NCBI RefSeq assembly: GCF_900182555.1
Contig: NZ_FXTH01000007.1
Span: 124,001-188,000 of the forward strand
Source of the DNA: Fodinibius sediminis
Lineage (GTDB): Bacteria > Bacteroidota > Rhodothermia > Balneolales > Balneolaceae
DNA: 64,000 bases
Direction: 5' to 3'
Shown: one piece after another, positions 1 to 64,000 of the stretch
How positions within the stretch are numbered: the stretch's first letter is position 1
How the letters are laid out: every line of letters starts with the position of its first letter
Notes under the pieces: generated by a model
The model's input: the letters and a program-made list of their open reading frames with translations, nothing else
Database searches by the model: none
What the model was told of the DNA's origin: nothing
Made by a program: the position numbers and the translations under genes

Positions 1-2
1 CC

Positions 3-449
3 AGGCGAATTGACAAAATGATTAAACGCCTCGACTGGCCGGGAAAACCAAAAGCCGAGCCCACTCCGGAACCGCTGACACCAGATGAAAAAGAACGCTT
101 TGAACTCGGAAAACAACTGTTTGCAACATCCTGCGGTTCCTGCCACCAGGAAGACGGAAAGGGCATGAAAGGCATGGCACCACCCCTGGTCAATTCAAAA
201 TGGGTGCTTGGAAAACCAAGTCACTTGATTCGCATCCTGCTGGACGGCAAGGAAGGTGAAATGAGGATGCCTCCTGTAGGCGACCGATATTCCGACGAGG
301 AGATTGCTGCTATAGCAACCTACATCCGTCAAGCATGGGGGCACAAGGAACATCCAGTACCACCATCCCTGGTCATGGAAGTTCGCGGAGCTTCCACAGG
401 CCGCGACCATCCATGGACAGACGAAGAATTGAACAGCCACAGGCACTGA
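3..449 (+). CDS. C-terminal cytochrome c domain of a larger protein (5' end outside window)
   Basis: The reading frame is open to the left edge, so this is the 3' end of a gene that starts outside the window; the ATG at 18 is probably internal. The visible part has a proline-rich linker followed by a class I cytochrome c domain with heme motif CGSCH (C39, C42, H43 counted from the ATG at 18), a PPLVNSKWVLG segment and a likely methionine ligand in RMPP. A PPLVNS-W-LG cytochrome domain of this kind is typical of the tail of large periplasmic dehydrogenase or HEAT-repeat proteins of Bacteroidota and Planctomycetes. It should carry electrons from an upstream periplasmic oxidase domain, but that domain is not visible. 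It ends convergent to the epimerase gene. Confidence 0.8.
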   Translation, partial: RRIDKMIKRLDWPGKPKAEPTPEPLTPDEKERFELGKQLFATSCGSCHQEDGKGMKGMAPPLVNSKWVLGKPSHLIRILLDGKEGEMRMPPVGDRYSDEEIAAIATYIRQAWGHKEHPVPPSLVMEVRGASTGRDHPWTDEELNSHRH

Positions 450-591
450 CTGTCACGCAATCTGCAGCAGTATAAGATGCTTACTGCAGTTAATGGGTTA
501 AAGAAACGTACCGGGTCTATGCCGATAGTACCCTGAAGGAGCGATAAACCCGGTGAAAGCAGTACCCCCTTCCGCCGAATCCTGTTATTTT

Positions 592-1851
592 TTATTCCTC
601 TTTCTCTGCCAGCAGATCGATGATCAGAATCATATTGCGAAGGATATGGAATGGATCCTTTACCGGCAGGGCAGCAATCTTATCGATGGGTTTTCCTTTT
701 CTGTCCCGTATCTGTATCCATTCCCCGATATTCTTGTCAGGATTTGGAAAGGTGTTAAAGACGTACTGCTCCACTTTTTCATAGAGCTTTAGCATCTTTT
801 CATCGCGAGTAAGATCATAAGCCAACAGCAGTGCGTACAATGCCTCGGAGTGGGGCCACCAGAGCTTCATATTCCATGAACCGAGAATCAGCTCTTCATA
901 GGCCGTCTCCCCGGCGGCTCCCCGGGGCTTCCCTCCTTCCCGGTCTACAAATCTCAGCAGACCGCCGTACTGTTCATCCCATCCTAATGTCACAGCATGT
1001 CGTATGGCTTTAACAGCCTGTTCAACATAGTTCTTATACCCCTGCTCTCGGGCGGTATGGATGACAAACCACATCGACTCAATCGTGTGACCAGGATTGA
1101 GGTGGCGGTAAAGCAGCGACTTATCTTCATTGGTCGACCGCTGAATCGGTAACATTTCAACAACCCGGTGATCAGGCATGTAAAAATGCTCCATGATATC
1201 TTCCATGTACTCCACGCTGTGGGCCACCAGCTGCTGCCTGGCCGGGTGAATCATACGGACAGCCACCTCCGCCATTTCCTGGGCAACATTCAGCATGATC
1301 ATCGGAATGGAATGAGCACGGTAATCCTTTGGAATCGGATACGGTTCAGTAGAAATACTTCCCTTTTCGATTCGTCTGCGAATGCGATGATAAAGGTCGA
1401 GTACCCGTTCGAAGCGCTTCTCATCATGAGTGAGTCCAGCAACTTTAGCCAATCCCAGGGCAACAAAACAATCCGCATAAATACTGCTGTCATAGCCCGC
1501 ACCGGCTACGCTTTCCTTCTTATGTCCCTCTTTGGTTAGCAGAAAGGCGCAGTTACCATTTGGAAGGAATACATGTTCTTCCAGGAAAGAGGCACTCCTG
1601 TTCAGGTGCCGAAGGTACTCTTCCCGTTCACCCTTGAGTATATTTTGGTCAATAAGGCGTATTATTTCGGACCACAGCCATAAGAACCGGCCCTGCGACC
1701 AGGTATATTTATCCGTGCTGACCAATGCATCGCCCCTGTTGTTAAAACAGGTAAAAATGCCTCCGTGCTTTTGGTCCAATGCCCTGTTCCAGAATGGAAG
1801 CAGGACATCCTCAACCTGCTTAAGGTAAAAATCAGCTAACCCTTTTTCCAC
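592..1851 (-). CDS. AGE family epimerase/isomerase (N-acylglucosamine 2-epimerase-like)
   Basis: A 419-residue (alpha/alpha)6-barrel sugar epimerase, close to the usual family length of about 400. Visible family marks are the N-terminal YTWSQGR motif (R55), GHTIE (H255, E258), WWPHSEAL (H334) and DPFHILR near the C-terminus (H402); H255 and H402 match the two catalytic histidines of the family. There is no signal peptide, so it acts in the cytoplasm. The start is a GTG located 3 nt after the stop of the SSS symporter gene, which implies co-transcription and probably coupled translation. Members act on N-acetylglucosamine/N-acetylmannosamine, on cellobiose or mannobiose at the reducing end, or on free mannose/glucose. 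The sequence alone does not settle which; pairing with a sugar importer suggests it handles the imported sugar. Confidence 0.88.
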   Translation of the reverse strand: MEKGLADFYLKQVEDVLLPFWNRALDQKHGGIFTCFNNRGDALVSTDKYTWSQGRFLWLWSEIIRLIDQNILKGEREEYLRHLNRSASFLEEHVFLPNGNCAFLLTKEGHKKESVAGAGYDSSIYADCFVALGLAKVAGLTHDEKRFERVLDLYHRIRRRIEKGSISTEPYPIPKDYRAHSIPMIMLNVAQEMAEVAVRMIHPARQQLVAHSVEYMEDIMEHFYMPDHRVVEMLPIQRSTNEDKSLLYRHLNPGHTIESMWFVIHTAREQGYKNYVEQAVKAIRHAVTLGWDEQYGGLLRFVDREGGKPRGAAGETAYEELILGSWNMKLWWPHSEALYALLLAYDLTRDEKMLKLYEKVEQYVFNTFPNPDKNIGEWIQIRDRKGKPIDKIAALPVKDPFHILRNMILIIDLLAEKEE

Positions 1852-1854
1852 GAA

Positions 1855-3354
1855 TTAAAAGGTTTCTTCAATCACTTCCCGTTTGTCCAGCTCCAGTTTA
1901 TCCAGCAATTCATCCACTTCGGCCGGAACTTCATCTTTCTTGTTAAACCAGCCGATTGATACATAGAGAATAAACGATATAAACAGCGGCGATGCGATCT
2001 CAACGACCTGGGTCGAGTCCATCAGGTATTTGGACACAACAAAAGCAACCAGCCCCCCGATGATGGAGATAATGGCCGTCTTGGAATCGCAATGCCGGAA
2101 CCTGGGAAGCAATCCCAGTATCATGGGAACAGAGATGGGACCAACGATGGCTGCAAACCAGCTGATAATCAAGCCCAGAACTCCCCCGAAGGAATCGGCA
2201 TTAATGGCGATCACCAGGGTCAGCGCTGTAAAACAGAAGGTAGACAAGCGTGCCATGCGCAGCGACTCTTTCTGTTTTAAATCTTTGAACCTGTCAGAAA
2301 GATTGGGCAGTATATCCCGGGTGATGACGGACGAAATCGTATTGGAATCCGAAGAAGTCATCGACATGGTATTGGCAAACATGGATGCCAGCACCAGCCC
2401 AACCATCCCGGGTGGCAGCAGTTCCTGCGTAATTAAAGCGTACGACTGCGTGGGGTCCTCAAGATTAGGCAAGATTATAGGCGCCGCCCACATCGGGAAA
2501 AAGAGAATAAGAGGCCAGATCAGATACAACAGTCCTGACAGAATCGCCGCTTTACGAGCATCCGACCCCGATGGAGAAGAAATATAGCGGGTGGCGAGGT
2601 TCCAGGTGCCGCCGTTGTAGCTGAGAAAATTGATGAATAAAAAGGCAAAAGCGAAGCCTGGGGTATATGGATCGTTAAATAATTGTCCATTGTCTTCCGG
2701 AAGCTGGTCCCAGATCGTAAACAGAGAGTCAACCCCTCCCAACATGTCCATCACGATGAAAAGCATGGCCAGACCGGCAACAATTTGCACAACAAACTGT
2801 GCCAAGTCGGTCCAAACATCGGCCCATAATCCACCCACGGTGATATAAATCAATGAAATGCCGCCTGCCAGCAGAATTCCCACCACCAGGGAGGTCCCGG
2901 TGAATGCCTTCAACAGAACCGCGATGGCAGCCCATTTGGCTCCCACATCAAACAATTTCAGCAGCACCCCGGACCAGGCCATAAGCTGCTGGGTGGGGAG
3001 ATTGTATCGTGTTTTCAGATATTCGGTGGGAGACTCAATATTGAGTTTGGCCCGCAACCGCGACCATCGGGGGGCAATGAAGATGGAACCCACAAAAATT
3101 CCGATAGCGATGGTAAAGGCCCACCAGATGTAGATGGTAAAACCGTGGGTATAGGCCAAGCCGGCATAAGCCACAAATACAGCCCCGCTGTATCCTGATA
3201 TATGATGTGAAATGCCTGAAAGCCACCATGGTAGCTTACCTCCGGCTACAAAAAAATCACCGGAATCATCAACCTCCCGGAACGACCAAATTCCTATGAT
3301 TACCATCACTAAGAAAAACAAAAATATAACTATCCAGTCAAGTGGCTGCATCAT
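1855..3354 (-). CDS. SSS-family sodium:solute (sugar) symporter
   Basis: A 499-residue inner-membrane protein with about 13 to 14 hydrophobic segments, starting at TM1 (LDWIVIFLFFLVMVIIGIW). The FVAGGKLPWWLSGISHH segment and the later SSDSNTISSVITRD segment are typical of the solute:sodium symporter family, in particular the SGLT-like sugar branch. It probably drives uptake of a sugar or sugar acid with sodium. It lies 3 nt upstream of the AGE epimerase, so transport and epimerisation are probably one unit. A sodium-driven importer fits with the sodium-type ATP synthase at the other end of the window. The exact substrate cannot be read from the sequence. Confidence 0.9.
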   Translation of the reverse strand: MMQPLDWIVIFLFFLVMVIIGIWSFREVDDSGDFFVAGGKLPWWLSGISHHISGYSGAVFVAYAGLAYTHGFTIYIWWAFTIAIGIFVGSIFIAPRWSRLRAKLNIESPTEYLKTRYNLPTQQLMAWSGVLLKLFDVGAKWAAIAVLLKAFTGTSLVVGILLAGGISLIYITVGGLWADVWTDLAQFVVQIVAGLAMLFIVMDMLGGVDSLFTIWDQLPEDNGQLFNDPYTPGFAFAFLFINFLSYNGGTWNLATRYISSPSGSDARKAAILSGLLYLIWPLILFFPMWAAPIILPNLEDPTQSYALITQELLPPGMVGLVLASMFANTMSMTSSDSNTISSVITRDILPNLSDRFKDLKQKESLRMARLSTFCFTALTLVIAINADSFGGVLGLIISWFAAIVGPISVPMILGLLPRFRHCDSKTAIISIIGGLVAFVVSKYLMDSTQVVEIASPLFISFILYVSIGWFNKKDEVPAEVDELLDKLELDKREVIEETF

Positions 3355-3592
3355 CTATATCGATCCTGTGTGCTTATTTATTTTTAGTGTTAAAACGTTT
3401 TATTGTTGTCTATTTCTCGCTGACATACCTGTCCATGCATTCGCTTCTTCCATGCCATATCGTAAATGGGTATTAACCTTTTTTAATAGTACACATCAGC
3501 AGGCAAAAAGTATTAGATAGGAAGTTCCTGCACGGTCCGTAAGCTAAAGGGCAGCTGTAAGATAACAACATCAGCAATAATCCATATATCTT

Positions 3593-4180
3593 TTATATAA
3601 AAAATATGATAAAAATAAATGAATAAATGTCGGCATGTTTTCTCAGATAATTGCGGATGAATTTTGAACTTAAATAATATTGTGTCTTTACCGTATTGAT
3701 GGAGACCTTATTGAGCTCAGCTATCTCGGCATTGGTGAGTCCTTCAAAGCTTTTCATCTGGAATACTTTTCTCTCAGCCGGCGAAAGTTTCTTCAAGGCC
3801 TTCTTCAGAAAGTCGAGATACTCCGTATAGATAATTTTATTTTCTATGGGGTTATAACCGGGATTTTGCTGTTCATTAAGGGTGAGATCCTTCAAAATGC
3901 GCTTATGATTCTTTTTGTCGCGAATCATATTCAATACATGATTCTTCAGCATGGTAAATAAAAAACTCCTCACCGAAGCAGACTCGTCAAGGTCCTCGCG
4001 TTTCTGCCATAATTTTATGAAAACATCCTGAACCGCATCCTCGGCTATTGCTTCATTCTTTAGATATTTTCTTGAAAGATAATAAAGAGGTTTGTGGTAC
4101 TTCTTATAAAGACGCTTGAATGATGTTCTGTCACCATTCTTCATACCCTTTACCAGAACGTAGTCATTCTTTCCCTTCAT
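3593..4180 (-). CDS. ECF-type RNA polymerase sigma factor (orphan)
   Basis: A 195-residue sigma-70 family ECF factor. Region 2 is seen at about residues 20-90 (AEDAVQDVFIKLWQKRE) and region 4 at about 125-180 with the helix-turn-helix GLTNAEIAELNKVSINTVKTQ. It resembles the Bacteroidota factors that control SusC/SusD loci, but neither a FecR anti-sigma gene nor a SusC gene lies next to it; its neighbours are the two-domain esterase upstream and the symporter downstream. The protein ends in a very hydrophobic tail (SFIFIIFFI), a feature shared with the ECF factor at 14922-15503. It may control the symporter/epimerase pair or a distant locus. Confidence 0.9.
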   Translation of the reverse strand: MKGKNDYVLVKGMKNGDRTSFKRLYKKYHKPLYYLSRKYLKNEAIAEDAVQDVFIKLWQKREDLDESASVRSFLFTMLKNHVLNMIRDKKNHKRILKDLTLNEQQNPGYNPIENKIIYTEYLDFLKKALKKLSPAERKVFQMKSFEGLTNAEIAELNKVSINTVKTQYYLSSKFIRNYLRKHADIYSFIFIIFFI

Positions 4181-4448
4181 CTTACACCCATCCTATAAAT
4201 GTATGTTTATGTATTTTGCAGACAAATGAATACAGCTTCCCAACGCATATCCCTTCCGCTCCTATGGGAAATCCCATTGCATTCCCTGACAGGCAATGAT
4301 TAGTTCAGCCTCTTCCAAATATTAAGCTTACAACAGAGGATTCATCCCGATTACCCAGTGAGTACGCTATGCAAAATGAGTTAACAATCAACAATTAACT
4401 ATTTTTTTAAAATAGTGCAAATATTAATTGCAGATCCCCTTTCGGGTT

Positions 4449-6797
4449 CTATTGTTTCAGCTGTCCATGCAACCAGTCTACCAGCTTTTTCTTCTGCAGG
4501 GAAGAGAAGCCTGTAAATTCATAGGGTGTCATGAAGTCAAGCTTTGAATCGCTATTGAAAAGACGATAGACCGTCTCAGCCTGCCCCACAGCCTGCTGTA
4601 CCTTTTTGAAATCTGAATGCCGGTCCAGCTCCGGCGTTATAACAAGCATGGGCCTTGGCGCAATAGAGGCAAGGATAGCCGGAAAATCTACGGGTATGCG
4701 TTCGGTGTCATCCACAAAGAATCCCAGCCGTGGAAGCAACCCATGCAAATGGGAGTAGGTCTTGACTCCTTCCACATCTCCGGAGGCGTCACGCAAAGGC
4801 GTAAAGGCTCCTGAGACCCCCACCCCCGCAATCCGATCGTCGAGGGCAGCAGTAAACAGGCTGACCGTCCCTCCCAGTGCGAATCCGGAGAGAAAGATTT
4901 GATCACGATCAACAAACTCAAGTCCCTCCAGTGCATCGACGGCCGCCCGCGTATCAGTGACCATCTTACCCAGCTTGGACCAATGGGGATAGCGCTCGTA
5001 AAAGAGGGTTCCCTCCTCGATTCGGGTTCCATACCCGATCAGGTCCATAGCCAGCACAGCCATCCCCTCAGACAGAATGTCTTCGAACAGGCCCTCCACA
5101 TTCGTGGCATCAAAACCGGTATTTGAGAAGCGGTGCAGATAGATGACTACCGGCAGCTTGCCCTCTTCCCCCGTTTGCATTTCTCCATCTTCGTCAGTGG
5201 GATAGTAAAGTCTGCCGTGCAGGTAGTCGCCCAGGGCGTTGTAGGGAGCGATATTCCTGCTGCGTCCGTTGGAGACTTCCGGGCGGCTGATAAAACTGTT
5301 GAGATAGTCGTCTCTCGCAGTAAGCCGTCTGATGGGGCTCGCAGTAACACCAGCCGGTCTGTCACCGAGCAGCCAGTCAACATCCGCAAGGATAGAATCC
5401 TTTTGTGCTTTCCACGCCGAAGGCGAATCAATAGTTGCGCCCCCTTCCCCGGTGAGGATTGCACGCTCGGCGGGAATGACCGGAAAATCCCGGGGATCGA
5501 CAGTTTCTCCGCTCAGTTCTTTCCACTGGTCAAAGGAATAATTGTATACCAGTTCATTCTCCCAGGGGATCATACTGCTACGGTCGAACTGTATGTCCAG
5601 CCAGTCGATAAAAGCCTCGATATCCCGGGCCTCCACGGCATGTTCTCCATCCCGAAACCGAATTCCCAGTTTATCGCCAGCATCCAGGAACCCATATACC
5701 TTCTCAAGCGACTGGTAATTGTGCTCTATAGCCCACGGCGCTCCGCCCGCCTTGTTCTCGCGTATGGATGTACTCAGCAGTAGTGAATTTGGAGCAATCA
5801 GGGACAACAGTGAATTTTGATCAATCGGCAGCTTATGTTCCCGTCCCCAGTAAAAACGGAGTCTCGGGTGCAGCCAGTGCGTTCTCCGGGATACCAGAAA
5901 CTCAATCTCCTCATTCGAATGACGTGCATCGGTATAGCGGTAGGGAATTTCACCGCCGGTCCCCCCGCTGCTGCTGATAACGGCCGTAATCCGATCGTCA
6001 AAAGCCCCGGCAAAAACCGACTGTTTTGCATTTCTCGAGTGACCGGTAATAGCAATTTGGGATCGATCTACCCGGTCCAGAGTATACAAGTAATCTACGG
6101 CCCTATGGGCTCCCCACGCACGTGCCATCAGTGTACTCCAGTCATAATCAGGATACAGCTCCAGGTATTCCCGGGTGTCGTCCCTGTCATCCGCCCCGGC
6201 ATATACCAGGCCCATATATCCCCTACGCACTGCTATCTGAGCCCATCCCCGGTGATTCCACTGAGTCATAAAGACCGGAAATGGGCCATCTCCGGGCGGG
6301 GTGAAGAGTTCAAGGGTCAATTTCGCTTCCTTATTATTACCGAAACGCAGTTCAATCATTTCAATCTTGACCCCGTTTTCCATCTTCTCATCCAACACAT
6401 GTGCAGTAACATTGCTGGGCGGCGGCGGGAAGGTGCCCGATAAAATATGTTTTGCCTGCTCCTTTATCCATTCTCTCTTCTCCTTCCACTGCGCCCTGGT
6501 CTCAACTGGAATATTTTCACCTCCCTCATCAATGACCAGTGGATCGGGAAGCAGCGGTATGGAAGGCATGTCCTCAAAATTCGGGGGTAGAGCGCCTGTA
6601 CGCTCTACCCAATCGATCCAGGTAGAATCGTGGTAGCTGACAAAGGCATCATGAGAGGGAGGGGTTTCCTGGAGTTCCAGCAACTGTTGAAGGTAGGCAT
6701 GCCGCTGTTGCTGCGCACTTTGCCCATAGGATGTAAATGCATGTGCAAAAATAAAATATGACAGTATGAACAGTGCGTATTTTGTTGTCTTGATCAT
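4449..6797 (-). CDS. Exported tandem alpha/beta-hydrolase esterase, second domain lacking its nucleophile serine
   Basis: A 782-residue protein with a signal peptide (about residues 1-25) and two alpha/beta-hydrolase domains of the CE15/acetyl xylan esterase type. Domain 1 (about 90-405) has GHSRN with S254 as nucleophile and H386 in DGEHAV as probable catalytic histidine. Domain 2 (about 440-782) has GFALG at 638-642, so alanine 640 stands where the nucleophile serine should be, although the acid/histidine pair D725 and H727 (ELDRH) is kept. I checked the codon: it reads GCA on the coding strand. Domain 2 may be a binding or structural module. The gene is downstream of the CE15 gene, with a 106-nt gap, and probably acts with it on acylated or uronic-acid-substituted hemicellulose in the periplasm. 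Confidence 0.8.
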   Translation of the reverse strand: MIKTTKYALFILSYFIFAHAFTSYGQSAQQQRHAYLQQLLELQETPPSHDAFVSYHDSTWIDWVERTGALPPNFEDMPSIPLLPDPLVIDEGGENIPVETRAQWKEKREWIKEQAKHILSGTFPPPPSNVTAHVLDEKMENGVKIEMIELRFGNNKEAKLTLELFTPPGDGPFPVFMTQWNHRGWAQIAVRRGYMGLVYAGADDRDDTREYLELYPDYDWSTLMARAWGAHRAVDYLYTLDRVDRSQIAITGHSRNAKQSVFAGAFDDRITAVISSSGGTGGEIPYRYTDARHSNEEIEFLVSRRTHWLHPRLRFYWGREHKLPIDQNSLLSLIAPNSLLLSTSIRENKAGGAPWAIEHNYQSLEKVYGFLDAGDKLGIRFRDGEHAVEARDIEAFIDWLDIQFDRSSMIPWENELVYNYSFDQWKELSGETVDPRDFPVIPAERAILTGEGGATIDSPSAWKAQKDSILADVDWLLGDRPAGVTASPIRRLTARDDYLNSFISRPEVSNGRSRNIAPYNALGDYLHGRLYYPTDEDGEMQTGEEGKLPVVIYLHRFSNTGFDATNVEGLFEDILSEGMAVLAMDLIGYGTRIEEGTLFYERYPHWSKLGKMVTDTRAAVDALEGLEFVDRDQIFLSGFALGGTVSLFTAALDDRIAGVGVSGAFTPLRDASGDVEGVKTYSHLHGLLPRLGFFVDDTERIPVDFPAILASIAPRPMLVITPELDRHSDFKKVQQAVGQAETVYRLFNSDSKLDFMTPYEFTGFSSLQKKKLVDWLHGQLKQ

Positions 6798-6903
6798 GTG
6801 CTGAAAACTTCCCTTATGATGTTAATCCGTAGTTTTAGTGCTGAAGTACCGGTGTTGATCTTTGTGAACATATACTGTACCAAAAAGTGACTGGCCCCGT
6901 CTA

Positions 6904-8172
6904 TCATTGCCCCCTGTTCCACCAGCGGTCAGCAAAATCCATATAGTGATTCCAGTCTTCCGGTGTAAGATTGTGCCCCCCGCTTCGAATGTGATATCCA
7001 CGGGGACCAGCGACAAGCGGCTGATCCAGCGGGGGCATCTCATCGGGCTCAACGGCCTCATACCCCCACAAGCCATAGGCGGGAGAGGCATGGGCCAGTG
7101 ATAAAAATTCACCGCGGGGATCGGCCCACAGGTCCTCACCGGCACTGGCGATGTATACCGCGCGCGGGGCCATAAGTGAGATGAGCATGTGCTGATCGAA
7201 AGGCAATGCTTCCTCCCGGTCATTGAAAGCCATATAATTTTCTGCAAACCAGTGATCAAATCCATTCACCGCTTTGACTGTTTCCCCGAACCTGCGCCTA
7301 CTGAGGGCTGCGCCTCCGCTTCCGGAATTATTGGAAATAACGATGGAGAAGCGCGTGTCTTCCGCTCCGGCCCACAGTGCCGCCTTTCCTCCCCGGGAGT
7401 GTCCAAGCAGGGCCACTTTGGAATTATCAATACCGGATTCAGATTCAAAATAATCCATGACCCGGCTGGCGCCCCAGCCCCAGGCCGCCAGAGCCATCCA
7501 TGCGTCAGCCTCTCGGTCAACTGAGGCGTCCTCTCCTTCAAAAAGACGAATAACGCCCTCGTGATAGCGGTCTTCGTCATCCGGGGCCAAATCATTATTT
7601 TGAATAGCTGCTATACCATATCCGCGGTCAATGACCTCCTCAGCAGGCCAGAAGCCTGATTTCTCCTTTCGGGTGGGATCCGTATTCGAGGGGGCCCGGT
7701 TATTCATCAGCATAAAAACGGGAATGGCACCGGATACATCATTGGGAAGAAACAGGATCAACTCGAACTCGTGTCTGCGCCCCTCATGCCGGCTTTTAAT
7801 AGCCACTCGACGAAGTGTTGCCCTTCCCTTCATGGCTTGCGGATCTTCCTGAACGACTTCGAAGCTGAGTTCTTCCGGCGGGCCGGGCCGACGGCCATAC
7901 ATGTGGGTACGGAACAATTCCAGAATGTGGCGCCGTCTCCGGGGCCATTCCTCCTTGTTTTGTACCGTTGAACCTGAAGTGGTTCGCAATACTTCAGGTA
8001 ACTCGTAGTCGGGAACGCCCGACTCACGCCAATTGTACCCCGGTCGCTCCTCCTCCAGTTGTTCAATACGCTCCCGATCAGCCTGCCAGCCGCTTTCCTG
8101 TGCTGCTAAATTCTGTCCGCAGGAAACGATAAAAACAATGACTAGAAAAATACGCAACGGGTAATATTCCAT
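6904..8172 (-). CDS. Glucuronoyl esterase-like (CE15) periplasmic hydrolase
   Basis: A 422-residue exported alpha/beta-hydrolase. The N-terminus is a signal sequence (hydrophobic about residues 5-20, with a cysteine at 18 that could be lipidated). The core has GHSRGGK at 257-263 with nucleophile S259, matching the CE15 GCSRxGK signature with His for Cys, and GGHNLTPEDW with H400 as catalytic histidine. Acidic residues in AGEDLWADP (about 344-352) could supply the acid. CE15 enzymes cleave the ester between 4-O-methylglucuronic acid of xylan and lignin alcohols. Its place just after a SusC/SusD pair and before a second esterase supports a role in opening esterified glucuronoxylan. A broader carbohydrate esterase activity is also possible. 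Confidence 0.85.
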   Translation of the reverse strand: MEYYPLRIFLVIVFIVSCGQNLAAQESGWQADRERIEQLEEERPGYNWRESGVPDYELPEVLRTTSGSTVQNKEEWPRRRRHILELFRTHMYGRRPGPPEELSFEVVQEDPQAMKGRATLRRVAIKSRHEGRRHEFELILFLPNDVSGAIPVFMLMNNRAPSNTDPTRKEKSGFWPAEEVIDRGYGIAAIQNNDLAPDDEDRYHEGVIRLFEGEDASVDREADAWMALAAWGWGASRVMDYFESESGIDNSKVALLGHSRGGKAALWAGAEDTRFSIVISNNSGSGGAALSRRRFGETVKAVNGFDHWFAENYMAFNDREEALPFDQHMLISLMAPRAVYIASAGEDLWADPRGEFLSLAHASPAYGLWGYEAVEPDEMPPLDQPLVAGPRGYHIRSGGHNLTPEDWNHYMDFADRWWNRGQ

Positions 8173-8361
8173 TTGATAGTTATGCTCTTATTTTAAAGGG
8201 ATACAAGTACACCTGACCTTGTTAAGAAGGACTAAAATTTTATCCGGGCTATTATATAATAGTAGCGTGATATTAATTAACGTAATAATTTTTCAGTTCC
8301 ACAACCTTAAAAGGCAGGTACTGTGTCCATGATAAACTAACATATTCGGTTGTATATCTCT

Positions 8362-10137
8362 TTAATAATTTTGCTCGTCGATGGTTTGTATGGGAGGCTC
8401 GTTATTTTCTGCACCGTCATAGCCTATATTTTGGTTCACTCGTCCCAGTGTATTCGCTGTAATAACGTTCTGAGGGATTGGCCAGAGTACATTGTGCGGC
8501 TCAATATTGGCTGTGTTCCCATACCACTGTAGTTTAGGTTCGTGATAATGATGGTTCACCGCCATCACCCTGTCATAAAACCAGTTATCTTCGCTGAACG
8601 TATCCAAATCATAGCCATCAATATTCTCAGCTGCCATGATGTAGGATGTCCTGACCATTTCTGAATGCCGGGGCACCTCCATATACAATTCACGAGCACG
8701 TTCATCGAATATATAATCAATGGTAACATCCGCGGCCGTAATCAGGGGAGCATTGGAGCGATCCCTGACCTTATTAATGTCATCGGCGGCTGCCCCCGAT
8801 TTTCCAAGCCATAAATTAGCCTCAGCCCTGATAAGATAGGTCTCTGCCAATCGGAAAATATACCAGTCTGCCTGCCCTCCCCGGGGTGAGGATGAATTGG
8901 GAGTAGGTACAAATGTCTTGTAATGCGGAAAAGAATACCAGGTATCGGTTGTGTCATGAAGGCTCCCATACAAAGACAAGTTGAACTGTTCCCCGTACTC
9001 TGGAGAATCTTCCCTGCAAACCGTAATTTCAGCCGTCTGGTCTCCCATTTCAATCCAGTTAATATCCGCTCTTCTAATGTCCGGGGTCTCCTGCCAAGTA
9101 TGCTCTTCATCCTCCCAGATTTTATAGTGCCAAAAATCATTGGTGCGTACGTCGGAATTCCCCTGCCCCAGCGTATCCCCGGTCGCAGTATCCCAGTTAC
9201 AGCCGCGGGTCCCTTCCGAGTCCAGTATTTTCCACCAGGCCGGACTAAAAAGGCGAGACATATAAACGCCAATGCTCCAGGCATCAGAGGGGGCGTCTGG
9301 TCGGTCTACCGTCGTATAAATAGTTTCGGTATTGGCCGGGATATTTCTGTTTTGCCAACGATGCAAATCCCATTGCACATTTCTCTTGGGGTCCTCCTCG
9401 TCAATTCCAAACCGTTCCGTCATCAGAGCATAGGGCCCCTCGATGAGTTTTGTAGCCGCTGCTACTGCTTTCTCATATTCCATATTTGCCAGGTACACCT
9501 TAGCCAGCAGGTGCCGAGTAGCCCCTTTGGTGACATCTCCAAGCCTTTCCGGTTCCACCGGAAGTCTCGATTCAGCCCACTCCAAATCTCTCTGAATCTT
9601 ATCGAGGATGGCCCATCGGCTGTGAGTTTTGAAATCAAATTTTGCCCCCTCTATTTCCTTTCCAACCCACGGCACATCACCATAGGAGTGAACCAGTCGG
9701 TAGTACCAGTAGGACCGGTGCCATAACGCTTCGGCCACCATCCGGTCTCTTACCTCCCCTGCCATGTCGATATTGTCTATTCGTGAAATTAAAACATTGG
9801 CATCCTTAATCAGTTCATAGACTTCCTCAAACATGTCAAGGAAGGGAAAGAACTGGCTGTTACTGGGGGTATTTCTGGTAAAATCCGCCTGGAAAACAGC
9901 CACCGCTAAATCTGAGGCCACATACTCCGTGGACAGATAGTGTCTGTTGCCCGTGTTTTCTCGTTGCAGTTCCTGTCTTAAACGAACAAGGATGGTTTCG
10001 AAGCCTTCTTCATCTATGTATACATTTTGAGGTGTATAGTCCGACAGGGGATCCGGGGCTAAAAAATCACTGCCACAGGAAATGATGAAACCTGTTACAA
10101 GAACTGCAATAAAGCTAAAATTAACTAACCGTGTCAT
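8362..10137 (-). CDS. SusD/RagB-family glycan-binding lipoprotein
   Basis: A 591-residue surface lipoprotein with a type II signal (lipid cysteine about C21 in FIISC, followed by the SusD-like GSDFLAPDP). The tetratricopeptide-type helical core (about residues 90-220) and the C-terminal part (about 430-590) have the usual SusD features, including the RLAETYLIRAEANLWLGK helix and a C-terminal WPIP motif. It caps the SusC transporter encoded directly upstream (10193-13681) and binds the glycan at the cell surface. It is followed, after 190 nt, by the CE15 esterase. SusD proteins vary greatly, so ligand identity is not predictable. Confidence 0.93.
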   Translation of the reverse strand: MTRLVNFSFIAVLVTGFIISCGSDFLAPDPLSDYTPQNVYIDEEGFETILVRLRQELQRENTGNRHYLSTEYVASDLAVAVFQADFTRNTPSNSQFFPFLDMFEEVYELIKDANVLISRIDNIDMAGEVRDRMVAEALWHRSYWYYRLVHSYGDVPWVGKEIEGAKFDFKTHSRWAILDKIQRDLEWAESRLPVEPERLGDVTKGATRHLLAKVYLANMEYEKAVAAATKLIEGPYALMTERFGIDEEDPKRNVQWDLHRWQNRNIPANTETIYTTVDRPDAPSDAWSIGVYMSRLFSPAWWKILDSEGTRGCNWDTATGDTLGQGNSDVRTNDFWHYKIWEDEEHTWQETPDIRRADINWIEMGDQTAEITVCREDSPEYGEQFNLSLYGSLHDTTDTWYSFPHYKTFVPTPNSSSPRGGQADWYIFRLAETYLIRAEANLWLGKSGAAADDINKVRDRSNAPLITAADVTIDYIFDERARELYMEVPRHSEMVRTSYIMAAENIDGYDLDTFSEDNWFYDRVMAVNHHYHEPKLQWYGNTANIEPHNVLWPIPQNVITANTLGRVNQNIGYDGAENNEPPIQTIDEQNY

Positions 10138-10192
10138 AATCCGTTTATTAAAATATTGTTGGTACAGTTTGTTTAATGAATTGCCAACTCAT

Positions 10193-13100
10193 TCATAATG
10201 CAAGGTTAACCCCCATCATGAAGGATCGTGCCAATGGTGTTCTGCCTGTCTCAGGATCCCAGTGGGGCCAGTTGGTAAATGTGGCAAGATTCCGGCCGCT
10301 CACATAGACTCGCATATTTCGGAGCTTCACTCTCTCTGTAAATTCGGAAGTTACGGTATAAGATAAGGTGGCATCCTGAATTCTAACAAAGGACCTGGGC
10401 TTGTATATCATCAGTCCCCCTCCATAACCACTGGTACTTACATCCAGCCTGGCGTAGTCATTAATTGTGTTTTCAGGAGTCCAATAGGGTACCGGCCCGA
10501 CATTGCGGCTTCGCCGGTCGTTGCTTTCCGCACCGCCGTTCAGGGCTTCAGGATATCCCCCGATATGCCCAAGGTCTGCCCGCACAAAAACAGACGCTGA
10601 CCAATTACCCAGAAAGTCCACCTGGTTTCTTAATCCCAGACGGTAGCGGGGTTCCAGGAAACCAATGAATCTCTTATCATCTAAATCCACATACCTGTTA
10701 TCATCATTGGGGTCAACCGCTTTAAAATCACCGGGCCGCATTCCATATTTTTCAGCTTCTTCAGCTTCATCCTCCTGCCAGACTCCAATAATATCGTAAT
10801 CCCATACCTCATCAAGCGCCCTGCCGGGGAACCACTCATTATCAAAATCGGGAATTTCCCCTGTACGGCTCTGTCCCAGCAACCGGTATTCGCCGGTATC
10901 CCCAAAAAGTTTTCTTACTTTATTTCGATTCAGTGAAAATACAAAATTGGAATTCCAGCTCAGGTTCTCGGAATTGATATTAACGGAATTAAAGCTCATC
11001 TCAAACCCCCTGTTACCCAGTTCTCCCAGATTAACCGTTACATTATCAAAGCCCGTCAACGACGGAAGCTGTCGATTCATCAACAAGTCACTTGTCCGTG
11101 CATCATAATAATCTAAGTTTACATTGATTCGACTCGCGAAAAAACTCACATCCAGGCCGATATTTATAGACTCTGTACGTTCCCAGGCCAGGTCAGGATT
11201 GCCAATAGTGTTGATATAACTTCCCACGCGAGTACTTGTCCCATCATACCACGTCTGTGAAGAGACATCAGCCAATGCCGCGTAGGCGCCGATCTCACGG
11301 TTGCCATTAATCCCCCATGAGAGCCGCATCTTTAATTGTTCCACCCAGTCGACATCAAAAAAATCTTCCTGGGCTATCCGCCAGGCAAAAGCAACAGAGG
11401 GGAAGTTGGCCCTCGGAAGATCCTGTCCAAAAGCAGAATACCCATCCCTTCTAATCGAAGCCGTAATCAGATACCGGCTCAAGAGCGAGTAATTCAGACG
11501 GGCCATCATACCATCACCAGATACCGTCATGTCGTAAGCCCCAACCCCCGGATCAACGCCAAAGCCTATACCGTGATACGACAGCTCCTGATTGGGTGAA
11601 AACCTTTGATTTACCAGTGAAGAGCTCCACTCACGGTTACGTTCCACGGTATGCAACAGCGTCACATCAAAATCATGGATTCCGAACTCCTTCTTCCAGG
11701 TCAACAGGTTATCAACCCGCCACTCAAATGCTTCAAAGTGAGATCTTGACCCCGTACTTATATCCGCTTCCAGTCCCCCCACGCTTTCATCAGTAGACAT
11801 GAAAGAAAAGAAACGTCCATATTCATAACGGGGTTGAAATGAAACGTTGTGCTCAAATCCAAACGGGAGACCTATGTCAAAGCTTAGATTGGAAAAGAGG
11901 CTTCTATTTCTGTCGTCCTGGTCAAACCGATAGTAATTGAGTAATGGGTGGTTCGTGTGCCCGTGGGGACGACGTTTTAAATTTCCATCCTCATCAAACT
12001 GTCTGGCAAAGGGACTGTTGGAATAAAAGCCCAGGCTGCCGGGTATGGAAGTTTCATTTCGATCGCTCCACTGAATATTTGCACTTGCACTTAGCCATTC
12101 CAGAATATCGAAATTAACATTTAGCCGCGAACGAATCGCTGAATACTGGTCCCCCACGCGGATTCCTTCATTCTCATCGTAGCCAATTGACCAATAATAT
12201 TGAGCATCCTCCGATCCCCCTTCAATACTGAGGTTGTGAGATTGCTGAACACCACGCCTCATGACCACATCATACCAGTCAATCGTTTCGTCGGCGGGAC
12301 TGTTTCCAGCCTTATAGACCTCTTGCTCCTCGGGAAAAAACCTCAGCCGTGATAAGTATTCGTCAATATCGTTCGATAAATTAGAATCAGAATAGTTACG
12401 CCATTCCTCCAGGCTTATCCCATCGGGCAGGTTGTCCGGATGCGTATAATAATATTCCGGCTGATCGGGAAATACGGTTCTAAAGTAATCTTTCCGAAAT
12501 TGGATGTATTCCATGGGACCGTAGGGACGCCTGTCGTTCAACGGCTCTCTGAAACCTACTTCCGATGAAAAGTTAATGGTTGGCTTTCCGGCTGCTCCCT
12601 TCGTTGTTGTTAGTAATATCACGCCTGAAGCAGCCTTGGCACCATAAATAGCAGCAGAACTAGCATCCTTCAAAACATCAATGGTTTCGATGTCGTTGGG
12701 GTTGATATCCCTCAGGCTGCCATTGTATACCGCTCCGTCAAGAACAATCATTGGCTCTGTGTCTGCCTGCAGTGAATTGGTCCCTCTTATCTGCATGGAA
12801 CTGCCGCCCGCCGCATTGGAACTTTGATTCGCTTCAAATCCGGCTATTGTGCCGGTAAACATGTCCGAGAGTTGCGTAATATTCTGATCCTTAAATGTCT
12901 CTCCCTCCAGCCGCTCTACCGAGCCTGTCAGATCGCTTCGCTCCTGTGTTCCATAGCCAACTACAATAACTTCATCCAATCTTCCCAGATCCTGTTCCAA
13001 CACAATAGTTATTGTCCGTTGCTCTCCGACCGTTATCTTCTGTGTTTTATAGCCGATAAATGAAAAAATGAGAACGGACTCCGGACCGGCAACTTCAAGA

Positions 13101-13681
13101 CTAAATTTACCTTCCACATTAGTCGTGGTTCCTTTGGTCGTGCCCTCAACCGATATGTTGACTCCTGGCAGTGGCTCACCGGTCTCACCATCAATGACGG
13201 TTCCCTCAACTTCTATCTGAGCCCGCATCTTATTCAATTCACTTAACGACTGATAAATCAATAAATAACCATCCCTCGAAAACATATAGTCCAGGTTGGT
13301 TTTCTGCAGTACATGATCCAGGGCATCACTAATACTGATTTTATCCTTCACCAATGTCACTTTCTTCTGTTTCATGATATCCCCCCGGTAAGTGAGCCTC
13401 ATACCCGTGATAGCCGCAATTTCCCTCAGTGCTTGCTCTACCGTCACATCGAAGACATGAACACTGATCTCGGTATCAAAATCAGTCTTGTAAAAAGTCT
13501 TTGATTCTTTCAGCATCGTCATATACGATATTTCCCTGGGTATATTTTTTTGCTGATTTTGCACTTGCACCGCTGTTAAATCTACCGGAATAAATACAAG
13601 GACAAGTAACCAGCTCATCCCCCACCGGGCATAGGTTATCCATCCGTCTGTCTTCCTATTTCCTTTTGTAAGTATTGGCAT
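10193..13681 (-). CDS. SusC/RagA TonB-linked outer membrane transporter with STN signalling domain
   Basis: A 1162-residue outer membrane receptor. In order: signal sequence (about 20-40), secretin/TonB short N-terminal (STN) domain (about 70-130), carboxypeptidase regulatory-like domain (about 155-235: GTVIDGETGEPLPGVNISVEG), TonB-box-like VVVGYGTQ region, plug (about 250-365, with the SusC marks GTNSL and DASSAAIYGAKAASGVI), then the 22-strand barrel. The STN domain normally contacts FecR, and the FecR and ECF sigma genes lie directly upstream, so binding of the glycan probably induces its own locus. It pairs with the SusD gene 55 nt downstream. Confidence 0.95.
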   Translation of the reverse strand: MPILTKGNRKTDGWITYARWGMSWLLVLVFIPVDLTAVQVQNQQKNIPREISYMTMLKESKTFYKTDFDTEISVHVFDVTVEQALREIAAITGMRLTYRGDIMKQKKVTLVKDKISISDALDHVLQKTNLDYMFSRDGYLLIYQSLSELNKMRAQIEVEGTVIDGETGEPLPGVNISVEGTTKGTTTNVEGKFSLEVAGPESVLIFSFIGYKTQKITVGEQRTITIVLEQDLGRLDEVIVVGYGTQERSDLTGSVERLEGETFKDQNITQLSDMFTGTIAGFEANQSSNAAGGSSMQIRGTNSLQADTEPMIVLDGAVYNGSLRDINPNDIETIDVLKDASSAAIYGAKAASGVILLTTTKGAAGKPTINFSSEVGFREPLNDRRPYGPMEYIQFRKDYFRTVFPDQPEYYYTHPDNLPDGISLEEWRNYSDSNLSNDIDEYLSRLRFFPEEQEVYKAGNSPADETIDWYDVVMRRGVQQSHNLSIEGGSEDAQYYWSIGYDENEGIRVGDQYSAIRSRLNVNFDILEWLSASANIQWSDRNETSIPGSLGFYSNSPFARQFDEDGNLKRRPHGHTNHPLLNYYRFDQDDRNRSLFSNLSFDIGLPFGFEHNVSFQPRYEYGRFFSFMSTDESVGGLEADISTGSRSHFEAFEWRVDNLLTWKKEFGIHDFDVTLLHTVERNREWSSSLVNQRFSPNQELSYHGIGFGVDPGVGAYDMTVSGDGMMARLNYSLLSRYLITASIRRDGYSAFGQDLPRANFPSVAFAWRIAQEDFFDVDWVEQLKMRLSWGINGNREIGAYAALADVSSQTWYDGTSTRVGSYINTIGNPDLAWERTESINIGLDVSFFASRINVNLDYYDARTSDLLMNRQLPSLTGFDNVTVNLGELGNRGFEMSFNSVNINSENLSWNSNFVFSLNRNKVRKLFGDTGEYRLLGQSRTGEIPDFDNEWFPGRALDEVWDYDIIGVWQEDEAEEAEKYGMRPGDFKAVDPNDDNRYVDLDDKRFIGFLEPRYRLGLRNQVDFLGNWSASVFVRADLGHIGGYPEALNGGAESNDRRSRNVGPVPYWTPENTINDYARLDVSTSGYGGGLMIYKPRSFVRIQDATLSYTVTSEFTERVKLRNMRVYVSGRNLATFTNWPHWDPETGRTPLARSFMMGVNLAL

Positions 13682-13759
13682 TTTGATCCCTATTATTTAT
13701 AGATATTAGTATTGATCCCATCACCCTCAAACAGCTATGGGGGTTTCCTTCACATCTCT

Positions 13760-14794
13760 TTAAGGCTTTGAAAATTCTATTTCCTGATTCTTCTTCCGGT
13801 AGTTCATTTTCATGGAAGCAGAGAGGACCTTCAAAACGTTCTCTAAATTTTCATCGCTAAACGTGCTGGTAAAAGGCACATCCAAAATGCTTGTATCCTT
13901 CACCGAAATTTGTACGTCAAATTTTCGTTCAATTTGCAATAAAACCTGTTTAAATGGCTCATTGTCGAAATACAAACCCCCACTTAACCAAAGCAGATGT
14001 TTCTCAATATCCACATTTTCAATTCCGGTAACTCCTTTGCCCTTAACTACGCTTACATGCTGGCCGCCGGTAAGCAGCACGCTGTTTTCTGAGCGTATAC
14101 TGCTCGCTGGTTTAACTGCAACCTTCCCCTCACGCACCCCAACATCAACTGCCGTTTCTTCATCCCAGGCACGGACATTGAATTTTGTTCCCAGCACTTC
14201 CACATCTGCCGTCTTCGTGTGAACGATAAATGGCTTGTCTGCACCGGGTACTACCTCGAAGTAGGCCTCCCCCTTCAGGTATACCTCACGATTAGCCCCA
14301 TCAAACCTTTTGGGATAGCGCAAGGAACTTGCCGCATTTAGCACTACGACGGTACCATCGGAGAAAGAGATCCTGGCTTTTTCACCTCTCCGGGCTGTAC
14401 TGTGCTTTAGTTCCGTATCATGTAGCTGGCTACCACCAGCCTGTTGCTCATCGAGGTAATGACTGGATAAGACGCCAACGAAAATAACCAATAAAACAGC
14501 GGCGGCCGTGCTCAGAACCGTTACCATGCGCTGGTTCACAGCGGAGGAGGGCTTCCAGTGCTTCCTGGACGGACCAGGATCTATCTCATGCATCCTGAAT
14601 CGATTCCAGGCGTCTTCAACATTTACCCCGAACTCTTCCTCCGGGCTCAATTTCCATATTTGCTTCAAATCATTCACCAAGCGCCGGTTCTCCGAACTTT
14701 CATCCATCCACCGTTCTACTTTCCGACGCTCTTCCGGCAGACAGTTGTTCGTTACATAGCGTTGTAAGAGTCTCCACATCTGTTGTTTCACCAT
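13760..14794 (-). CDS. FecR-family anti-sigma/signal transducer (FecR + DUF4974)
   Basis: A 344-residue inner-membrane regulator. A cytoplasmic N-terminal anti-sigma region (about 1-90) precedes one membrane helix (about 91-111, VLSTAAAVLLVIFVGVL), the FecR domain (about 130-230, with SFSDGTVVVLNAASSLRYP and GEAYFEV) and a C-terminal DUF4974 domain (about 270-340). It should hold the ECF factor at 14922-15503 inactive until the STN domain of the SusC at 10193-13681 signals. Gene order sigma, FecR, SusC, SusD on one strand supports this chain. Confidence 0.93.
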   Translation of the reverse strand: MVKQQMWRLLQRYVTNNCLPEERRKVERWMDESSENRRLVNDLKQIWKLSPEEEFGVNVEDAWNRFRMHEIDPGPSRKHWKPSSAVNQRMVTVLSTAAAVLLVIFVGVLSSHYLDEQQAGGSQLHDTELKHSTARRGEKARISFSDGTVVVLNAASSLRYPKRFDGANREVYLKGEAYFEVVPGADKPFIVHTKTADVEVLGTKFNVRAWDEETAVDVGVREGKVAVKPASSIRSENSVLLTGGQHVSVVKGKGVTGIENVDIEKHLLWLSGGLYFDNEPFKQVLLQIERKFDVQISVKDTSILDVPFTSTFSDENLENVLKVLSASMKMNYRKKNQEIEFSKP

Positions 14795-14921
14795 CAGTCA
14801 TCCATATATTTCATCCCTGTACTAATAAGACGAACGAAAAATCGGGCACCCTGCAATTTATTTTTTTAAGTATCTGGAATGGCCAGCTGTTGCAGGCGGG
14901 GCAGTATCCGTTACCCCTATG

Positions 14922-15503
14922 CTAAACCGAAAAAAAAGCTACAACTAAGAATGGAAGCAAATGGGAAAGGCGCTTGCGGAGACGTTTTAACGTCCTGGTC
15001 ATTTGTGATTCGACTGTTTTAACGGATACATCCATAACCTCCGCAATTTCACTGTATGTCAGCCCATCATAACGGTGTAATTTATAGGTCATCTTGCTGC
15101 GGGGAGGCAAGGCTTCTATCTCTCTCCGTATAGCCTCCTGGACCTGCTTCTTTCGACGGGGATCCCTGTAGTCAAGAGTGGGGTTGTCTTTCGCAGCCAT
15201 CCATTTCGGATCGTATTTTTTTCTTACCTCCTGGTGCCTGAGGTAATCCAGAGCCTGATTCTTTACCGACTGGTAAAGATAGAGTTTTAAAGAACTGGTT
15301 GGATGCCATTGTGCTCTATCCTGCCATATATTGGCAAAAACCTCTTGAACCAGTTCTTCAGCGATGGCATTTGATTTGACATATCGCCAGACGAAACGTG
15401 TCAAATCAAAATAATAGGTCGTAAACAGACGCTCAAAAGCTTCCTTATCCCCTTTCTGGATTTCCAATATCCAACGTTCTTCTTTATCCCCTTTTACACC
15501 CAT
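14922..15503 (-). CDS. ECF sigma factor of SusCD locus 1
   Basis: A 193-residue sigma-70 family ECF factor. Region 2 spans about residues 20-90 (AEELVQEVFANIWQDR), and region 4 about 125-180 with the helix-turn-helix LTYSEIAEVMDVSVKTVESQ. It is the first gene of the unit sigma, FecR, SusC, SusD and is predicted to turn on that locus once released by FecR. Its C-terminus ends in a hydrophobic stretch (LLPFLVVAFF) after a basic helix, as in the orphan factor at 3593-4180. A small inverted repeat (ACGTTT-AAA-AAACGT) at 15528-15542 lies just upstream of the start. Confidence 0.93.
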   Translation of the reverse strand: MGVKGDKEERWILEIQKGDKEAFERLFTTYYFDLTRFVWRYVKSNAIAEELVQEVFANIWQDRAQWHPTSSLKLYLYQSVKNQALDYLRHQEVRKKYDPKWMAAKDNPTLDYRDPRRKKQVQEAIRREIEALPPRSKMTYKLHRYDGLTYSEIAEVMDVSVKTVESQMTRTLKRLRKRLSHLLPFLVVAFFSV

Positions 15504-15527
15504 CTAACTTTTTTGATAATAAAAATA

Positions 15528-15542
15528 ACGTTTAAAAAACGT
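15528..15542. promoter_or_regulatory. Small inverted repeat upstream of ECF sigma gene
   Basis: Half-sites ACGTTT and AAACGT separated by AAA, 25 nt upstream of the ECF start codon at 15503. Such a symmetric site next to a start could be an operator, but it lies in AT-rich DNA and may be chance. Confidence 0.25.
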
Positions 15543-15710
15543 AGCTTTTTTTAAAAAGTAAACTGAGATATGGATGGAGGTATCCAAGGAGATCACAGAC
15601 AGTCATTTATTCATATCCCGTCTGTCTTTCTGGAAACAAGCCTCTTAAATATGCGGATCTGTTACTCAACCGTACACAGAAATCACTTCCTTGAAGGAAC
15701 ATGAGGAGCC

Positions 15711-15758
15711 ACAAAAAAACCTGCAGCCCTGAATCCATATAATGGATCATTGCTGCAG
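15711..15758 (-). terminator. Intrinsic terminator of SusCD locus 2
   Basis: On the minus strand, an imperfect hairpin (outer stem CTGCAGC/GCTGCAG at 15721-15727 and 15752-15758, inner stem ATCCAT/ATGGAT with a 3-nt loop) is followed by a run of seven T (A run at 15713-15719 on the plus strand). It sits about 30 nt after the DUF1080 stop codon, and so ends the transcript that begins at the ECF factor near 25941 and separates it from locus 1. Confidence 0.85.
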
Positions 15759-15790
15759 GTCAAATCAGGTACTGGCGGTCAACGTATAAC

Positions 15791-16516
15791 CTACAATTCC
15801 TTAATCTTAATATTTCGAAAGTTTACGAGGTTTCCATGATCCTGCAGTCCGATATATCCTTCCCGCGCATCACCAAACTCCGGATGTTCCCGAAATTTAC
15901 TGTTACGGATCATCTTATACCAGTCGTTGGTCCACAGTTCATACTCCAGTACTTTTTCCCCATTCTGCCAGTGTTCCACCGTCGAACCATCAGCCACAAT
16001 TTTTACAGAATTCCATTCGCCGTATGGATTGGCGTTCTGCGGTTTGGCCGGAATCAGATCGTACAGTGATCCCGCTTTACGATTGCCATTTTCACCTCGT
16101 TCAGCATCAGGATGGTTTTCATTATCCAAAATCTGTACCTCCGGTGCCGACCAGTATATGGGCTGGTCGGGCTGTTCCATGGCCCGATAGAAAATGCCGC
16201 CGTTTGCACCTTCAGCCGCTCTCCAATCCAGCTTAAGTATAAAGTTGCGATATTTATGCCGGGTGATAATATCTCCTCCCCCGCCGGACGAACGTACCGA
16301 CAGCATGCCATCCTCTACCATCCATCCCTTTTCAGGAAAATTCGGGCTGTTATAGCCACGCCAGTGTTCTGCTGATTCTCCGTCAAAAAGCAAGATCCAT
16401 CCTTCGCTTTTCTCTGCATCTGTCAGCTCGTTATGCTGAGCCTGGCTGTTTAGACTCATGGCTGTGATAATGAGTATTGAGGTACAAAATATTGATAAGA
16501 ATTTCATGGAGTTCAT
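15791..16516 (-). CDS. DUF1080 protein, 3-keto-disaccharide hydrolase family
   Basis: A 241-residue secreted protein with a signal peptide (about 1-26) and one DUF1080 concanavalin-like jelly-roll domain. Family marks are WILLFDGESAEHWRGY, GANGGIFYR, EVQILDNENHPDA and the terminal GYIGLQDHGNLVNFRNIKIKEL-type strand. Characterised DUF1080 members hydrolyse 3-keto glycosides after oxidation at C3. The gene is last in an operon whose preceding two genes are a gluconate-2-dehydrogenase-subunit-3-like protein and a GMC oxidoreductase, exactly the partners expected for such oxidation. A strong terminator follows. The glycoside that is attacked is unknown. Confidence 0.88.
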   Translation of the reverse strand: MNSMKFLSIFCTSILIITAMSLNSQAQHNELTDAEKSEGWILLFDGESAEHWRGYNSPNFPEKGWMVEDGMLSVRSSGGGGDIITRHKYRNFILKLDWRAAEGANGGIFYRAMEQPDQPIYWSAPEVQILDNENHPDAERGENGNRKAGSLYDLIPAKPQNANPYGEWNSVKIVADGSTVEHWQNGEKVLEYELWTNDWYKMIRNSKFREHPEFGDAREGYIGLQDHGNLVNFRNIKIKEL

Positions 16517-16539
16517 TGTCGTATCAGGGTTATAACTTG

Positions 16540-17157
16540 TTAAGTGTTCGCTTTCGCCTTGTCAGCCAAGCCGATATGTTCCAGGGCTTCGTGTGAGCAT
16601 CCTTGCCAGTCGTAGGGCTGATTACCCATGTAGCCGATATCTTCAATTCCAATTTTACTGGACCAGAAACCGGAAGCCACCAGATCTCGGAAGCGATTAA
16701 AAAAGGTGACGCCCGGCTGCATTTCGGGACTGGCCACCTCGGGATAGGCAATTTCATCCAGCATCTCCTTCTGCTGCTGTTCGGTACAATCAACAAATTT
16801 TTTATTGAATCGCTTCTGACACTGAACATCCAGCCAGTTGAGTCCGCCGCGAATGGGCGTCTGGTTCTGCGGGCGATCGAGCATCATAAAATCTATAAAT
16901 TCCGGCACCCCGGCATCCTCGGCGTTTCCCGATCGCTCATCGGCCGGAATAATCAAGTTAGACAGCTGGCGAACCGTCTCGAATTCATGATCCGTAAAAA
17001 ACTGGCTTTCCCATTTTTCCAGATCCTCTTCAGTTACATGTTTCCAGAATTTATGCTGTTTTGCAGCTTCCTCCGGGGCCTGTTCGCAGCCCGTCATCGC
17101 AAAACTGGCGGCCAGCGTTCCCAGCGATAATGTTTTTAATGCATCTCTTCTATCCAT
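16540..17157 (-). CDS. Gluconate 2-dehydrogenase subunit 3 family protein (small subunit of the GMC enzyme)
   Basis: A 205-residue protein with a twin-arginine-type signal (MDRRDALKTLSLG, then hydrophobic stretch and a cysteine at about 24, TGC, that may be lipidated). The body matches the gluconate 2-dehydrogenase subunit 3 family (LIIPADERSGNAEDAGVPEFIDFMM and the FFNRFRDLVASGFWSS region). In known complexes this small subunit helps Tat export of the flavoprotein, which lacks its own signal, and stabilises it. The next gene upstream, 37 nt away, is a GMC flavoprotein without a signal peptide, so the two probably form one exported complex. Confidence 0.9.
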   Translation of the reverse strand: MDRRDALKTLSLGTLAASFAMTGCEQAPEEAAKQHKFWKHVTEEDLEKWESQFFTDHEFETVRQLSNLIIPADERSGNAEDAGVPEFIDFMMLDRPQNQTPIRGGLNWLDVQCQKRFNKKFVDCTEQQQKEMLDEIAYPEVASPEMQPGVTFFNRFRDLVASGFWSSKIGIEDIGYMGNQPYDWQGCSHEALEHIGLADKAKANT

Positions 17158-17194
17158 AGTTCAGCTATTTTACCTAATATATTATGACTTTACC

Positions 17195-18907
17195 TTAAAG
17201 ATTGCCCTTGTTCATTTGATCAGTAATATATTCCGATGTCCGCATCGACAGTGCCAGAATGGTCCAGGTGGTATTCTTGTGGGGCTGAGATACGAAGGGC
17301 CCTCCATCGGCGACGAAGAGGTTATCAACGTCGTGAGCCTGACAGTATTTATTAAGTACTGAGGTCTTGGGATCATCGCCCATCCGGGTGGTTCCCACCT
17401 CGTGGATAATTTCCCCAGGGGTGGAGATTCCATAGCCATCCTCCCTGGAGGGCATGTCCCAGAGCGGCGTGCCTCCCATTTCTCCAATGATATTGCGGAA
17501 GGTCTTCTGCATATGCCGGACCTGGCGGTATTCATGATCGCTCCAGTTATAATTGAACCGCAGCACGGGGATTCCCCATTCGTCAACGACATTGGGATCA
17601 ATCTCGCAGTAGTTCTCTTCGAAGCCGATACTCTCTCCCCGGCCGGAGAAACCAACAATGGAGCCATAATAACGGCGATAGTCCTCTTTAAGCTGCTTCC
17701 CGTATCCGCCGCCGCCTTTGGGCCGATCCTGGTAAAGATCACTATAGTTCTGAATGCCGCCCATAAATCCGTAGCTGGGCATGCCTCGTCCCCCCCACAG
17801 TTCCACATGATAGCCGCGGGGAAAATCAAGGCTGCTGTTGTCTTTCCACCATGGGATATACAGGTGCATTCCCCCGGTGCCATCCTCATTGTGGGCCGGC
17901 ATATTCATCAAATCGGGGATAAGTCCCGCTACAGAAGTACCCGTGGTATCCATCAGGTATTTCCCCACCGTGCCACTTGAGTTGGCAAGTCCATCCGGGA
18001 AATCGGGGGATTTCGAATTCAGCAAGAGACGGGCCGACTCACAGGCACTGGCCGCCAGTACCACGACCTTGGCCCGCACCTTATATTCCTGCTTATCTTC
18101 CTTGTTGACATAGGATACGCCGGTCGCCTTGCCATCGCTGTAGGTTACTTCCCGAACCATCGCCCCGTTGATAATTTCGAGATTACCCGTTTCCAATGCC
18201 GGCGGAAGCAATACGGAGGGCGATGAAAAATTTGAGTGGGTAGAGCAACTTCGGTTACACTGACCACAGTAATGGCAGGCGGCACGACCGTTATGAGGCT
18301 CTGTTATGATAGAGAGACGTGAGGGGATACATGGTATGCCCATATTGTCACAGGCATCCTTGATCAGATGCTCGTAGCAGCGGGGTTCCGGCGGTGGCAT
18401 ATAGATCCCGCCGGGTTCGTTGGGAATACCTTCATTAGTTCCAAAAACACCGATAAGCTTGTCAATACGATCATAATAAGGCTTCACATCCTCGTACCCA
18501 ATCGGCCAGTCGTCCCCCAGGCCATCTATGCTTTTCACACGAAAGTCATCGGGACCAAAGCGCAGAGAAATACGTCCCCAGTGATTGGTCCGGCCTCCCA
18601 GCATCCGGCCGCGAAACCAGTCGAAATCGGTGCCATTGGTTGTCGTATAGGGTTCCCCCTCAATATCCCAGCCGCCAAAACAGGCATCAAATTCACCAAA
18701 AGGCTGCAACCGGGTACTGGCCCCGCGCCGTGGTGACTCGTAGGGCCAGGTGAACATGGCAAAATCCTCGGAGTCAAACCAGCCTCCCGCTTCCAGCATA
18801 ATAACATTAGCGCCCGCTTTGGTAAGTTCATGGGCAGCCATTCCTCCACCTGCTCCTGAACCTACGATACAAACATCATATTCTTCGGGACTTTCTTTAA
18901 TCTGCAT
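17195..18907 (-). CDS. GMC-family FAD oxidoreductase with four-cysteine cluster motif (candidate glycoside 3-dehydrogenase)
   Basis: A 570-residue flavoprotein. The FAD-binding Rossmann motif is VGSGAGGG (16-22), and the C-terminal GMC signature is present as HEVGTTRMG and, at the end, PHKNTTWTILALSMR (H543, N545). Between them, CHYCGQCNRSC places cysteines at 211, 214, 217 and 221, like the iron-sulfur segment of FAD-dependent glucose/gluconate dehydrogenase large subunits. No signal peptide is visible; export by hitch-hiking on the Tat signal of the downstream small subunit is likely. With the DUF1080 gene in the same operon, the likely reaction is oxidation of sugar or glycoside hydroxyls, perhaps at C3. 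Electrons would leave through the cluster to a cytochrome, none of which is in this operon. Confidence 0.9.
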   Translation of the reverse strand: MQIKESPEEYDVCIVGSGAGGGMAAHELTKAGANVIMLEAGGWFDSEDFAMFTWPYESPRRGASTRLQPFGEFDACFGGWDIEGEPYTTTNGTDFDWFRGRMLGGRTNHWGRISLRFGPDDFRVKSIDGLGDDWPIGYEDVKPYYDRIDKLIGVFGTNEGIPNEPGGIYMPPPEPRCYEHLIKDACDNMGIPCIPSRLSIITEPHNGRAACHYCGQCNRSCSTHSNFSSPSVLLPPALETGNLEIINGAMVREVTYSDGKATGVSYVNKEDKQEYKVRAKVVVLAASACESARLLLNSKSPDFPDGLANSSGTVGKYLMDTTGTSVAGLIPDLMNMPAHNEDGTGGMHLYIPWWKDNSSLDFPRGYHVELWGGRGMPSYGFMGGIQNYSDLYQDRPKGGGGYGKQLKEDYRRYYGSIVGFSGRGESIGFEENYCEIDPNVVDEWGIPVLRFNYNWSDHEYRQVRHMQKTFRNIIGEMGGTPLWDMPSREDGYGISTPGEIIHEVGTTRMGDDPKTSVLNKYCQAHDVDNLFVADGGPFVSQPHKNTTWTILALSMRTSEYITDQMNKGNL

Positions 18908-19076
18908 AAACTATTTATGTATACTTTGTCTGTTTTATTATTCGTTCGCACAGCTACCGGCAATTTGCAATTGCGCACTAATTAGTTCCGTGGCGTAGAG
19001 CGGGATGCATTCTAAATGAAATCTCCGGGAGATGCAACCCCAACCTTTAATCGAAACAATTTATTACAACGGCATA

Positions 19077-19101
19077 ATCCTCCCCCGGCCGGGAGGAGGA
19101 T
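19077..19101 (-). terminator. GC-rich stem-loop between SusD and the GMC gene
   Basis: A 25-nt near-perfect inverted repeat (ATCCTCC...GGAGGAT around CCCGG/CCGGG, one mismatched pair), 67 nt after the SusD stop. It is not followed by a clear T run on either strand. It may attenuate transcription or set the 3' end of the abundant SusCD mRNA, lowering expression of the enzymes downstream. Role is inferred. Confidence 0.45.
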
Positions 19102-19167
19102 CATATCCGCTTGGTAATTATTTTTTAAAATTTCTCAGAAAAAGCCGGTGAGCTTATTTTCTGAAAA

Positions 19168-20745
19168 TTAATAGCCCGGGTTCTGCTCAAGATTCGGGTT
19201 GGTCTGGATTTCATCATCCGGCAGCGGATACAGCAGCTGATGTTCCTGGTAGGTCTGTCCCCAGTTGTTGGACTGCCCGACCACATTCATAAAACGGACT
19301 TCGCCGGGATTGTCCTCCGAGGGCACCGGGTACTGGCGCGTACGCTGAATATCCGACCATATCTTAAAGTTCAAGGCCAGCTCGCGCAGCCGCTCTTTCC
19401 AGACCTCCTCAACAAACTCCTGCTCGGAAAGTACGGCCAGTGAGGCTTCAATGGTGCTGCGATCGGTCTGCCAGTAGGCCCGGCTTCGCACATCAGCAAG
19501 ATAGGAGATCGCCTCACTCGTCACCCCTTCGGAACGGACTATGGCCTCTGCGGCTATCAGCAGCACCTCAGCATAGCGATACACTCTAATGTCTCGCCCT
19601 CCCCGGCCGGTTTCAAAGATGGCATCCTCTTCAAACCACAGGTACGGGGCCCATTCGCCAAACTCATAGCTTTGTCCACCGTGTTCAAAGGAATGGTAGA
19701 AAAGCTGCTGATTCTGGATGCGAAGATCTTCGTCGGGGTTGTACATCCAGGTAAAAGCATCAATGGGACGATAGGCGTTCAGCGTTCGGCCATAGTTGAT
19801 ACCGGTCGGCCTGACCACCCCGGGGATGGTAATACGCGGATTGTCATTGGCATCGATTTCCGCATTATATTCAATGCCGTAGACATACTCCATGTCATTG
19901 TCGGATGTGCGCAACTTGTTATAGGCACTGCGGTCCGGAAGGGATCCATGCTCCACCAGCTGGTGGTTGCCCGCTTCTATAACCGATCGTGCGGCATCAG
20001 CGGCATTGGCGTAGTTGTCGGCCTGCAGCGGGTAGCCGGACATTTGAAGATAGACATCAGCCAGGAGGGTCTGGGCCGCCCCTTTTGTAATTCTGAATCC
20101 GTTCATTGGGAACGGGCCTTCGCCGAGGGCTCCCTGATCAATGGCCCAGTTCAAATCGGCTACAATTTGATTGTACACCGAGTCGGTGCTGGTTCGCTCT
20201 ACCTCAATGCCCTCCAGGCCCTCCACCGGTTCTGTGACCAGGGGAACATCACCGAACGACTTGACAAGGGCAAAATAGTTCAGTGCTCTGAAAAAACGGG
20301 CTTCAGCAAGCAGCTGATTTTTTTCGCCCTCACCCATACCCTGCATATCAGGGATATACTTCAGCGCTGTGTTGGCCCTCGATATAACATCGTAGTGCCC
20401 CGACCACCAACCGTCAAAAAACTGGTTTAGCACTTCCGGGCCTACCTGCAGATCCTGGGCGACCTGCCCCTGGATCCGTTCTCCCTTCCCTTCGTTATCA
20501 AAGTAGCCAGACATGTAGCCCCCCATCATAACATCGGCGCCGCCAAAACCTCCGGAATTGTAGAAACTGGCCCCCTGCCCATCTCTGTAAAGGCCGTTTA
20601 TCAGGCCTTTGGCCCCTTCCGGTGTTTTTAAAAGCTGGTCAACAGAAATTTCATCTTTGGGAGTTTCTGCTAAAAAATTGTCGCATGCACTCACCGCCCA
20701 AAAGGACAATACAAGAATAAAAACTAACTTCTTCATAGTATTCAT
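19168..20745 (-). CDS. SusD/RagB-family glycan-binding lipoprotein (locus 2)
   Basis: A 525-residue lipoprotein (type II signal, lipid cysteine about C21 in AVSACDNFL). The N-terminal helical core (YFALVKSFGDVPLVTEPV at about 150-170) and the C-terminal YPLPDDEIQTNPNLEQNPGY ending are standard for SusD. It is the surface lid and binding protein of the SusC encoded 21 nt upstream. Downstream, after 260 nt with a GC-rich hairpin, comes the GMC/DUF1080 enzyme group, so its ligand is probably an oligosaccharide or glycoside handled by oxidation. Confidence 0.95.
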   Translation of the reverse strand: MNTMKKLVFILVLSFWAVSACDNFLAETPKDEISVDQLLKTPEGAKGLINGLYRDGQGASFYNSGGFGGADVMMGGYMSGYFDNEGKGERIQGQVAQDLQVGPEVLNQFFDGWWSGHYDVISRANTALKYIPDMQGMGEGEKNQLLAEARFFRALNYFALVKSFGDVPLVTEPVEGLEGIEVERTSTDSVYNQIVADLNWAIDQGALGEGPFPMNGFRITKGAAQTLLADVYLQMSGYPLQADNYANAADAARSVIEAGNHQLVEHGSLPDRSAYNKLRTSDNDMEYVYGIEYNAEIDANDNPRITIPGVVRPTGINYGRTLNAYRPIDAFTWMYNPDEDLRIQNQQLFYHSFEHGGQSYEFGEWAPYLWFEEDAIFETGRGGRDIRVYRYAEVLLIAAEAIVRSEGVTSEAISYLADVRSRAYWQTDRSTIEASLAVLSEQEFVEEVWKERLRELALNFKIWSDIQRTRQYPVPSEDNPGEVRFMNVVGQSNNWGQTYQEHQLLYPLPDDEIQTNPNLEQNPGY

Positions 20746-20766
20746 GATATGTGTTAAAATGCGTGG

Positions 20767-23700
20767 TTAGAATCTAAAATTCACTCCAAGAGTAAATGTT
20801 CGCGGCTTCGGATACTGGTAAAAGAATATATTCTGCGTATTGGGATTACCGCCCCAAGAGGTCCCTTCCGGGTCATGCCCCTTGAAATCGGGATGGTGAA
20901 TCACAAATGCATTTTCCAGGCTCGCGGTGATTCGCATACGCTGCATGCCCAGTTTGGAGCTCGTTTCCTGATCCAGTGTATAGCCCAGTGAAAAGAGATT
21001 GCCCCTGATATAGGAACCATCCACGATCCAGTGACTGTCGGCCTGGGTGTTCTGTCCGGACAGCGGCTGATGCCTGATTCGCTGAATGGGCGTATTTTGA
21101 TGGTCAGGCGTCCAGGCATCATACAGCTGGGTGCTGATGCCGTTGGTCAAGGCCTGACGGTCTTCAGCGGTATGCAGGAACTGCTGCATGATCTCGCTCC
21201 CATAGACAAATTGTAAATCAGCGGTAAAATCAAAGTTTCCGAAGTTGAACTGGTTCACAAAACTTCCCGTCCAGTCCGGCATGCCGTGACCGATGATCTG
21301 CCGCTCTTCCGATCGCTTGGCCTCACCGGGAATTCGTCCTGCTTCAGCCGCCTCGGCCGCTTCATCCGTATTCCAGGTGCCATAACGCTTAAATCCATAA
21401 AAGGTACCGATGGGTTCGCCCACCCGCAGGATGGTCTGGCTACCAGACACCCAGTTCGGACCGGGGAAGATATCCTCATCCTCGGCACCAAGGCTTTCCA
21501 CCCTGTTGATGTTGTAGTTAAAGTTAAGCGTAGAAGACCAGAAGAAGTTGGACGACTGGATATTATTGGTGGTCAGCATGAAATCGACCCCACGGTTTGA
21601 GACCGACCCCACATTGTCCATAACCACATCAAAGCCGGTGGTAGCCGGGATGGGACGGTTGAGCAGCAGGTCATCCGTTAACTTATAGTAGTAATCCGCT
21701 TCCAGCGACACCACCTGGTTGAAGAGATCAACCTCCATACCAACGTTATACTGGGTCGTCTTTTCCCATTCCAGGTCGGGGTTGGCCAGCCGCTGCAGGC
21801 TGCTGGAGGTCTGTCTTGCACCTCCTATCAGTACCGTTCCGGAACTAATGGTTGACAGTGACTGGTACACACCGATTTCAGTATTACCGGTTTTACCGAC
21901 CGATCCTTTGAACTTCAGGTAGTCGATAAAATTCAGATCCGACATGAAATCTTCGTTTGATGCTGTCCAGCCCAGGCCCAACGAGGGGAAAAAGCCATAC
22001 TTATTATTTTCTCCGAAACGAGAAGAGCCGTCCATGCGGCTTGTAAATGTTACACTGTAGGTTTCATCGTAGGTATAGCTGCCCCGGGCAAAGTAGGAGT
22101 TCATTGTCCAGTCCCAGGCGTTGGATGAGGGGATACCGTTGATGTCGGTCGCCGCATCAATGTTATTGGTGCGGTACAAGTCATTGGGGAATTCGCGTAC
22201 GCTTGAGTAGTCGCCCCGGTAGTCGGTTCCCTGCCAGCTGGCTCCCAGTACGGCGTTCAAACTGTGATTGCCGCTGTCCAGGATATAGGTCAAATAGTTC
22301 TCGTTCTGCCAGTAGGTAGTCTCACTGTTCGATATAGACGCATTCCCAACGGAAGCTTCCGGAGACACCAGGTCGGTAGGCTGGTAGGTTCTGGCTTCAT
22401 AATTGGTATTATCGATCCCGAACTGGGTTCGGAACTCCAAATTAGGAGTAATCTGGAATTCTGCATAGGTATTACCAAAAAGTTGGATTCTATCCCTGAG
22501 CCTGTCTTCCTCGAGGGCGCGCTGCACCGGGTTGGGCTGGCCTTCGAGGGTCAGGCTGCGTATATCGTTATAATGCGTATAGGTACCATCCTCCCACCGT
22601 ACCGGCAGAATAGGAGCAAATTCAATCATCGTTCGGCGGATTTCCTGTCCACCTCCTCCTTCTTCAATGTTATTTTCCCAGGTTTTGTTGACCGTCAGAT
22701 TTGTACCCAGAGACAGCCAGTCGGTGGGCGTGGTATCATAGACGATTTTTGCACTGGCCCGTTTCATCCAGGAATTAAGGATGATTCCCTCATTGTTGGT
22801 ATAGTTGAGGAAACCGCCAAAAGATGAATTTTCACCACCGGACTGAATCCCTATCTGATGGTCATGTGAGAGGGCAGTGCGGGTCACCGCATCCTGCCAG
22901 TCCGTATCGTAGATTGGGTTCCCCTGGTCATCAAACAGCTTTTCCATATCCGGAGACAAATCCAGTGTTGGTTCTTCGCCCGGGGCATAATCATCAAACA
23001 GAGGAGCATTTTCATAACCGGTACGCTGAACTTTCATAAACTCTTCCGCATTCATTGCATCCATGCGGCCGCGCATCCTGCCCACGCTGAAAGAGCCGTC
23101 ATAACTCACAACCACCTCATCGGAGACGGCGTCGCCCCGTTTCGTAGTCACCAGGATCACCCCGTTGGCTCCGCGCGATCCGTAAATGGCCGTGGCAGAA
23201 GCATCCTTCAGAACCTCAATACTTTCAATATCGTTGGGATTCATATACTCAATACCACTCTGCATCACAACCCCGTCCACAACATAGAGAGGATCGGTAT
23301 CCGCGTTGATGGAGCCCGAACCCCTGATAACCACCCTGTTGCTTCCTGTCGGTGATCCGGAGTTGGTGAAAATATTTACGCCTGCCACTTTACCCCTCAA
23401 GCTCTGCAGCGCATTGAAGGAGGGCTGCTTTTCCAGGTCGGCCTCCGAAACCATTCCAATAGATCCTGTCACATCTGATTTTCGCTGGACGCCATAACCT
23501 GTAACAACCAGCTCTTCGCCCGAGATCGTCTCTGACTGCAGGGATACATTGATTTCCGTTCTGCCATTAATGGGCACTTCCCGGCTCTGGTATCCGATGA
23601 AGGAAAAAATCAGGGTATCCTGCAGGGATGGGACATTCAGCTGGTAGGCACCCTCTCCATCCGTGGAAGTACCAGTAGTGGTACCCTTTACCATAACATT

Positions 23701-24213
23701 TACCCCCGGCAGCACTTCACCTGTACTGGCATCGGTAACCGTACCACCGATGGGTTCCATAACAGTTTTGCTGAATTTATCCCTCCGACTGGTCAACACC
23801 AAATGATTATTGGGAGACAGTGCAAACCGCAGGCCTGTCCCTTCCAGGATGGTCCACAACGCTTTATTGACCGTCACGCTTTGTGCTCCCAGCGTCACCC
23901 GTTTTGACAGGGGGACCTGCTGATCGCTGTAGGAAAGCTGCAGACCCGCCTTAGCTGCAACATCCTGCAGCGCAGCTTTCAGCGCAACGTCCTGGTATTC
24001 AATCATAATCATCTTGTTAAGTGATGGTGGTGTTGTTCGGCTGTTGGTAATATTGACCCCGGAAAAAACCGAAGCTTTTGTATACAAACTGCCATTATCG
24101 ACAGCCGGTGTATCCTGTGCCTGAGTGGCATTCACTGCGAGTAGAAACACCGATAAAAAACAGACTATCTCTATCCCGTTCCGTAAGATCCCGCCTTGGT
24201 TGCGTTTTCTCAT
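20767..24213 (-). CDS. SusC/RagA TonB-linked transporter with STN domain (locus 2)
   Basis: A 1148-residue outer membrane transporter. The start at 24213 (MRKRNQGG) is chosen because GGAG lies 6 nt upstream; an ATG 12 nt earlier is less likely. Domain order: signal sequence, STN domain (about 65-145, KAALQDVAAKAGLQLSYS), carboxypeptidase regulatory-like domain (about 155-230), TonB-box-like VVTGYGVQ, plug (about 245-360, with DASATAIYGSRGANGVI), then barrel ending in FRF. The STN domain pairs with the FecR gene 23 nt upstream, giving ligand-driven induction. It works with the SusD downstream. Confidence 0.95.
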   Translation of the reverse strand: MRKRNQGGILRNGIEIVCFLSVFLLAVNATQAQDTPAVDNGSLYTKASVFSGVNITNSRTTPPSLNKMIMIEYQDVALKAALQDVAAKAGLQLSYSDQQVPLSKRVTLGAQSVTVNKALWTILEGTGLRFALSPNNHLVLTSRRDKFSKTVMEPIGGTVTDASTGEVLPGVNVMVKGTTTGTSTDGEGAYQLNVPSLQDTLIFSFIGYQSREVPINGRTEINVSLQSETISGEELVVTGYGVQRKSDVTGSIGMVSEADLEKQPSFNALQSLRGKVAGVNIFTNSGSPTGSNRVVIRGSGSINADTDPLYVVDGVVMQSGIEYMNPNDIESIEVLKDASATAIYGSRGANGVILVTTKRGDAVSDEVVVSYDGSFSVGRMRGRMDAMNAEEFMKVQRTGYENAPLFDDYAPGEEPTLDLSPDMEKLFDDQGNPIYDTDWQDAVTRTALSHDHQIGIQSGGENSSFGGFLNYTNNEGIILNSWMKRASAKIVYDTTPTDWLSLGTNLTVNKTWENNIEEGGGGQEIRRTMIEFAPILPVRWEDGTYTHYNDIRSLTLEGQPNPVQRALEEDRLRDRIQLFGNTYAEFQITPNLEFRTQFGIDNTNYEARTYQPTDLVSPEASVGNASISNSETTYWQNENYLTYILDSGNHSLNAVLGASWQGTDYRGDYSSVREFPNDLYRTNNIDAATDINGIPSSNAWDWTMNSYFARGSYTYDETYSVTFTSRMDGSSRFGENNKYGFFPSLGLGWTASNEDFMSDLNFIDYLKFKGSVGKTGNTEIGVYQSLSTISSGTVLIGGARQTSSSLQRLANPDLEWEKTTQYNVGMEVDLFNQVVSLEADYYYKLTDDLLLNRPIPATTGFDVVMDNVGSVSNRGVDFMLTTNNIQSSNFFWSSTLNFNYNINRVESLGAEDEDIFPGPNWVSGSQTILRVGEPIGTFYGFKRYGTWNTDEAAEAAEAGRIPGEAKRSEERQIIGHGMPDWTGSFVNQFNFGNFDFTADLQFVYGSEIMQQFLHTAEDRQALTNGISTQLYDAWTPDHQNTPIQRIRHQPLSGQNTQADSHWIVDGSYIRGNLFSLGYTLDQETSSKLGMQRMRITASLENAFVIHHPDFKGHDPEGTSWGGNPNTQNIFFYQYPKPRTFTLGVNFRF

Positions 24214-24236
24214 AAAAAGCTCCATTAGATTAAGGT

Positions 24237-25274
24237 TTATTGTGAATTTTGGTTAAAGCTTATGGTCCGCCCCTCTCTCTGAAATTCCGCATCCAGAGAG
24301 AGCGCCAGAATATTCAGTACTTCCAACAGCGGCTCGTCATCAAATGAGGCGGTTACCTGCTGATCAAGCAGGGAAACCTCCGCCTCGACTTTTATATTAT
24401 ACCACCGTTCCAGCTGGGGTATGACCTTTTCAAACGGTGTTGACCTAAAGACCAGCCGCCCATCCTTCCATGCAACATATGATGCGATATCCGGCACGTT
24501 GCTCATGTTTTTTTCTCCATCCCTTCCCAGCACCCCTACCTGACTGGCCGTCAAATGCAGCTCACCGGAAGCCTCTGCCCCTGCAGTATTCAAAGCTACA
24601 CGCCCCTCTTCAACTGCCACCTGCACCTGCTCATCCCGGGGGTAGGCCTTGACCCCAAATTTCGTGCCCAGTACTTTCGTAGCTGAGTGAGCCGAATATA
24701 CGATGAATGGGAGATCGGGATCATGGGCCACCTCAAAGAAAGCCTCCCCTCTCAGCTTCACGCTGCGGATGGAATCCCCGAAGTTGGCTGATAATTCAAG
24801 ATGAGAGGCTGCATTGAGATACACCCGGGTACCATCAGATAATCGGAACGACGTTCGCTGCCCCAATGCTGTTGAAACCTCCTGTATCCGGGTCCCTTTT
24901 TGAGCGATTTCGTTATCGGCCAGGTCAAAATCCGGAACAAAGAAATACAATAACACAGCTACGAAAACTACTGCAGCAGCGGCTACGGAAACAGCAAGGG
25001 AACGATTATACCCTTTTCTGTTCGGTACATTGTCTCGAATGCTGTGAATATTGCCTGCTGGATCCTTTTCCGACAGGTTATCCTTAAAAGATTCCCATGC
25101 CTTTTCGGCATCAACACCTACTTCACGTGCAGGTTTCACATTCCAGATTTTTACCAGTCTCTGAATTTTTTTCCTGTTATCACTGCTCGCCTCTATCCAA
25201 TCTTCAACTTGTTTTTTTTCTTCCGGCGTGCATTCTCCCGCCAGGTATTTGTGCAGCAAAGTCCAATTCATCAA
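24237..25274 (-). CDS. FecR-family anti-sigma/signal transducer (locus 2)
   Basis: A 345-residue inner-membrane regulator: cytoplasmic anti-sigma region (about 1-90), one membrane helix (about 93-112, LAVSVAAAAVVFVAVLLYFF), FecR domain (about 130-235; FRLSDGTRVYLNAASHLEL, GEAFFEVAHD) and a C-terminal DUF4974 domain (about 270-340). It links the STN domain of the SusC just downstream to the ECF factor just upstream (25387-25941). Layout is the same as in locus 1, so these are two separate, parallel sensing units. Confidence 0.93.
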   Translation of the reverse strand: MMNWTLLHKYLAGECTPEEKKQVEDWIEASSDNRKKIQRLVKIWNVKPAREVGVDAEKAWESFKDNLSEKDPAGNIHSIRDNVPNRKGYNRSLAVSVAAAAVVFVAVLLYFFVPDFDLADNEIAQKGTRIQEVSTALGQRTSFRLSDGTRVYLNAASHLELSANFGDSIRSVKLRGEAFFEVAHDPDLPFIVYSAHSATKVLGTKFGVKAYPRDEQVQVAVEEGRVALNTAGAEASGELHLTASQVGVLGRDGEKNMSNVPDIASYVAWKDGRLVFRSTPFEKVIPQLERWYNIKVEAEVSLLDQQVTASFDDEPLLEVLNILALSLDAEFQREGRTISFNQNSQ

Positions 25275-25386
25275 TTCTTACCGAATCCTCAAATATCATT
25301 TTTTTAGAGTTCTATAGTTTATACAACTGAAAAGAGAGGGACCCTGTAATTTTTTTTATTTTTTTTGCAAAAGAGACAAAAAAATA

Positions 25387-25941
25387 TCATCCCGATATAT
25401 ATTGGGCGAGAGACTGGCGCAATGTTTTGAGTGCTCGGCTCATTTGCGATTCCACGGTTTTAACCGAGATATCCAGTACGGATGCGATTTCACGATAGGT
25501 CAGGCCCTCCCTGCGGCTTAACTTGTACACCTGCCGGGCACGACTGGGCAGATTCTCAATCGCCCGCTGCGCGGCCTGTACAAATTCCGAAGGTTCTTCT
25601 TTTCTTTCACTGTGATGCTGGGTTACCGGGGAGGGCTTAACCCATTCAATTTTGCGATTGTATTCGCGGGCCAGCTCCTTATGCTTGATATGATTGAGCG
25701 CCTTGTTCCTGACTGATTTATAGAGGTAGGACTTTATGTTTTTCCGGGGATCCAGCGACTCCCTTGACTGCCACAAGCCCAGAAAAACCTCCTGGACCAG
25801 CTCCTCGGAGATGTGCCGGGAATGGGTATACTGCCACGAAAACTGACACAGGGGGTCATAAAAGCGAAGAAAAAGCTTTTTAAAGGCCTTTTGATCACCC
25901 TTTTTTATTTTTTTGACCCATAACATGGTGCCATTTTTCAT
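25387..25941 (-). CDS. ECF sigma factor of SusCD locus 2
   Basis: A 184-residue ECF sigma factor with region 2 (about 20-90; SEELVQEVFLGLWQSRE) and region 4 (about 120-175; GLTYREIASVLDISVKTVESQMSRALKTLR). It heads the operon sigma, FecR, SusC, SusD, GMC, small subunit, DUF1080. Unlike the other two ECF factors in the window it has no hydrophobic tail (ends LAQYISG). It is expected to be held by the FecR protein encoded next and freed when the glycan binds SusC/SusD. Confidence 0.94.
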   Translation of the reverse strand: MKNGTMLWVKKIKKGDQKAFKKLFLRFYDPLCQFSWQYTHSRHISEELVQEVFLGLWQSRESLDPRKNIKSYLYKSVRNKALNHIKHKELAREYNRKIEWVKPSPVTQHHSERKEEPSEFVQAAQRAIENLPSRARQVYKLSRREGLTYREIASVLDISVKTVESQMSRALKTLRQSLAQYISG

Positions 25942-26262
25942 ACAATTCTGATAATTTCCCGTACGGAATTATTACCTTTTATACCATAATCTCATGAGGC
26001 TAAAAACGTTTGCTTGATGCTGGCAGGGTTTAGCGGGGCAGTGAATGCTGCATCCTGGATAAGCATCGAAAGAAATGAATCAGCAATACCGCTCCATCAG
26101 GACGTGAAAAATCACGTTTTTTAACCCCTACTACTTGAATGGCTTCCATGACACCGGGTATATGTTCACCCTTCCACCTACCCTCATCTATCTGTGATAA
26201 GGATAAGGCGCTCTCATACCCTGCGCCTTATCCCTTTATCACAACAACCTGTTATCTTCGTT
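25942..26262. other. Intergenic region upstream of ECF sigma gene
   Basis: About 320 nt between the sigma gene start and the epimerase stop. It must hold the promoter for locus 2, not identifiable with confidence. A near-palindrome around CCGTACGG lies just upstream of the sigma start, and a strong hairpin lies at 26193-26243. No gene seen. Confidence 0.6.
26193..26243 (-). terminator. Strong long stem-loop after the exported epimerase gene
   Basis: A perfect 11-bp stem (GGATAAGGCGC/GCGCCTTATCC, 26201-26211 and 26223-26233) with an 11-nt loop is extended by a further 8 bp (TGTGATAA/TTATCACA) past a 2-nt bulge. It begins about 20 nt after the epimerase stop on the minus strand. There is no T run, so it may be a Rho-assisted terminator or a 3' mRNA stabiliser rather than a classic intrinsic terminator. 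Confidence 0.6.
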
Positions 26263-27198
26263 TTAGGAAAGCTCCTTGCCAGCCTGAATCAATAGCTCCT
26301 TGGTGGCTTTGATACCTTCGGATTCACTGAGTTCGCTTCCTTCATATTCAATGCCAATATGACCGGTATAGCCGGCATCCTTCACGATTTGAAGCATTTT
26401 CTCATAGTCGGTATTTGTTTCATGGCCCTCTGCGTTAAAAGCGTGACTTTTAGCACTGACGCCTTTGGCATACGGCATCATCTGTTTAACACCTTTGTAT
26501 CGGTCGTACTCATTGACACACTCTCCGTCTTTGTGCTCAATACAGAAGTTTCCAAAATCAGGCAGCGTCCCACAGTTATCCATGCCTACTTCTTCCATGA
26601 CACCGGCAATCCAGTCTCCATCTGAAGAATAGCCGCCGTGATTTTCAACAATAATGTTGATATCGTAATCCTTGGCAAAGCTGGCCAGGCTTCCCAAGCC
26701 GTCCACAGCCGCTTTTCTCTGGTCTTCCCGGGAACCACCGCCCCTTGCATTCACGCGAATGGAATGACAGCCCAGGTATTGTGCAGCTTCTACCCATTTG
26801 TAATGATTTTCTACCGACTGCTGGCGTTCCTTGTCATCCGTTGCCGCAAGAGCACCCTCGCCGTCAATCATGATAAGCACTTGGTCAACTCCCAGGTCGC
26901 TGCAGCGTGAATTCATCTCATCCAGATAATCGGTGTCCTCTGCTTTATCCTTGAAGAACTGGTTGACATATTCTACGGCTGTAATACCAAACTCATTTTT
27001 GGCTGTCGCCGGAAAGTCAAGGTGTTCAAGGTCTCCATCAAAGAGGGTTCGGTGCAAACTCCACTGTGCCAGTGAAATGTCGAAAAAAAGGTCTTCCCCC
27101 CCTGCATTGGCTTTTGAATTACACGCCGTAATCAAACCGGGCATAGCAGCAGATGCTACGGCAAATCCACCCAGTTGTAAAAAATGCTTTCTGTCCAT
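26263..27198 (-). CDS. Exported TIM-barrel sugar isomerase/epimerase (xylose isomerase-like)
   Basis: A 311-residue xylose-isomerase-like TIM-barrel protein of the sugar phosphate isomerase/epimerase (AP endonuclease 2) type. The four metal ligands are visible: E185 (VENHGG), D214 (LPDFGN), H252 (AKSHAF) and E284 (GIEYEG). The N-terminus (MDRKHFLQLGGFAVASAAMPGLITAC) is an export signal with a possible lipid cysteine at 26, so it works outside the cytoplasm, probably on an unphosphorylated sugar. AGGA lies 7 nt before the ATG. It is divergent from the MFS gene. Exported proteins of this kind often accompany GMC oxidoreductases and DUF1080 proteins in Bacteroidota, and some relatives act on 3-keto sugars; the activity here is unknown. 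Confidence 0.87.
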   Translation of the reverse strand: MDRKHFLQLGGFAVASAAMPGLITACNSKANAGGEDLFFDISLAQWSLHRTLFDGDLEHLDFPATAKNEFGITAVEYVNQFFKDKAEDTDYLDEMNSRCSDLGVDQVLIMIDGEGALAATDDKERQQSVENHYKWVEAAQYLGCHSIRVNARGGGSREDQRKAAVDGLGSLASFAKDYDINIIVENHGGYSSDGDWIAGVMEEVGMDNCGTLPDFGNFCIEHKDGECVNEYDRYKGVKQMMPYAKGVSAKSHAFNAEGHETNTDYEKMLQIVKDAGYTGHIGIEYEGSELSESEGIKATKELLIQAGKELS

Positions 27199-27476
27199 AA
27201 TAATCCTGTTAAGATTTTTTTGCCCATCATCAGATCGTAAGCTGATAACCCATCAACTTTCTGAATTCCAACAATATGAGCTACTTATAATTAATGAAAT
27301 TGAATTCGCTATAATGTAACAAAATATTTAGGTGATGCAATTTACTCCTTGGCATTTTTTTGTAATATTAGTGCAAAATATTTTTACAGTAACTGTGATG
27401 AAAATTTCACATACTTAGCAGTATCATATTTTGATTGTACTCAATAGTAATCGGACTAAAATTTAAGGATTGTTTA
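27199..27476. promoter_or_regulatory. AT-rich divergent promoter region
   Basis: A 278-nt AT-rich gap between the divergent epimerase (-) and MFS (+) starts; promoters for both must lie here. The only clear signals are AGGA 7 nt before the epimerase start and AAGGA at 27465-27469 before the MFS start. Confidence 0.6.
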
Positions 27477-28730
27477 ATGAATAGATTATTACAAGCGAAG
27501 CTTAGCCTCATGATGTTTCTCGAGTTTTTCATCTGGGGGGCGTGGTATTCCACCGTTGCCGTGTATATGACGGCCAATGGCATGGAGAGTCTCACTCACT
27601 GGCCTTTTACTGTAAACCCTATTGCGGCTATCGCTGCCCCCTTCTTTGTAGGGCTGATTGCAGACCGCTACTTTGCTACGGAAAAAGTGCTTGGCGTGCT
27701 TCATATTCTCGGTGCCCTCTTTATGTTTCTGACTCCGATGGCCGTTAACAGTCCGCTGCTGTTTATTCTCCTGCTTCTTGCCTACAACCTGTGCTATATG
27801 CCAACCATGAGCCTGGCCAATACCCTTTCCTTCCATCACATTGATGACCAGGAAAAAGATTTCCCCATCATTCGGGTATTCGGAACCATCGGCTGGATTG
27901 TCGCTGGACTCATCATCAGCTTTGTTCTGGGCATTTTTGTGGCGGATAATCTGAAACCCGAACAAACCGCCCTGCCCCTCTATCTCACATCAGCTGCCAG
28001 CCTGCTGCTGGGCATCTACAGCTTCACCCTTCCGCATACTCCCCCGCCGGCAGCCGGTGAAAAAATATCTGTTCGCAGCATTGTCGGTATTGATGCACTC
28101 AAGCAGCTGGGGAGCAGGTCATTTTACGTATTTTTGTTCAGCTCTTTTCTAATCTGTATTCCCCTGGCTGCTTATTATAATTTCACCCAGATCTTCCTGG
28201 GTAATGCAGGCTTTGACAATATAGCTGCCACCCTAACCATCGGCCAGATGTCTGAAGCGCTGTTCATGGTCCTTATCCCGGCTATGTTTATCCGCCTGGG
28301 GGTTAAGTGGATGCTGGCAGCAGGCATGTTTGCCTGGGTTCTCCGCTATGCTCTTTTTGCCCTGGGCGCCACTGAGCCTACCGTATGGATGATCATCACG
28401 GGTATTGCCCTGCATGGCATATGCTACGATTTCTTCTTCGTAACGGGACAAATTTATGTAGACAAAAAATCAACCCCTGCCATTCGCGGACAGGCACAAG
28501 GGTTGATTATTCTCATTACGTACGGCGTAGGGATGCTTATTGGTGCACAGGTGGCGGGACAAGTTTACAACAGCTTTCTGGGTACCGCTTCATCCCTGAC
28601 CCTGAGCCAATGGTATGATTTCTGGTGGATACCCGCAATTTTTGCCATTGCCGTACTGATCTTCTTTATCATCTTTTTCAATGACCAGGTGTTGGATGAA
28701 GATGCAACAGCTGAAGATATAGCCGTCTAG
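27477..28730 (+). CDS. MFS transporter, nucleoside permease (NupG)-like
   Basis: A 417-residue inner-membrane transporter with 12 predicted helices, beginning MNRLLQAKLSLMMFLEFFIWGAWYSTVAVYM, the conserved start of the NupG/XapB-like MFS branch. The start at 27477 has AAGGA at 7 nt spacing; a frame-open ATG 42 nt upstream is not supported. In Bacteroidota this branch often sits with sugar isomerases, DUF1080 proteins and oxidoreductases and may carry sugars or sugar derivatives rather than nucleosides. Here it is divergent from the exported epimerase and followed by an intrinsic terminator, so it is a single-gene unit. The product of periplasmic oxidation or epimerisation is a reasonable substrate guess. 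Confidence 0.88.
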   Translation: MNRLLQAKLSLMMFLEFFIWGAWYSTVAVYMTANGMESLTHWPFTVNPIAAIAAPFFVGLIADRYFATEKVLGVLHILGALFMFLTPMAVNSPLLFILLLLAYNLCYMPTMSLANTLSFHHIDDQEKDFPIIRVFGTIGWIVAGLIISFVLGIFVADNLKPEQTALPLYLTSAASLLLGIYSFTLPHTPPPAAGEKISVRSIVGIDALKQLGSRSFYVFLFSSFLICIPLAAYYNFTQIFLGNAGFDNIAATLTIGQMSEALFMVLIPAMFIRLGVKWMLAAGMFAWVLRYALFALGATEPTVWMIITGIALHGICYDFFFVTGQIYVDKKSTPAIRGQAQGLIILITYGVGMLIGAQVAGQVYNSFLGTASSLTLSQWYDFWWIPAIFAIAVLIFFIIFFNDQVLDEDATAEDIAV

Positions 28731-28750
28731 GATATTCCTCACCAGTTATC

Positions 28751-28788
28751 AAGCCGGTCATGCCATTTCGCGTGACCGGCTTTTCTTT
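28751..28788 (+). terminator. Intrinsic terminator of the MFS gene
   Basis: Perfect 10-bp stem AAGCCGGTCA/TGACCGGCTT (28751-28760 and 28773-28782), loop of about 12 nt that can pair further, then TTTTCTTTT. It lies 20 nt after the MFS stop. An ATG inside it (28760) is therefore an unlikely start for the next gene. Confidence 0.9.
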
Positions 28789-28906
28789 TGGACCAGGAAA
28801 CTCCTTACCATCATTATGGACAGGAACGATAAAAAACTTGCTTCAAAATGCTTTTTTTCCTATCAATACTCATTTGACAACGATTTCAATCAATAGATCA
28901 TTTCTA

Positions 28907-31900
28907 ATGGCTTTTCGCTTACAGAATTACCCGGGCGCCCACAACAGATATACGTTACTGAAAACGATCTTTTTCTTTTCCCTATTACTTGTCACTGCAA
29001 GCTGCAGCAGCCCGCCGGAACCTGAAATTATCTCGCTGTCCGACCAGGAAGCTGCTGAAGACGCCCAAGCCATTCGCAGCAAGGTATCGGTTAAACTTGC
29101 GGATGACCTTGAACTGCACCTGTGGGCTTCAGAGAAGCTGCTGGCTGATCCCATAGGGCTGGACATTACGGACAAGGGGGAGGCTTATGTCACGGTCACC
29201 AACCGCAGGGGAAGCTCGAAGCTGGGGATACGGGCTCACCCGGAGTGGATGCTTGAGTCGTTGAGCTGGACCCGCGTGGAAGACCGTTCTGCCTTTTTGA
29301 CCCGCGAACTCGCTCCGGAAAACAGTTCTCAGAATACCTGGCTCGAAGATGTTAACGGCGACGGATCGCACGACTGGAAGGATTTATCGGTGGAGGAAGA
29401 AATTTTTAAAATTTCGGATCAAACCGGCGATGAAATTGCCGACCATTCCCAGCTCTATTACAGGGGCTTCAATGAGAAAGAAAGTGATGTGGCCGGTACC
29501 GTACTGGCCATCGACAATGATGTTTATATTGGCGTTGCACCCGACATGTGGCGCACCAGAGATACCAATAACGATGGAATAGCCGATACCAGGACCGCAA
29601 TAAGCAGCGGCTATGCCGTCCATATTGGATATCGGGGACACGGTATGTCGGGGCTCAAAATTGGTCCCGATGGAAAAATATACTGGAGTATTGGCGACGT
29701 GGGACTTAATGTCGAAGATACCGATGGAAAACGATGGTCCTATCCCAACCAGGGAGCTATATTGCGTTCAGACCCCGACGGCAGCAATTTTGAAGTCTTC
29801 GCCGCCGGACTGCGCAATCCCCACGAATTTGCTTTTGACAAGTACGGGAACCTGATCACCGTAGATCACGATGGAGATCACGCCGGCGAAGAAGAGCGCG
29901 TGGTTTATGCCATCAACGGTTCCGACAGCGGATGGCGAATCAACTGGCAGTTTGGAAAATACTCGGATCCGAAGAATAATGGATATAATGTCTGGATGGA
30001 TGAGAATTATTTCAAACCCCGTTTTGAGAACCAGGCAGCCCATATACTGCCCCCTCTTGACAATTACATAAACGGGGCTTCCGGCATGACCTATAACCCT
30101 GGAACGGCACTTAATGAAAAATGGCGGGATCACTTTTTTGTATCCTACTTTGTCGGGGCGGCAGCAGGATCTGCGATCAATGCTTTTGATTTAAAACCCA
30201 AGGGGGCCTCCTTCGAACTGCGTACCGACCAGCCGGTGATGGAGGGCATTCTGCCTACCGGAATCGATTTTGGTCCGGATGGAGCACTCTACTTTGCCGA
30301 CTGGGTCACCGGATGGAATACAAACGATCAGGGACGCATTTGGAAACTGGACACCTCCCCTGAAACGCATTCTGAGATCCGTATAGAAACCAAAAAACTA
30401 TTAGCTGAAGATCTTGGCTCACTTTCAAAACGACAGCTCTCCGACCTGCTCTTCCACCAGGATATGCGTGTTCGTCAAAAAGCCCAGTTTGAACTGGTAA
30501 AGCGCTCCTCTAAAAAGGAACTGCTTTCGGCCATTCAGCAGAAAGAGTATCAGCTTGCCCGACTGCACGGCATCTGGGGCGTGGGACAGTTGGCCCGCAA
30601 AGACATCGAAGAGGCCGACCCCCTGATTCCCTACCTTTCGGACAAGGACCCTGAAATAAGAGCCCAGGCTGCTAAAACCCTGGGAGATGTCCGCTACAAG
30701 CCGGCTGCTGATGCCCTGATTCCACTGCTCAAAGATGAATCACTGAGAGTTCGTTTTTTTGCAGCCCAGGCTCTGGGCAGAATACAGTACCAGCCGGCTG
30801 TGCAACCCATCATTGCCATGCTGGAAGCAAACAATGATGAAGATGTATATTTGCGGCACGGAGGAGCTATTGCCCTGGAACGCATCGGGGATGTTGAGGC
30901 TTTGGCCGGCCTGGCGGATCATCCCTCTGAAGCGGTCCGCATTGCGGCTGTTGTTGCCCTGAAACGGCTGGAAGACCCGGCCGTAGCACGTTTTCTGAAC
31001 GACGAAAGTGAATTTATAGTAACCAATACTGCACGTGCCATAAACGACGATGCCTTTATTGACGAAGCCCTCCCCGACCTGGCACAAATGCTTGACCGGC
31101 AGACGCTCACAAATACCCCGCTCCTGCGAAGGGCTATCAATGCCAGTTTGTACAGCGGTACGGCTGCAGATGCCAAGCGGCTTGCCTCTTTTGCAGCGCG
31201 CGAGGGAGTTCCTGATTCGCTGCGGACTGAAGCTATTGCAACCCTTTCGGTTTGGCCCGATCCGTCGACTCTGGACCGGGTTACCGGACGATATCGAGGT
31301 GAGATCTCAAATAAGAAGGCAGATGCTGTCAACGCCATAAGCTCCATCGTCCAACCGCTGCTCTCAGGAGATAATGCCCCGGTCCAGATTGCCCTGGCCA
31401 AAGCAATTGAGGCCCTGGGGCTTACACAGATGACCTCCGACCTGCATGCCTTAATGCAGGAATCATCCTCGCCAGAGGTAAAAATTGCGGTGCTCAATAC
31501 CCTTCACAGCCTTGAGGACGAGAGGATGGATGATGCTATCGCAACCGCCTTAAAAACGAATGATCAACAACTGCGGATGGTGGCCCTCGAATTCATTCCA
31601 GCACTGGACATTCCAGACCGGCAGAAAGTTGAACTCCTGTCCTCAGTATTGAATAATGGCTCCATCTCCGAACAGCAAAGCGCGATAATGGCGCTGGGCT
31701 CCATGGAATCTCCGGAGGCTGTCAGGGTACTTAAGGATCAATTTTCCAAACTGATAAATGGAACCCTGCCCAGGGGTATTCAACTGGAACTTGTGCAGGC
31801 GGCCGACAGTGCTGATGCCAAACCATTGGATGAAATGCTAAAACAGTACAATAGTGCCAGAGAAGAAGACAATATCGTGGCAAAGTACCAGGAAACACTG

Positions 31901-32368
31901 TACGGCGGAAATGCCGAACGTGGATCGCGAATTTTTTACAACAACAGTTCCGCCCAGTGTATCCGCTGTCATTCCGTGGGTGAAGAGGGAGGAAATGCGG
32001 GACCAGACCTGTCAACTATTGGAAACACACTCAGCCGCGAACAACTGCTGGAATCAATGCTGGCCCCTGATAAACGCATAGCGCCCGGCTTCGGATCTGT
32101 CACCATAACTACCCGGACGGGAGAGAACCTACAAGGTATGCTGGTGGAAGAGACCGCAGTCTTTTTAAAAATTCAAACTTCTGACGGAACCATAAGACAA
32201 GTACCAAAAGAGGAAATTGCCAAACAGGAGAATTCCCCTTCCGGGATGTATTCCATGGAGGGCATTTTAACCAAGCGGCAGCTTCGTGATTTGATTGAAT
32301 TTTTAAGCCATCGTCCGCAGGACGCTCCAAGCGAGCAACAGGCCCCGAAGGCCCATCCCAACGATTAA
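28907..32368 (+). CDS. Lipoprotein with beta-propeller dehydrogenase-like, HEAT-repeat and cytochrome c domains
   Basis: A 1153-residue protein starting at 28907; the open frame extends back to 28760, but that stretch overlaps the MFS terminator. The signal (LLLVTASC) suggests a lipoprotein. An N-terminal six-bladed propeller (about 50-490) has the features of the PVC-type membrane-bound dehydrogenase domain (DPIGLDITDKGEAYVTVTNR, GLRNPHEFAFDKYGN). Alpha-helical HEAT repeats follow (about 530-900; DPEIRAQAAKTLGDVRYKPAADAL). A C-terminal cytochrome c domain has CIRCH (C1018, C1021, H1022). The fusion couples oxidation of a sugar-like substrate to a heme on one chain. Whether the propeller binds PQQ is not clear. 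It is probably co-transcribed with the DUF1080 gene 17 nt downstream. Confidence 0.85.
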   Translation: MAFRLQNYPGAHNRYTLLKTIFFFSLLLVTASCSSPPEPEIISLSDQEAAEDAQAIRSKVSVKLADDLELHLWASEKLLADPIGLDITDKGEAYVTVTNRRGSSKLGIRAHPEWMLESLSWTRVEDRSAFLTRELAPENSSQNTWLEDVNGDGSHDWKDLSVEEEIFKISDQTGDEIADHSQLYYRGFNEKESDVAGTVLAIDNDVYIGVAPDMWRTRDTNNDGIADTRTAISSGYAVHIGYRGHGMSGLKIGPDGKIYWSIGDVGLNVEDTDGKRWSYPNQGAILRSDPDGSNFEVFAAGLRNPHEFAFDKYGNLITVDHDGDHAGEEERVVYAINGSDSGWRINWQFGKYSDPKNNGYNVWMDENYFKPRFENQAAHILPPLDNYINGASGMTYNPGTALNEKWRDHFFVSYFVGAAAGSAINAFDLKPKGASFELRTDQPVMEGILPTGIDFGPDGALYFADWVTGWNTNDQGRIWKLDTSPETHSEIRIETKKLLAEDLGSLSKRQLSDLLFHQDMRVRQKAQFELVKRSSKKELLSAIQQKEYQLARLHGIWGVGQLARKDIEEADPLIPYLSDKDPEIRAQAAKTLGDVRYKPAADALIPLLKDESLRVRFFAAQALGRIQYQPAVQPIIAMLEANNDEDVYLRHGGAIALERIGDVEALAGLADHPSEAVRIAAVVALKRLEDPAVARFLNDESEFIVTNTARAINDDAFIDEALPDLAQMLDRQTLTNTPLLRRAINASLYSGTAADAKRLASFAAREGVPDSLRTEAIATLSVWPDPSTLDRVTGRYRGEISNKKADAVNAISSIVQPLLSGDNAPVQIALAKAIEALGLTQMTSDLHALMQESSSPEVKIAVLNTLHSLEDERMDDAIATALKTNDQQLRMVALEFIPALDIPDRQKVELLSSVLNNGSISEQQSAIMALGSMESPEAVRVLKDQFSKLINGTLPRGIQLELVQAADSADAKPLDEMLKQYNSAREEDNIVAKYQETLYGGNAERGSRIFYNNSSAQCIRCHSVGEEGGNAGPDLSTIGNTLSREQLLESMLAPDKRIAPGFGSVTITTRTGENLQGMLVEETAVFLKIQTSDGTIRQVPKEEIAKQENSPSGMYSMEGILTKRQLRDLIEFLSHRPQDAPSEQQAPKAHPND

Positions 32369-32385
32369 TTCAAACCATTCCGTTT

Positions 32386-33210
32386 ATGCATACCTTAAAG
32401 AATTTCAAAAAAAAGACAAGCCTCTTGTTGGTCGGTCTCATGCTGGTACCCATGATGGGGTTCGAAGTTCACTCAGCCGAGAAAAAATCATCCAGCCCGT
32501 ACGGACCGTGGATCTCGATCTTTAATGGCCGGAACCTGGAGGGCTGGACTCCCAAATTTTCCGGTCATGAGCTGGGAGTAAATTATAAGAATACCTTCCG
32601 GGTAGAAGATGGACTGCTCAAAGTTTCTTATGAAAACTACGAACAGTTCAACGGAAAGTTTGGCCACCTGTTCTACAAACAGCCGTATTCCAAATACAAA
32701 ATACGGCTTGAATATCGATTCGTTGGCAAACAGGTTCCCGGAGCCCCCGACTGGGCCTATCGTAACAGCGGAATTAAATTTCACTGTCAGCCGCCCGAAT
32801 CCATGGGACAAGACCAAGACTCTCCGGTTTCAATTGAAGTACAACTGCTGGGCGGCGATGGGAAAAATGAACGTCCCACCGCAAACATATGCTCCATGGG
32901 CACCCATATTGTGATGAATGGCGAGCTCATTACTCAGCACTGTACCGAATCAAATTCCAGAACCTACCATGGCAGCCAATGGGTTGAGGTGGAAGCTGAA
33001 ATCCATGGTGCAGACATCATCAAGCATTATGTAAACGGAGAAGACGTCCTCACCTATTCCGAACCCCAGTACGACATGAGTGATCCAAATGCCAAAAAGC
33101 TTGTTACAGATCCTGATAATCTCCTGATTGAGGATGGATATATTGCCCTTCAAGCCGAAAGTCATCCTGTTCACTTCCGCAATATTGAAATACTGCCTCT
33201 CGAACAATAA
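32386..33210 (+). CDS. DUF1080 protein, 3-keto-disaccharide hydrolase family (second copy)
   Basis: A 274-residue secreted protein with a signal peptide (about 1-30) and a DUF1080 domain: WISIFNGRNLEGWTPKFSG near the start, YRNSGIKFHCQ, SIEVQLLGGDG, and the closing GYIALQAESHPVHFRNIEILPL. It is longer than the copy at 15791-16516 and differs from it in detail (LLGGDG for ILDNE), so it belongs to another DUF1080 subgroup. Its gene follows the propeller/HEAT/cytochrome gene by 17 nt, which suggests that oxidation and cleavage are coupled in the periplasm. It ends convergent to the FG-GAP gene. Confidence 0.88.
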   Translation: MHTLKNFKKKTSLLLVGLMLVPMMGFEVHSAEKKSSSPYGPWISIFNGRNLEGWTPKFSGHELGVNYKNTFRVEDGLLKVSYENYEQFNGKFGHLFYKQPYSKYKIRLEYRFVGKQVPGAPDWAYRNSGIKFHCQPPESMGQDQDSPVSIEVQLLGGDGKNERPTANICSMGTHIVMNGELITQHCTESNSRTYHGSQWVEVEAEIHGADIIKHYVNGEDVLTYSEPQYDMSDPNAKKLVTDPDNLLIEDGYIALQAESHPVHFRNIEILPLEQ

Positions 33211-33311
33211 TAAACGGAGATTCCCCTGGAAGACGGCAAAAGCATAAATATATATAATTAGTGCCCGGCAGAACCAGGCGCCTCCACTGGAAAAGAACGT
33301 GCCGGACAGGG

Positions 33312-36300
33312 TCAGTGTTCCCGGGTCTCCAGGATAAAGAATTTTGGAGCATCGTTGTTGCGAGCAACAACGAACAGGGTACGTCCATCGGCCAGGGCAA
33401 GTGTCTCTATCGCCCTCACCTCTCCTTCCACTAAGAAACCGCTCCTTTCCGGTTCCAGACGCTTCATTTTTTTACCTTTCTTGCTGCTCAGGCTCAAAAC
33501 GGTACCGTAACTGGCAGCATAATTACCTATCTCGGGCTTTACCCCGTACTGGTTCCCCCCCATGATGACCTCCTTGGTATCGTCACTGTTGATATCTGCA
33601 GCAGTAATTCCGTAAACGATTGACTTCTGGGCATCAAAGGGCAGTAACTCTACCCGAAATTTTTCATTGCTTCCTGTGTTCCAGGCTATTACGCTGCCCA
33701 GCATGTACGCCTGCCCTTGGTAAGCACTGGCCAGCTGATCACGGCTAAAAATCTCATCCACTGTTTTTCCGGCAAATGATTGGTACGTCGGAAACTTTTT
33801 TTTCAAACCGGGGATCTCCTCGATGAGATCGTGCCTGAGGGCCATGGGATACCGGTCTCCCTCTTTATAGGTCGAAATAATCTGCTGGATGGTTCCATTC
33901 TGGTTAAAATCCCCGGTCCACATTTCAACCGGGGCATCTTTGGTGGCCTTGAAGCGTGAATTGAGGCCATAGTTGCCCACGATCAGGTCTGCATGACCGT
34001 TACCATCCAGATCATCAATATGAACAGACCGCCACCAACCGTGCGTTGAATCAAGACCCGTATTGGCAATACGCTGTTCCAACCTTCCCGCATTGTTCTT
34101 AAAATAGGTCACGGGCATCCACTCTCCCACTACCACCAACTCAGGATAGCCGTCCCCGTTCATATCCTGCCAGGCGGCATCGGTTATCATGCCTATATCG
34201 ATGAGATCCGGACTTATTTTTTGGGTTACATCTTCGAACGTTCCATCGCCTCCATTTTCAAGCAAGTATCCCCGGTCCGGATATCCAACCGAAAACGGCC
34301 GGAGACGTGCCCCGACAAAAAGGTCGGTGTCTCCGTCCTGGTCAAAATCGGCTGCTTCCACCGTACCGGTTGTTTCATAGTTCCAGCTCGGTAATGCCTG
34401 GTCCGACTTCTCATAATCAAGCGATCCCCGGTTCAAGTACAGACGATCTGCCAGGGCAGCACTGCTGGAAGAAAATTCATTGCTCCCGCTTGCTACATAC
34501 AAGTCCATTCTGCCATTGCCATTGGCATCAAAGAAGGTACAGTCAATATCCTCACTGGGAGCATCCTGGGTAAAGGATGCAGGAGTCATTTTTGTAAATT
34601 CATTCTGTTTATTCTGGATAAACAAACTGCCCGGCTGGTCCCGTGCTCCCCCCAGGTAAAAGTCCTCCAGGTCATCCCCATTTGCATCTCCCGTACAAAG
34701 GGCCGGGCCCTCTGCCGAACGCATATGAAACTGCAGGCGGTCTCTCTCAAAATCGATATACGCATTCTCTTGATGCTTCCAGTCGATGTCAAGCTTGTCA
34801 GTCGCATCGGACAGCAGACTTTTCCCACGGTCATTGTGCCTTAGGGGAGGAACCCGCTGACTTTCAGGGGCGTCTTTCTCACTCAGCCTGATTCGATTGT
34901 TGGTTTTAACATTTGTAAGTACTGTCTGTTTTCCCGAGGGCCAGCGTATAAGCAACGAATCCAGCTGCTTTGCTTTGCCCAATCCCAGGTGAAGGCGATG
35001 ATCCACGGTAGACTGAAACCCCCTTACCGGGAACTGTTCTACGGTCCAGGACCTGTTGTCTTTCCAGGCCGTTAGCCGGGCTCCAACCGCAAATGTGTTG
35101 GGAGGCGATCCCAGGAGATCAACCTGAAGCCACCGGTGAGCAGGACGCAGCTGATCCGCCCTGTTGCGATAGACAAAAGCCGGTCGGCCCACATTATTGA
35201 CGACCAAGTCAAGATCGCCGTCATTATCCAGATCGCCGTAGGCGGATCCACTTGAGAACGAAGGGGTAGCCAATCCCCAGCTGGACGAGGAATCCGCGAA
35301 CTGCATATTCCCCCTGTTGTGAAAGGCGAAATTTGATACTGGGCTCGAGGGGATCATATCAATCAGCTTTTTGAAATTCACATCATCTTCCTGAATTATT
35401 TCCCGTACCATGTCCTCGCGGGAAACCTCAGCCAGGTAGTCCAGGTTGGTCAGATCCTTGTATATTCCATTGGCCACAAAAATATCCTTACGCCCATCCA
35501 GATCAAAATCCGCAATATTTGCACCCCAGCTCCAATCGGTAGCTTCCACTCCGGCCCATCTTCCCACCTCGCTGAAGGTTCCATTGCGGTTATTAAGCTG
35601 CAGGGTGTTTCGGGTAAACTGGTGATGAAAGCCATGTTCAACATGCTCGCGGTATCGCTGCCAGCTGTCGAAAGTCGTGTTCAACTTCAAACGGCTCTCT
35701 TCCTCTGGAAGCATATCCGTCACAAATATTTCAGGATATCGATCGCCGTTGAGATCAGCTATGTCTGCCCCCATCGAAGCCGCACTGGTACTGTTCATTT
35801 GATCTGTCAGTGACTCCCGGAAGGTACCATTACCATTATTGATATAAAGGTAATCACGTTCAAAAAAATCATTGGAGACATAGATATCCGGCCAGCCGTC
35901 CCCGTTTACATCGCCAACCGAAGCTCCGAGTGCAAAGCCTATTTCACTGCTTATGATTCCGGCCTCACTGCTCACATCCACAAATTTATCCCCCTTATTC
36001 TCAAACAACCGGTCTCCCCCCTCTTCATTGTTTATGGTCCGGTTGACCTGTGCCAGCTCAAAACTTCCTATGGCACGATAGGAGTTGTTGATAAGAAAGA
36101 GATCCAAATCACCATCCCCGTCGTAATCAAAAAAAGTACCGTGAATAGACAGTCCGGGATGATCAATTCCATACGCCCCGGCCTTCTCGGTGAATGTACT
36201 GTCCCCGTTGTTGATGTAGAGTTCATTTTTCCGGTCATCGCCCTCTACAATGCCGGCATTCGCCACATAAATGTCGAGCCAGCCGTCGCCATTGACATCG

Positions 36301-36692
36301 GCCATACTTACCCCCGTCGACCAGGCTCGCCTCCCCTGGATGCCGGCACCGGCAGATATATCTTCAAACTGCCAGCCGCCTTTGTTGAGATAGAGCCTAT
36401 TGTCTTCCATGTTGGAAGTAAAAAAGATATCCAGCAGTCCATCATTGTTGATATCCCCAAGTGCCACTCCCCCGCCATTGTAAAAGTTACGATAGCGGTA
36501 GATGTTGAACTCCTGTTTAAAATGGAGCTCATTTGTAAAGGATATGTTTGTACGGGAGGGAGACACCCTTTCAAAAAGATGCTTTTGATCAGCAGCCGTA
36601 TCCTCCTTGCTGCATCCACCACCCCATAAGAGCAGGATACCTATTGCAATAGAATAGTATTGAGCATACCGGGAGTTAATCATTTTCACCAT
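33312..36692 (-). CDS. FG-GAP/VCBS repeat lipoprotein with ASPIC/UnbV domain (copy B)
   Basis: A 1126-residue exported protein with a type II signal (lipid cysteine about C27 in WGGGC). Many FG-GAP/VCBS repeats with calcium-binding DxNxDG loops (GDINNDGLLDIFF, DVNGDGWLDIYV, DFDQDGDTDLFVG) form beta-propellers before and after a central ASPIC/UnbV domain (about 520-600; VGARLTAWKD, GFQSTVDHRLHLGLG). No catalytic motif is seen. These proteins are often encoded next to SusC/SusD pairs and are thought to bind or process glycans at the surface, but their activity is unknown. The start overlaps the end of the small lipoprotein gene by 17 nt. A second protein of the same architecture lies at 37263-40691. 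Confidence 0.9.
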   Translation of the reverse strand: MVKMINSRYAQYYSIAIGILLLWGGGCSKEDTAADQKHLFERVSPSRTNISFTNELHFKQEFNIYRYRNFYNGGGVALGDINNDGLLDIFFTSNMEDNRLYLNKGGWQFEDISAGAGIQGRRAWSTGVSMADVNGDGWLDIYVANAGIVEGDDRKNELYINNGDSTFTEKAGAYGIDHPGLSIHGTFFDYDGDGDLDLFLINNSYRAIGSFELAQVNRTINNEEGGDRLFENKGDKFVDVSSEAGIISSEIGFALGASVGDVNGDGWPDIYVSNDFFERDYLYINNGNGTFRESLTDQMNSTSAASMGADIADLNGDRYPEIFVTDMLPEEESRLKLNTTFDSWQRYREHVEHGFHHQFTRNTLQLNNRNGTFSEVGRWAGVEATDWSWGANIADFDLDGRKDIFVANGIYKDLTNLDYLAEVSREDMVREIIQEDDVNFKKLIDMIPSSPVSNFAFHNRGNMQFADSSSSWGLATPSFSSGSAYGDLDNDGDLDLVVNNVGRPAFVYRNRADQLRPAHRWLQVDLLGSPPNTFAVGARLTAWKDNRSWTVEQFPVRGFQSTVDHRLHLGLGKAKQLDSLLIRWPSGKQTVLTNVKTNNRIRLSEKDAPESQRVPPLRHNDRGKSLLSDATDKLDIDWKHQENAYIDFERDRLQFHMRSAEGPALCTGDANGDDLEDFYLGGARDQPGSLFIQNKQNEFTKMTPASFTQDAPSEDIDCTFFDANGNGRMDLYVASGSNEFSSSSAALADRLYLNRGSLDYEKSDQALPSWNYETTGTVEAADFDQDGDTDLFVGARLRPFSVGYPDRGYLLENGGDGTFEDVTQKISPDLIDIGMITDAAWQDMNGDGYPELVVVGEWMPVTYFKNNAGRLEQRIANTGLDSTHGWWRSVHIDDLDGNGHADLIVGNYGLNSRFKATKDAPVEMWTGDFNQNGTIQQIISTYKEGDRYPMALRHDLIEEIPGLKKKFPTYQSFAGKTVDEIFSRDQLASAYQGQAYMLGSVIAWNTGSNEKFRVELLPFDAQKSIVYGITAADINSDDTKEVIMGGNQYGVKPEIGNYAASYGTVLSLSSKKGKKMKRLEPERSGFLVEGEVRAIETLALADGRTLFVVARNNDAPKFFILETREH

Positions 36693-37257
36693 TTTTCATC
36701 CTCCGGATCGCTTCCAGATCTGTGAAGATAACATTCACATACTGATCATCCTTCTTTTTTATGACAATGGATCGGTTACCCTCAATCGCAACATGCACCT
36801 TTGTTTTAAAATCGGGATGATTCAGCCTTCTGAAGTCAGCTTCATATTCATTTTCGTAATAAGCAACCAGATCCACCAGCAGGCTATCTGACCATCGTTC
36901 CTTATTCCAGGGTGCCCATCCGCTGTAGGCATATCGAACAGGCAGGAGAAAGATAGCATCATTGTAAAAAGAAGGATAAAAATTGCGCGTGGCGGCATAG
37001 TCCAGGTAATCGACTTCCTGCCTTACCGACCGGTTTGAAACACCCTGCATTACGATTTTTCGACTGTTCAGTTCCCAGCTGTGGTCGTAAAAATCCTGGC
37101 GGGTCATCCCAAAATGATAGCCCAGTAATAAGCTGTCCCGATGTACTCCCCTGTCGAGCTCCTCTGCAACCCATTGCTCGTATTCGGATGTCGAAGAGCG
37201 ACAGCCTATTATAAGCAAGCAGAAAACCAGCGTTGCCAGAGTATTTATTCTATTCAT
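36676..37257 (-). CDS. Small lipoprotein of unknown function between two FG-GAP proteins
   Basis: A 193-residue lipoprotein (MNRINTLATLVFCLLIIGC, lipid cysteine about C19). The start at 37257, 5 nt after the stop of the upstream gene, is chosen over an upstream start that would overlap it. The body is mixed charged/aromatic with no motif I recognise (LGYHFGMTRQDFYDHSWELN, NFYPSFYNDAIFLLPVRYAY). It lies tightly between the two ASPIC/UnbV genes and overlaps the second by 17 nt, so it is probably made with them and may be part of the same surface complex. Confidence 0.75.
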   Translation of the reverse strand: MNRINTLATLVFCLLIIGCRSSTSEYEQWVAEELDRGVHRDSLLLGYHFGMTRQDFYDHSWELNSRKIVMQGVSNRSVRQEVDYLDYAATRNFYPSFYNDAIFLLPVRYAYSGWAPWNKERWSDSLLVDLVAYYENEYEADFRRLNHPDFKTKVHVAIEGNRSIVIKKKDDQYVNVIFTDLEAIRRMKNGEND

Positions 37258-37262
37258 ATTCC

Positions 37263-40200
37263 TTAATCCTGTTTTCGTACAAACCACCAAGGTTTGCCAT
37301 CATTCCTGAGTATTAAAAACAAGGGCATCCTCCCTGTGTCGAGACGGCGGATAGCCCGCACTTCTCCTTCAAACTCGATACCGGATCGGAGAGAAGTAAC
37401 AAAGGCCAAGCTACGGTTACTATCGACATTTACCAACCCCCCGTAGCCGGCATCATAGCGCCCGAATTCAGGCTTCACATCATGCAGATCACCACCAAGC
37501 AGGAGCTCTTTCCTCCCTTCTTTATCCTCAGTGGCGCCAATTGCATACACCGGCGCCTGCTGCACCTCTTCCGGAAGATTCTCCATGACAAAATCGTCGC
37601 TGCCCAAGTTCCATAAAACAACACTCTCAGCTTTGACCGCCTGCTGCCTGACTGATTCATCTATTTTTTCCTGGTCAAAGAGCTGTTGTACAGATTTCCG
37701 GCTGTAGGATTTATATGACGGTACCTCAGGTTCCATACCAGGCAGACGACTTAGAAAATCATCGCGCAGCGCATACGGATAATGCTCATCCTCTTCTGAA
37801 AATGCCAGCAGCGGATCGATACTCCCGTTCTCATCAAAATCATTGATCCACAGTTCCAATGGCGAAGCGGTGCTTAACTCAAAGGCATTGTTTCGTCCAA
37901 TATTTCCCGCGATGATATCCTTGCGCCCGTCCCCATCCAAATCAACGACTTCCACCGACTGCCACAATCCCCGGCTGTCGCCACCGGGGCCTTTAATTTC
38001 TGAAAAAGAAACTGCAGCATTTTCATCCGCATGATTTTTAAAAATCCTGACAGGCATCCATTCCCCGACGACCACCAGATCCAGGTCCCCATCGTTATCA
38101 TAGTCGCTCCACGAGGCATCCGTAATCAGGCCCGTTTTCATAAGATCCGGTGCCAGGGATTCGGTTTGTTCCTCAAACCCTCCCCCTCCGTCATTGACCA
38201 GCAGGTGACCATCCGTGGGAAGACCATAGGCGAACGGTTTCAACCGCGAGCCTGTAAACAGATCTATATGGCCGTCAGAATTAAAGTCCGCAGCCCTTAC
38301 CACCGATGTAACCTCGTATTTCGAGGGCGGCAGCGCCGATGCCACCTTCGTCCATTCCATATTCCCCTCGTTTATATACAGCCGGTCTGCCAATGCAGTG
38401 GAGCTTGCCGGAAATTCGGAACTCCCGCTCCCCACATACAAATCCTGCTGTCCATCCCCGTTGGCATCAAACCAGGCACAGGACGTATCCTCTGCATCGC
38501 TGTCTTCGTTCAGCGATGGCATACTTATGCGCCTGAAACGGTAATCCTTCTCTTGGATAAACACCCCGCCGGACTGCCCCTTTGCTCCTCCCAGGAAAAG
38601 GTCGTCCCTGCCATCCCCGTTGAGATCCACTATGCAAACCGGGGGACCTTCGGAGGCGTAGCTCCGGTACAGCAAACGGTTGCGTTCAAAATCCCGGAAG
38701 GGGTTCTCACGGTGGATATAATCAATGGACACCCGGTTCGTAAAATTCCTAAACTGGGGTTCGGGAAGTGGAGGGGGTTCCCGGTTTTCATCTCCTGACG
38801 CTGTTTCTTCCACTGTCAAAAACTGATTCAGAGGAACCTCCTTCATGACGGTGTATTGACCTCCGGGCCATACGACAAGCATGGAATCCACCGAAGCATT
38901 CTTCCCCAGTCCGAAATGAATCCGGTGATCAACCGAAGACTGAAATCCCCTTCCGGGCATCTGCTCACGGTAATATGTCTCCTCTCCGCTCCATACCGTT
39001 ACCTTGGCCCCTACAGCTGAAGTGTTCAATTTCTTCCCCTTCAGCTTTAGTGAAAGCCAGTTTCCCGATGTTTCCTTTTGATTGGTATTATTCCTGTACA
39101 GCGATGCTTCCTCATTGATATTGTTGACGATCAGGTCCAGATCGCCGTCATTATCCAGGTCGGCATAGGCCGCGCCATTGGAGAAAGTGGGGGTATCCAG
39201 TCCCCATGCTTTCGACTTATTGCTGAACTGCAGACTGTCGGTACCTGCAAACAGGTAGTTTGCCAGGGGCGTGGACGATAATTCCTCAAAAAGAACCTCC
39301 ACCGGAGCTTCTTTTTCTACCACCTGCTTCAGCTTTGAGATATTCATCCGGTCGCTTACATAATCCTGGTCGGTCAAATCATGCAAGATGCCGTTCGTAA
39401 CATATATATCATTATGACCATCATTGTTAAAGTCGGCGATAAGGGAACTCCAGCTCCAGTCCGTGGCTTCGACACCCGCCATGCGTCCAATTTCACTGAA
39501 TGAAACCATCGGCAGCGGGGAATTGCCACCAGAAAAATCAGCCGTCTTATTCCTGGAATATCCATTGTTAAGCTGCAAGGTATTCCTCACGAACTGGTGA
39601 TGATATCCTTCCTGAACTTTCTTGTTGTACTCATCCCATTTTTCGAATGATGTTTTTGATTTGCGACGGCTCATATCCTCCGGCAGCATGTCGGTGACAA
39701 AGATGTCGGGGCGGGCATCGTTATTAATATCCGCAATATCAGCCCCCATCGAGCTCAGGCTGATGGAACCTGTAACCGACGGCAGTACTTCGCTGAACGT
39801 CCCGTCCCTGTTGTTCAGGTAGAGATAGTCCCGTTCGAAAAAATCGTTGGTGACATAGATGTCGGGCCAGTTATCACTGTTTAAATCGCTGACAGCCACA
39901 TCCAGTCCAAAGCCGATACTGCTGCTGTAGATATGGGCCTGCTCGGTTACATTTTCAAAGGTTGAGCCGGCGGCAGAAGCCGGCTGGGTGGAAATGCTGT
40001 TATTTTTCAACAGCTGATCTCCCCCCTGCGGATCCATCTGATTACGCAGCCCCTCTTTTATGGCACTATTTCTGAGTGGATCCAGGGAATTATTAAGTAC
40101 ATAGGCGTCAAGATCCCCGTCTCGGTCATAATCAAAAAACAGCGCATCGGTGGCCAGCCCCGTGATATTGAGCCCATAGACCTCCGACTGCTCCGTGAAT

Positions 40201-40691
40201 GTAAGGTCGCCGTTGTTAATAAAAAGTTCATTATGTCGATTCTTGCCTCCCGGACTGCCCGACTTGCTGACATACAGATCAAGCAGTCCATCACCATTCA
40301 CATCGACCATAGAAGCTCCCGTAGACCAGGTTCCCTTCACCGCTACACCGGCCTGTTCAGTAATGTCCCTGAAGATGAAGTTGCCTTCGTTCAAATAAAG
40401 TCTGTTCGAGACCTGGTTGCCGGTAAAATAGATGTCAACGAGACCGTCATTGTTGATATCGCCCACCGCTACTCCACCGCCGTTGAAAAAATTCCTATAC
40501 GTATAGGGATTAAGCTCGCGGCTAAACGTCAGTTCATTGCGGAATACTACACCGGATTCCGATGAAGCCACAGGCTCGAAGAGCGTGTGGCGCTCCCCAT
40601 TGGACTGACAAGCAAAGCCTATAGCAAGCAACAGGCAGAGAAGAAGACCATGTAAGAATAGCTGGCCCCGTTTTTTCCAGATAAGAATCAC
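37263..40691 (-). CDS. FG-GAP/VCBS repeat lipoprotein with ASPIC/UnbV domain (copy A)
   Basis: A 1142-residue lipoprotein (signal LLLCLLLAIGFAC, lipid cysteine about C28). Its order of segments matches that of the protein at 33312-36692: NELTFSRELNPYTYRNFFNGGGVAVGDI start, repeated DINNDGLVDIYFT-type calcium loops, an ASPIC/UnbV domain (about 570-640; VGAKVTVWSGEE, GFQSSVDHRIHFGLG), then more FG-GAP repeats and a closing FEGEVRAIRRLDTGRMPLFLILRNDGKPWWF. The pair looks like an old tandem duplication. It follows the third SusC/SusD pair on the same strand, after a terminator at 40711-40750, so it is probably read partly by read-through or from its own promoter. Confidence 0.9.
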   Translation of the reverse strand: MILIWKKRGQLFLHGLLLCLLLAIGFACQSNGERHTLFEPVASSESGVVFRNELTFSRELNPYTYRNFFNGGGVAVGDINNDGLVDIYFTGNQVSNRLYLNEGNFIFRDITEQAGVAVKGTWSTGASMVDVNGDGLLDLYVSKSGSPGGKNRHNELFINNGDLTFTEQSEVYGLNITGLATDALFFDYDRDGDLDAYVLNNSLDPLRNSAIKEGLRNQMDPQGGDQLLKNNSISTQPASAAGSTFENVTEQAHIYSSSIGFGLDVAVSDLNSDNWPDIYVTNDFFERDYLYLNNRDGTFSEVLPSVTGSISLSSMGADIADINNDARPDIFVTDMLPEDMSRRKSKTSFEKWDEYNKKVQEGYHHQFVRNTLQLNNGYSRNKTADFSGGNSPLPMVSFSEIGRMAGVEATDWSWSSLIADFNNDGHNDIYVTNGILHDLTDQDYVSDRMNISKLKQVVEKEAPVEVLFEELSSTPLANYLFAGTDSLQFSNKSKAWGLDTPTFSNGAAYADLDNDGDLDLIVNNINEEASLYRNNTNQKETSGNWLSLKLKGKKLNTSAVGAKVTVWSGEETYYREQMPGRGFQSSVDHRIHFGLGKNASVDSMLVVWPGGQYTVMKEVPLNQFLTVEETASGDENREPPPLPEPQFRNFTNRVSIDYIHRENPFRDFERNRLLYRSYASEGPPVCIVDLNGDGRDDLFLGGAKGQSGGVFIQEKDYRFRRISMPSLNEDSDAEDTSCAWFDANGDGQQDLYVGSGSSEFPASSTALADRLYINEGNMEWTKVASALPPSKYEVTSVVRAADFNSDGHIDLFTGSRLKPFAYGLPTDGHLLVNDGGGGFEEQTESLAPDLMKTGLITDASWSDYDNDGDLDLVVVGEWMPVRIFKNHADENAAVSFSEIKGPGGDSRGLWQSVEVVDLDGDGRKDIIAGNIGRNNAFELSTASPLELWINDFDENGSIDPLLAFSEEDEHYPYALRDDFLSRLPGMEPEVPSYKSYSRKSVQQLFDQEKIDESVRQQAVKAESVVLWNLGSDDFVMENLPEEVQQAPVYAIGATEDKEGRKELLLGGDLHDVKPEFGRYDAGYGGLVNVDSNRSLAFVTSLRSGIEFEGEVRAIRRLDTGRMPLFLILRNDGKPWWFVRKQD

Positions 40692-40710
40692 CGTACCTTG
40701 AATACACTTG

Positions 40711-40750
40711 TTAAAAAAAGAGGAAACACGGGCTTTTCCGTGGTTCCTCT
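40711..40750 (-). terminator. Intrinsic terminator of the third SusCD pair
   Basis: On the minus strand, stem of 7 bp (AGAGGAA/TTCCTCT) and 5 bp (CACGG/CCGTG) with one mismatch and a 6-nt loop is followed by TTTTTTT (A run at 40713-40719). It lies 26 nt after the SusD stop and 20 nt before the FG-GAP start. Confidence 0.88.
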
Positions 40751-40775
40751 CCCTGTATCATCAATTTAGCACCCA

Positions 40776-42473
40776 TTATCCCTGATAACCGGGATTCTGT
40801 ACCAGCTGGGTATTGGCCTCCAGCTGGTCCCTTGGAATGGGAAATACATTTTTACTGGGATCCGATGTGCTCTTGAAAGTCCATGGATCGTTAAAACGGG
40901 TCGCTCCCCCGTTGACTCCTTCAAACCGAATCAGGTCCTGCCGGCGGGTAACCTCCCAGAACATCTCGCGGCCCCGCTCCATGAGTATCTTCGTGGCATC
41001 CAGACTGGAGTAATTGTCAACTCCTGCCCGCTGGCGTACAAGATTCACCAGCCGCAGTGCCTCGCCGGGCTGTTCGTTGAGTCGCCACAGGGCCTCTGCC
41101 TTCATCAGAAGGACATCCGCAAAACGAAAGATGGGATAGTCATTACTCAAATTGGCATTAGCCCCGGAAGCAAACTCAAATTTCCCGATCCGGGCCCCTC
41201 CCTGTCGCAGGCCATTTGGTGCCAGGTTCTTAATTTCGGGCGTAAACGTGAGGGGGGGACCGTTGGGGTCTGCATCTTCAGAGCCGGGATCCTCGAGGCG
41301 CTCTCCACTCGAGCTGTACTGCGGCCCCACGATAAAGTTGCTCAGACGGGCATCCTGGGTCCCCTGAATACGGTTCAGCCCATCTTCACTCGAAGTTGCT
41401 TCGGTACCCCAGACTTCGCCCTGCGGACCCGGATTTTTCTCCGGATCGATATAGGTGGAATACATTTCCTCCATTGCTGCGAAGCCATTCCAGGGCTGCG
41501 CCTCAAGATCGTAGGTACTCTGGCTTTGATAATGGAGTGTCATCATAGCCAGGTTGAAACCCTCGAGGAAAACCTTGTCGTAGGGTACCACAAAAATATT
41601 TTCCGGAGAAGAGGAGTTATTCGTGGCAAAGTTAGCCGAATAGTCCGAAGCAAGGCTGTAGTGCCCGGAATCGATAATCGCATCGGCATGCTCTATCGCG
41701 CTGTTCAAATAGGATGCATATTCAGCACTATTGGGATCAAGGTCACGATAGACGTGTGCATTGAGATACATTTTCGCCAGAATCATATGGGCTACATCCT
41801 GATTGACCCTTCCGTAGCTGCTGTTTGGATCATTGCTGATGGCATCAAGATTTTCCAGAATTTCCTTCTCCACAAAATCAAAGACCGCATTTCTTCCCTC
41901 CTGGAAATTAGAACTCGGCTGGGTGGGCTCTTCCGGAGCATCCTGGAAGCTGGTGATGATCGGCACATTCCCAAAGCCATCCAGCAGCATATAGTAGTAA
42001 AAGGCCCGCAACACTTTTAGCTCGGAAATAAAGCTCCCGGCCTGTTCCTGATCCACGTCACCGGATTCCACAAGCGACTCAAACTGGAAGATCAATCGGT
42101 TGGAATTGTTAACTCCACTGTACAGGAAGGTCCAGGCGGCATTATACTGCGGATCGTCATAAGTCTGCTGATGCCGCTGCAATCGAATCCAGATCCCCCC
42201 GTCTTCCCAGTCCGTTCCCTTCTGGGTGACGATGCCTTCTTCTGTTGCCACCTCGTTGATGGCCGTCCAGCCCCCCGAAGTTCCCCATGCAGAAAGTACA
42301 TTGTAAGAATCACCGAGAGCTGAGATAAACTCCTCGTCCGTCTGGAAAAACTGGTCGGAAGTTACCTCGCTGTTAATCGTTTCTGACAGATCTGTGCACG
42401 AGGATAACAACACTACCAGTGTTAAGACAAATACCGAGCAATATCTTGAAAACAGATTAGTTCGTATAAACAT
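40776..42473 (-). CDS. SusD/RagB-family glycan-binding lipoprotein (locus 3)
   Basis: A 565-residue lipoprotein (lipid cysteine about C26 in VVLLSSCTDLSE). It has the SusD helical core (FYYMLLDGFGNVPIITSF at about 155-175) and the C-terminal FRFADVLLMKAEALWRL and VFPIPRDQLEANTQLVQNPGY segments. It partners the SusC encoded 28 nt upstream. Its operon ends in a strong terminator just downstream, after which come two FG-GAP/ASPIC proteins. The ligand is unknown. Confidence 0.95.
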   Translation of the reverse strand: MFIRTNLFSRYCSVFVLTLVVLLSSCTDLSETINSEVTSDQFFQTDEEFISALGDSYNVLSAWGTSGGWTAINEVATEEGIVTQKGTDWEDGGIWIRLQRHQQTYDDPQYNAAWTFLYSGVNNSNRLIFQFESLVESGDVDQEQAGSFISELKVLRAFYYYMLLDGFGNVPIITSFQDAPEEPTQPSSNFQEGRNAVFDFVEKEILENLDAISNDPNSSYGRVNQDVAHMILAKMYLNAHVYRDLDPNSAEYASYLNSAIEHADAIIDSGHYSLASDYSANFATNNSSSPENIFVVPYDKVFLEGFNLAMMTLHYQSQSTYDLEAQPWNGFAAMEEMYSTYIDPEKNPGPQGEVWGTEATSSEDGLNRIQGTQDARLSNFIVGPQYSSSGERLEDPGSEDADPNGPPLTFTPEIKNLAPNGLRQGGARIGKFEFASGANANLSNDYPIFRFADVLLMKAEALWRLNEQPGEALRLVNLVRQRAGVDNYSSLDATKILMERGREMFWEVTRRQDLIRFEGVNGGATRFNDPWTFKSTSDPSKNVFPIPRDQLEANTQLVQNPGYQG

Positions 42474-42501
42474 GGCTATTGGTTTTTGTATTGAAATTCA
42501 T

Positions 42502-45500
42502 TTAGAAATTGAGCTGAACACCAGCAGTAACTGACCGGGTGGTTATCCATGCATCCCGTCGCTCGATACCTGGTGCAAGCGGTCCACCGCCACCGACGTT
42601 GTCAATATATCTTGGTTCCGGATTGATCCCCTTGTAATCCGTGATGGTAAACAAATTATTGCCCGATACGTAGAGCCGTAATTTCTTTACATATGCCGTC
42701 TCAGAGACAGGAACCGAGTACCCAATGGTGGCATTCTGTAATTTCACATAAGAAGCATCCTCAACATGCAGGCTGGAGAACTGCGGCGGTGACGTCAGCT
42801 CCGTATAATCAAAAGCCGATTGCAGTACATTCCAGGTTGAAATGGAGGATGGTGTTTCATAGAAAAGGCGAAAAGTATTGACCATGTCATGCCCGAAATC
42901 GCCCCTGAAGAAAAAACTGAGATCGAAATTCCTGTAGGTCAGGCTGTTGGTCCAGCCCAGTGAAAAGTCGGGAAGACCATTCCCCAGTACGCGTTCGTCT
43001 TCAAGGGTTGTTTCATCGTTCAGAACCTTGTTTCCTTCAGCATCATAGAAAAGCCATTGCCCCTCTTCACTGATGCCGGCAAATTTTTTGCCCCAGATCT
43101 GTCCGATAGGTTCTCCCTCCTTTACACGAACCAAAGGCGTACTATTTTGGCCCGGGGAACCAGCGTTGGAAACAAAAATCTCATCCTCGGAGATAAATTG
43201 CTTGAGTACCGTATTGAAGGTGGAGAATGTCAGATTGGTGGTCCAGTTCAGATCATTGCTCTGTATGACTGCATATTCCAGGGAGGCATCAAAGCCCTCA
43301 TTTTCCAATTCACCCACATTCTTCCAGGTTGTGGGGTACAGGTTGGGAGGAACGGGGACCTGCACTTCAAACAGGAGATCTTCCGTATTCTTCCTGTAGT
43401 ATTCGAAAGAGGCGGCGAGCCTTGAATCCAGGGCCTCCAGATCCACACCTACGTTCCACTCCCTGTTCTCTTCCCATTTGAGGTTGGGGTTGGGGTTGCT
43501 TACAGGACCAAAACTCTGTACAAAGCTTCCATCCACAAAGAAGTTACCCTGGGGACCAAACCGCAGCTTGGAGATCCCGTTAAAGGGAGCATCCTGCCCC
43601 GTCACGCCATAACTACCCCGCAGTTTAAACTGGTCGAACATGGTCAAATTGGCCACGCCCACCAAATCTATTCCGGCCCCCAGTGCAAAAAAGGTCCCCC
43701 ACTTGTTATCCACACCAAAACGGGAAGACCCTTCACGCCGTATACTTCCATTCAGGAAATAGGAATTGTCCCAGCTTAGGTTGAGACGCCCAAAAAACCC
43801 AATAATCTTGTGGGTTGACTTAAAGCTGTTGACCGTACCCTCACCCTGCGAGAAGTCCTGGGCAAAAGCAAGGTTGTACGCCTCCACGGCATCTGTAACA
43901 AAATCACCCCCGCCGGCAAAGGTATTTTCACTTTCAAAATCATTGTAGGAATAGCCTGCAATCGACTCGAGACGAAGCTGGTCGATGTCTGCCACGTATT
44001 CAACCGTTGTTTCAAACAACTCACTCGTATTGTTGCTGGAATACCGGTTGGCCAGTCCCGCGCCGAGACTGCTCTGCGTTGCCTGCCCCTGCCATTTATT
44101 GGTTTTGGAAAAAAACTGGTTGTTGAGCTCCGAACGGTCCTCCATCGAATAAAATACCGACGCCGAGATGCCCGGAATAAGATGATCAAAATCATAGGAT
44201 GCCTTCAGGGATCCGTTAATGACGCTCCGTTTGCCTTCATTAAAAGAAGTATTCATGATGGCTACAGGGTTCAGTATATCAAAGGCACCGATCTCTGTGT
44301 ATCCGCCGGTATTTTCAAACCCCTCATCTGTGACCGGCGCCGTGGGATTCATGGTTTGGGCATACCGAAAAACTTCTCCAAAACTGAAATCGGATTCCCT
44401 GCTCGTGACGCCCAGGTTAAAATTGAGCTCCAGGTTGTCATCCAGGGCCCGCTGGGTGAGGTTGATGCGGCCATTGATCTGTTCAAAACCCGTGCCCTTC
44501 TGTATACCCTGTCGATCCCTGAAGTTCCCGGAGATACGGTAGTTGCTGTGTTCGGTGCCACCGGATAATGCCAGGCTGTGGACATTGTTGGACCCCAGCT
44601 GGGTGACCCGATCGTACCAGTCGGTACTGCTCTCAAGATCATTAATGCCGATACCTGTTTCGTCACTCAGGCGCCTAAACTCACTGGCAGAGAGAACCTC
44701 CAGTTTATTCTCAATGGTCTCAACCGTATAATAACCGTTGTAATTGACCGATACCCCCTGACCGCCCCCGGCCATCCCCGATTTTGTTGTCACTACAATA
44801 ACACCGGCAGCGCCCCGGGTTCCGTAGATAGCAGAAGCTGAAGCATCTTTGAGTACATCAATCGATTCAATGTCATTGGGATCGATATTATCAAGACTTG
44901 CGCCAATGATACCATCAACCACCACCAGAGGCTCCTGGTTGGCACTGAAGGTCGTAACCCCGCGCATCCGAATCGTGGGACTGCTGTTGGGGTCGCCTCC
45001 GCCTGCATTGGAAATAGTCAAGCCCGGCACTTTGCCCTGAACCAGCTCCGAGGCATTATTAATGTTTCCAGAAACAAAATCCTCAGATTTCACACTGGAA
45101 ACAGAACCGGTTATCTGCTGTTGTTCCTGGGTACCGTAGCCCACAACCACAACATCCTCAAGCTGGGCCACATCAGCGGCCAGGGAAACATCAATGGTGT
45201 TTCGTCCGTTGACCGGTATTTCTTGCTGTATATAGCCGATAAAAGAAACCATCAGGGTATCCTGTCCGGATGGAATTTCAAGCGAATAAGTCCCGTCTGC
45301 CGACGTGGAGGTTCCGATCGTAGTTCCCTTGACTATAATATTTACCCCCGACAGCGGCTGCCCGTCGGAATCATCAACTACCGTACCGGATACGTTGAAT
45401 TGTGCAAATACGGTAGTGGTTGCCATCATTAAAAACAGAAGAGTCATTCCCGCTGCACCCAACGTCGTTCCCCTGTTTTTGAAGAGTACTGTTTTATTGA

Positions 45501-45561
45501 GTGAAAGATAAGAAAAAAGCCGATTTATGGCTGCAATCACTCGTATCATTTTTCCATCCAT
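42502..45561 (-). CDS. SusC/RagA TonB-linked transporter without STN domain (locus 3)
   Basis: A 1019-residue outer membrane transporter. After the signal sequence (ends about residue 53, VFAQ), it goes directly into the carboxypeptidase regulatory-like domain (about 55-130; VSGTVVDDSDGQPLSGVNIIVKG), then VVVGYGTQ, plug (about 150-260; DASASAIYGTRGAAGVI) and barrel. It lacks the STN domain that the other two SusC proteins have, and accordingly no FecR or ECF sigma gene is nearby. AGGGG lies about 7 nt before the ATG. Regulation must therefore be by another route. It pairs with the downstream SusD. Confidence 0.95.
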   Translation of the reverse strand: MDGKMIRVIAAINRLFSYLSLNKTVLFKNRGTTLGAAGMTLLFLMMATTTVFAQFNVSGTVVDDSDGQPLSGVNIIVKGTTIGTSTSADGTYSLEIPSGQDTLMVSFIGYIQQEIPVNGRNTIDVSLAADVAQLEDVVVVGYGTQEQQQITGSVSSVKSEDFVSGNINNASELVQGKVPGLTISNAGGGDPNSSPTIRMRGVTTFSANQEPLVVVDGIIGASLDNIDPNDIESIDVLKDASASAIYGTRGAAGVIVVTTKSGMAGGGQGVSVNYNGYYTVETIENKLEVLSASEFRRLSDETGIGINDLESSTDWYDRVTQLGSNNVHSLALSGGTEHSNYRISGNFRDRQGIQKGTGFEQINGRINLTQRALDDNLELNFNLGVTSRESDFSFGEVFRYAQTMNPTAPVTDEGFENTGGYTEIGAFDILNPVAIMNTSFNEGKRSVINGSLKASYDFDHLIPGISASVFYSMEDRSELNNQFFSKTNKWQGQATQSSLGAGLANRYSSNNTSELFETTVEYVADIDQLRLESIAGYSYNDFESENTFAGGGDFVTDAVEAYNLAFAQDFSQGEGTVNSFKSTHKIIGFFGRLNLSWDNSYFLNGSIRREGSSRFGVDNKWGTFFALGAGIDLVGVANLTMFDQFKLRGSYGVTGQDAPFNGISKLRFGPQGNFFVDGSFVQSFGPVSNPNPNLKWEENREWNVGVDLEALDSRLAASFEYYRKNTEDLLFEVQVPVPPNLYPTTWKNVGELENEGFDASLEYAVIQSNDLNWTTNLTFSTFNTVLKQFISEDEIFVSNAGSPGQNSTPLVRVKEGEPIGQIWGKKFAGISEEGQWLFYDAEGNKVLNDETTLEDERVLGNGLPDFSLGWTNSLTYRNFDLSFFFRGDFGHDMVNTFRLFYETPSSISTWNVLQSAFDYTELTSPPQFSSLHVEDASYVKLQNATIGYSVPVSETAYVKKLRLYVSGNNLFTITDYKGINPEPRYIDNVGGGGPLAPGIERRDAWITTRSVTAGVQLNF

Positions 45562-46095
45562 AGTCTATCCCCTTGGTTGAATTGAAAATTAGGATTTAAT
45601 AATGAATTGGAATTGCAGGAGTATGGTGAAGCATCGGAAACCTCCCTGTGCCCTAAAAGTTATTATGAAATAACCCTTCCTATTTTATTTTTTCACGACC
45701 AATCCACTCTAATTTTACATTTTTTTTAAGGGCTTGCAAATATTTTTCACCCTTCTCTTCTTTTCTTACTAATACCAATTCAACAAAATTTTAGCCTTAA
45801 AATAAATACTCCAATCCATTAAACCACCTTTTAGATAATACTTCTTAAGACTATGGCGTTAAATTAATTAAGAATTTCCCTGGCTGGTATACCATTCCGC
45901 TCTCCCGAAAAACTCAGATAAGTGTTGAAGCTACGGATATTATCAGTGCTCGAAAGGAATCTTTTTCCCTTAACAATGCTCTGCCATATAGCCCGGGTGT
46001 TCTGCCAGAATGGATTGCAGGCTGAAAATTTCATCTTTTAAAAATTATTTCATAACTGTGAAAACAGTTCCGGGATAACATGCTGGCATTTGCTG
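45562..46095. other. 534-nt AT-rich intergenic region upstream of SusC locus 3
   Basis: No gene is visible. It lies between the end of the cupredoxin-dehydrogenase gene and the SusC start and must hold the promoter for the third SusCD pair. There is a 6-bp hairpin with a GAAA loop (AACTGT/ACAGTT, 46054-46069) just after the upstream gene, too weak and without a T run to call a terminator. Confidence 0.6.
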
Positions 46096-48150
46096 CTATT
46101 CTATCACAGTCATCACGCCCTGCATCGTCTTCCAGTGGCCTGGAAAGGTACAGACATAAGGGTAGTCTCCTGCTGTTTCCGGGGCAGTAAAGTAGATGGA
46201 CTCCGATTCGCCAACTCCCACCAGGCTCGTAAAAAACAAGACCTCCTCCATATCGGGCACATAATTTTTTTCCGGTCCGTCGATACCCATATTCCGGGCT
46301 TCCTCAGCTACCTTCGGGAGAGAACCGGACGCTACGATTAATAAATTATGAAGCAGGTCTGTGGGGTTGTTGAATGTCAGCTGAATACGACTGCCTGCTT
46401 TTACCTTGAAATTCGTTTTATCGAACGTCATCGCCTCAGCAGCGTTAATAGTGATAACCTGATCCGGGCCACCTTCCCAGTCTCCCGGCCTGGTTGTTTG
46501 ATGACGCATCATTTCATCCTTTCCATCCTCTATCGCCTTCCCTTTGTCGACAGGGGCGGATATTTTCCTCTCTTCATCCCGGACTATTGGCTGTCCTCCC
46601 GGTATACGATTCAACGTATAATATCCGACGGGATGGAGCAGCGGGTAGCCGGTTTCCTGCTGTATGACCCCTTCAGCTTTAATTTCATGGATATACCCTT
46701 CTCTATAGTTATCAACCTTCAGGCGTACAGATCGGCCGTCCTCAGCTACTTTCACCCTCGACACAGGGGCTTCTTCGCGGTTGATGATGTCGCTGCCATA
46801 GGTTGAGTGGTAATGATAGGTGAAGCCGGTAATGGAATAGGAGGACGGATCACTGGCAGAGGCACGATCCACCGGCCTGGTGAAAACCAGCTCAAATCCA
46901 TCGGTCCTGGCATGGATCTCCTTAATTTCAAAAGGGATCTCCCCGTTCCATACAAGGCGTTGCAAACCGAAGAGTTCTTCGCCCGTCGAGCGCCAGCCAC
47001 GGCTGGTCATGCCCACAAACATGGTGTGATCCTGCCCCCAGTTCATACGAAACACCCCTGACTCAAATCCTTCCCTGAACGGAAAGACGACCCCCTGGTA
47101 CATTCCCTCCACTTTTTCCTGGTAAACCCTCATAACCTTGCTTTGTCCCTGATCACCAACAAAAAGCTGCCCCTCAAAGGGTCCAAATCCTCCTCCCGTT
47201 GTGTCGGGAAGAATGCCGGAGGTGGAAATCCCCATAATTCCGTGGGGAAACCAGACCGAAGGTCCCTTGAGTTGCGGGATCTTCCGGGCTACCTCGTGAA
47301 GGGGGGTACCGCTGTCGGGAATATCTTCCGGTGTCAGGGAGATCGGTGATCCCGGCAGGTCTGCCCAGCGCAGACTTTCCGGGTTACCAGCAAAATCCCC
47401 CTTTTCCAGGTGCGTGATATTGCCAGAACCTACCCATCCCCCCTGGTTCTCTGCATAAAAAAGATCACCGGCTGTATTAAAAGCAAAGGCCGCAGGAGAA
47501 CGAAGTCCACTGACCAGGGGCTCGACTGCACCGTCAGGGGAAATTTTAAGCAGCCAGCCATCCCATTTCGACAAGCTGGCGCCATGACCGATCCAGGCAA
47601 GATTGACGGTCACCAGCATATCGCCCTCCGGAGTAAACAGCGGACCGTAAAAATATTCGTGGTAATTTCCTGAAACGGGACGTATAAACACTGTTTCATA
47701 CTGATCTGCCCGTCCATCTTCATCCGTGTCCGCAAGGCGGGTTATTTCTGTTCGCTGAGTCACATAAAACGCTTCATCGCGGTACGTTAACCCCAGGGGC
47801 TCATGCAAGCCTTCCGCAAAAAGCTTGTACCGGGGGGGCTGACTGCCAAGCTGTTCCGTATTTTCAATAATCCATACCTCTCCCCTTCTTGTACATACAG
47901 CTATATTCCCGTTCGGCATAAGATCCATCCCGCCCACTTCCAAGACGATATCATCCGGTATGGGAATATCAACAATTTCGTAATAATCGGACTCCGAGGG
48001 GATAGCCTGCTGGGCTGCACTGACCATCGGCTGCATAAATAGCAAAAGCAAAAAAAATATTATTGTAACTGTCATGCTAATTCCTTTCCCCCAGGTTTGC
48101 ATTCTCATAAACAATTTCGATAATTTTGAGACACTGTTTATCATATTCAT
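46096..48150 (-). CDS. Propeller sugar-dehydrogenase-like protein fused to a type-1 copper (cupredoxin/azurin) domain
   Basis: A 684-residue exported protein from the ATG at 48150; the frame also opens at 48186, overlapping the upstream stop by 17 nt. A hydrophobic export signal (TIIFFLLLLFMQPMVSAAQ) is followed by a beta-propeller like glucose/sorbosone or membrane-bound dehydrogenases (GGMDLMPNGNIAVCTRRGEVW, GLHEPLGLTYRD, GLRSPAAFAFN). A linker region follows, then a C-terminal cupredoxin domain (about 567-684). Copper ligands are H601 (DLLHNLL), C667, H672 and M676; the spacing C-x4-H-x3-M is that of azurin. So a presumed oxidase carries its own electron acceptor. It lies directly after the DUF1080-PA14 gene, so oxidation and cleavage are again paired. 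Confidence 0.86.
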   Translation of the reverse strand: MNMINSVSKLSKLFMRMQTWGKGISMTVTIIFFLLLLFMQPMVSAAQQAIPSESDYYEIVDIPIPDDIVLEVGGMDLMPNGNIAVCTRRGEVWIIENTEQLGSQPPRYKLFAEGLHEPLGLTYRDEAFYVTQRTEITRLADTDEDGRADQYETVFIRPVSGNYHEYFYGPLFTPEGDMLVTVNLAWIGHGASLSKWDGWLLKISPDGAVEPLVSGLRSPAAFAFNTAGDLFYAENQGGWVGSGNITHLEKGDFAGNPESLRWADLPGSPISLTPEDIPDSGTPLHEVARKIPQLKGPSVWFPHGIMGISTSGILPDTTGGGFGPFEGQLFVGDQGQSKVMRVYQEKVEGMYQGVVFPFREGFESGVFRMNWGQDHTMFVGMTSRGWRSTGEELFGLQRLVWNGEIPFEIKEIHARTDGFELVFTRPVDRASASDPSSYSITGFTYHYHSTYGSDIINREEAPVSRVKVAEDGRSVRLKVDNYREGYIHEIKAEGVIQQETGYPLLHPVGYYTLNRIPGGQPIVRDEERKISAPVDKGKAIEDGKDEMMRHQTTRPGDWEGGPDQVITINAAEAMTFDKTNFKVKAGSRIQLTFNNPTDLLHNLLIVASGSLPKVAEEARNMGIDGPEKNYVPDMEEVLFFTSLVGVGESESIYFTAPETAGDYPYVCTFPGHWKTMQGVMTVIE

Positions 48151-48169
48151 AGGCTGAACCGCTGCAGGC

Positions 48170-50056
48170 TTACCAGATAACGGCATATGTTATTGTTGCG
48201 GCCGATGCTGCATCAAGCAACTTCAGTCGAAGCTCCTGCCCGGCCTCGGTTTCAATAATCCGGGGTTCTGCACCAGCACTCTTCTCAATATCAAGATAAA
48301 AGCTCCGATCGCCCACGATGTACTCTCCCTGGCGTTCTTCCTCAATCGTTTCCCCGGATGCCAGATGCATCCAGAAGTCATCCCGTGGATCGTCCGCTGA
48401 AAATCGGATGGTGCGAACCAACCGCCGGTTGTGGGTTTGTCCTTCAATCCGGTCTTCAATACTGATGCCATCCAGATTATAGGAAAAAACCGGGATGCCT
48501 TTCTGACTGATGGAATAGCCTTCAACCTGCAAGACATCCCAGGAAACCGAATCGGGCCAGCTGCTGGAACCACCGGCCAGCGTGGCAAAAGAGGGTTTCC
48601 CATCAAAAGATAGAGACGGTCCCGCGGGTTTGGCGACCTGGGCCTCGCCCCTGTTGACCCACATCTCATTGGTATTAATGAAAGGACCATTCCAGGCCTG
48701 CAGCAGCGCCCCCTGCCCCATATCATAATTGAAATTAACCTGATTGGGAAAGCCGACATTCACAACGTGCGTACGCTTGGTATTTCCGTGCCGCGTGAAA
48801 GAACGAAGTACTTTAACCCGCTCCCTGCTCTCTACCACAATATCAGGAAGTGAACGTCCGCCGCCCGGTACAGAGGAAAGAGAATGTAGCCTCTGATATC
48901 TCAGATGTGGCCCCTCGGCAAAAAGTGTGAGTCCCCAATACCAGTCATTTTGATGGTCAAGATATTCTAGTGAAAAGGTATGCCGGCCGCTGTCCAGCAT
49001 CACTGTTGCAACATGGTTTTCGTGCATCCTGTGATAGCTGTTCTGGTCAAAAATGATCTTGTCATCAATCTTCATGCGGACCATACCGGCATTTTGCAAC
49101 CGAAACAGGTATTTTCCCCGGTTGGGGGTCCGAAGTGTTCCGGTATATTTCAGAGCATATCGATCATCTTTATCGATGATATTGCCGGCCAGAGAATCAG
49201 TACTGCCCGATTCCGTTACCTGCAGCGAATCAAAATCGGGGATCCGGTCATAAGTACCGGCATAGTAATCATAGTCAAGGTTGGCCAGCTGTATACTTTT
49301 TTTATCGTATCTCTTATATCTCACATTTCTAATGGCAACAGGACCATGATCCCCTTGTATCATCAGGGGGCCGCGTGCTGCTTCTTCCTCAAATGCAGCC
49401 GCACGGGTGGGGCCGGATATCTCTGCGTCTTCCTGTACCAGCACTCCATTTATCCAGACCTCCTCAAATTTGGCATTGGCAATTTTATCCCCTTCCTGAT
49501 CAAACTCAGGCGCACTGAATTTTATTTTGACATGCTGCCAAAGCCCGGGGGCACGTGCCGCATTCAAGGTGGGGGCTTTTCCATCAAATCCCCTGTTCCC
49601 TTCCGGTTTACTGTCATCCCACCGCTGATATATTCCACCCAGATCACTGAATTGGGGGGCTTTAACATTCCAGCTATCATGTAGCTGAATTTCGTACCTT
49701 CCCATCAGAAAGATCCCGGAGCTTGAATTCCCGGGCATCAGGAAATCCATTTCAAGTTCGAGGTCGCCATGCATCCACCTGGTCAAAAGATGATCCTGAT
49801 GCCTTTCGGTGGGTATATTTACCAGGATACCGGTCCTTTCCACTCCCTGTAAATCACGAATTTTGTTTCGGTCAGCCACTACCTGCCCGGCCAGTGTCCA
49901 ATTTTGACTGGTCTCCCTAAAAGAATCCAGATTCTGAAGTGAAAGCTGTTTCATGGGCAGGCGCTCCATCACCTTTTCCTGTGGTGTATGGCTGCCTCCG
50001 CAGGCCTGTACCATCAATAGCAGTATTATAAAATATGCGAACCACGTTCTTTTCAT
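48170..50056 (-). CDS. DUF1080 lipoprotein with a PA14 domain (third DUF1080 copy)
   Basis: A 628-residue lipoprotein. The start at 50056 gives MKRTWFAYFIILLLMVQAC with a lipid cysteine at about 19; an earlier start is possible. An N-terminal DUF1080 domain (about 40-250; SGIFLMGRYEIQLHDSW, GGIYQRWDDSKPEGNRGFDGKAPT, GPVAIRNVRYKRY) is followed by a PA14 domain (about 255-380; DYYAGTYDRIPDFDSL, NRGKYLFRLQNAGMVRMKIDD, SGRHTFSLEYLDHQNDW) and a C-terminal beta-rich region (about 390-628) of unknown role. PA14 domains often bind sugars, so this looks like a surface- or periplasm-anchored glycan-cleaving enzyme with its own binding module. The cupredoxin-dehydrogenase gene follows. Confidence 0.85.
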   Translation of the reverse strand: MKRTWFAYFIILLLMVQACGGSHTPQEKVMERLPMKQLSLQNLDSFRETSQNWTLAGQVVADRNKIRDLQGVERTGILVNIPTERHQDHLLTRWMHGDLELEMDFLMPGNSSSGIFLMGRYEIQLHDSWNVKAPQFSDLGGIYQRWDDSKPEGNRGFDGKAPTLNAARAPGLWQHVKIKFSAPEFDQEGDKIANAKFEEVWINGVLVQEDAEISGPTRAAAFEEEAARGPLMIQGDHGPVAIRNVRYKRYDKKSIQLANLDYDYYAGTYDRIPDFDSLQVTESGSTDSLAGNIIDKDDRYALKYTGTLRTPNRGKYLFRLQNAGMVRMKIDDKIIFDQNSYHRMHENHVATVMLDSGRHTFSLEYLDHQNDWYWGLTLFAEGPHLRYQRLHSLSSVPGGGRSLPDIVVESRERVKVLRSFTRHGNTKRTHVVNVGFPNQVNFNYDMGQGALLQAWNGPFINTNEMWVNRGEAQVAKPAGPSLSFDGKPSFATLAGGSSSWPDSVSWDVLQVEGYSISQKGIPVFSYNLDGISIEDRIEGQTHNRRLVRTIRFSADDPRDDFWMHLASGETIEEERQGEYIVGDRSFYLDIEKSAGAEPRIIETEAGQELRLKLLDAASAATITYAVIW

Positions 50057-50471
50057 AGCGCCTGTCAGGTTAGCTTGTACACTCATCATGTTTTATTATG
50101 ACATTCCTTAGGGTATCCTTTCTTTAAAATAACATTTCCTTTCAGCCGGGAAATATCGATACAAATTGCTCAAGGAAGGTATAAAAAATATTTTACTTCT
50201 TTGCGAATCCTTTTCAACAGGTGACTATGACCAGGAAAACCACCTGCTGCCACTGCAGATGCCCCCTGTCATTGATAGTGTAATACCCAGGTCTGTATCA
50301 TGGATGATCTGTAGTAGTGACGCTCGACAGTACATGAGATCCAGCGTGGCTTCACGCTCTATCTGATTAGCCGTATCATTTGAAATGCCTAAAAGCTACC
50401 CCTCCTTTTCCTTTTCCAGAAAGAGATTCACATACTCATTGCCCCGGTATAAAGAGCCCAACCCACCGTTT
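50057..50471. other. 415-nt intergenic region
   Basis: No gene supported. It contains the upstream region of the DUF1080-PA14 gene and the 3' side of the GlsB-like gene. Short open frames here have no codon bias or recognisable domain. No clear terminator or promoter seen. Confidence 0.55.
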
Positions 50472-50777
50472 TTACACTCCTTTTCTCTTGATATGTATGC
50501 CGTAATTAACTTCTCCCTCAACATCATCTTTGTGGTGCTGATGAAACACATTGGCCAAAAATAGAAAGGCAAAAGTTCCGGCCAAAGCAAAAAGAAGTCC
50601 ATCCCCAAGCCCCAGGATAATCCCGATCGATCCCGAAATAACCGAACCAGCTATGCCCCAGATAATATTACCGACCAGGGGTATTCCCTCTCGTTTTATA
50701 GCTCTGCCAAAGATGAATCCAATGATACTTCCCAGTGCAATGAACCAAAAGTATGCTGTCCCACTAAGTTCAATCAT
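50472..50777 (-). CDS. Small membrane protein, GlsB/YeaQ/YmgE (transglycosylase-associated) family-like
   Basis: A 101-residue membrane protein with three hydrophobic helices (YFWFIALGSIIGFIFGRAI, LVGNIIWGIAGSVISGSIGIILG, LLFALAGTFAFLFLANVF) and glycine-rich turns, like the short GlsB/YeaQ/YmgE stress-associated membrane proteins. The start at 50777 is chosen because GGAGG (50783-50787) lies 5 nt upstream; an in-frame GTG at 50789 is not needed. The C-terminus is charged. It is a lone gene; function in this family is poorly known (envelope or acid stress suggested). Confidence 0.75.
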   Translation of the reverse strand: MIELSGTAYFWFIALGSIIGFIFGRAIKREGIPLVGNIIWGIAGSVISGSIGIILGLGDGLLFALAGTFAFLFLANVFHQHHKDDVEGEVNYGIHIKRKGV

Positions 50778-51087
50778 GGTAACCTCCACTCACATTCTCT
50801 TTAATGTATATTTTATTATAAAAAACGTTTCTCTTTTTAAGCGTGAGGGAAACCCCTATTGGCCCGAAGTCTTTTCTTTTACAACTGACAGATTCCGGGC
50901 AGGCTCCAAATTCAACATTCTTGTAAGGGTTCTCCCCATTACAAATCATACCTATTCCCTCTGTATATCCTTTGCAAGAACCCTCACATTATTAACAGCA
51001 AGGGGACAAAATCCATCAATAGAACAGCGTTGTCCATGCTTAGGCAATTTTATTACCAGTAACTGCAACTACGCTCATATCATTTCT
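50778..51087. other. 310-nt divergent intergenic region
   Basis: Lies between the GlsB-like gene (-) and the flavodoxin gene (+). Promoters for both are expected. No RNA gene or strong hairpin seen; an open frame running through it on the plus strand is only an upstream extension of the flavodoxin frame without family similarity. Confidence 0.5.
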
Positions 51088-51630
51088 ATGAAGATTTTAA
51101 TTATCTATGGATCTACAGAGGGGCAGACCCGTAAAATCTGCACTTTCCTGCGCGACAAGGCCCAAGAAGCAGGTCACGAAGTATCCCTGAATGATGCCAG
51201 CGGTGCGGATCTTCACCCCAAAGGGTTTGATGCTGTTATCATCGGTGCCTCCCTGCATATGGAAAAATACCAGGCTTCCGTCGAACATTATATACAGGAG
51301 CACCAGAGTGTGTTAAACAGCATACCGGGGGTATTTATATCCGTCAGCCTGGCTGCTGCCAGTAACGATCCCAAATCATGGGAAGAACTGAAGGAAATAA
51401 CCAGCACCTTTCTTGAACAGACTGGGTGGCATCCAACACATGTGGAGCAGGTTGCCGGAGCACTACGATATTCCAAATACAACTTTCTTAAAAAGTTTAT
51501 CATGCGGCTGATTGCCCAGCAGAATGATGGGGATACCGATACCTCGGAAGACTATGAATACACGGACTGGAACCAGGTTAAGGATATATTAGCCCTTCTG
51601 GAGAATCAAATCAGCAAAAAAGAAGCCTGA
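51088..51630 (+). CDS. Flavodoxin-domain protein, HemG-like (menaquinone-dependent protoporphyrinogen dehydrogenase type)
   Basis: A 180-residue cytoplasmic flavodoxin starting MKILIIYGSTEGQTRKI, the FMN phosphate-binding loop. Further HemG-like features are AVIIGASLHMEKYQASVEHYI, PGVFISVSLAAASND, VAGALRYSKYNFLKKFIMRLIAQ and a closing DYEYTDW. The start at 51088 is fixed by this motif; the frame is open far upstream but without family similarity. HemG oxidises protoporphyrinogen IX to protoporphyrin IX with quinone. That role is plausible, since a heme protein is encoded next, but no other heme biosynthesis gene is near; a general flavodoxin-type redox role is the alternative. Confidence 0.82.
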   Translation: MKILIIYGSTEGQTRKICTFLRDKAQEAGHEVSLNDASGADLHPKGFDAVIIGASLHMEKYQASVEHYIQEHQSVLNSIPGVFISVSLAAASNDPKSWEELKEITSTFLEQTGWHPTHVEQVAGALRYSKYNFLKKFIMRLIAQQNDGDTDTSEDYEYTDWNQVKDILALLENQISKKEA

Positions 51631-51643
51631 TCATACTCTCGTG

Positions 51644-51661
51644 TAGATAAATATTTATCTA
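51644..51661. promoter_or_regulatory. Perfect 18-bp AT-rich palindrome
   Basis: TAGATAAATATTTATCTA reads the same on both strands. It lies 14 nt after the flavodoxin stop and 34 nt before the start of the heme lipoprotein gene, a position fitting an operator. No T run follows, so a terminator is less likely. Confidence 0.45.
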
Positions 51662-51694
51662 TAAACACAAAATTCAGCTAATAGGTGCCCACTT

Positions 51695-52327
51695 ATGCGT
51701 TACGTCAGATCAACCGTTCTCCTCTCGCTGTTTATGTTCCTGGCAAGCTGTAGCTCGGAACCTGAATCTCCCGGTGAAAGGACAGCATCTCCTTTTGATA
51801 CTACCGCAGTTGTACAGGAGGGCAAGGCCATAACCCGGGCAACGTTCAAGACACTCAGCTCGAACCTTCAAAAAGCACTGGCAGAAGGGGGCGTTTCCCA
51901 CGCTATCAAATTCTGTAATGTTGAAGCCATGCCGCTCACCGATTCACTTTCCAGCAATTTTGGAGTACAAATAAAGCGGGTATCCCACCGGCCCCGCAAC
52001 ATCAACAATCGGGCCGACTCATTGGAACTGGCTTCTGTTAAAACATTCTTGACCCAGATTGAAAATGACGAGGAGCCAGCCCCTATCGTTCACAGAAAAG
52101 GCGGGGATCTGGTCTACCACGCTCCCATCCGGATGGCCAGTCCACTTTGCCTGAACTGCCATGGCAATCCGGGTACCGATATCCCTCCGGCCGACCTGAA
52201 AGTCATCAAGGAACTATATCCCCAGGATGAAGCTACAGGATTTGAACTCAGTGAACTGCGGGGGATATGGGTCGTTTTATTTCCCGAACAGTATTTCGAT
52301 TCCGGGAAGTTGCAGCAGCCACAATGA
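51695..52327 (+). CDS. Tll0287-like (DUF3365) c-type heme lipoprotein
   Basis: A 210-residue lipoprotein (lipobox FLASC, C19) with a DUF3365/Tll0287-like domain. It has the C-terminal heme-attachment motif CLNCH (C152, C155, H156), preceded by VYHAPIRMASP and, nearer the start, the AIKFCNVEA helix typical of the family. These are PAS-like heme proteins, probably redox or gas sensors or electron carriers in the periplasm. AGGTG lies about 8 nt before the ATG. Its neighbours are a flavodoxin and an SQR-like flavoprotein. Confidence 0.87.
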   Translation: MRYVRSTVLLSLFMFLASCSSEPESPGERTASPFDTTAVVQEGKAITRATFKTLSSNLQKALAEGGVSHAIKFCNVEAMPLTDSLSSNFGVQIKRVSHRPRNINNRADSLELASVKTFLTQIENDEEPAPIVHRKGGDLVYHAPIRMASPLCLNCHGNPGTDIPPADLKVIKELYPQDEATGFELSELRGIWVVLFPEQYFDSGKLQQPQ

Positions 52328-52465
52328 TGACTAAACTTCAAAATGAGAGATACAAAAAGTAACTTCTCGGGGCGCTCCGGCCTGATATTATTCCCGCGCA
52401 ATCCTACAGTTCTTTCTATGGAGGGGGCAATTATCATCCCGCTTACCCATCAATCACCTACCCGA

Positions 52466-53740
52466 TTAAATAACTGTACGATCTGCGATTAACTCTGAAA
52501 GCGGTAATCCCCAGCTCGGTATTTTTCCGCCCAGCGTATAGTACATTGTTTTGAATCCCATTTTGAGCAGGTGAGGTGTCCGCCCCATCTTCAGGATACT
52601 GGTTTCCCCACCCCACCATTCATCAGAATGCATGTAGAAGCCTTTGTGAGCCCCCATGTCACCCATGCAGACCAATTTGAATTTCAACGGATCAATGGAT
52701 TCTTTGGGTTGGTATCCGCCCACCTCTTCACCCAGCACCTTGGCCAGGACCTCAGACTCTAGATGGCCCAGCGACCCCAATTTAGGAACGGTAATAGAGG
52801 CCGCATCACCAACAGCAAACACCTCTGGATAGTCTGGATTCCTCATAAAGAGGTCGGTTATAATGAAACCCTGGTCATCGGAAATAGGCAACTCTCTCAA
52901 AAAATCATGCGCTTTCCAGTTCGGGAAAATAATCTTCAGCTCTGCCTCCAGACTGCTGCCATCCCTGAATTCTATGCCATCCTCGTAAATACGTTTGATT
53001 CCCCGCGTATTGGCCTTGTAGCCGAACCCCATCTCCTGGACCATAGGCAAAAGCTCTTCCAGTATTGTTTCACCGGCATCTTCGGCAATGACCTCGGCCG
53101 GAGTAAACATCGTGATGGTTTCACTACCCCCCAGCCCTTTTTCGCCAAGCCATTCTGCCATCGAAAAGGATATTTCCACCGGGGGACCTTCACATGCCGC
53201 CTCAGCCACGGGGATGTCTGGCAGCTTTTCGCTTTTTCCCTGTATAAAAAGGTCTGAACCTATAGCTACAGGACCGCCTTTATAGCCTCCATCATGCAAA
53301 TGCCTTCTTATCTTGTCACCATAATAGGTATCTGTAAACGTATGGCCATATTTTCCGAATCCTTCTATTTCATCAAATGCCAGCTTGTTGCCCAGGGCAA
53401 TAACCAGGTAATCGTATGCCAATTTTTCAATTGCCGACCCGGAGCGTTCCATTGGCTTGTATTCAACCTTTTTCTGTTCTACATCAATCTGTTGCACTTC
53501 CGCCTGAATAAAATCAATATCATCACGGTCCAGGAACCTCACAAAAGGAAGGTGCAAAGAGGATTCAGGATTGTTATTATTCCACACCTCAATGGGAATA
53601 TTCGGGATGAATGCCAGATAAGGCTTCCGGTCGATACATGTCATCCGTACATTTTTTCCCGCATATTCACGTATGTATCGTGCAGTTGTTAAACCTGCAA
53701 AATTAGTCCCCAAGATTACAATATGTGGTTGTGCAGCCAT
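52466..53740 (-). CDS. SQR-like FAD/NAD(P) pyridine nucleotide-disulfide family oxidoreductase
   Basis: A 424-residue flavoprotein. The FAD-binding motif HIVILGTNFAGLTTARYI is at the N-terminus, and FAVGDAASI (308-316) marks the second FAD contact. Residues KPYLAFIPNIPIEVW, AEAACEGPP (C183) and FKLVCMGD (C358) resemble sulfide:quinone oxidoreductases, in which two conserved cysteines carry the sulfur chain. The C-terminal hydrophobic/aromatic region could attach it to the membrane. The likely role is transfer of electrons from sulfide or a similar donor to menaquinone; an NDH-2-like enzyme is the alternative. It is divergent from the MgtC-like gene. Confidence 0.82.
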   Translation of the reverse strand: MAAQPHIVILGTNFAGLTTARYIREYAGKNVRMTCIDRKPYLAFIPNIPIEVWNNNNPESSLHLPFVRFLDRDDIDFIQAEVQQIDVEQKKVEYKPMERSGSAIEKLAYDYLVIALGNKLAFDEIEGFGKYGHTFTDTYYGDKIRRHLHDGGYKGGPVAIGSDLFIQGKSEKLPDIPVAEAACEGPPVEISFSMAEWLGEKGLGGSETITMFTPAEVIAEDAGETILEELLPMVQEMGFGYKANTRGIKRIYEDGIEFRDGSSLEAELKIIFPNWKAHDFLRELPISDDQGFIITDLFMRNPDYPEVFAVGDAASITVPKLGSLGHLESEVLAKVLGEEVGGYQPKESIDPLKFKLVCMGDMGAHKGFYMHSDEWWGGETSILKMGRTPHLLKMGFKTMYYTLGGKIPSWGLPLSELIADRTVI

Positions 53741-54129
53741 GACCTGTCATTTTAAAGGTTGAGATGAACAATTAATCAAAAATATTGCTCCGGTCCTTGA
53801 ACCGGGCAGAGTACGTTGTACTCAGTATTATCTTATACAAAATCCATCTGTCCCCGTGTAATGCCATTCCTGATTTCTTGCCGTGATATATGATAGCCGT
53901 GATGTAAGTATATTACCTACAAGTCAGTCCGCGGAATCCCCATCAACTTGCCGGCCCGGAAATCACTGTATTTCCCTGTTTCCAAAGGGGATAATAATAC
54001 CTACTATATACTGTTAAGAGCTCATATTTTTTTCAATATTACAATCATTGAAATACAAAATTTATACATGGCTAATACACTGAAAACATAGCTGCCTGTA
54101 TATATAAAGAGAGGACCAGACAACCACTT
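53741..54129. promoter_or_regulatory. 389-nt divergent promoter region
   Basis: Separates the SQR-like gene (-) from the MgtC-like gene (+). AT-rich near the plus-strand start, with TATATATAAA about 25-35 nt before the ATG as a possible -10 region. No coding region seen. Confidence 0.45.
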
Positions 54130-55389
54130 ATGGAAAATCAGGAATATGAGGTAATCATTCAGCTCCTGGCTGCTCTGGCTGTCGGTCTCCTAATCGGCAT
54201 TGAGCGGGGATGGAGTGGTCGGTACAAGGATGAAGGAGACCGGGTTGCCGGTTTGCGAACCTTCAGCCTGATCGGCCTGCTGGGGGGTATTTGGGCACAA
54301 CTTTCAGCTATCACCGGATCCTGGATGCTGGGTGTTGCTTTTATCGCTGTTGTAGCCTTGATCATCGCTTCCCATATTGTCGGATCACGGGAAACAGAAG
54401 ATGTGGGGATTACCACCGAATTTGCCATGATGCTTACTTTTTCCCTCGGGGTATGGGCTGCGCTTGGCTATTACATTTATTCCTTTGCTGCTACAGCCAT
54501 GGTCGTTGCCCTCCTTGGCATCAAGCCCATTCTTCATCAATGGGTTGGAAATATCAAGACCGAAGAAATATATTCCGGCATCAAGCTCTTGATCATTTCC
54601 CTCGTACTGCTCCCTCTCCTCCCCAACCAGGGCTATGGTCCCTGGCATGCCTTCAATCCCTACTGGATCTGGTGGATGGTTGTATTGATTAGCGGCCTCT
54701 CTTTCGCCGGGTATTTTGCCATTAAATACGCCGGCAACAGGCTTGGAACCTTCCTCACCGCTATCATAGGTGGGTTAGCCTCCTCGACGGCCGTTACATT
54801 GAGCATGGCCCAATTCGCCACAAAGCATAAACATCAGACACTGTTTATGGGCGGCGTTGTAATCGCTGCATCCATTATGTTCATTCGGGTGCTTATAGAA
54901 GTTAGCGTTGTAAATGCAGGGCTCCTCAATCGCCTCTGGCTGCCCCTGACTGTTATGTTCACCAGTCTTCTTCTGGGCAGCAGCTGGCTCTGGTTTAGCC
55001 ATCAAGAAGCTGATCCGGGACCAAAAATTGAACTTAAGAATCCGTTTAATCTCTCTACCGCCCTTAAATTTGGTGCCCTTTTGGGGGTCGTCATGTTCCT
55101 CTCTGCAGCATCCAACGCATGGTTTGGTCATGAAGGCGTATATGCCTTATCCATCGTTTCCGGTTTGGTTGATGTGGATGCTATAACGCTTTCCCTGTCA
55201 CGGCTGACCCTCAATAACCTGGGGGAGGAAGTGGCCATCATGGGTATTATCCTGGCCTCGGCAGTCAACACCATTGTAAAAGGCATTTTGTTTGCCGTTG
55301 TCGTCGGAATGAAGCAAAGCTTCCGCTTATTTGCGGTACTCTTCTTTTCGGTTGCGCCTGGCTTGTTCATTGCCTTTTTAATGAACTGA
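54130..55389 (+). CDS. MgtC/SapB-type membrane protein with DUF4010
   Basis: A 419-residue inner-membrane protein. The N-terminal third is the MgtC/SapB domain (LAVGLLIGIERGWSGRY, VAGLRTFSLIGLLGG), and the rest is a DUF4010 domain with about eight helices (GGLASSTAVTLSMAQ, SIVSGLVDVDAITLSLSRL). Two-part proteins of this type are common in bacteria; MgtC-like domains are linked to magnesium limitation and envelope or ion homeostasis, but the transport activity is unsettled. It ends convergent to the ATP synthase operon, 67 nt away. Confidence 0.88.
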   Translation: MENQEYEVIIQLLAALAVGLLIGIERGWSGRYKDEGDRVAGLRTFSLIGLLGGIWAQLSAITGSWMLGVAFIAVVALIIASHIVGSRETEDVGITTEFAMMLTFSLGVWAALGYYIYSFAATAMVVALLGIKPILHQWVGNIKTEEIYSGIKLLIISLVLLPLLPNQGYGPWHAFNPYWIWWMVVLISGLSFAGYFAIKYAGNRLGTFLTAIIGGLASSTAVTLSMAQFATKHKHQTLFMGGVVIAASIMFIRVLIEVSVVNAGLLNRLWLPLTVMFTSLLLGSSWLWFSHQEADPGPKIELKNPFNLSTALKFGALLGVVMFLSAASNAWFGHEGVYALSIVSGLVDVDAITLSLSRLTLNNLGEEVAIMGIILASAVNTIVKGILFAVVVGMKQSFRLFAVLFFSVAPGLFIAFLMN

Positions 55390-55456
55390 CACCGCTGGTT
55401 ACGACCTTCAGGTACATACTGTACAATCCGGGCTTGTTGATATAACGGACCCAAGA

Positions 55457-56341
55457 TTAATATTCGTCCTCCCCTTTCACAGCCAGGTAGCCCGATAAAA
55501 TATCCAGGAGCTCATCTGTAATAGCGTTTTGCCGTTCCCGGGCATACTGGTTATGCAGTTTTAACAGGCGCTCTTCAATTTTCTTCTCTGCCATAGACAT
55601 GGCATTCAACCGGCTCATATGTTCCGCGGCAAGAGACTCAGCCATAGCACGGTAAAGCGAAACCAGCAAATACTGGTTGACAAGCTGCGAGAAGAGCGCT
55701 CCTGCTTTCATGCTGTACTGCGGAATATTGTTCGTGGGCCATTCTTTGGCAGCCAGCCGGTTCAGCCAGTGTCGATCCAAGGGAAGCAACAGCTGCATCC
55801 GGGGCACATACCTTCCCTGCTTGATGGGTTTATGATGCAAAATAAGTACCTGTCCGATGCTCTTCTCCCTGCGCAGGCTTTCAAGAGCCGTTAACAGTTC
55901 AATGGCAACCTTGTTAAGCCCTGCGACTGATCCCGGCAGGTCGAACACTCCTTCAACCCTGCTGGCATCCAGCCGGGCGGCAACCCGTTCCCCCAAAACC
56001 AAAAAAAGGGGATCTTCAACTTTTTGTTCCTTTAACTGCCGGCTGGTGAAATCAAAAATCTGTTCATCAAAAGATCCACATAGCCCCTGCCCGGAACCCA
56101 GAACGATGATGGCAGTCTCCCTCTTCTTCTGCCCTCCCATATATGGAAACTCTTCCTGGAAGACAGGATTCATTACAATCTGCAATCCCATCTCTATGGT
56201 TCGATAGTACTCGCCAAGCGATTCCGCCGCCCGCTCAAACTGCCGAATGCTGACGGAGGCCAGTACTTTCATGGTATGGACAATGGATTGAAGATCACCG
56301 GCATTTTGTAGTTTCCTCCTGAAATATTCAACGGTCTGCAT
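55457..56341 (-). CDS. atpG: N-ATPase gamma subunit
   Basis: A 294-residue F1 gamma subunit, the central shaft that turns inside alpha3beta3. It has the paired N- and C-terminal long helices (start RRKLQNAGDLQSIVHTMKVLASVSIRQFE; end NRLNAMSMAEKKIEERLLKLHNQYARERQNAITDELLDIL). The sequence is quite diverged from F-type gamma subunits, as expected for the N-type. It is the last gene of the operon, 2 nt after atpA; the DEY terminus is at 55457. Confidence 0.88.
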   Translation of the reverse strand: MQTVEYFRRKLQNAGDLQSIVHTMKVLASVSIRQFERAAESLGEYYRTIEMGLQIVMNPVFQEEFPYMGGQKKRETAIIVLGSGQGLCGSFDEQIFDFTSRQLKEQKVEDPLFLVLGERVAARLDASRVEGVFDLPGSVAGLNKVAIELLTALESLRREKSIGQVLILHHKPIKQGRYVPRMQLLLPLDRHWLNRLAAKEWPTNNIPQYSMKAGALFSQLVNQYLLVSLYRAMAESLAAEHMSRLNAMSMAEKKIEERLLKLHNQYARERQNAITDELLDILSGYLAVKGEDEY

Positions 56342-56343
56342 TC

Positions 56344-57891
56344 CTATACCCCCTCTTCCTGCTCCGAATTCTGTGATAAGTCTTCCAGCAACGTCTTTAC
56401 TGACTCCTCCATGTTACGCCTATCTATGCTGTTCAGCGGTTCCCCCCGCGTTATTTTGTCCGCAACCTCATCCAGTCTTGCTGCAATATTCATTCTTATT
56501 TTTCGGGCAGCCTTTTTCACTTCCGGCAGCTCCATATCATCAAAAACACCCTGCGTCACGGCCACCAGAAGAGCCACCTGCTGAATCACCGGCATCGTGT
56601 CGAACTGGTCCTGTTTAAGGATCTCCCGTATTCGTTTCCCCCTTTCAATCTGTCTGCGTGTATCCTCATCCAGCCGGGAACTGAACCTTGAAAAGGCCTC
56701 CAGCTCCTCAAACTGGGCATAGTCCAGGCGAAGCTCATCGGTCACCATTCGATAGGCCGGAAGCTGGGCGGCACCTCCTACCCTTGACACTGATTTTCCA
56801 ACGTCTATAGCCGGCAGCACATCCTTTCGGAAGAGCGTCGGCGACAGGTAGATCTGGCCATCAGTAATCGATATGAGATTGGTGGGGATAAAGGCAGACA
56901 TATCCTGTGCCTGTGTCTCGATGATCGGCAGGGCGGTCATGCTCCCGCCCCCGTATTCCTCCCTGAGGCGAGTGCACCGTTCAAGCAGTCGGGCATGGAT
57001 ATAAAAAATATCCCCCGGGTAGGCCTCCCGCCCCGGCGGCCGACGCAGCAGCAACGCCAATTCACGGTACGCCCGGGCGTGCCAGGTCAGATCATCATAT
57101 ATGATCAGTACATCCCGCCCCTGCTCCATAAAATATTCCCCCATACTGGTAGCTGCATAAGGGGCCGTATACTGCAGCCCCACTGGTATACTGCTGCTGG
57201 CCGACATGACAATGGTGTGTTCCATGGCTTCCTGCTTTTGAAGATCAGACACCAGCCTGTTAATTTCGGCACGCTGCTTGCCAATAGCACAGTAAATACA
57301 TATGACATCCGTATCCTTCTGGTTAACAATGCTATCGACTGCAATGGCTGTTTTTCCCGTCTGTCGGTCACCAAGAATAAGCTCGCGCTGACCGCGTCCA
57401 ATGGGAAGAAGGGCATCGATGGTCACAATACCCGTCTGCAGTGGAACACTCACCGACACCCGATTCATGATGGGAGGAGCCGGGCGTTCGACCGGGTAGT
57501 ATGAAACAGCTCTCAAAGTGCCCTTCTCATCCAACGGCCGCCCCAGGGCGTCCACTACTCTGCCGAGCAAGGCGTCTCCCACCGGCACGCCTAAAACCCG
57601 TTCGGTCCTGAATACTTCGTCTCCGGCCTCAATGAGGTTCTCCTCACCAAGCAGGATAACCCCTACCTCATCGGGATCCAGGTTATAAGCCAGTCCCAGA
57701 GAGCCATTGGCAAATTTTACCAACTCATCCGTAACCACATTCGGCAGTCCCTCCACCCGTGCAATGCCCTCCCCTACGGATATTACTTTTCCGGTTTCCC
57801 GGATGAAAATATCCGGATCAGCAGTCCATGCCCTGTTAATATTATCAAAGGCAGCTCCAATAACCGGTATGGTTGAATGATCATCTATCAT
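56344..57891 (-). CDS. atpA: N-ATPase alpha subunit
   Basis: A 515-residue F1 alpha subunit. Walker A is GDRQTGKTA, Walker B is in [10 protein letters not shown], and the arginine finger lies in [10 protein letters not shown]. The N-terminal barrel ([25 protein letters not shown]) and C-terminal helical domain are complete. Alpha binds nucleotide at the non-catalytic sites and, with beta, forms the hexamer. The ATG overlaps the atpF stop by 4 nt, which indicates coupled translation. Confidence 0.96.
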
Positions 57892-58679
57892 CTGTGGGCA
57901 ACATGGTGCTTTATTTTTGTGTCCGAATTAAACAAATCGTCAATATTCTTCTTCAAATCCTCCAGGTATACTTTGGCATTCCATCCCATTTTCCACCCCT
58001 GCGCCCTTATTTCAATGCCAAATCCTATGACTGACGAGACGGTAAATGTACAATTGACATCCACAGTAAAAATCTCGTGCAGCAGTTCCCGGATCTGTTT
58101 TTTTTGGTCATCGGGAAGGGGAAATGAACTGATCACCATCATCTTTCCCTCTCCGTAATCCAGGGCCGACTGAATTGCATTTTTCTCCTCCTTCTTGTCC
58201 ATGGTCCGGAGTTTTTCAATGAATTTATTAATGGCCTGCTCTTCGAGCGTACTGTTCGCCAGCTCCTGTATCAACCGATTGAGAAGTTCAACAATATTAT
58301 CGGTGGTTTGCTGATGAAGCTCGGCTATGAACGTTTTTTTTTCAGACTGAAGAGCAGCTTCCCAATTCTGCTGGATGGTATCAATCTCTTCCCTGGCCTG
58401 ATGCAGCATCTCTTTCTTGGTTTCCTCTACTTCCCGGCGGGCAGTATTCATCATCTCCACTTTGGAAGCTTCAAAATCGGCCAGTTTCTGTTCATAGGTT
58501 TCACGCTTCTGTTCGGCTGCTGCCAATTTCTGACGGGCCTCCTCCAGCCTGGAAGTCACTTTTTCTTCCCTTTTATTCATCACTTCATGAAGCGGGCCGT
58601 ACAGGAACCGTTTCAGCAGCGCCAGCAGAATGACAAAATTTATAATCTGAGCCGTAAAGGTAAACCAGTCGATATTCAA
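57888..58679 (-). CDS. atpF: N-ATPase b subunit with C-terminal delta-like extension
   Basis: A 263-residue stator protein, much longer than the usual b subunit of about 160. Residues 1-30 are the membrane anchor ([25 protein letters not shown]) and about 30-130 a long coiled coil ([20 protein letters not shown]). The C-terminal part (about 150-263) ends in a segment, [20 protein letters not shown], that resembles the conserved end of the delta/OSCP subunit. The operon has no separate delta gene, so this chain seems to do both jobs, as in other N-ATPases. It starts 1 nt after the atpE stop and overlaps atpA by 4 nt. Confidence 0.9.
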
Positions 58680-58680
58680 T

Positions 58681-58953
58681 TTATCCTACTCCTATGACAT
58701 AATCCCAGAAGGGATTTGCAAATATTAAAATTAGCGCTACAACAAAACAGTAAATAGCCGTTGATTCCACCATTGCCAGTCCGACAAAGAGCGTACGGGT
58801 AATGCTGGGCGTCTCATCCGGCTGCTGGGCAATGGCAGTCAAGGCCTGGGCCAGCGCTTTTCCTTCTCCCAGTGCCGGGGCAATGGATCCAATGGCAATG
58901 GTGAGTCCTGATATAATAATTGATACCATACCTATAATGCTAATACTGTCCAT
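58681..58953 (-). CDS. atpE: N-ATPase c subunit with sodium-type ion site
   Basis: A 90-residue proteolipid with two helices (about 5-28 and 52-82) joined by the polar loop AQQPDETP. Helix 1 has E30 (ALGEGKALAQ) and helix 2 has AMVESTAIY with E63, S64 and Y68. Compared with the sodium c ring of Ilyobacter, E63, S64 and Y68 match its E65, S66 and Y70, while E30 takes the place of Q32. A two-carboxylate site with S/T and Tyr is typical of N-ATPases and predicts sodium transport. It forms the rotor ring. Confidence 0.95.
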   Translation of the reverse strand: MDSISIIGMVSIIISGLTIAIGSIAPALGEGKALAQALTAIAQQPDETPSITRTLFVGLAMVESTAIYCFVVALILIFANPFWDYVIGVG

Positions 58954-58962
58954 ACTGTTCTT

Positions 58963-59673
58963 TTAGATTTTTGATTCCTGTTTTGATGTTTCTGCGGTCT
59001 CCTGCACCTGCTGAACCCGCGAAGCCGAGGCAATATAGACGAGTGCCAGGATAGAAAAAACATAGGCCTGTATCACCCCGATCAGTAGTCCGAATGCCTG
59101 CATCACCACGGGAAAAAAAAGGGGGCTCAGGCTCAGGACAATCGCTACAATCAGGCTGCCACTCATGATGTTGCCGAACAGGCGAATGGCCAGCGAGAGC
59201 GTCCGTGACAGCTCCCCGATAATATTGAAGGGCAGCATCAGCGGCGTAGGCTGAATATAATGCCGAAAATAGCTTGAGAATCCCTGGCTGGAAATGCCGA
59301 ATACCGGCACAGCTACAAATACACAGGCAGCCAGCGCCGTAGCCGTTGACAGGGAGGCTGTCGGCGACTCGAAGGCCGGTATGACTCCTATCACATTCGA
59401 AAGGACAATAAATAAAAAGAGGGTTCCGATGAAGGGCAGGTACTTATTCGGATCCTCATGTGTTTCTTCCTCGATCTGCGTCAGCACAAAGACCACAAAA
59501 GACTCCATAAAGGCCTGCCCCCTCCTTATATTGATGCCTGCAGCCAGATTCCGGGTGATCATCCAGGAGACAAACACCAGAAGCAAAATAACGATCCAGG
59601 TATGCAGCAAGGTGGCGTTGATTTTAAAAATCCCCTCCTGCCAGTAAATGATATTATCAATATTGAATTCCAT
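58963..59673 (-). CDS. atpB: N-ATPase a subunit
   Basis: A 236-residue integral membrane protein that forms the ion half-channels. Five to six helices are visible. The essential arginine is in LSRTLSLAIRLFGNIMSG, and the last helix is LIGVIQAYVFSILALVYIASA. The cytoplasmic or early segment (QIEEETHEDPNKYLPFIGTLFLFIVLSNVIG) is the usual conserved part. It is placed between atpR and atpE as in other N-ATPase operons. Confidence 0.95.
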   Translation of the reverse strand: MEFNIDNIIYWQEGIFKINATLLHTWIVILLLVFVSWMITRNLAAGINIRRGQAFMESFVVFVLTQIEEETHEDPNKYLPFIGTLFLFIVLSNVIGVIPAFESPTASLSTATALAACVFVAVPVFGISSQGFSSYFRHYIQPTPLMLPFNIIGELSRTLSLAIRLFGNIMSGSLIVAIVLSLSPLFFPVVMQAFGLLIGVIQAYVFSILALVYIASASRVQQVQETAETSKQESKI

Positions 59674-59689
59674 ATTCGTTGATCAGCAG

Positions 59690-59974
59690 TTAGTTAGAAA
59701 GCGCTCTTTCCGGTGTTCCCCATTTAGCCAGCAAGTGCTGCCGAATGATAAGGAATGATGCCAGGGCGGTGATCATGTAGGCCCAGTGCTGAGTGAGCAA
59801 AACATAAAACACCCCCATTACCAAAGCCATTCTTATGAGAAAACTTATCAAAACCAGCAGGGGGGGATAGCCCTGCTTGGTAACCTTGCGAATCGTCAGC
59901 CAAAGTCCCCCGAAATAGAAAAAGCCGAGGGCCATCCCGGAGGTCAATGCTATTGTCAATAGTATCCAGCTCAT
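59690..59974 (-). CDS. atpR: N-ATPase AtpR membrane subunit
   Basis: A 94-residue protein with three hydrophobic helices: TIALTSGMALGFFYFGGLWLTIRK, PPLLVLISFLIRMALVMGVFYVLL and AYMITALASFLII. The conserved membrane arginine (FLIRMAL) and GFFYFGGLW are the marks of AtpR, found only in N-ATPase operons. The start at 59974 is preferred: GGAG lies 6 nt upstream, and the atpQ stop is 1 nt before. AtpR is thought to help assembly of the c ring or bind its carboxylates; the proof is limited. Confidence 0.9.
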   Translation of the reverse strand: MSWILLTIALTSGMALGFFYFGGLWLTIRKVTKQGYPPLLVLISFLIRMALVMGVFYVLLTQHWAYMITALASFLIIRQHLLAKWGTPERALSN

Positions 59975-59975
59975 A

Positions 59976-60277
59976 TTATTCTCCATTGCTTTCACTTTCC
60001 CGTTGTACCCAGTACCAGGCATTCATACATCCTATCATGATCCCAAGCACCAAGAGCATAAGTGTCCAGGAATACCGGCTCTGATAGGTGCGGTCGACCC
60101 ATATTCCCAGCGCCAGCAGGCCGAGTGTGGGTATGGCTACCGACCAGCCCACCAGCCCAAACATCCCGAGTCCATACAGTAATCCTTTTCTGTTTTGGCT
60201 ACGCACTTTCATTTTACGCCGCGTTTTTTTTCGCACGCTATCTTCCATCTCCTCGGTGCTATTGGTCTCCTGTTCAG

Positions 60278-60281
<4 letters not shown>
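59976..60281 (-). CDS. atpQ: N-ATPase AtpQ (AtpI-like) membrane protein
   Basis: A 101-residue AtpI/AtpQ-like protein. A basic cytoplasmic N-terminus (SVRKKTRRKMKVRSQNRKG) is followed by two helices, the first with GLGMFGLVGWSVAIPTLGLLALGIWVDR. The G-x-W-x-D motif (GIWVDR) is conserved in AtpI/AtpQ. It overlaps the end of atpC by 4 nt. It is likely an assembly factor for the c ring and possibly for Mg2+ supply. Confidence 0.9.
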
Positions 60282-62117
<1,836 letters not shown>

Positions 62118-62127
62118 TCATCTGCTG

Positions 62128-64000
62128 CTAAATGACTGCTTGGTGCTGATGCTGTTCCGCTTTAAAAACATGCCTTAACACCTCTACGGCACTATCCGGA
62201 TTGACAGATATCGAATCGATGCCGCACTCGACCAGGAATTCCGCGTATTCCGGATTATCGCTGGGTGCCTGCCCGCAAAAACCGACCGTGCAACCAGCTT
62301 TGTGAGCTTTTGCTATCACCTCACGAATGGACTCCCTGACAGCCTCATCATTCTCATCAAACAGGTAATTTAATTCGGTGGAATCACGATCAACCCCGAG
62401 GGTTAGCTGCGTCAGATCGTTGGACCCAATGGAGAAGCCGTCAAAATAGCGGGCAAATTTTTCTGCCAGGATCACATTCGATGGAATCTCGCACATCATG
62501 TACACTTTCAGGCCGTGCTCTCCCCTCTTTAGTCCATTTTTTTCCATTTCCTCAAGCACCCACTCGGCCTCTTTCGTTGTCCGGCAGAATGGAATCATGA
62601 TGATAATGTTGTCGAGTCCGATTTTTTCCCGCACTCGCTTCAATGCCCGGCATTCCAGTGCAAACCCTTCGCGGTACCTGTTCGAGTAGTACCGTGAAGC
62701 TCCCCTCCAGCCCAGCATTGGATTCTCTTCATGGGGTTCCAGGTTCTTGCCCCCGATCAAGTCGGCATATTCGTTGGTCTTGAAATCACTGGTTCGGACA
62801 ATCACGGGTTTGGGGTACTGTGAAGCCCCTATTTTAGCGATTCCACTGCTCAATTTCTCAATAAAAAAGTCTTCCTTATTCCGGTAGGTTTTGGTTATTC
62901 GCCGGATCTGCTCGCGTTCCGACTCCTCGATAATATCATCAAAATGGATCAGCGCCATTGGATGTACCTTGATGTGATTGCTTATGATGAATTCCATTCG
63001 CGCCAGGCCCACCCCTTTTGTAGGGAGCTGCCACCACTTCAAAGCAGATTCAGGAGTCGCCAGATTAATCATAATCGGGGTACGGGGTTCCGGCAGCTGT
63101 TTCAGATTAATGGTATCCATCTTATACTCCAGATAGCCCTCATAGATTACGCCCTCGTCACTGCCGGCACAGGAAAGGGTTATCTCTTTCCCTTCCTTCA
63201 GAATACTGGTGGCTACCTTGGTGCCGATAACGGCCGGTATCCCCATCTCCCGGCTGATGATAGCCGCATGACAGGTCCGGCCTCCGGAATCGGTTATAAT
63301 GCCTTTCACATTTTTCATTGCCGGCACCCAGTCGGGCTCGGTCATCTGCGTGACGAGGATGCTGTCCTCATCGAGCGATTCCAAGTCGCTGGCGTGATGA
63401 ACCTTCCGAACCTTGCCGTGTACAATCGAATTGCCAATGCTGATGCCGGTGAGTATGCCCCCCTGGTCTTCCCCGGCAATTCGGTACGACTTGAATTCCG
63501 TGCCACTCCCGGCGGAATGAACGGTCTCGGGACGAGCCTGAACAATAAAAAGGTCTCCTGTTTGATCATCCTTGACCCATTCTATATCCATGGCTTTCCG
63601 GTAATGTTCTTCAATGCGGGCCGCCCACCGGGACAAGGTCAGAATTTCGTTGTCATCCAATACAAAGGAGCTCTTCTCCTCTACACTGGTTTGCACATTC
63701 TTGGTCCGGGTCCCGTTATCAGATACATAGATCATTTTTTGCTCTTTGCTGCCCAGTTTCTTTTCCAGGATCGGTGTTATCCCATCCTTATCCAACAGGG
63801 GCTTGAACACGGTATACTGGTCAGGATTGATGGTGCCCTGCACAATATTTTCTCCAAGTCCCCATGCAGCGTTGATCAGGACGGTATGAGGAAAACCGGT
63901 CTCTGTATCCAGTGTAAACATAACGCCAGATCCCGCCCGGTCTGCCCGTACCATCCGCTGTATGCCAACAGACAGTGCAATTTCCATGTGATCAAATCCT
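62128..64000 (-). CDS. ppsA: Phosphoenolpyruvate synthase, C-terminal part (5' end outside window)
   Basis: The frame is open to the right edge, so the gene begins outside the window; about 620 residues are visible. From the N side, these are the end of the nucleotide-binding domain (GENIVQGTINPDQYTVFKP), the phosphohistidine domain with GGRTCHAAIISREMGIPAVIG, and the PEP/pyruvate-binding TIM barrel ending in SIGSNDLTQLTLGVDRD and the catalytic-cysteine region GFCGQAPSDNPEYA. The enzyme converts pyruvate and ATP to PEP, AMP and phosphate for gluconeogenesis. Its stop is 16 nt from atpD, so both may share a transcript. Confidence 0.95.
   Translation of the reverse strand, partial: GFDHMEIALSVGIQRMVRADRAGSGVMFTLDTETGFPHTVLINAAWGLGENIVQGTINPDQYTVFKPLLDKDGITPILEKKLGSKEQKMIYVSDNGTRTKNVQTSVEEKSSFVLDDNEILTLSRWAARIEEHYRKAMDIEWVKDDQTGDLFIVQARPETVHSAGSGTEFKSYRIAGEDQGGILTGISIGNSIVHGKVRKVHHASDLESLDEDSILVTQMTEPDWVPAMKNVKGIITDSGGRTCHAAIISREMGIPAVIGTKVATSILKEGKEITLSCAGSDEGVIYEGYLEYKMDTINLKQLPEPRTPIMINLATPESALKWWQLPTKGVGLARMEFIISNHIKVHPMALIHFDDIIEESEREQIRRITKTYRNKEDFFIEKLSSGIAKIGASQYPKPVIVRTSDFKTNEYADLIGGKNLEPHEENPMLGWRGASRYYSNRYREGFALECRALKRVREKIGLDNIIIMIPFCRTTKEAEWVLEEMEKNGLKRGEHGLKVYMMCEIPSNVILAEKFARYFDGFSIGSNDLTQLTLGVDRDSTELNYLFDENDEAVRESIREVIAKAHKAGCTVGFCGQAPSDNPEYAEFLVECGIDSISVNPDSAVEVLRHVFKAEQHQHQAVI

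Follow-up and report, generated by a model that had tools for sequence, protein, structure and literature searches.

The window analysed here, a 64-kb stretch of the Fodinibius sediminis genome, contains a SusCD importer locus that is contiguous with genes for a predicted oxidative route of glycoside breakdown. Profile matches confirmed the seven genes reported in the initial annotation (ECF sigma factor, FecR, SusC, SusD, GMC flavoprotein, Tat-signal small subunit and DUF1080 protein), and the proposed intrinsic terminator after the DUF1080 gene was recovered as well, with a stem and a U run. The upstream TIM-barrel gene (26263-27198) and, at 27435-33210, the divergent MFS gene, the HEAT-cytochrome c gene and a second DUF1080 gene had been overlooked. 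The features are as follows.

15711..15761 (approximate), minus strand: intrinsic terminator 3' of the DUF1080 gene; GC-rich stem with an inner hairpin, then a U run
15791..16516, minus strand: DUF1080 (PF06439) protein, predicted 3-keto-glycoside-cleaving enzyme with a secretion signal; 179.7 bits, cut-off 26.8
16540..17157, minus strand: DH3 (PF13618) small subunit with a Tat-like lipoprotein signal; 117 bits, cut-off 23.4
17195..18907, minus strand: GMC flavoprotein large subunit, clade A; cluster-type C211, C217 and C221, catalytic-type H502 and N545
19069..19167, minus strand: two hairpins in the susD-GMC gap, at about 19132-19167 and 19069-19111; z -5.38 for 19040-19167
19168..20745, minus strand: SusD surface glycan-binding lipoprotein (PF07980, PF14322)
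20767..24225, minus strand: SusC TonB-dependent outer-membrane importer with an N-terminal extension; TIGR04056, 807 bits, cut-off 368
24237..25274, minus strand: FecR anti-sigma factor with C-terminal domain (PF04773, PF16344)
25387..25941, minus strand: ECF sigma factor, TIGR02985 family, 164 bits, cut-off 126.4; opens the regulatory and import block
26192..26244, minus strand: strong hairpin between the TIM and ECF genes; z -6.06
26263..27198, minus strand: TIM-barrel (PF01261) enzyme with a Tat-like lipoprotein signal, directly upstream of the ECF gene
27435..28730, plus strand: MFS transporter, nucleoside-H+ symporter family (PF03825), divergent from the TIM gene; predicted to import a sugar product
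28760..32368, plus strand: DUF7133/GSDH-like propeller protein with HEAT repeats and cytochrome c
32386..33210, plus strand: second DUF1080 protein, adjoining the HEAT-cytochrome gene; 126.4 bits

In the profile searches, SusC and SusD are found in tandem with an ECF/FecR regulator, the arrangement that defines a SusCD utilisation locus; the STN signalling domain of SusC is weak in the window (25.2 bits, below the cut-off of 28.4) and above the cut-off in an orthologue (38.7 bits in locus L030). The importer pair and the trans-envelope regulator are shared with canonical SusCD loci, whereas the window enzymes are oxidative: no glycoside hydrolase or polysaccharide lyase is encoded among all the proteins of 15791-27198, and no glycoside-hydrolase family appeared among the 26 window proteins put through Pfam, so that the earlier wording, oxidation instead of glycosidases, is accurate locally.

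The description of the seven genes as one operon is unproven. The gaps measure 112 bp (ECF-FecR), 11 bp (FecR-SusC), 21 bp (SusC-SusD), 260 bp (SusD-GMC), 37 bp (GMC-DH3) and 23 bp (DH3-DUF1080), and the case for joint transcription of the SusCD block with the GMC gene is weakened because the 260-bp gap is rich in strong hairpins. The U run of the first of these sits within its 3' arm, and the hairpins could represent a transcript end or a processing site; the equivalent gap has a z of -6.98 in locus L033 and -1.04 in L030, and an alignment of the gap from three genomes revealed no clear conserved element. The terminator after DUF1080 (-32.1 kcal/mol over 91 nt, z -3.83) was missed by the consensus terminator scan, which has a loop limit of 8. 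The consensus scan for sigma-70 promoters and terminators proved uninformative, giving 24 promoter-like sites where 18.2 were expected and 12 terminators where 13.5 were, and the Bacteroidota-type promoter pattern matched three times in the window and not once in the SusCD-GMC-DUF1080 locus.

The DH3 protein begins with MDRRDALKTLSLGTLAASFAMTGC, judged by eye to be a Tat-like signal with a lipobox, and would be expected to take the GMC subunit, which has no signal of its own, along to the periplasm. The DH3 gene lies immediately 3' of the GMC gene in 129 of the 131 clade-A loci examined, and 124 of these 129 DH3 proteins contain an RR motif under a loose pattern. In the GMC subunit, C211, C217, C221, H502 and N545 are invariant in all 10 sequences compared from clades A, B and C, and align with the FAD glucose dehydrogenase 6a2u, in which we take the corresponding residues to be the cluster cysteines and the catalytic His/Asn. 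The best structural match of the GMC model is fructose dehydrogenase 8k6j (Z 37.1, rmsd 3.2, 506 aligned residues), followed by 6a2u (Z 32.0); model confidence is moderate (pLDDT 68.4, dropping below 50 in the Cys region and at residues 540-545), and we therefore base no active-site geometry argument on it. The Burkholderia FAD glucose dehydrogenase and the Gluconobacter fructose dehydrogenase share with the window pair the fold, the cluster-type cysteines, the catalytic His/Asn and a separate small subunit, but are only 24-27% identical to the window GMC, have a cytochrome subunit and lack DUF1080. Among the NCBIfam models, DUF1080 and DH3 were unmatched and GMC matches fell far below the cut-off; the PDB sequence search with DH3 returned nothing, and plasmid records yielded related clusters but no named, characterised LacA or GlycDH protein. 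Within 4 kb of the window GMC gene, its strand has no C..CH frame, and such a frame occurs in 4 of the 131 clade-A loci. The HEAT-cytochrome c gene is located about 9 kb from the GMC pair on the opposite strand and, judging solely from its position, could encode an electron-transfer partner.

The DUF1080 profile PF06439 matches positions 1-187 of 187, and the protein aligns over its full length with solved members of the family (e.g. 4hxc, 1.6e-60; 8rr2, 3.6e-59), the stretches QILDN..HPDA, GNR..SLYD.IPA and EG.IG.QDHG being common to 4hxc, 3nmb, 3osd and 8v31. The window DUF1080 protein is predicted to cleave 3-keto glycosides. The TIM-barrel protein, which has no close match among characterised eliminases in the PDB search, is a predicted hydratase or beta-eliminase of the same pathway. 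The 3-keto pathway of Bacteroides thetaiotaomicron employs the same DUF1080 family, although oxidation there is presumably carried out by NAD-dependent Gfo/Idh enzymes, as opposed to the GMC/DH3 flavoprotein pair of the window.

The TIM, GMC, DH3 and DUF1080 genes occur together in all 14 orthologous loci, the window included, and the TIM protein looks periplasmic. The MFS gene adjoins this core in 6 of the 14 loci, and a Gfo/Idh gene is found within 8 kb in 10 of them. In the F. sediminis contig, Gfo/Idh is outside the window cluster, the nearest gene of the matching type lying about 80 kb away beside another GMC pair (L014). The claim that the whole chain is encoded together thus went too far, given that the TIM gene falls outside the seven-gene span, Gfo/Idh is remote and the cluster contains no cytochrome acceptor. 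SusCD is present in just 3 of the 14 loci, all in one clade; the SusCD/ECF/FecR set is an optional addition to the TIM-GMC-DH3-DUF1080 core. Beyond the orthologous loci, Pseudoalteromonas donghaensis (L074) has the order Gfo-TIM-MFS-DUF1080-GMC-DH3-TIM, with a GMC of 48% identity, comparable sets that include MFS and Gfo/Idh genes are found in Gemmatimonadota (e.g. L101, L114 and L119), and a hexokinase gene follows DH3 in one genome (G056, L053). Across 80 named clade-A loci, kept from at least 594 confirmed places and with 8 kb available on both sides in 45, DH3 is present in 79, Gfo in 50, TIM in 27 and DUF1080 in 14. DUF1080 is not within 8 kb in 66 of these 80, nor in 26 of the 35 further clade-A loci from the same taxonomic order as F. 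sediminis, many of the contigs being short.

The literature on 3-keto-glycoside catabolism (PMC9007349, PMC10628242) describes C3-oxidation systems with the gene make-up that the initial annotation had recognised, GMC with small subunit plus DUF1080, to which our comparison adds TIM, MFS and Gfo/Idh. According to PMC9007349, LacABC (a lactose 3-dehydrogenase) together with DUF1080 is required for lactose use in Caulobacter, and LacABC-type genes near DUF1080 are also reported from Bacteroidetes, e.g. from Indibacter, along with a Pedobacter dehydrogenase. The window cluster resembles LacABC of Caulobacter crescentus in the large and small GMC subunits and the periplasmic DUF1080 protein, which is CCNA_01705 in Caulobacter, as well as in the epimerase-type, reductase and transporter genes nearby (PMC9007349). 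Unlike LacABC, it comes without a cytochrome c subunit (LacB), and SusCD with ECF/FecR is attached; since no cytochrome c subunit gene is clustered, we classify the pair as LacABC-like rather than as LacABC. In Rhizobium/Agrobacterium, the system consists of GlycDH with a Tat subunit, a TIM-type eliminase (OGE), a putative hydratase (HYD) and a Gfo reductase (PMC10628242), to which correspond, in our comparison, a flavoprotein with a Tat-signal partner, TIM-barrel isomerase-like enzymes and a Gfo reductase that in F. sediminis lies outside the cluster. The oxidation-elimination-hydration-reduction logic would be common to the Agrobacterium route and the one proposed here; the Agrobacterium cleaver is the TIM-barrel eliminase, whereas the window adds DUF1080 and has one TIM gene beside the cluster against two. 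The family assignment behind the statement that DUF1080 proteins hydrolyse 3-keto glycosides holds, and BT2157 of B. thetaiotaomicron is named as a 3-ketotrehalose hydrolase in PMC9007349, but the verb may be wrong for the window enzyme: in the Agrobacterium route (PMC10628242), cleavage is described as consisting of beta-elimination and hydration.

Because the gene complement is that of a known oxidation-elimination-hydration-reduction route, the GMC enzyme likely oxidises C3. It could be argued instead that GMC/DH3 acts, for instance at C1, as a dehydrogenase of aldoses, alcohols or other substrates, with a DUF1080 protein that simply binds or hydrolyses glycans, and that no 3-keto chemistry is involved. 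The nearest solved GMC relatives are glucose and fructose dehydrogenases, which we take to oxidise C1 and C5, respectively; the identity of clade A to clades B and C is just 34-38%; the tree includes no characterised C3 enzyme; and, as judged by eye, the GMC pair follows amidohydrolase-like genes, without DUF1080, in several genera (L062, L065 and L071), so that clade A need not be sugar-acting throughout. The set of DUF1080, TIM and Gfo would, however, be superfluous for C1 oxidation, and the presence of DUF1080 in every orthologous locus, along with TIM and Gfo, reproduces the make-up of the known 3-keto routes. We consider this alternative very unlikely and favour C3 oxidation.

The relationship between the importer and the oxidative genes was analysed from both sides. 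SusC orthologues were identified in 16 of 126 genomes, the five best first-look candidates being scored in each; 14 loci are readable, with two that end within SusD left out (G057 and G054) and the G064 locus (L057, L092) counted once. The orthologous SusC shares its locus with a clade-A GMC pair in 6 of these 14, in two genera and in differing gene orders, with another DUF1080 protein (w10-like, DUF1080-PA14) in 4, and with neither partner in 4. Among the GMC-linked loci, DUF1080 is missing within 8 kb in one (G060, L055), and SusD is separated from GMC/DUF1080 by four genes in another (G064). Of the partnerless loci, G065 has a gene that matches DUF1080 weakly (40.7 bits), upstream at a distance of a few genes, and G068 has a GH38-like gene downstream. 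The GMC tree comprises 40 hand-picked rows, among them every row that has SusCD on the same strand within 8 kb. On this tree, SusCD linkage requires 7 changes, gains or losses, at least 5 of them forced by well-supported branches, and 9 of 500 label shuffles gave as low a number. Collectively, the link looks to be more than chance neighbourhood and appears functional.

These data also bear on the possibility that the locus consists of two independent units, a self-contained ECF-FecR-SusC-SusD block having been inserted between the TIM and GMC genes to import an unrelated substrate. In most orthologous loci, TIM lies directly or almost beside GMC without the block, SusCD being absent from 11 of the 14; within the window, the block has strong hairpins at either end (z -6.06 and -5.38); in G012, this SusCD (SusC orthologue, 88%) is encoded with a different partner, and the GMC gene is about 300 kb away; and there are the partnerless SusC loci. 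Moreover, as the three copies with SusCD group in a single clade (support 96/80), the gain of SusCD within the genus may be one event. Independence is at odds, however, with the repeated encounters of clade-A GMC and orthologous SusC, with the recurrence of the linkage above most shuffles, even in hand-picked rows, and with the alternative partner w10 likewise having a DUF1080 domain; on balance, we regard two independent units as unlikely. It is also unlikely that a single family of SusCD receptors switches between two different oxidative modules with DUF1080, namely GMC/DH3/DUF1080 and DUF1080-PA14. The w10 gene is followed by one for a DUF7133-propeller protein (w9) in two of the four loci, that is, where the contig continues, G061 and G046 ending inside or just after w10; the window copy of the propeller protein, at 46096-48186, has a C-terminal azurin-like copper domain.

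Taken together, the data favour, with reasonable though not high confidence, a TIM-GMC-DH3-DUF1080 module that breaks down glycosides oxidatively in the periplasm and to which a SusCD importer under ECF/FecR control has been added. The genes with their families, the conserved residues and the conserved association are established by the data, whereas we infer the substrate, the order of steps, joint regulation and, as the initial annotation had said, the C3 position. SusCD would pass a small glycoside or oligosaccharide across the outer membrane and signal through FecR to switch on the ECF sigma factor. The GMC enzyme, exported with its Tat-signal lipoprotein subunit, would oxidise a ring hydroxyl in the periplasm, most likely at C3, and its electrons would reach a respiratory acceptor, encoded elsewhere, by way of an iron-sulphur cluster. 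With the glycosidic bond weakened, DUF1080 would then cut it by elimination or hydrolysis, the TIM-barrel protein would hydrate or eliminate the keto-glycal, the MFS transporter would import the product, and a Gfo/Idh dehydrogenase encoded elsewhere in the genome would reduce it.

The chemistry is known from other systems, and the pairing with a front end of SusCD, ECF and FecR looks new; we found no description in the open-licence literature of SusC/TonB paired with GMC, gluconate 2-dehydrogenase subunit 3, DUF1080 or 3-keto, which is weak evidence of novelty. If the proposed scheme is correct, some SusCD loci feed glycosides into oxidative cleavage, and searches that depend on glycoside hydrolases would overlook or mis-score them. 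Closely related species would provide a test bed, with one importer that has two different DUF1080 partners and one oxidative core that occurs both together with the importer and on its own. Should the exchange of partners be like for like, the DUF7133 proteins that have a copper or haem domain built in would make up a second class of glycoside dehydrogenases, so far unrecognised, or would be the electron acceptor, working with DUF1080.

All seven genes named in the initial annotation, on the minus strand from the ECF sigma factor gene (25387-25941) through fecR, susC, susD, the GMC gene and its PF13618 small subunit (DH3) to the DUF1080 gene (PF06439; 15791-16516), were found at the positions reported, and the intrinsic terminator 3' of the DUF1080 gene is real. 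The genes are closely spaced (gaps of 11-112 bp) except for a 260-bp, hairpin-rich gap between susD and the GMC gene. Because this gap folds far above shuffled sequence (z = -5.38; 0 of 200 shuffles equal) and its hairpins vary among relatives, with a hairpin-rich counterpart in genome G016 (z = -6.98) but not in G011 (z = -1.04), transcription of the seven genes as one operon is only a possibility. The gap between the ECF gene and the adjacent PF01261 TIM-barrel (TIM) gene (26263-27198) likewise folds strongly compared with shuffled sequence (z = -6.06).

Further features of the window are as follows:

592-15503, minus strand: second ECF-FecR-SusC-SusD locus, directly downstream of the studied one
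28760-33210, plus strand: DUF7133/GSDH-like propeller, HEAT and cytochrome c protein, adjoining a DUF1080 gene
33312-40691, minus strand: 204-aa protein between two large FG-GAP/UnbV-ASPIC proteins
46096-48186, minus strand: w9, DUF7133 propeller with azurin-like copper domain
48170-50089, minus strand: w10, DUF1080 and PA14 domains

The downstream locus also encodes two glucuronoyl-esterase-type proteins (PF22244), a further ECF factor, a sodium:solute symporter and a GlcNAc 2-epimerase family protein. In the G011 and G016 loci (L030 and L033), as in the window, an ECF-FecR pair like this one comes after the DUF1080 gene. The 204-aa protein (36676-37290) gave no match in a Pfam search. The w10 and w9 genes overlap (46096-50089, minus strand), and, as a raw count, 3 of the 13 DUF7133 matches in the genome have a DUF1080 match within 6 kb.

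The GMC protein lacks an export signal of its own; by eye, its PF13618 partner carries a Tat-like signal and a lipobox, and the DUF1080 and TIM proteins carry N-terminal export-type signals. Three Cys of the GMC protein match Cys positions of the FAD glucose dehydrogenase 6a2u, and the active-site His and Asn are kept; C211, C217, C221, H502 and N545 are invariant in two alignments of 10 and 26 sequences. The structural model, of moderate confidence (pLDDT 68.4), best matches fructose dehydrogenase (Z = 37.1), followed by FAD glucose dehydrogenase (Z = 32.0); C-glycoside and pyranose oxidases score ~30. The conserved residues and nearest structures mark the protein as a GMC enzyme of the dehydrogenase type, with a carrier as the probable electron acceptor.

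Among 128 genomes of the order, the GMC group that includes the window protein (clade A) is set apart from the more distant clades B and C by an identity gap (56-63% vs 38-39%). At 14 orthologous loci including the window (at least 68% identity), TIM, DH3 and DUF1080 genes accompany GMC in all 14, but same-strand susC and susD in only three (G000, the window genome, G011 and G016), SusCD being absent from the other 11. Ten of these loci have a Gfo/Idh dehydrogenase (Gfo) gene no more than 8 kb away, and six contain an MFS gene. The three SusCD-linked GMC copies form a single clade (support 96/80). At 35 further clade A loci of the order, DUF1080 is found within 8 kb in nine and same-strand SusCD in five. 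On a tree of 40 hand-picked GMC sequences, which includes no characterized C3 enzyme, the SusCD label requires seven changes, and well-supported branches make five of these unavoidable; shuffled labels average 9.8 changes, with 9 of 500 shuffles as low as observed.

In a wider scan, 80 named loci among the matches listed, from Gemmatimonadota, Acidobacteriota, Bacteroidota and a few others, contain DH3 (79), Gfo (50), TIM (27), DUF1080 (14) and same-strand SusCD (two: Croceivirga, L164, and Chitinophaga alhagiae, L171); absences here are soft because only 45 of the 80 loci extend for 8 kb to either side. In Pseudoalteromonas donghaensis, a chromid-like plasmid carries Gfo-TIM-MFS-DUF1080-GMC-DH3-TIM, all in one direction. 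At loci such as L062, L065 and L071, GMC-DH3 lies downstream of amidohydrolase-like genes (identified by eye), without DUF1080, and the substrate may be quite different; clade A as a whole is thus not tied to sugars.

Viewed from the importer, SusC orthologs (57-100% identity to the window SusC; next best at most 44%) were detected in 16 of 126 genomes, with 14 readable loci. Six of these carry a clade A GMC/DH3 pair (G000, G011, G016, G056, G060 and G064), four a w10-like protein, encoded after the SusC ortholog (G012, G061, G046 and G050), and four neither, so that the importer has a DUF1080 protein or a GMC pair beside it at 10 of 14. By a rough positional estimate (at most four clade A genes, ~18 kb reach, ~4 Mb genomes), far fewer than one of the 14 loci should be GMC-linked by chance, a figure limited by the relatedness of the 14 loci. 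In G012, a distance of ~300 kb separates the SusCD genes (88% identity) from the GMC gene; they adjoin w10 and w9 genes, and yet this SusC nests among the GMC-linked ones. Over the 14 loci, G012 included, the importer thus changes partners.

The Fodinibius sediminis genome contains 23 PF06439, four PF13618 and four GMC C-terminal domain matches. Each of the four GMC genes has a PF13618 gene as its partner. Three of these pairs adjoin SusCD, namely that of the window and two others:

Contig C1 (locus L013, locus positions 1374-17428): LacI-SusC-SusD-151 aa-GMC-DH3-Gfo-DUF1080-OMPdecase-family-ADH-SDR-PfkB
Contig C11 (locus L015, locus positions 8083-17702): DH3-GMC-ECF-FecR-SusC-SusD, surrounded by sulfatase-like genes (named by eye)

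The first, a paralog of the studied locus, could encode a full catabolic route under a LacI regulator. The GMC/DH3 pair of the second belongs to clade C and lies directly upstream of the ECF-FecR-SusCD set. The fourth pair (L014) adjoins a Gfo/Idh gene, not SusCD.

Lactose use in Caulobacter requires both LacABC and a DUF1080 protein, periplasmic cleavage of 3'-ketolactose is proposed, and LacABC-DUF1080 clusters are noted also in Bacteroidetes (PMC9007349); the Agrobacterium GlycDH operon encodes an oxidase, a Gfo reductase and two enzymes of the TIM type, a demonstrated beta-eliminase and a putative hydratase, and the methods name a partner protein of the TAT pathway that comes from Rhizobium sp. 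GIN611 (PMC10628242). The window cluster with its TIM neighbor is consistent with this chemistry. It differs in its SusCD/ECF/FecR front end, in the coexistence of DUF1080 and TIM enzymes and, unlike LacABC, in encoding no cytochrome subunit within the cluster; only 4 of 131 clade A loci have any C..CH reading frame on the same strand and less than 4 kb away. For the window locus, oxidation at C3, the nature of the substrate and co-regulation are matters of inference.

On a bolder reading, the DUF7133-copper and -heme proteins near other DUF1080 genes may be a second oxidase class for the same importers. In our assessment, the locus is real and biologically coherent, and probably represents a variant of LacABC/GlycDH-like oxidative glycoside catabolism that is coupled to an importer.
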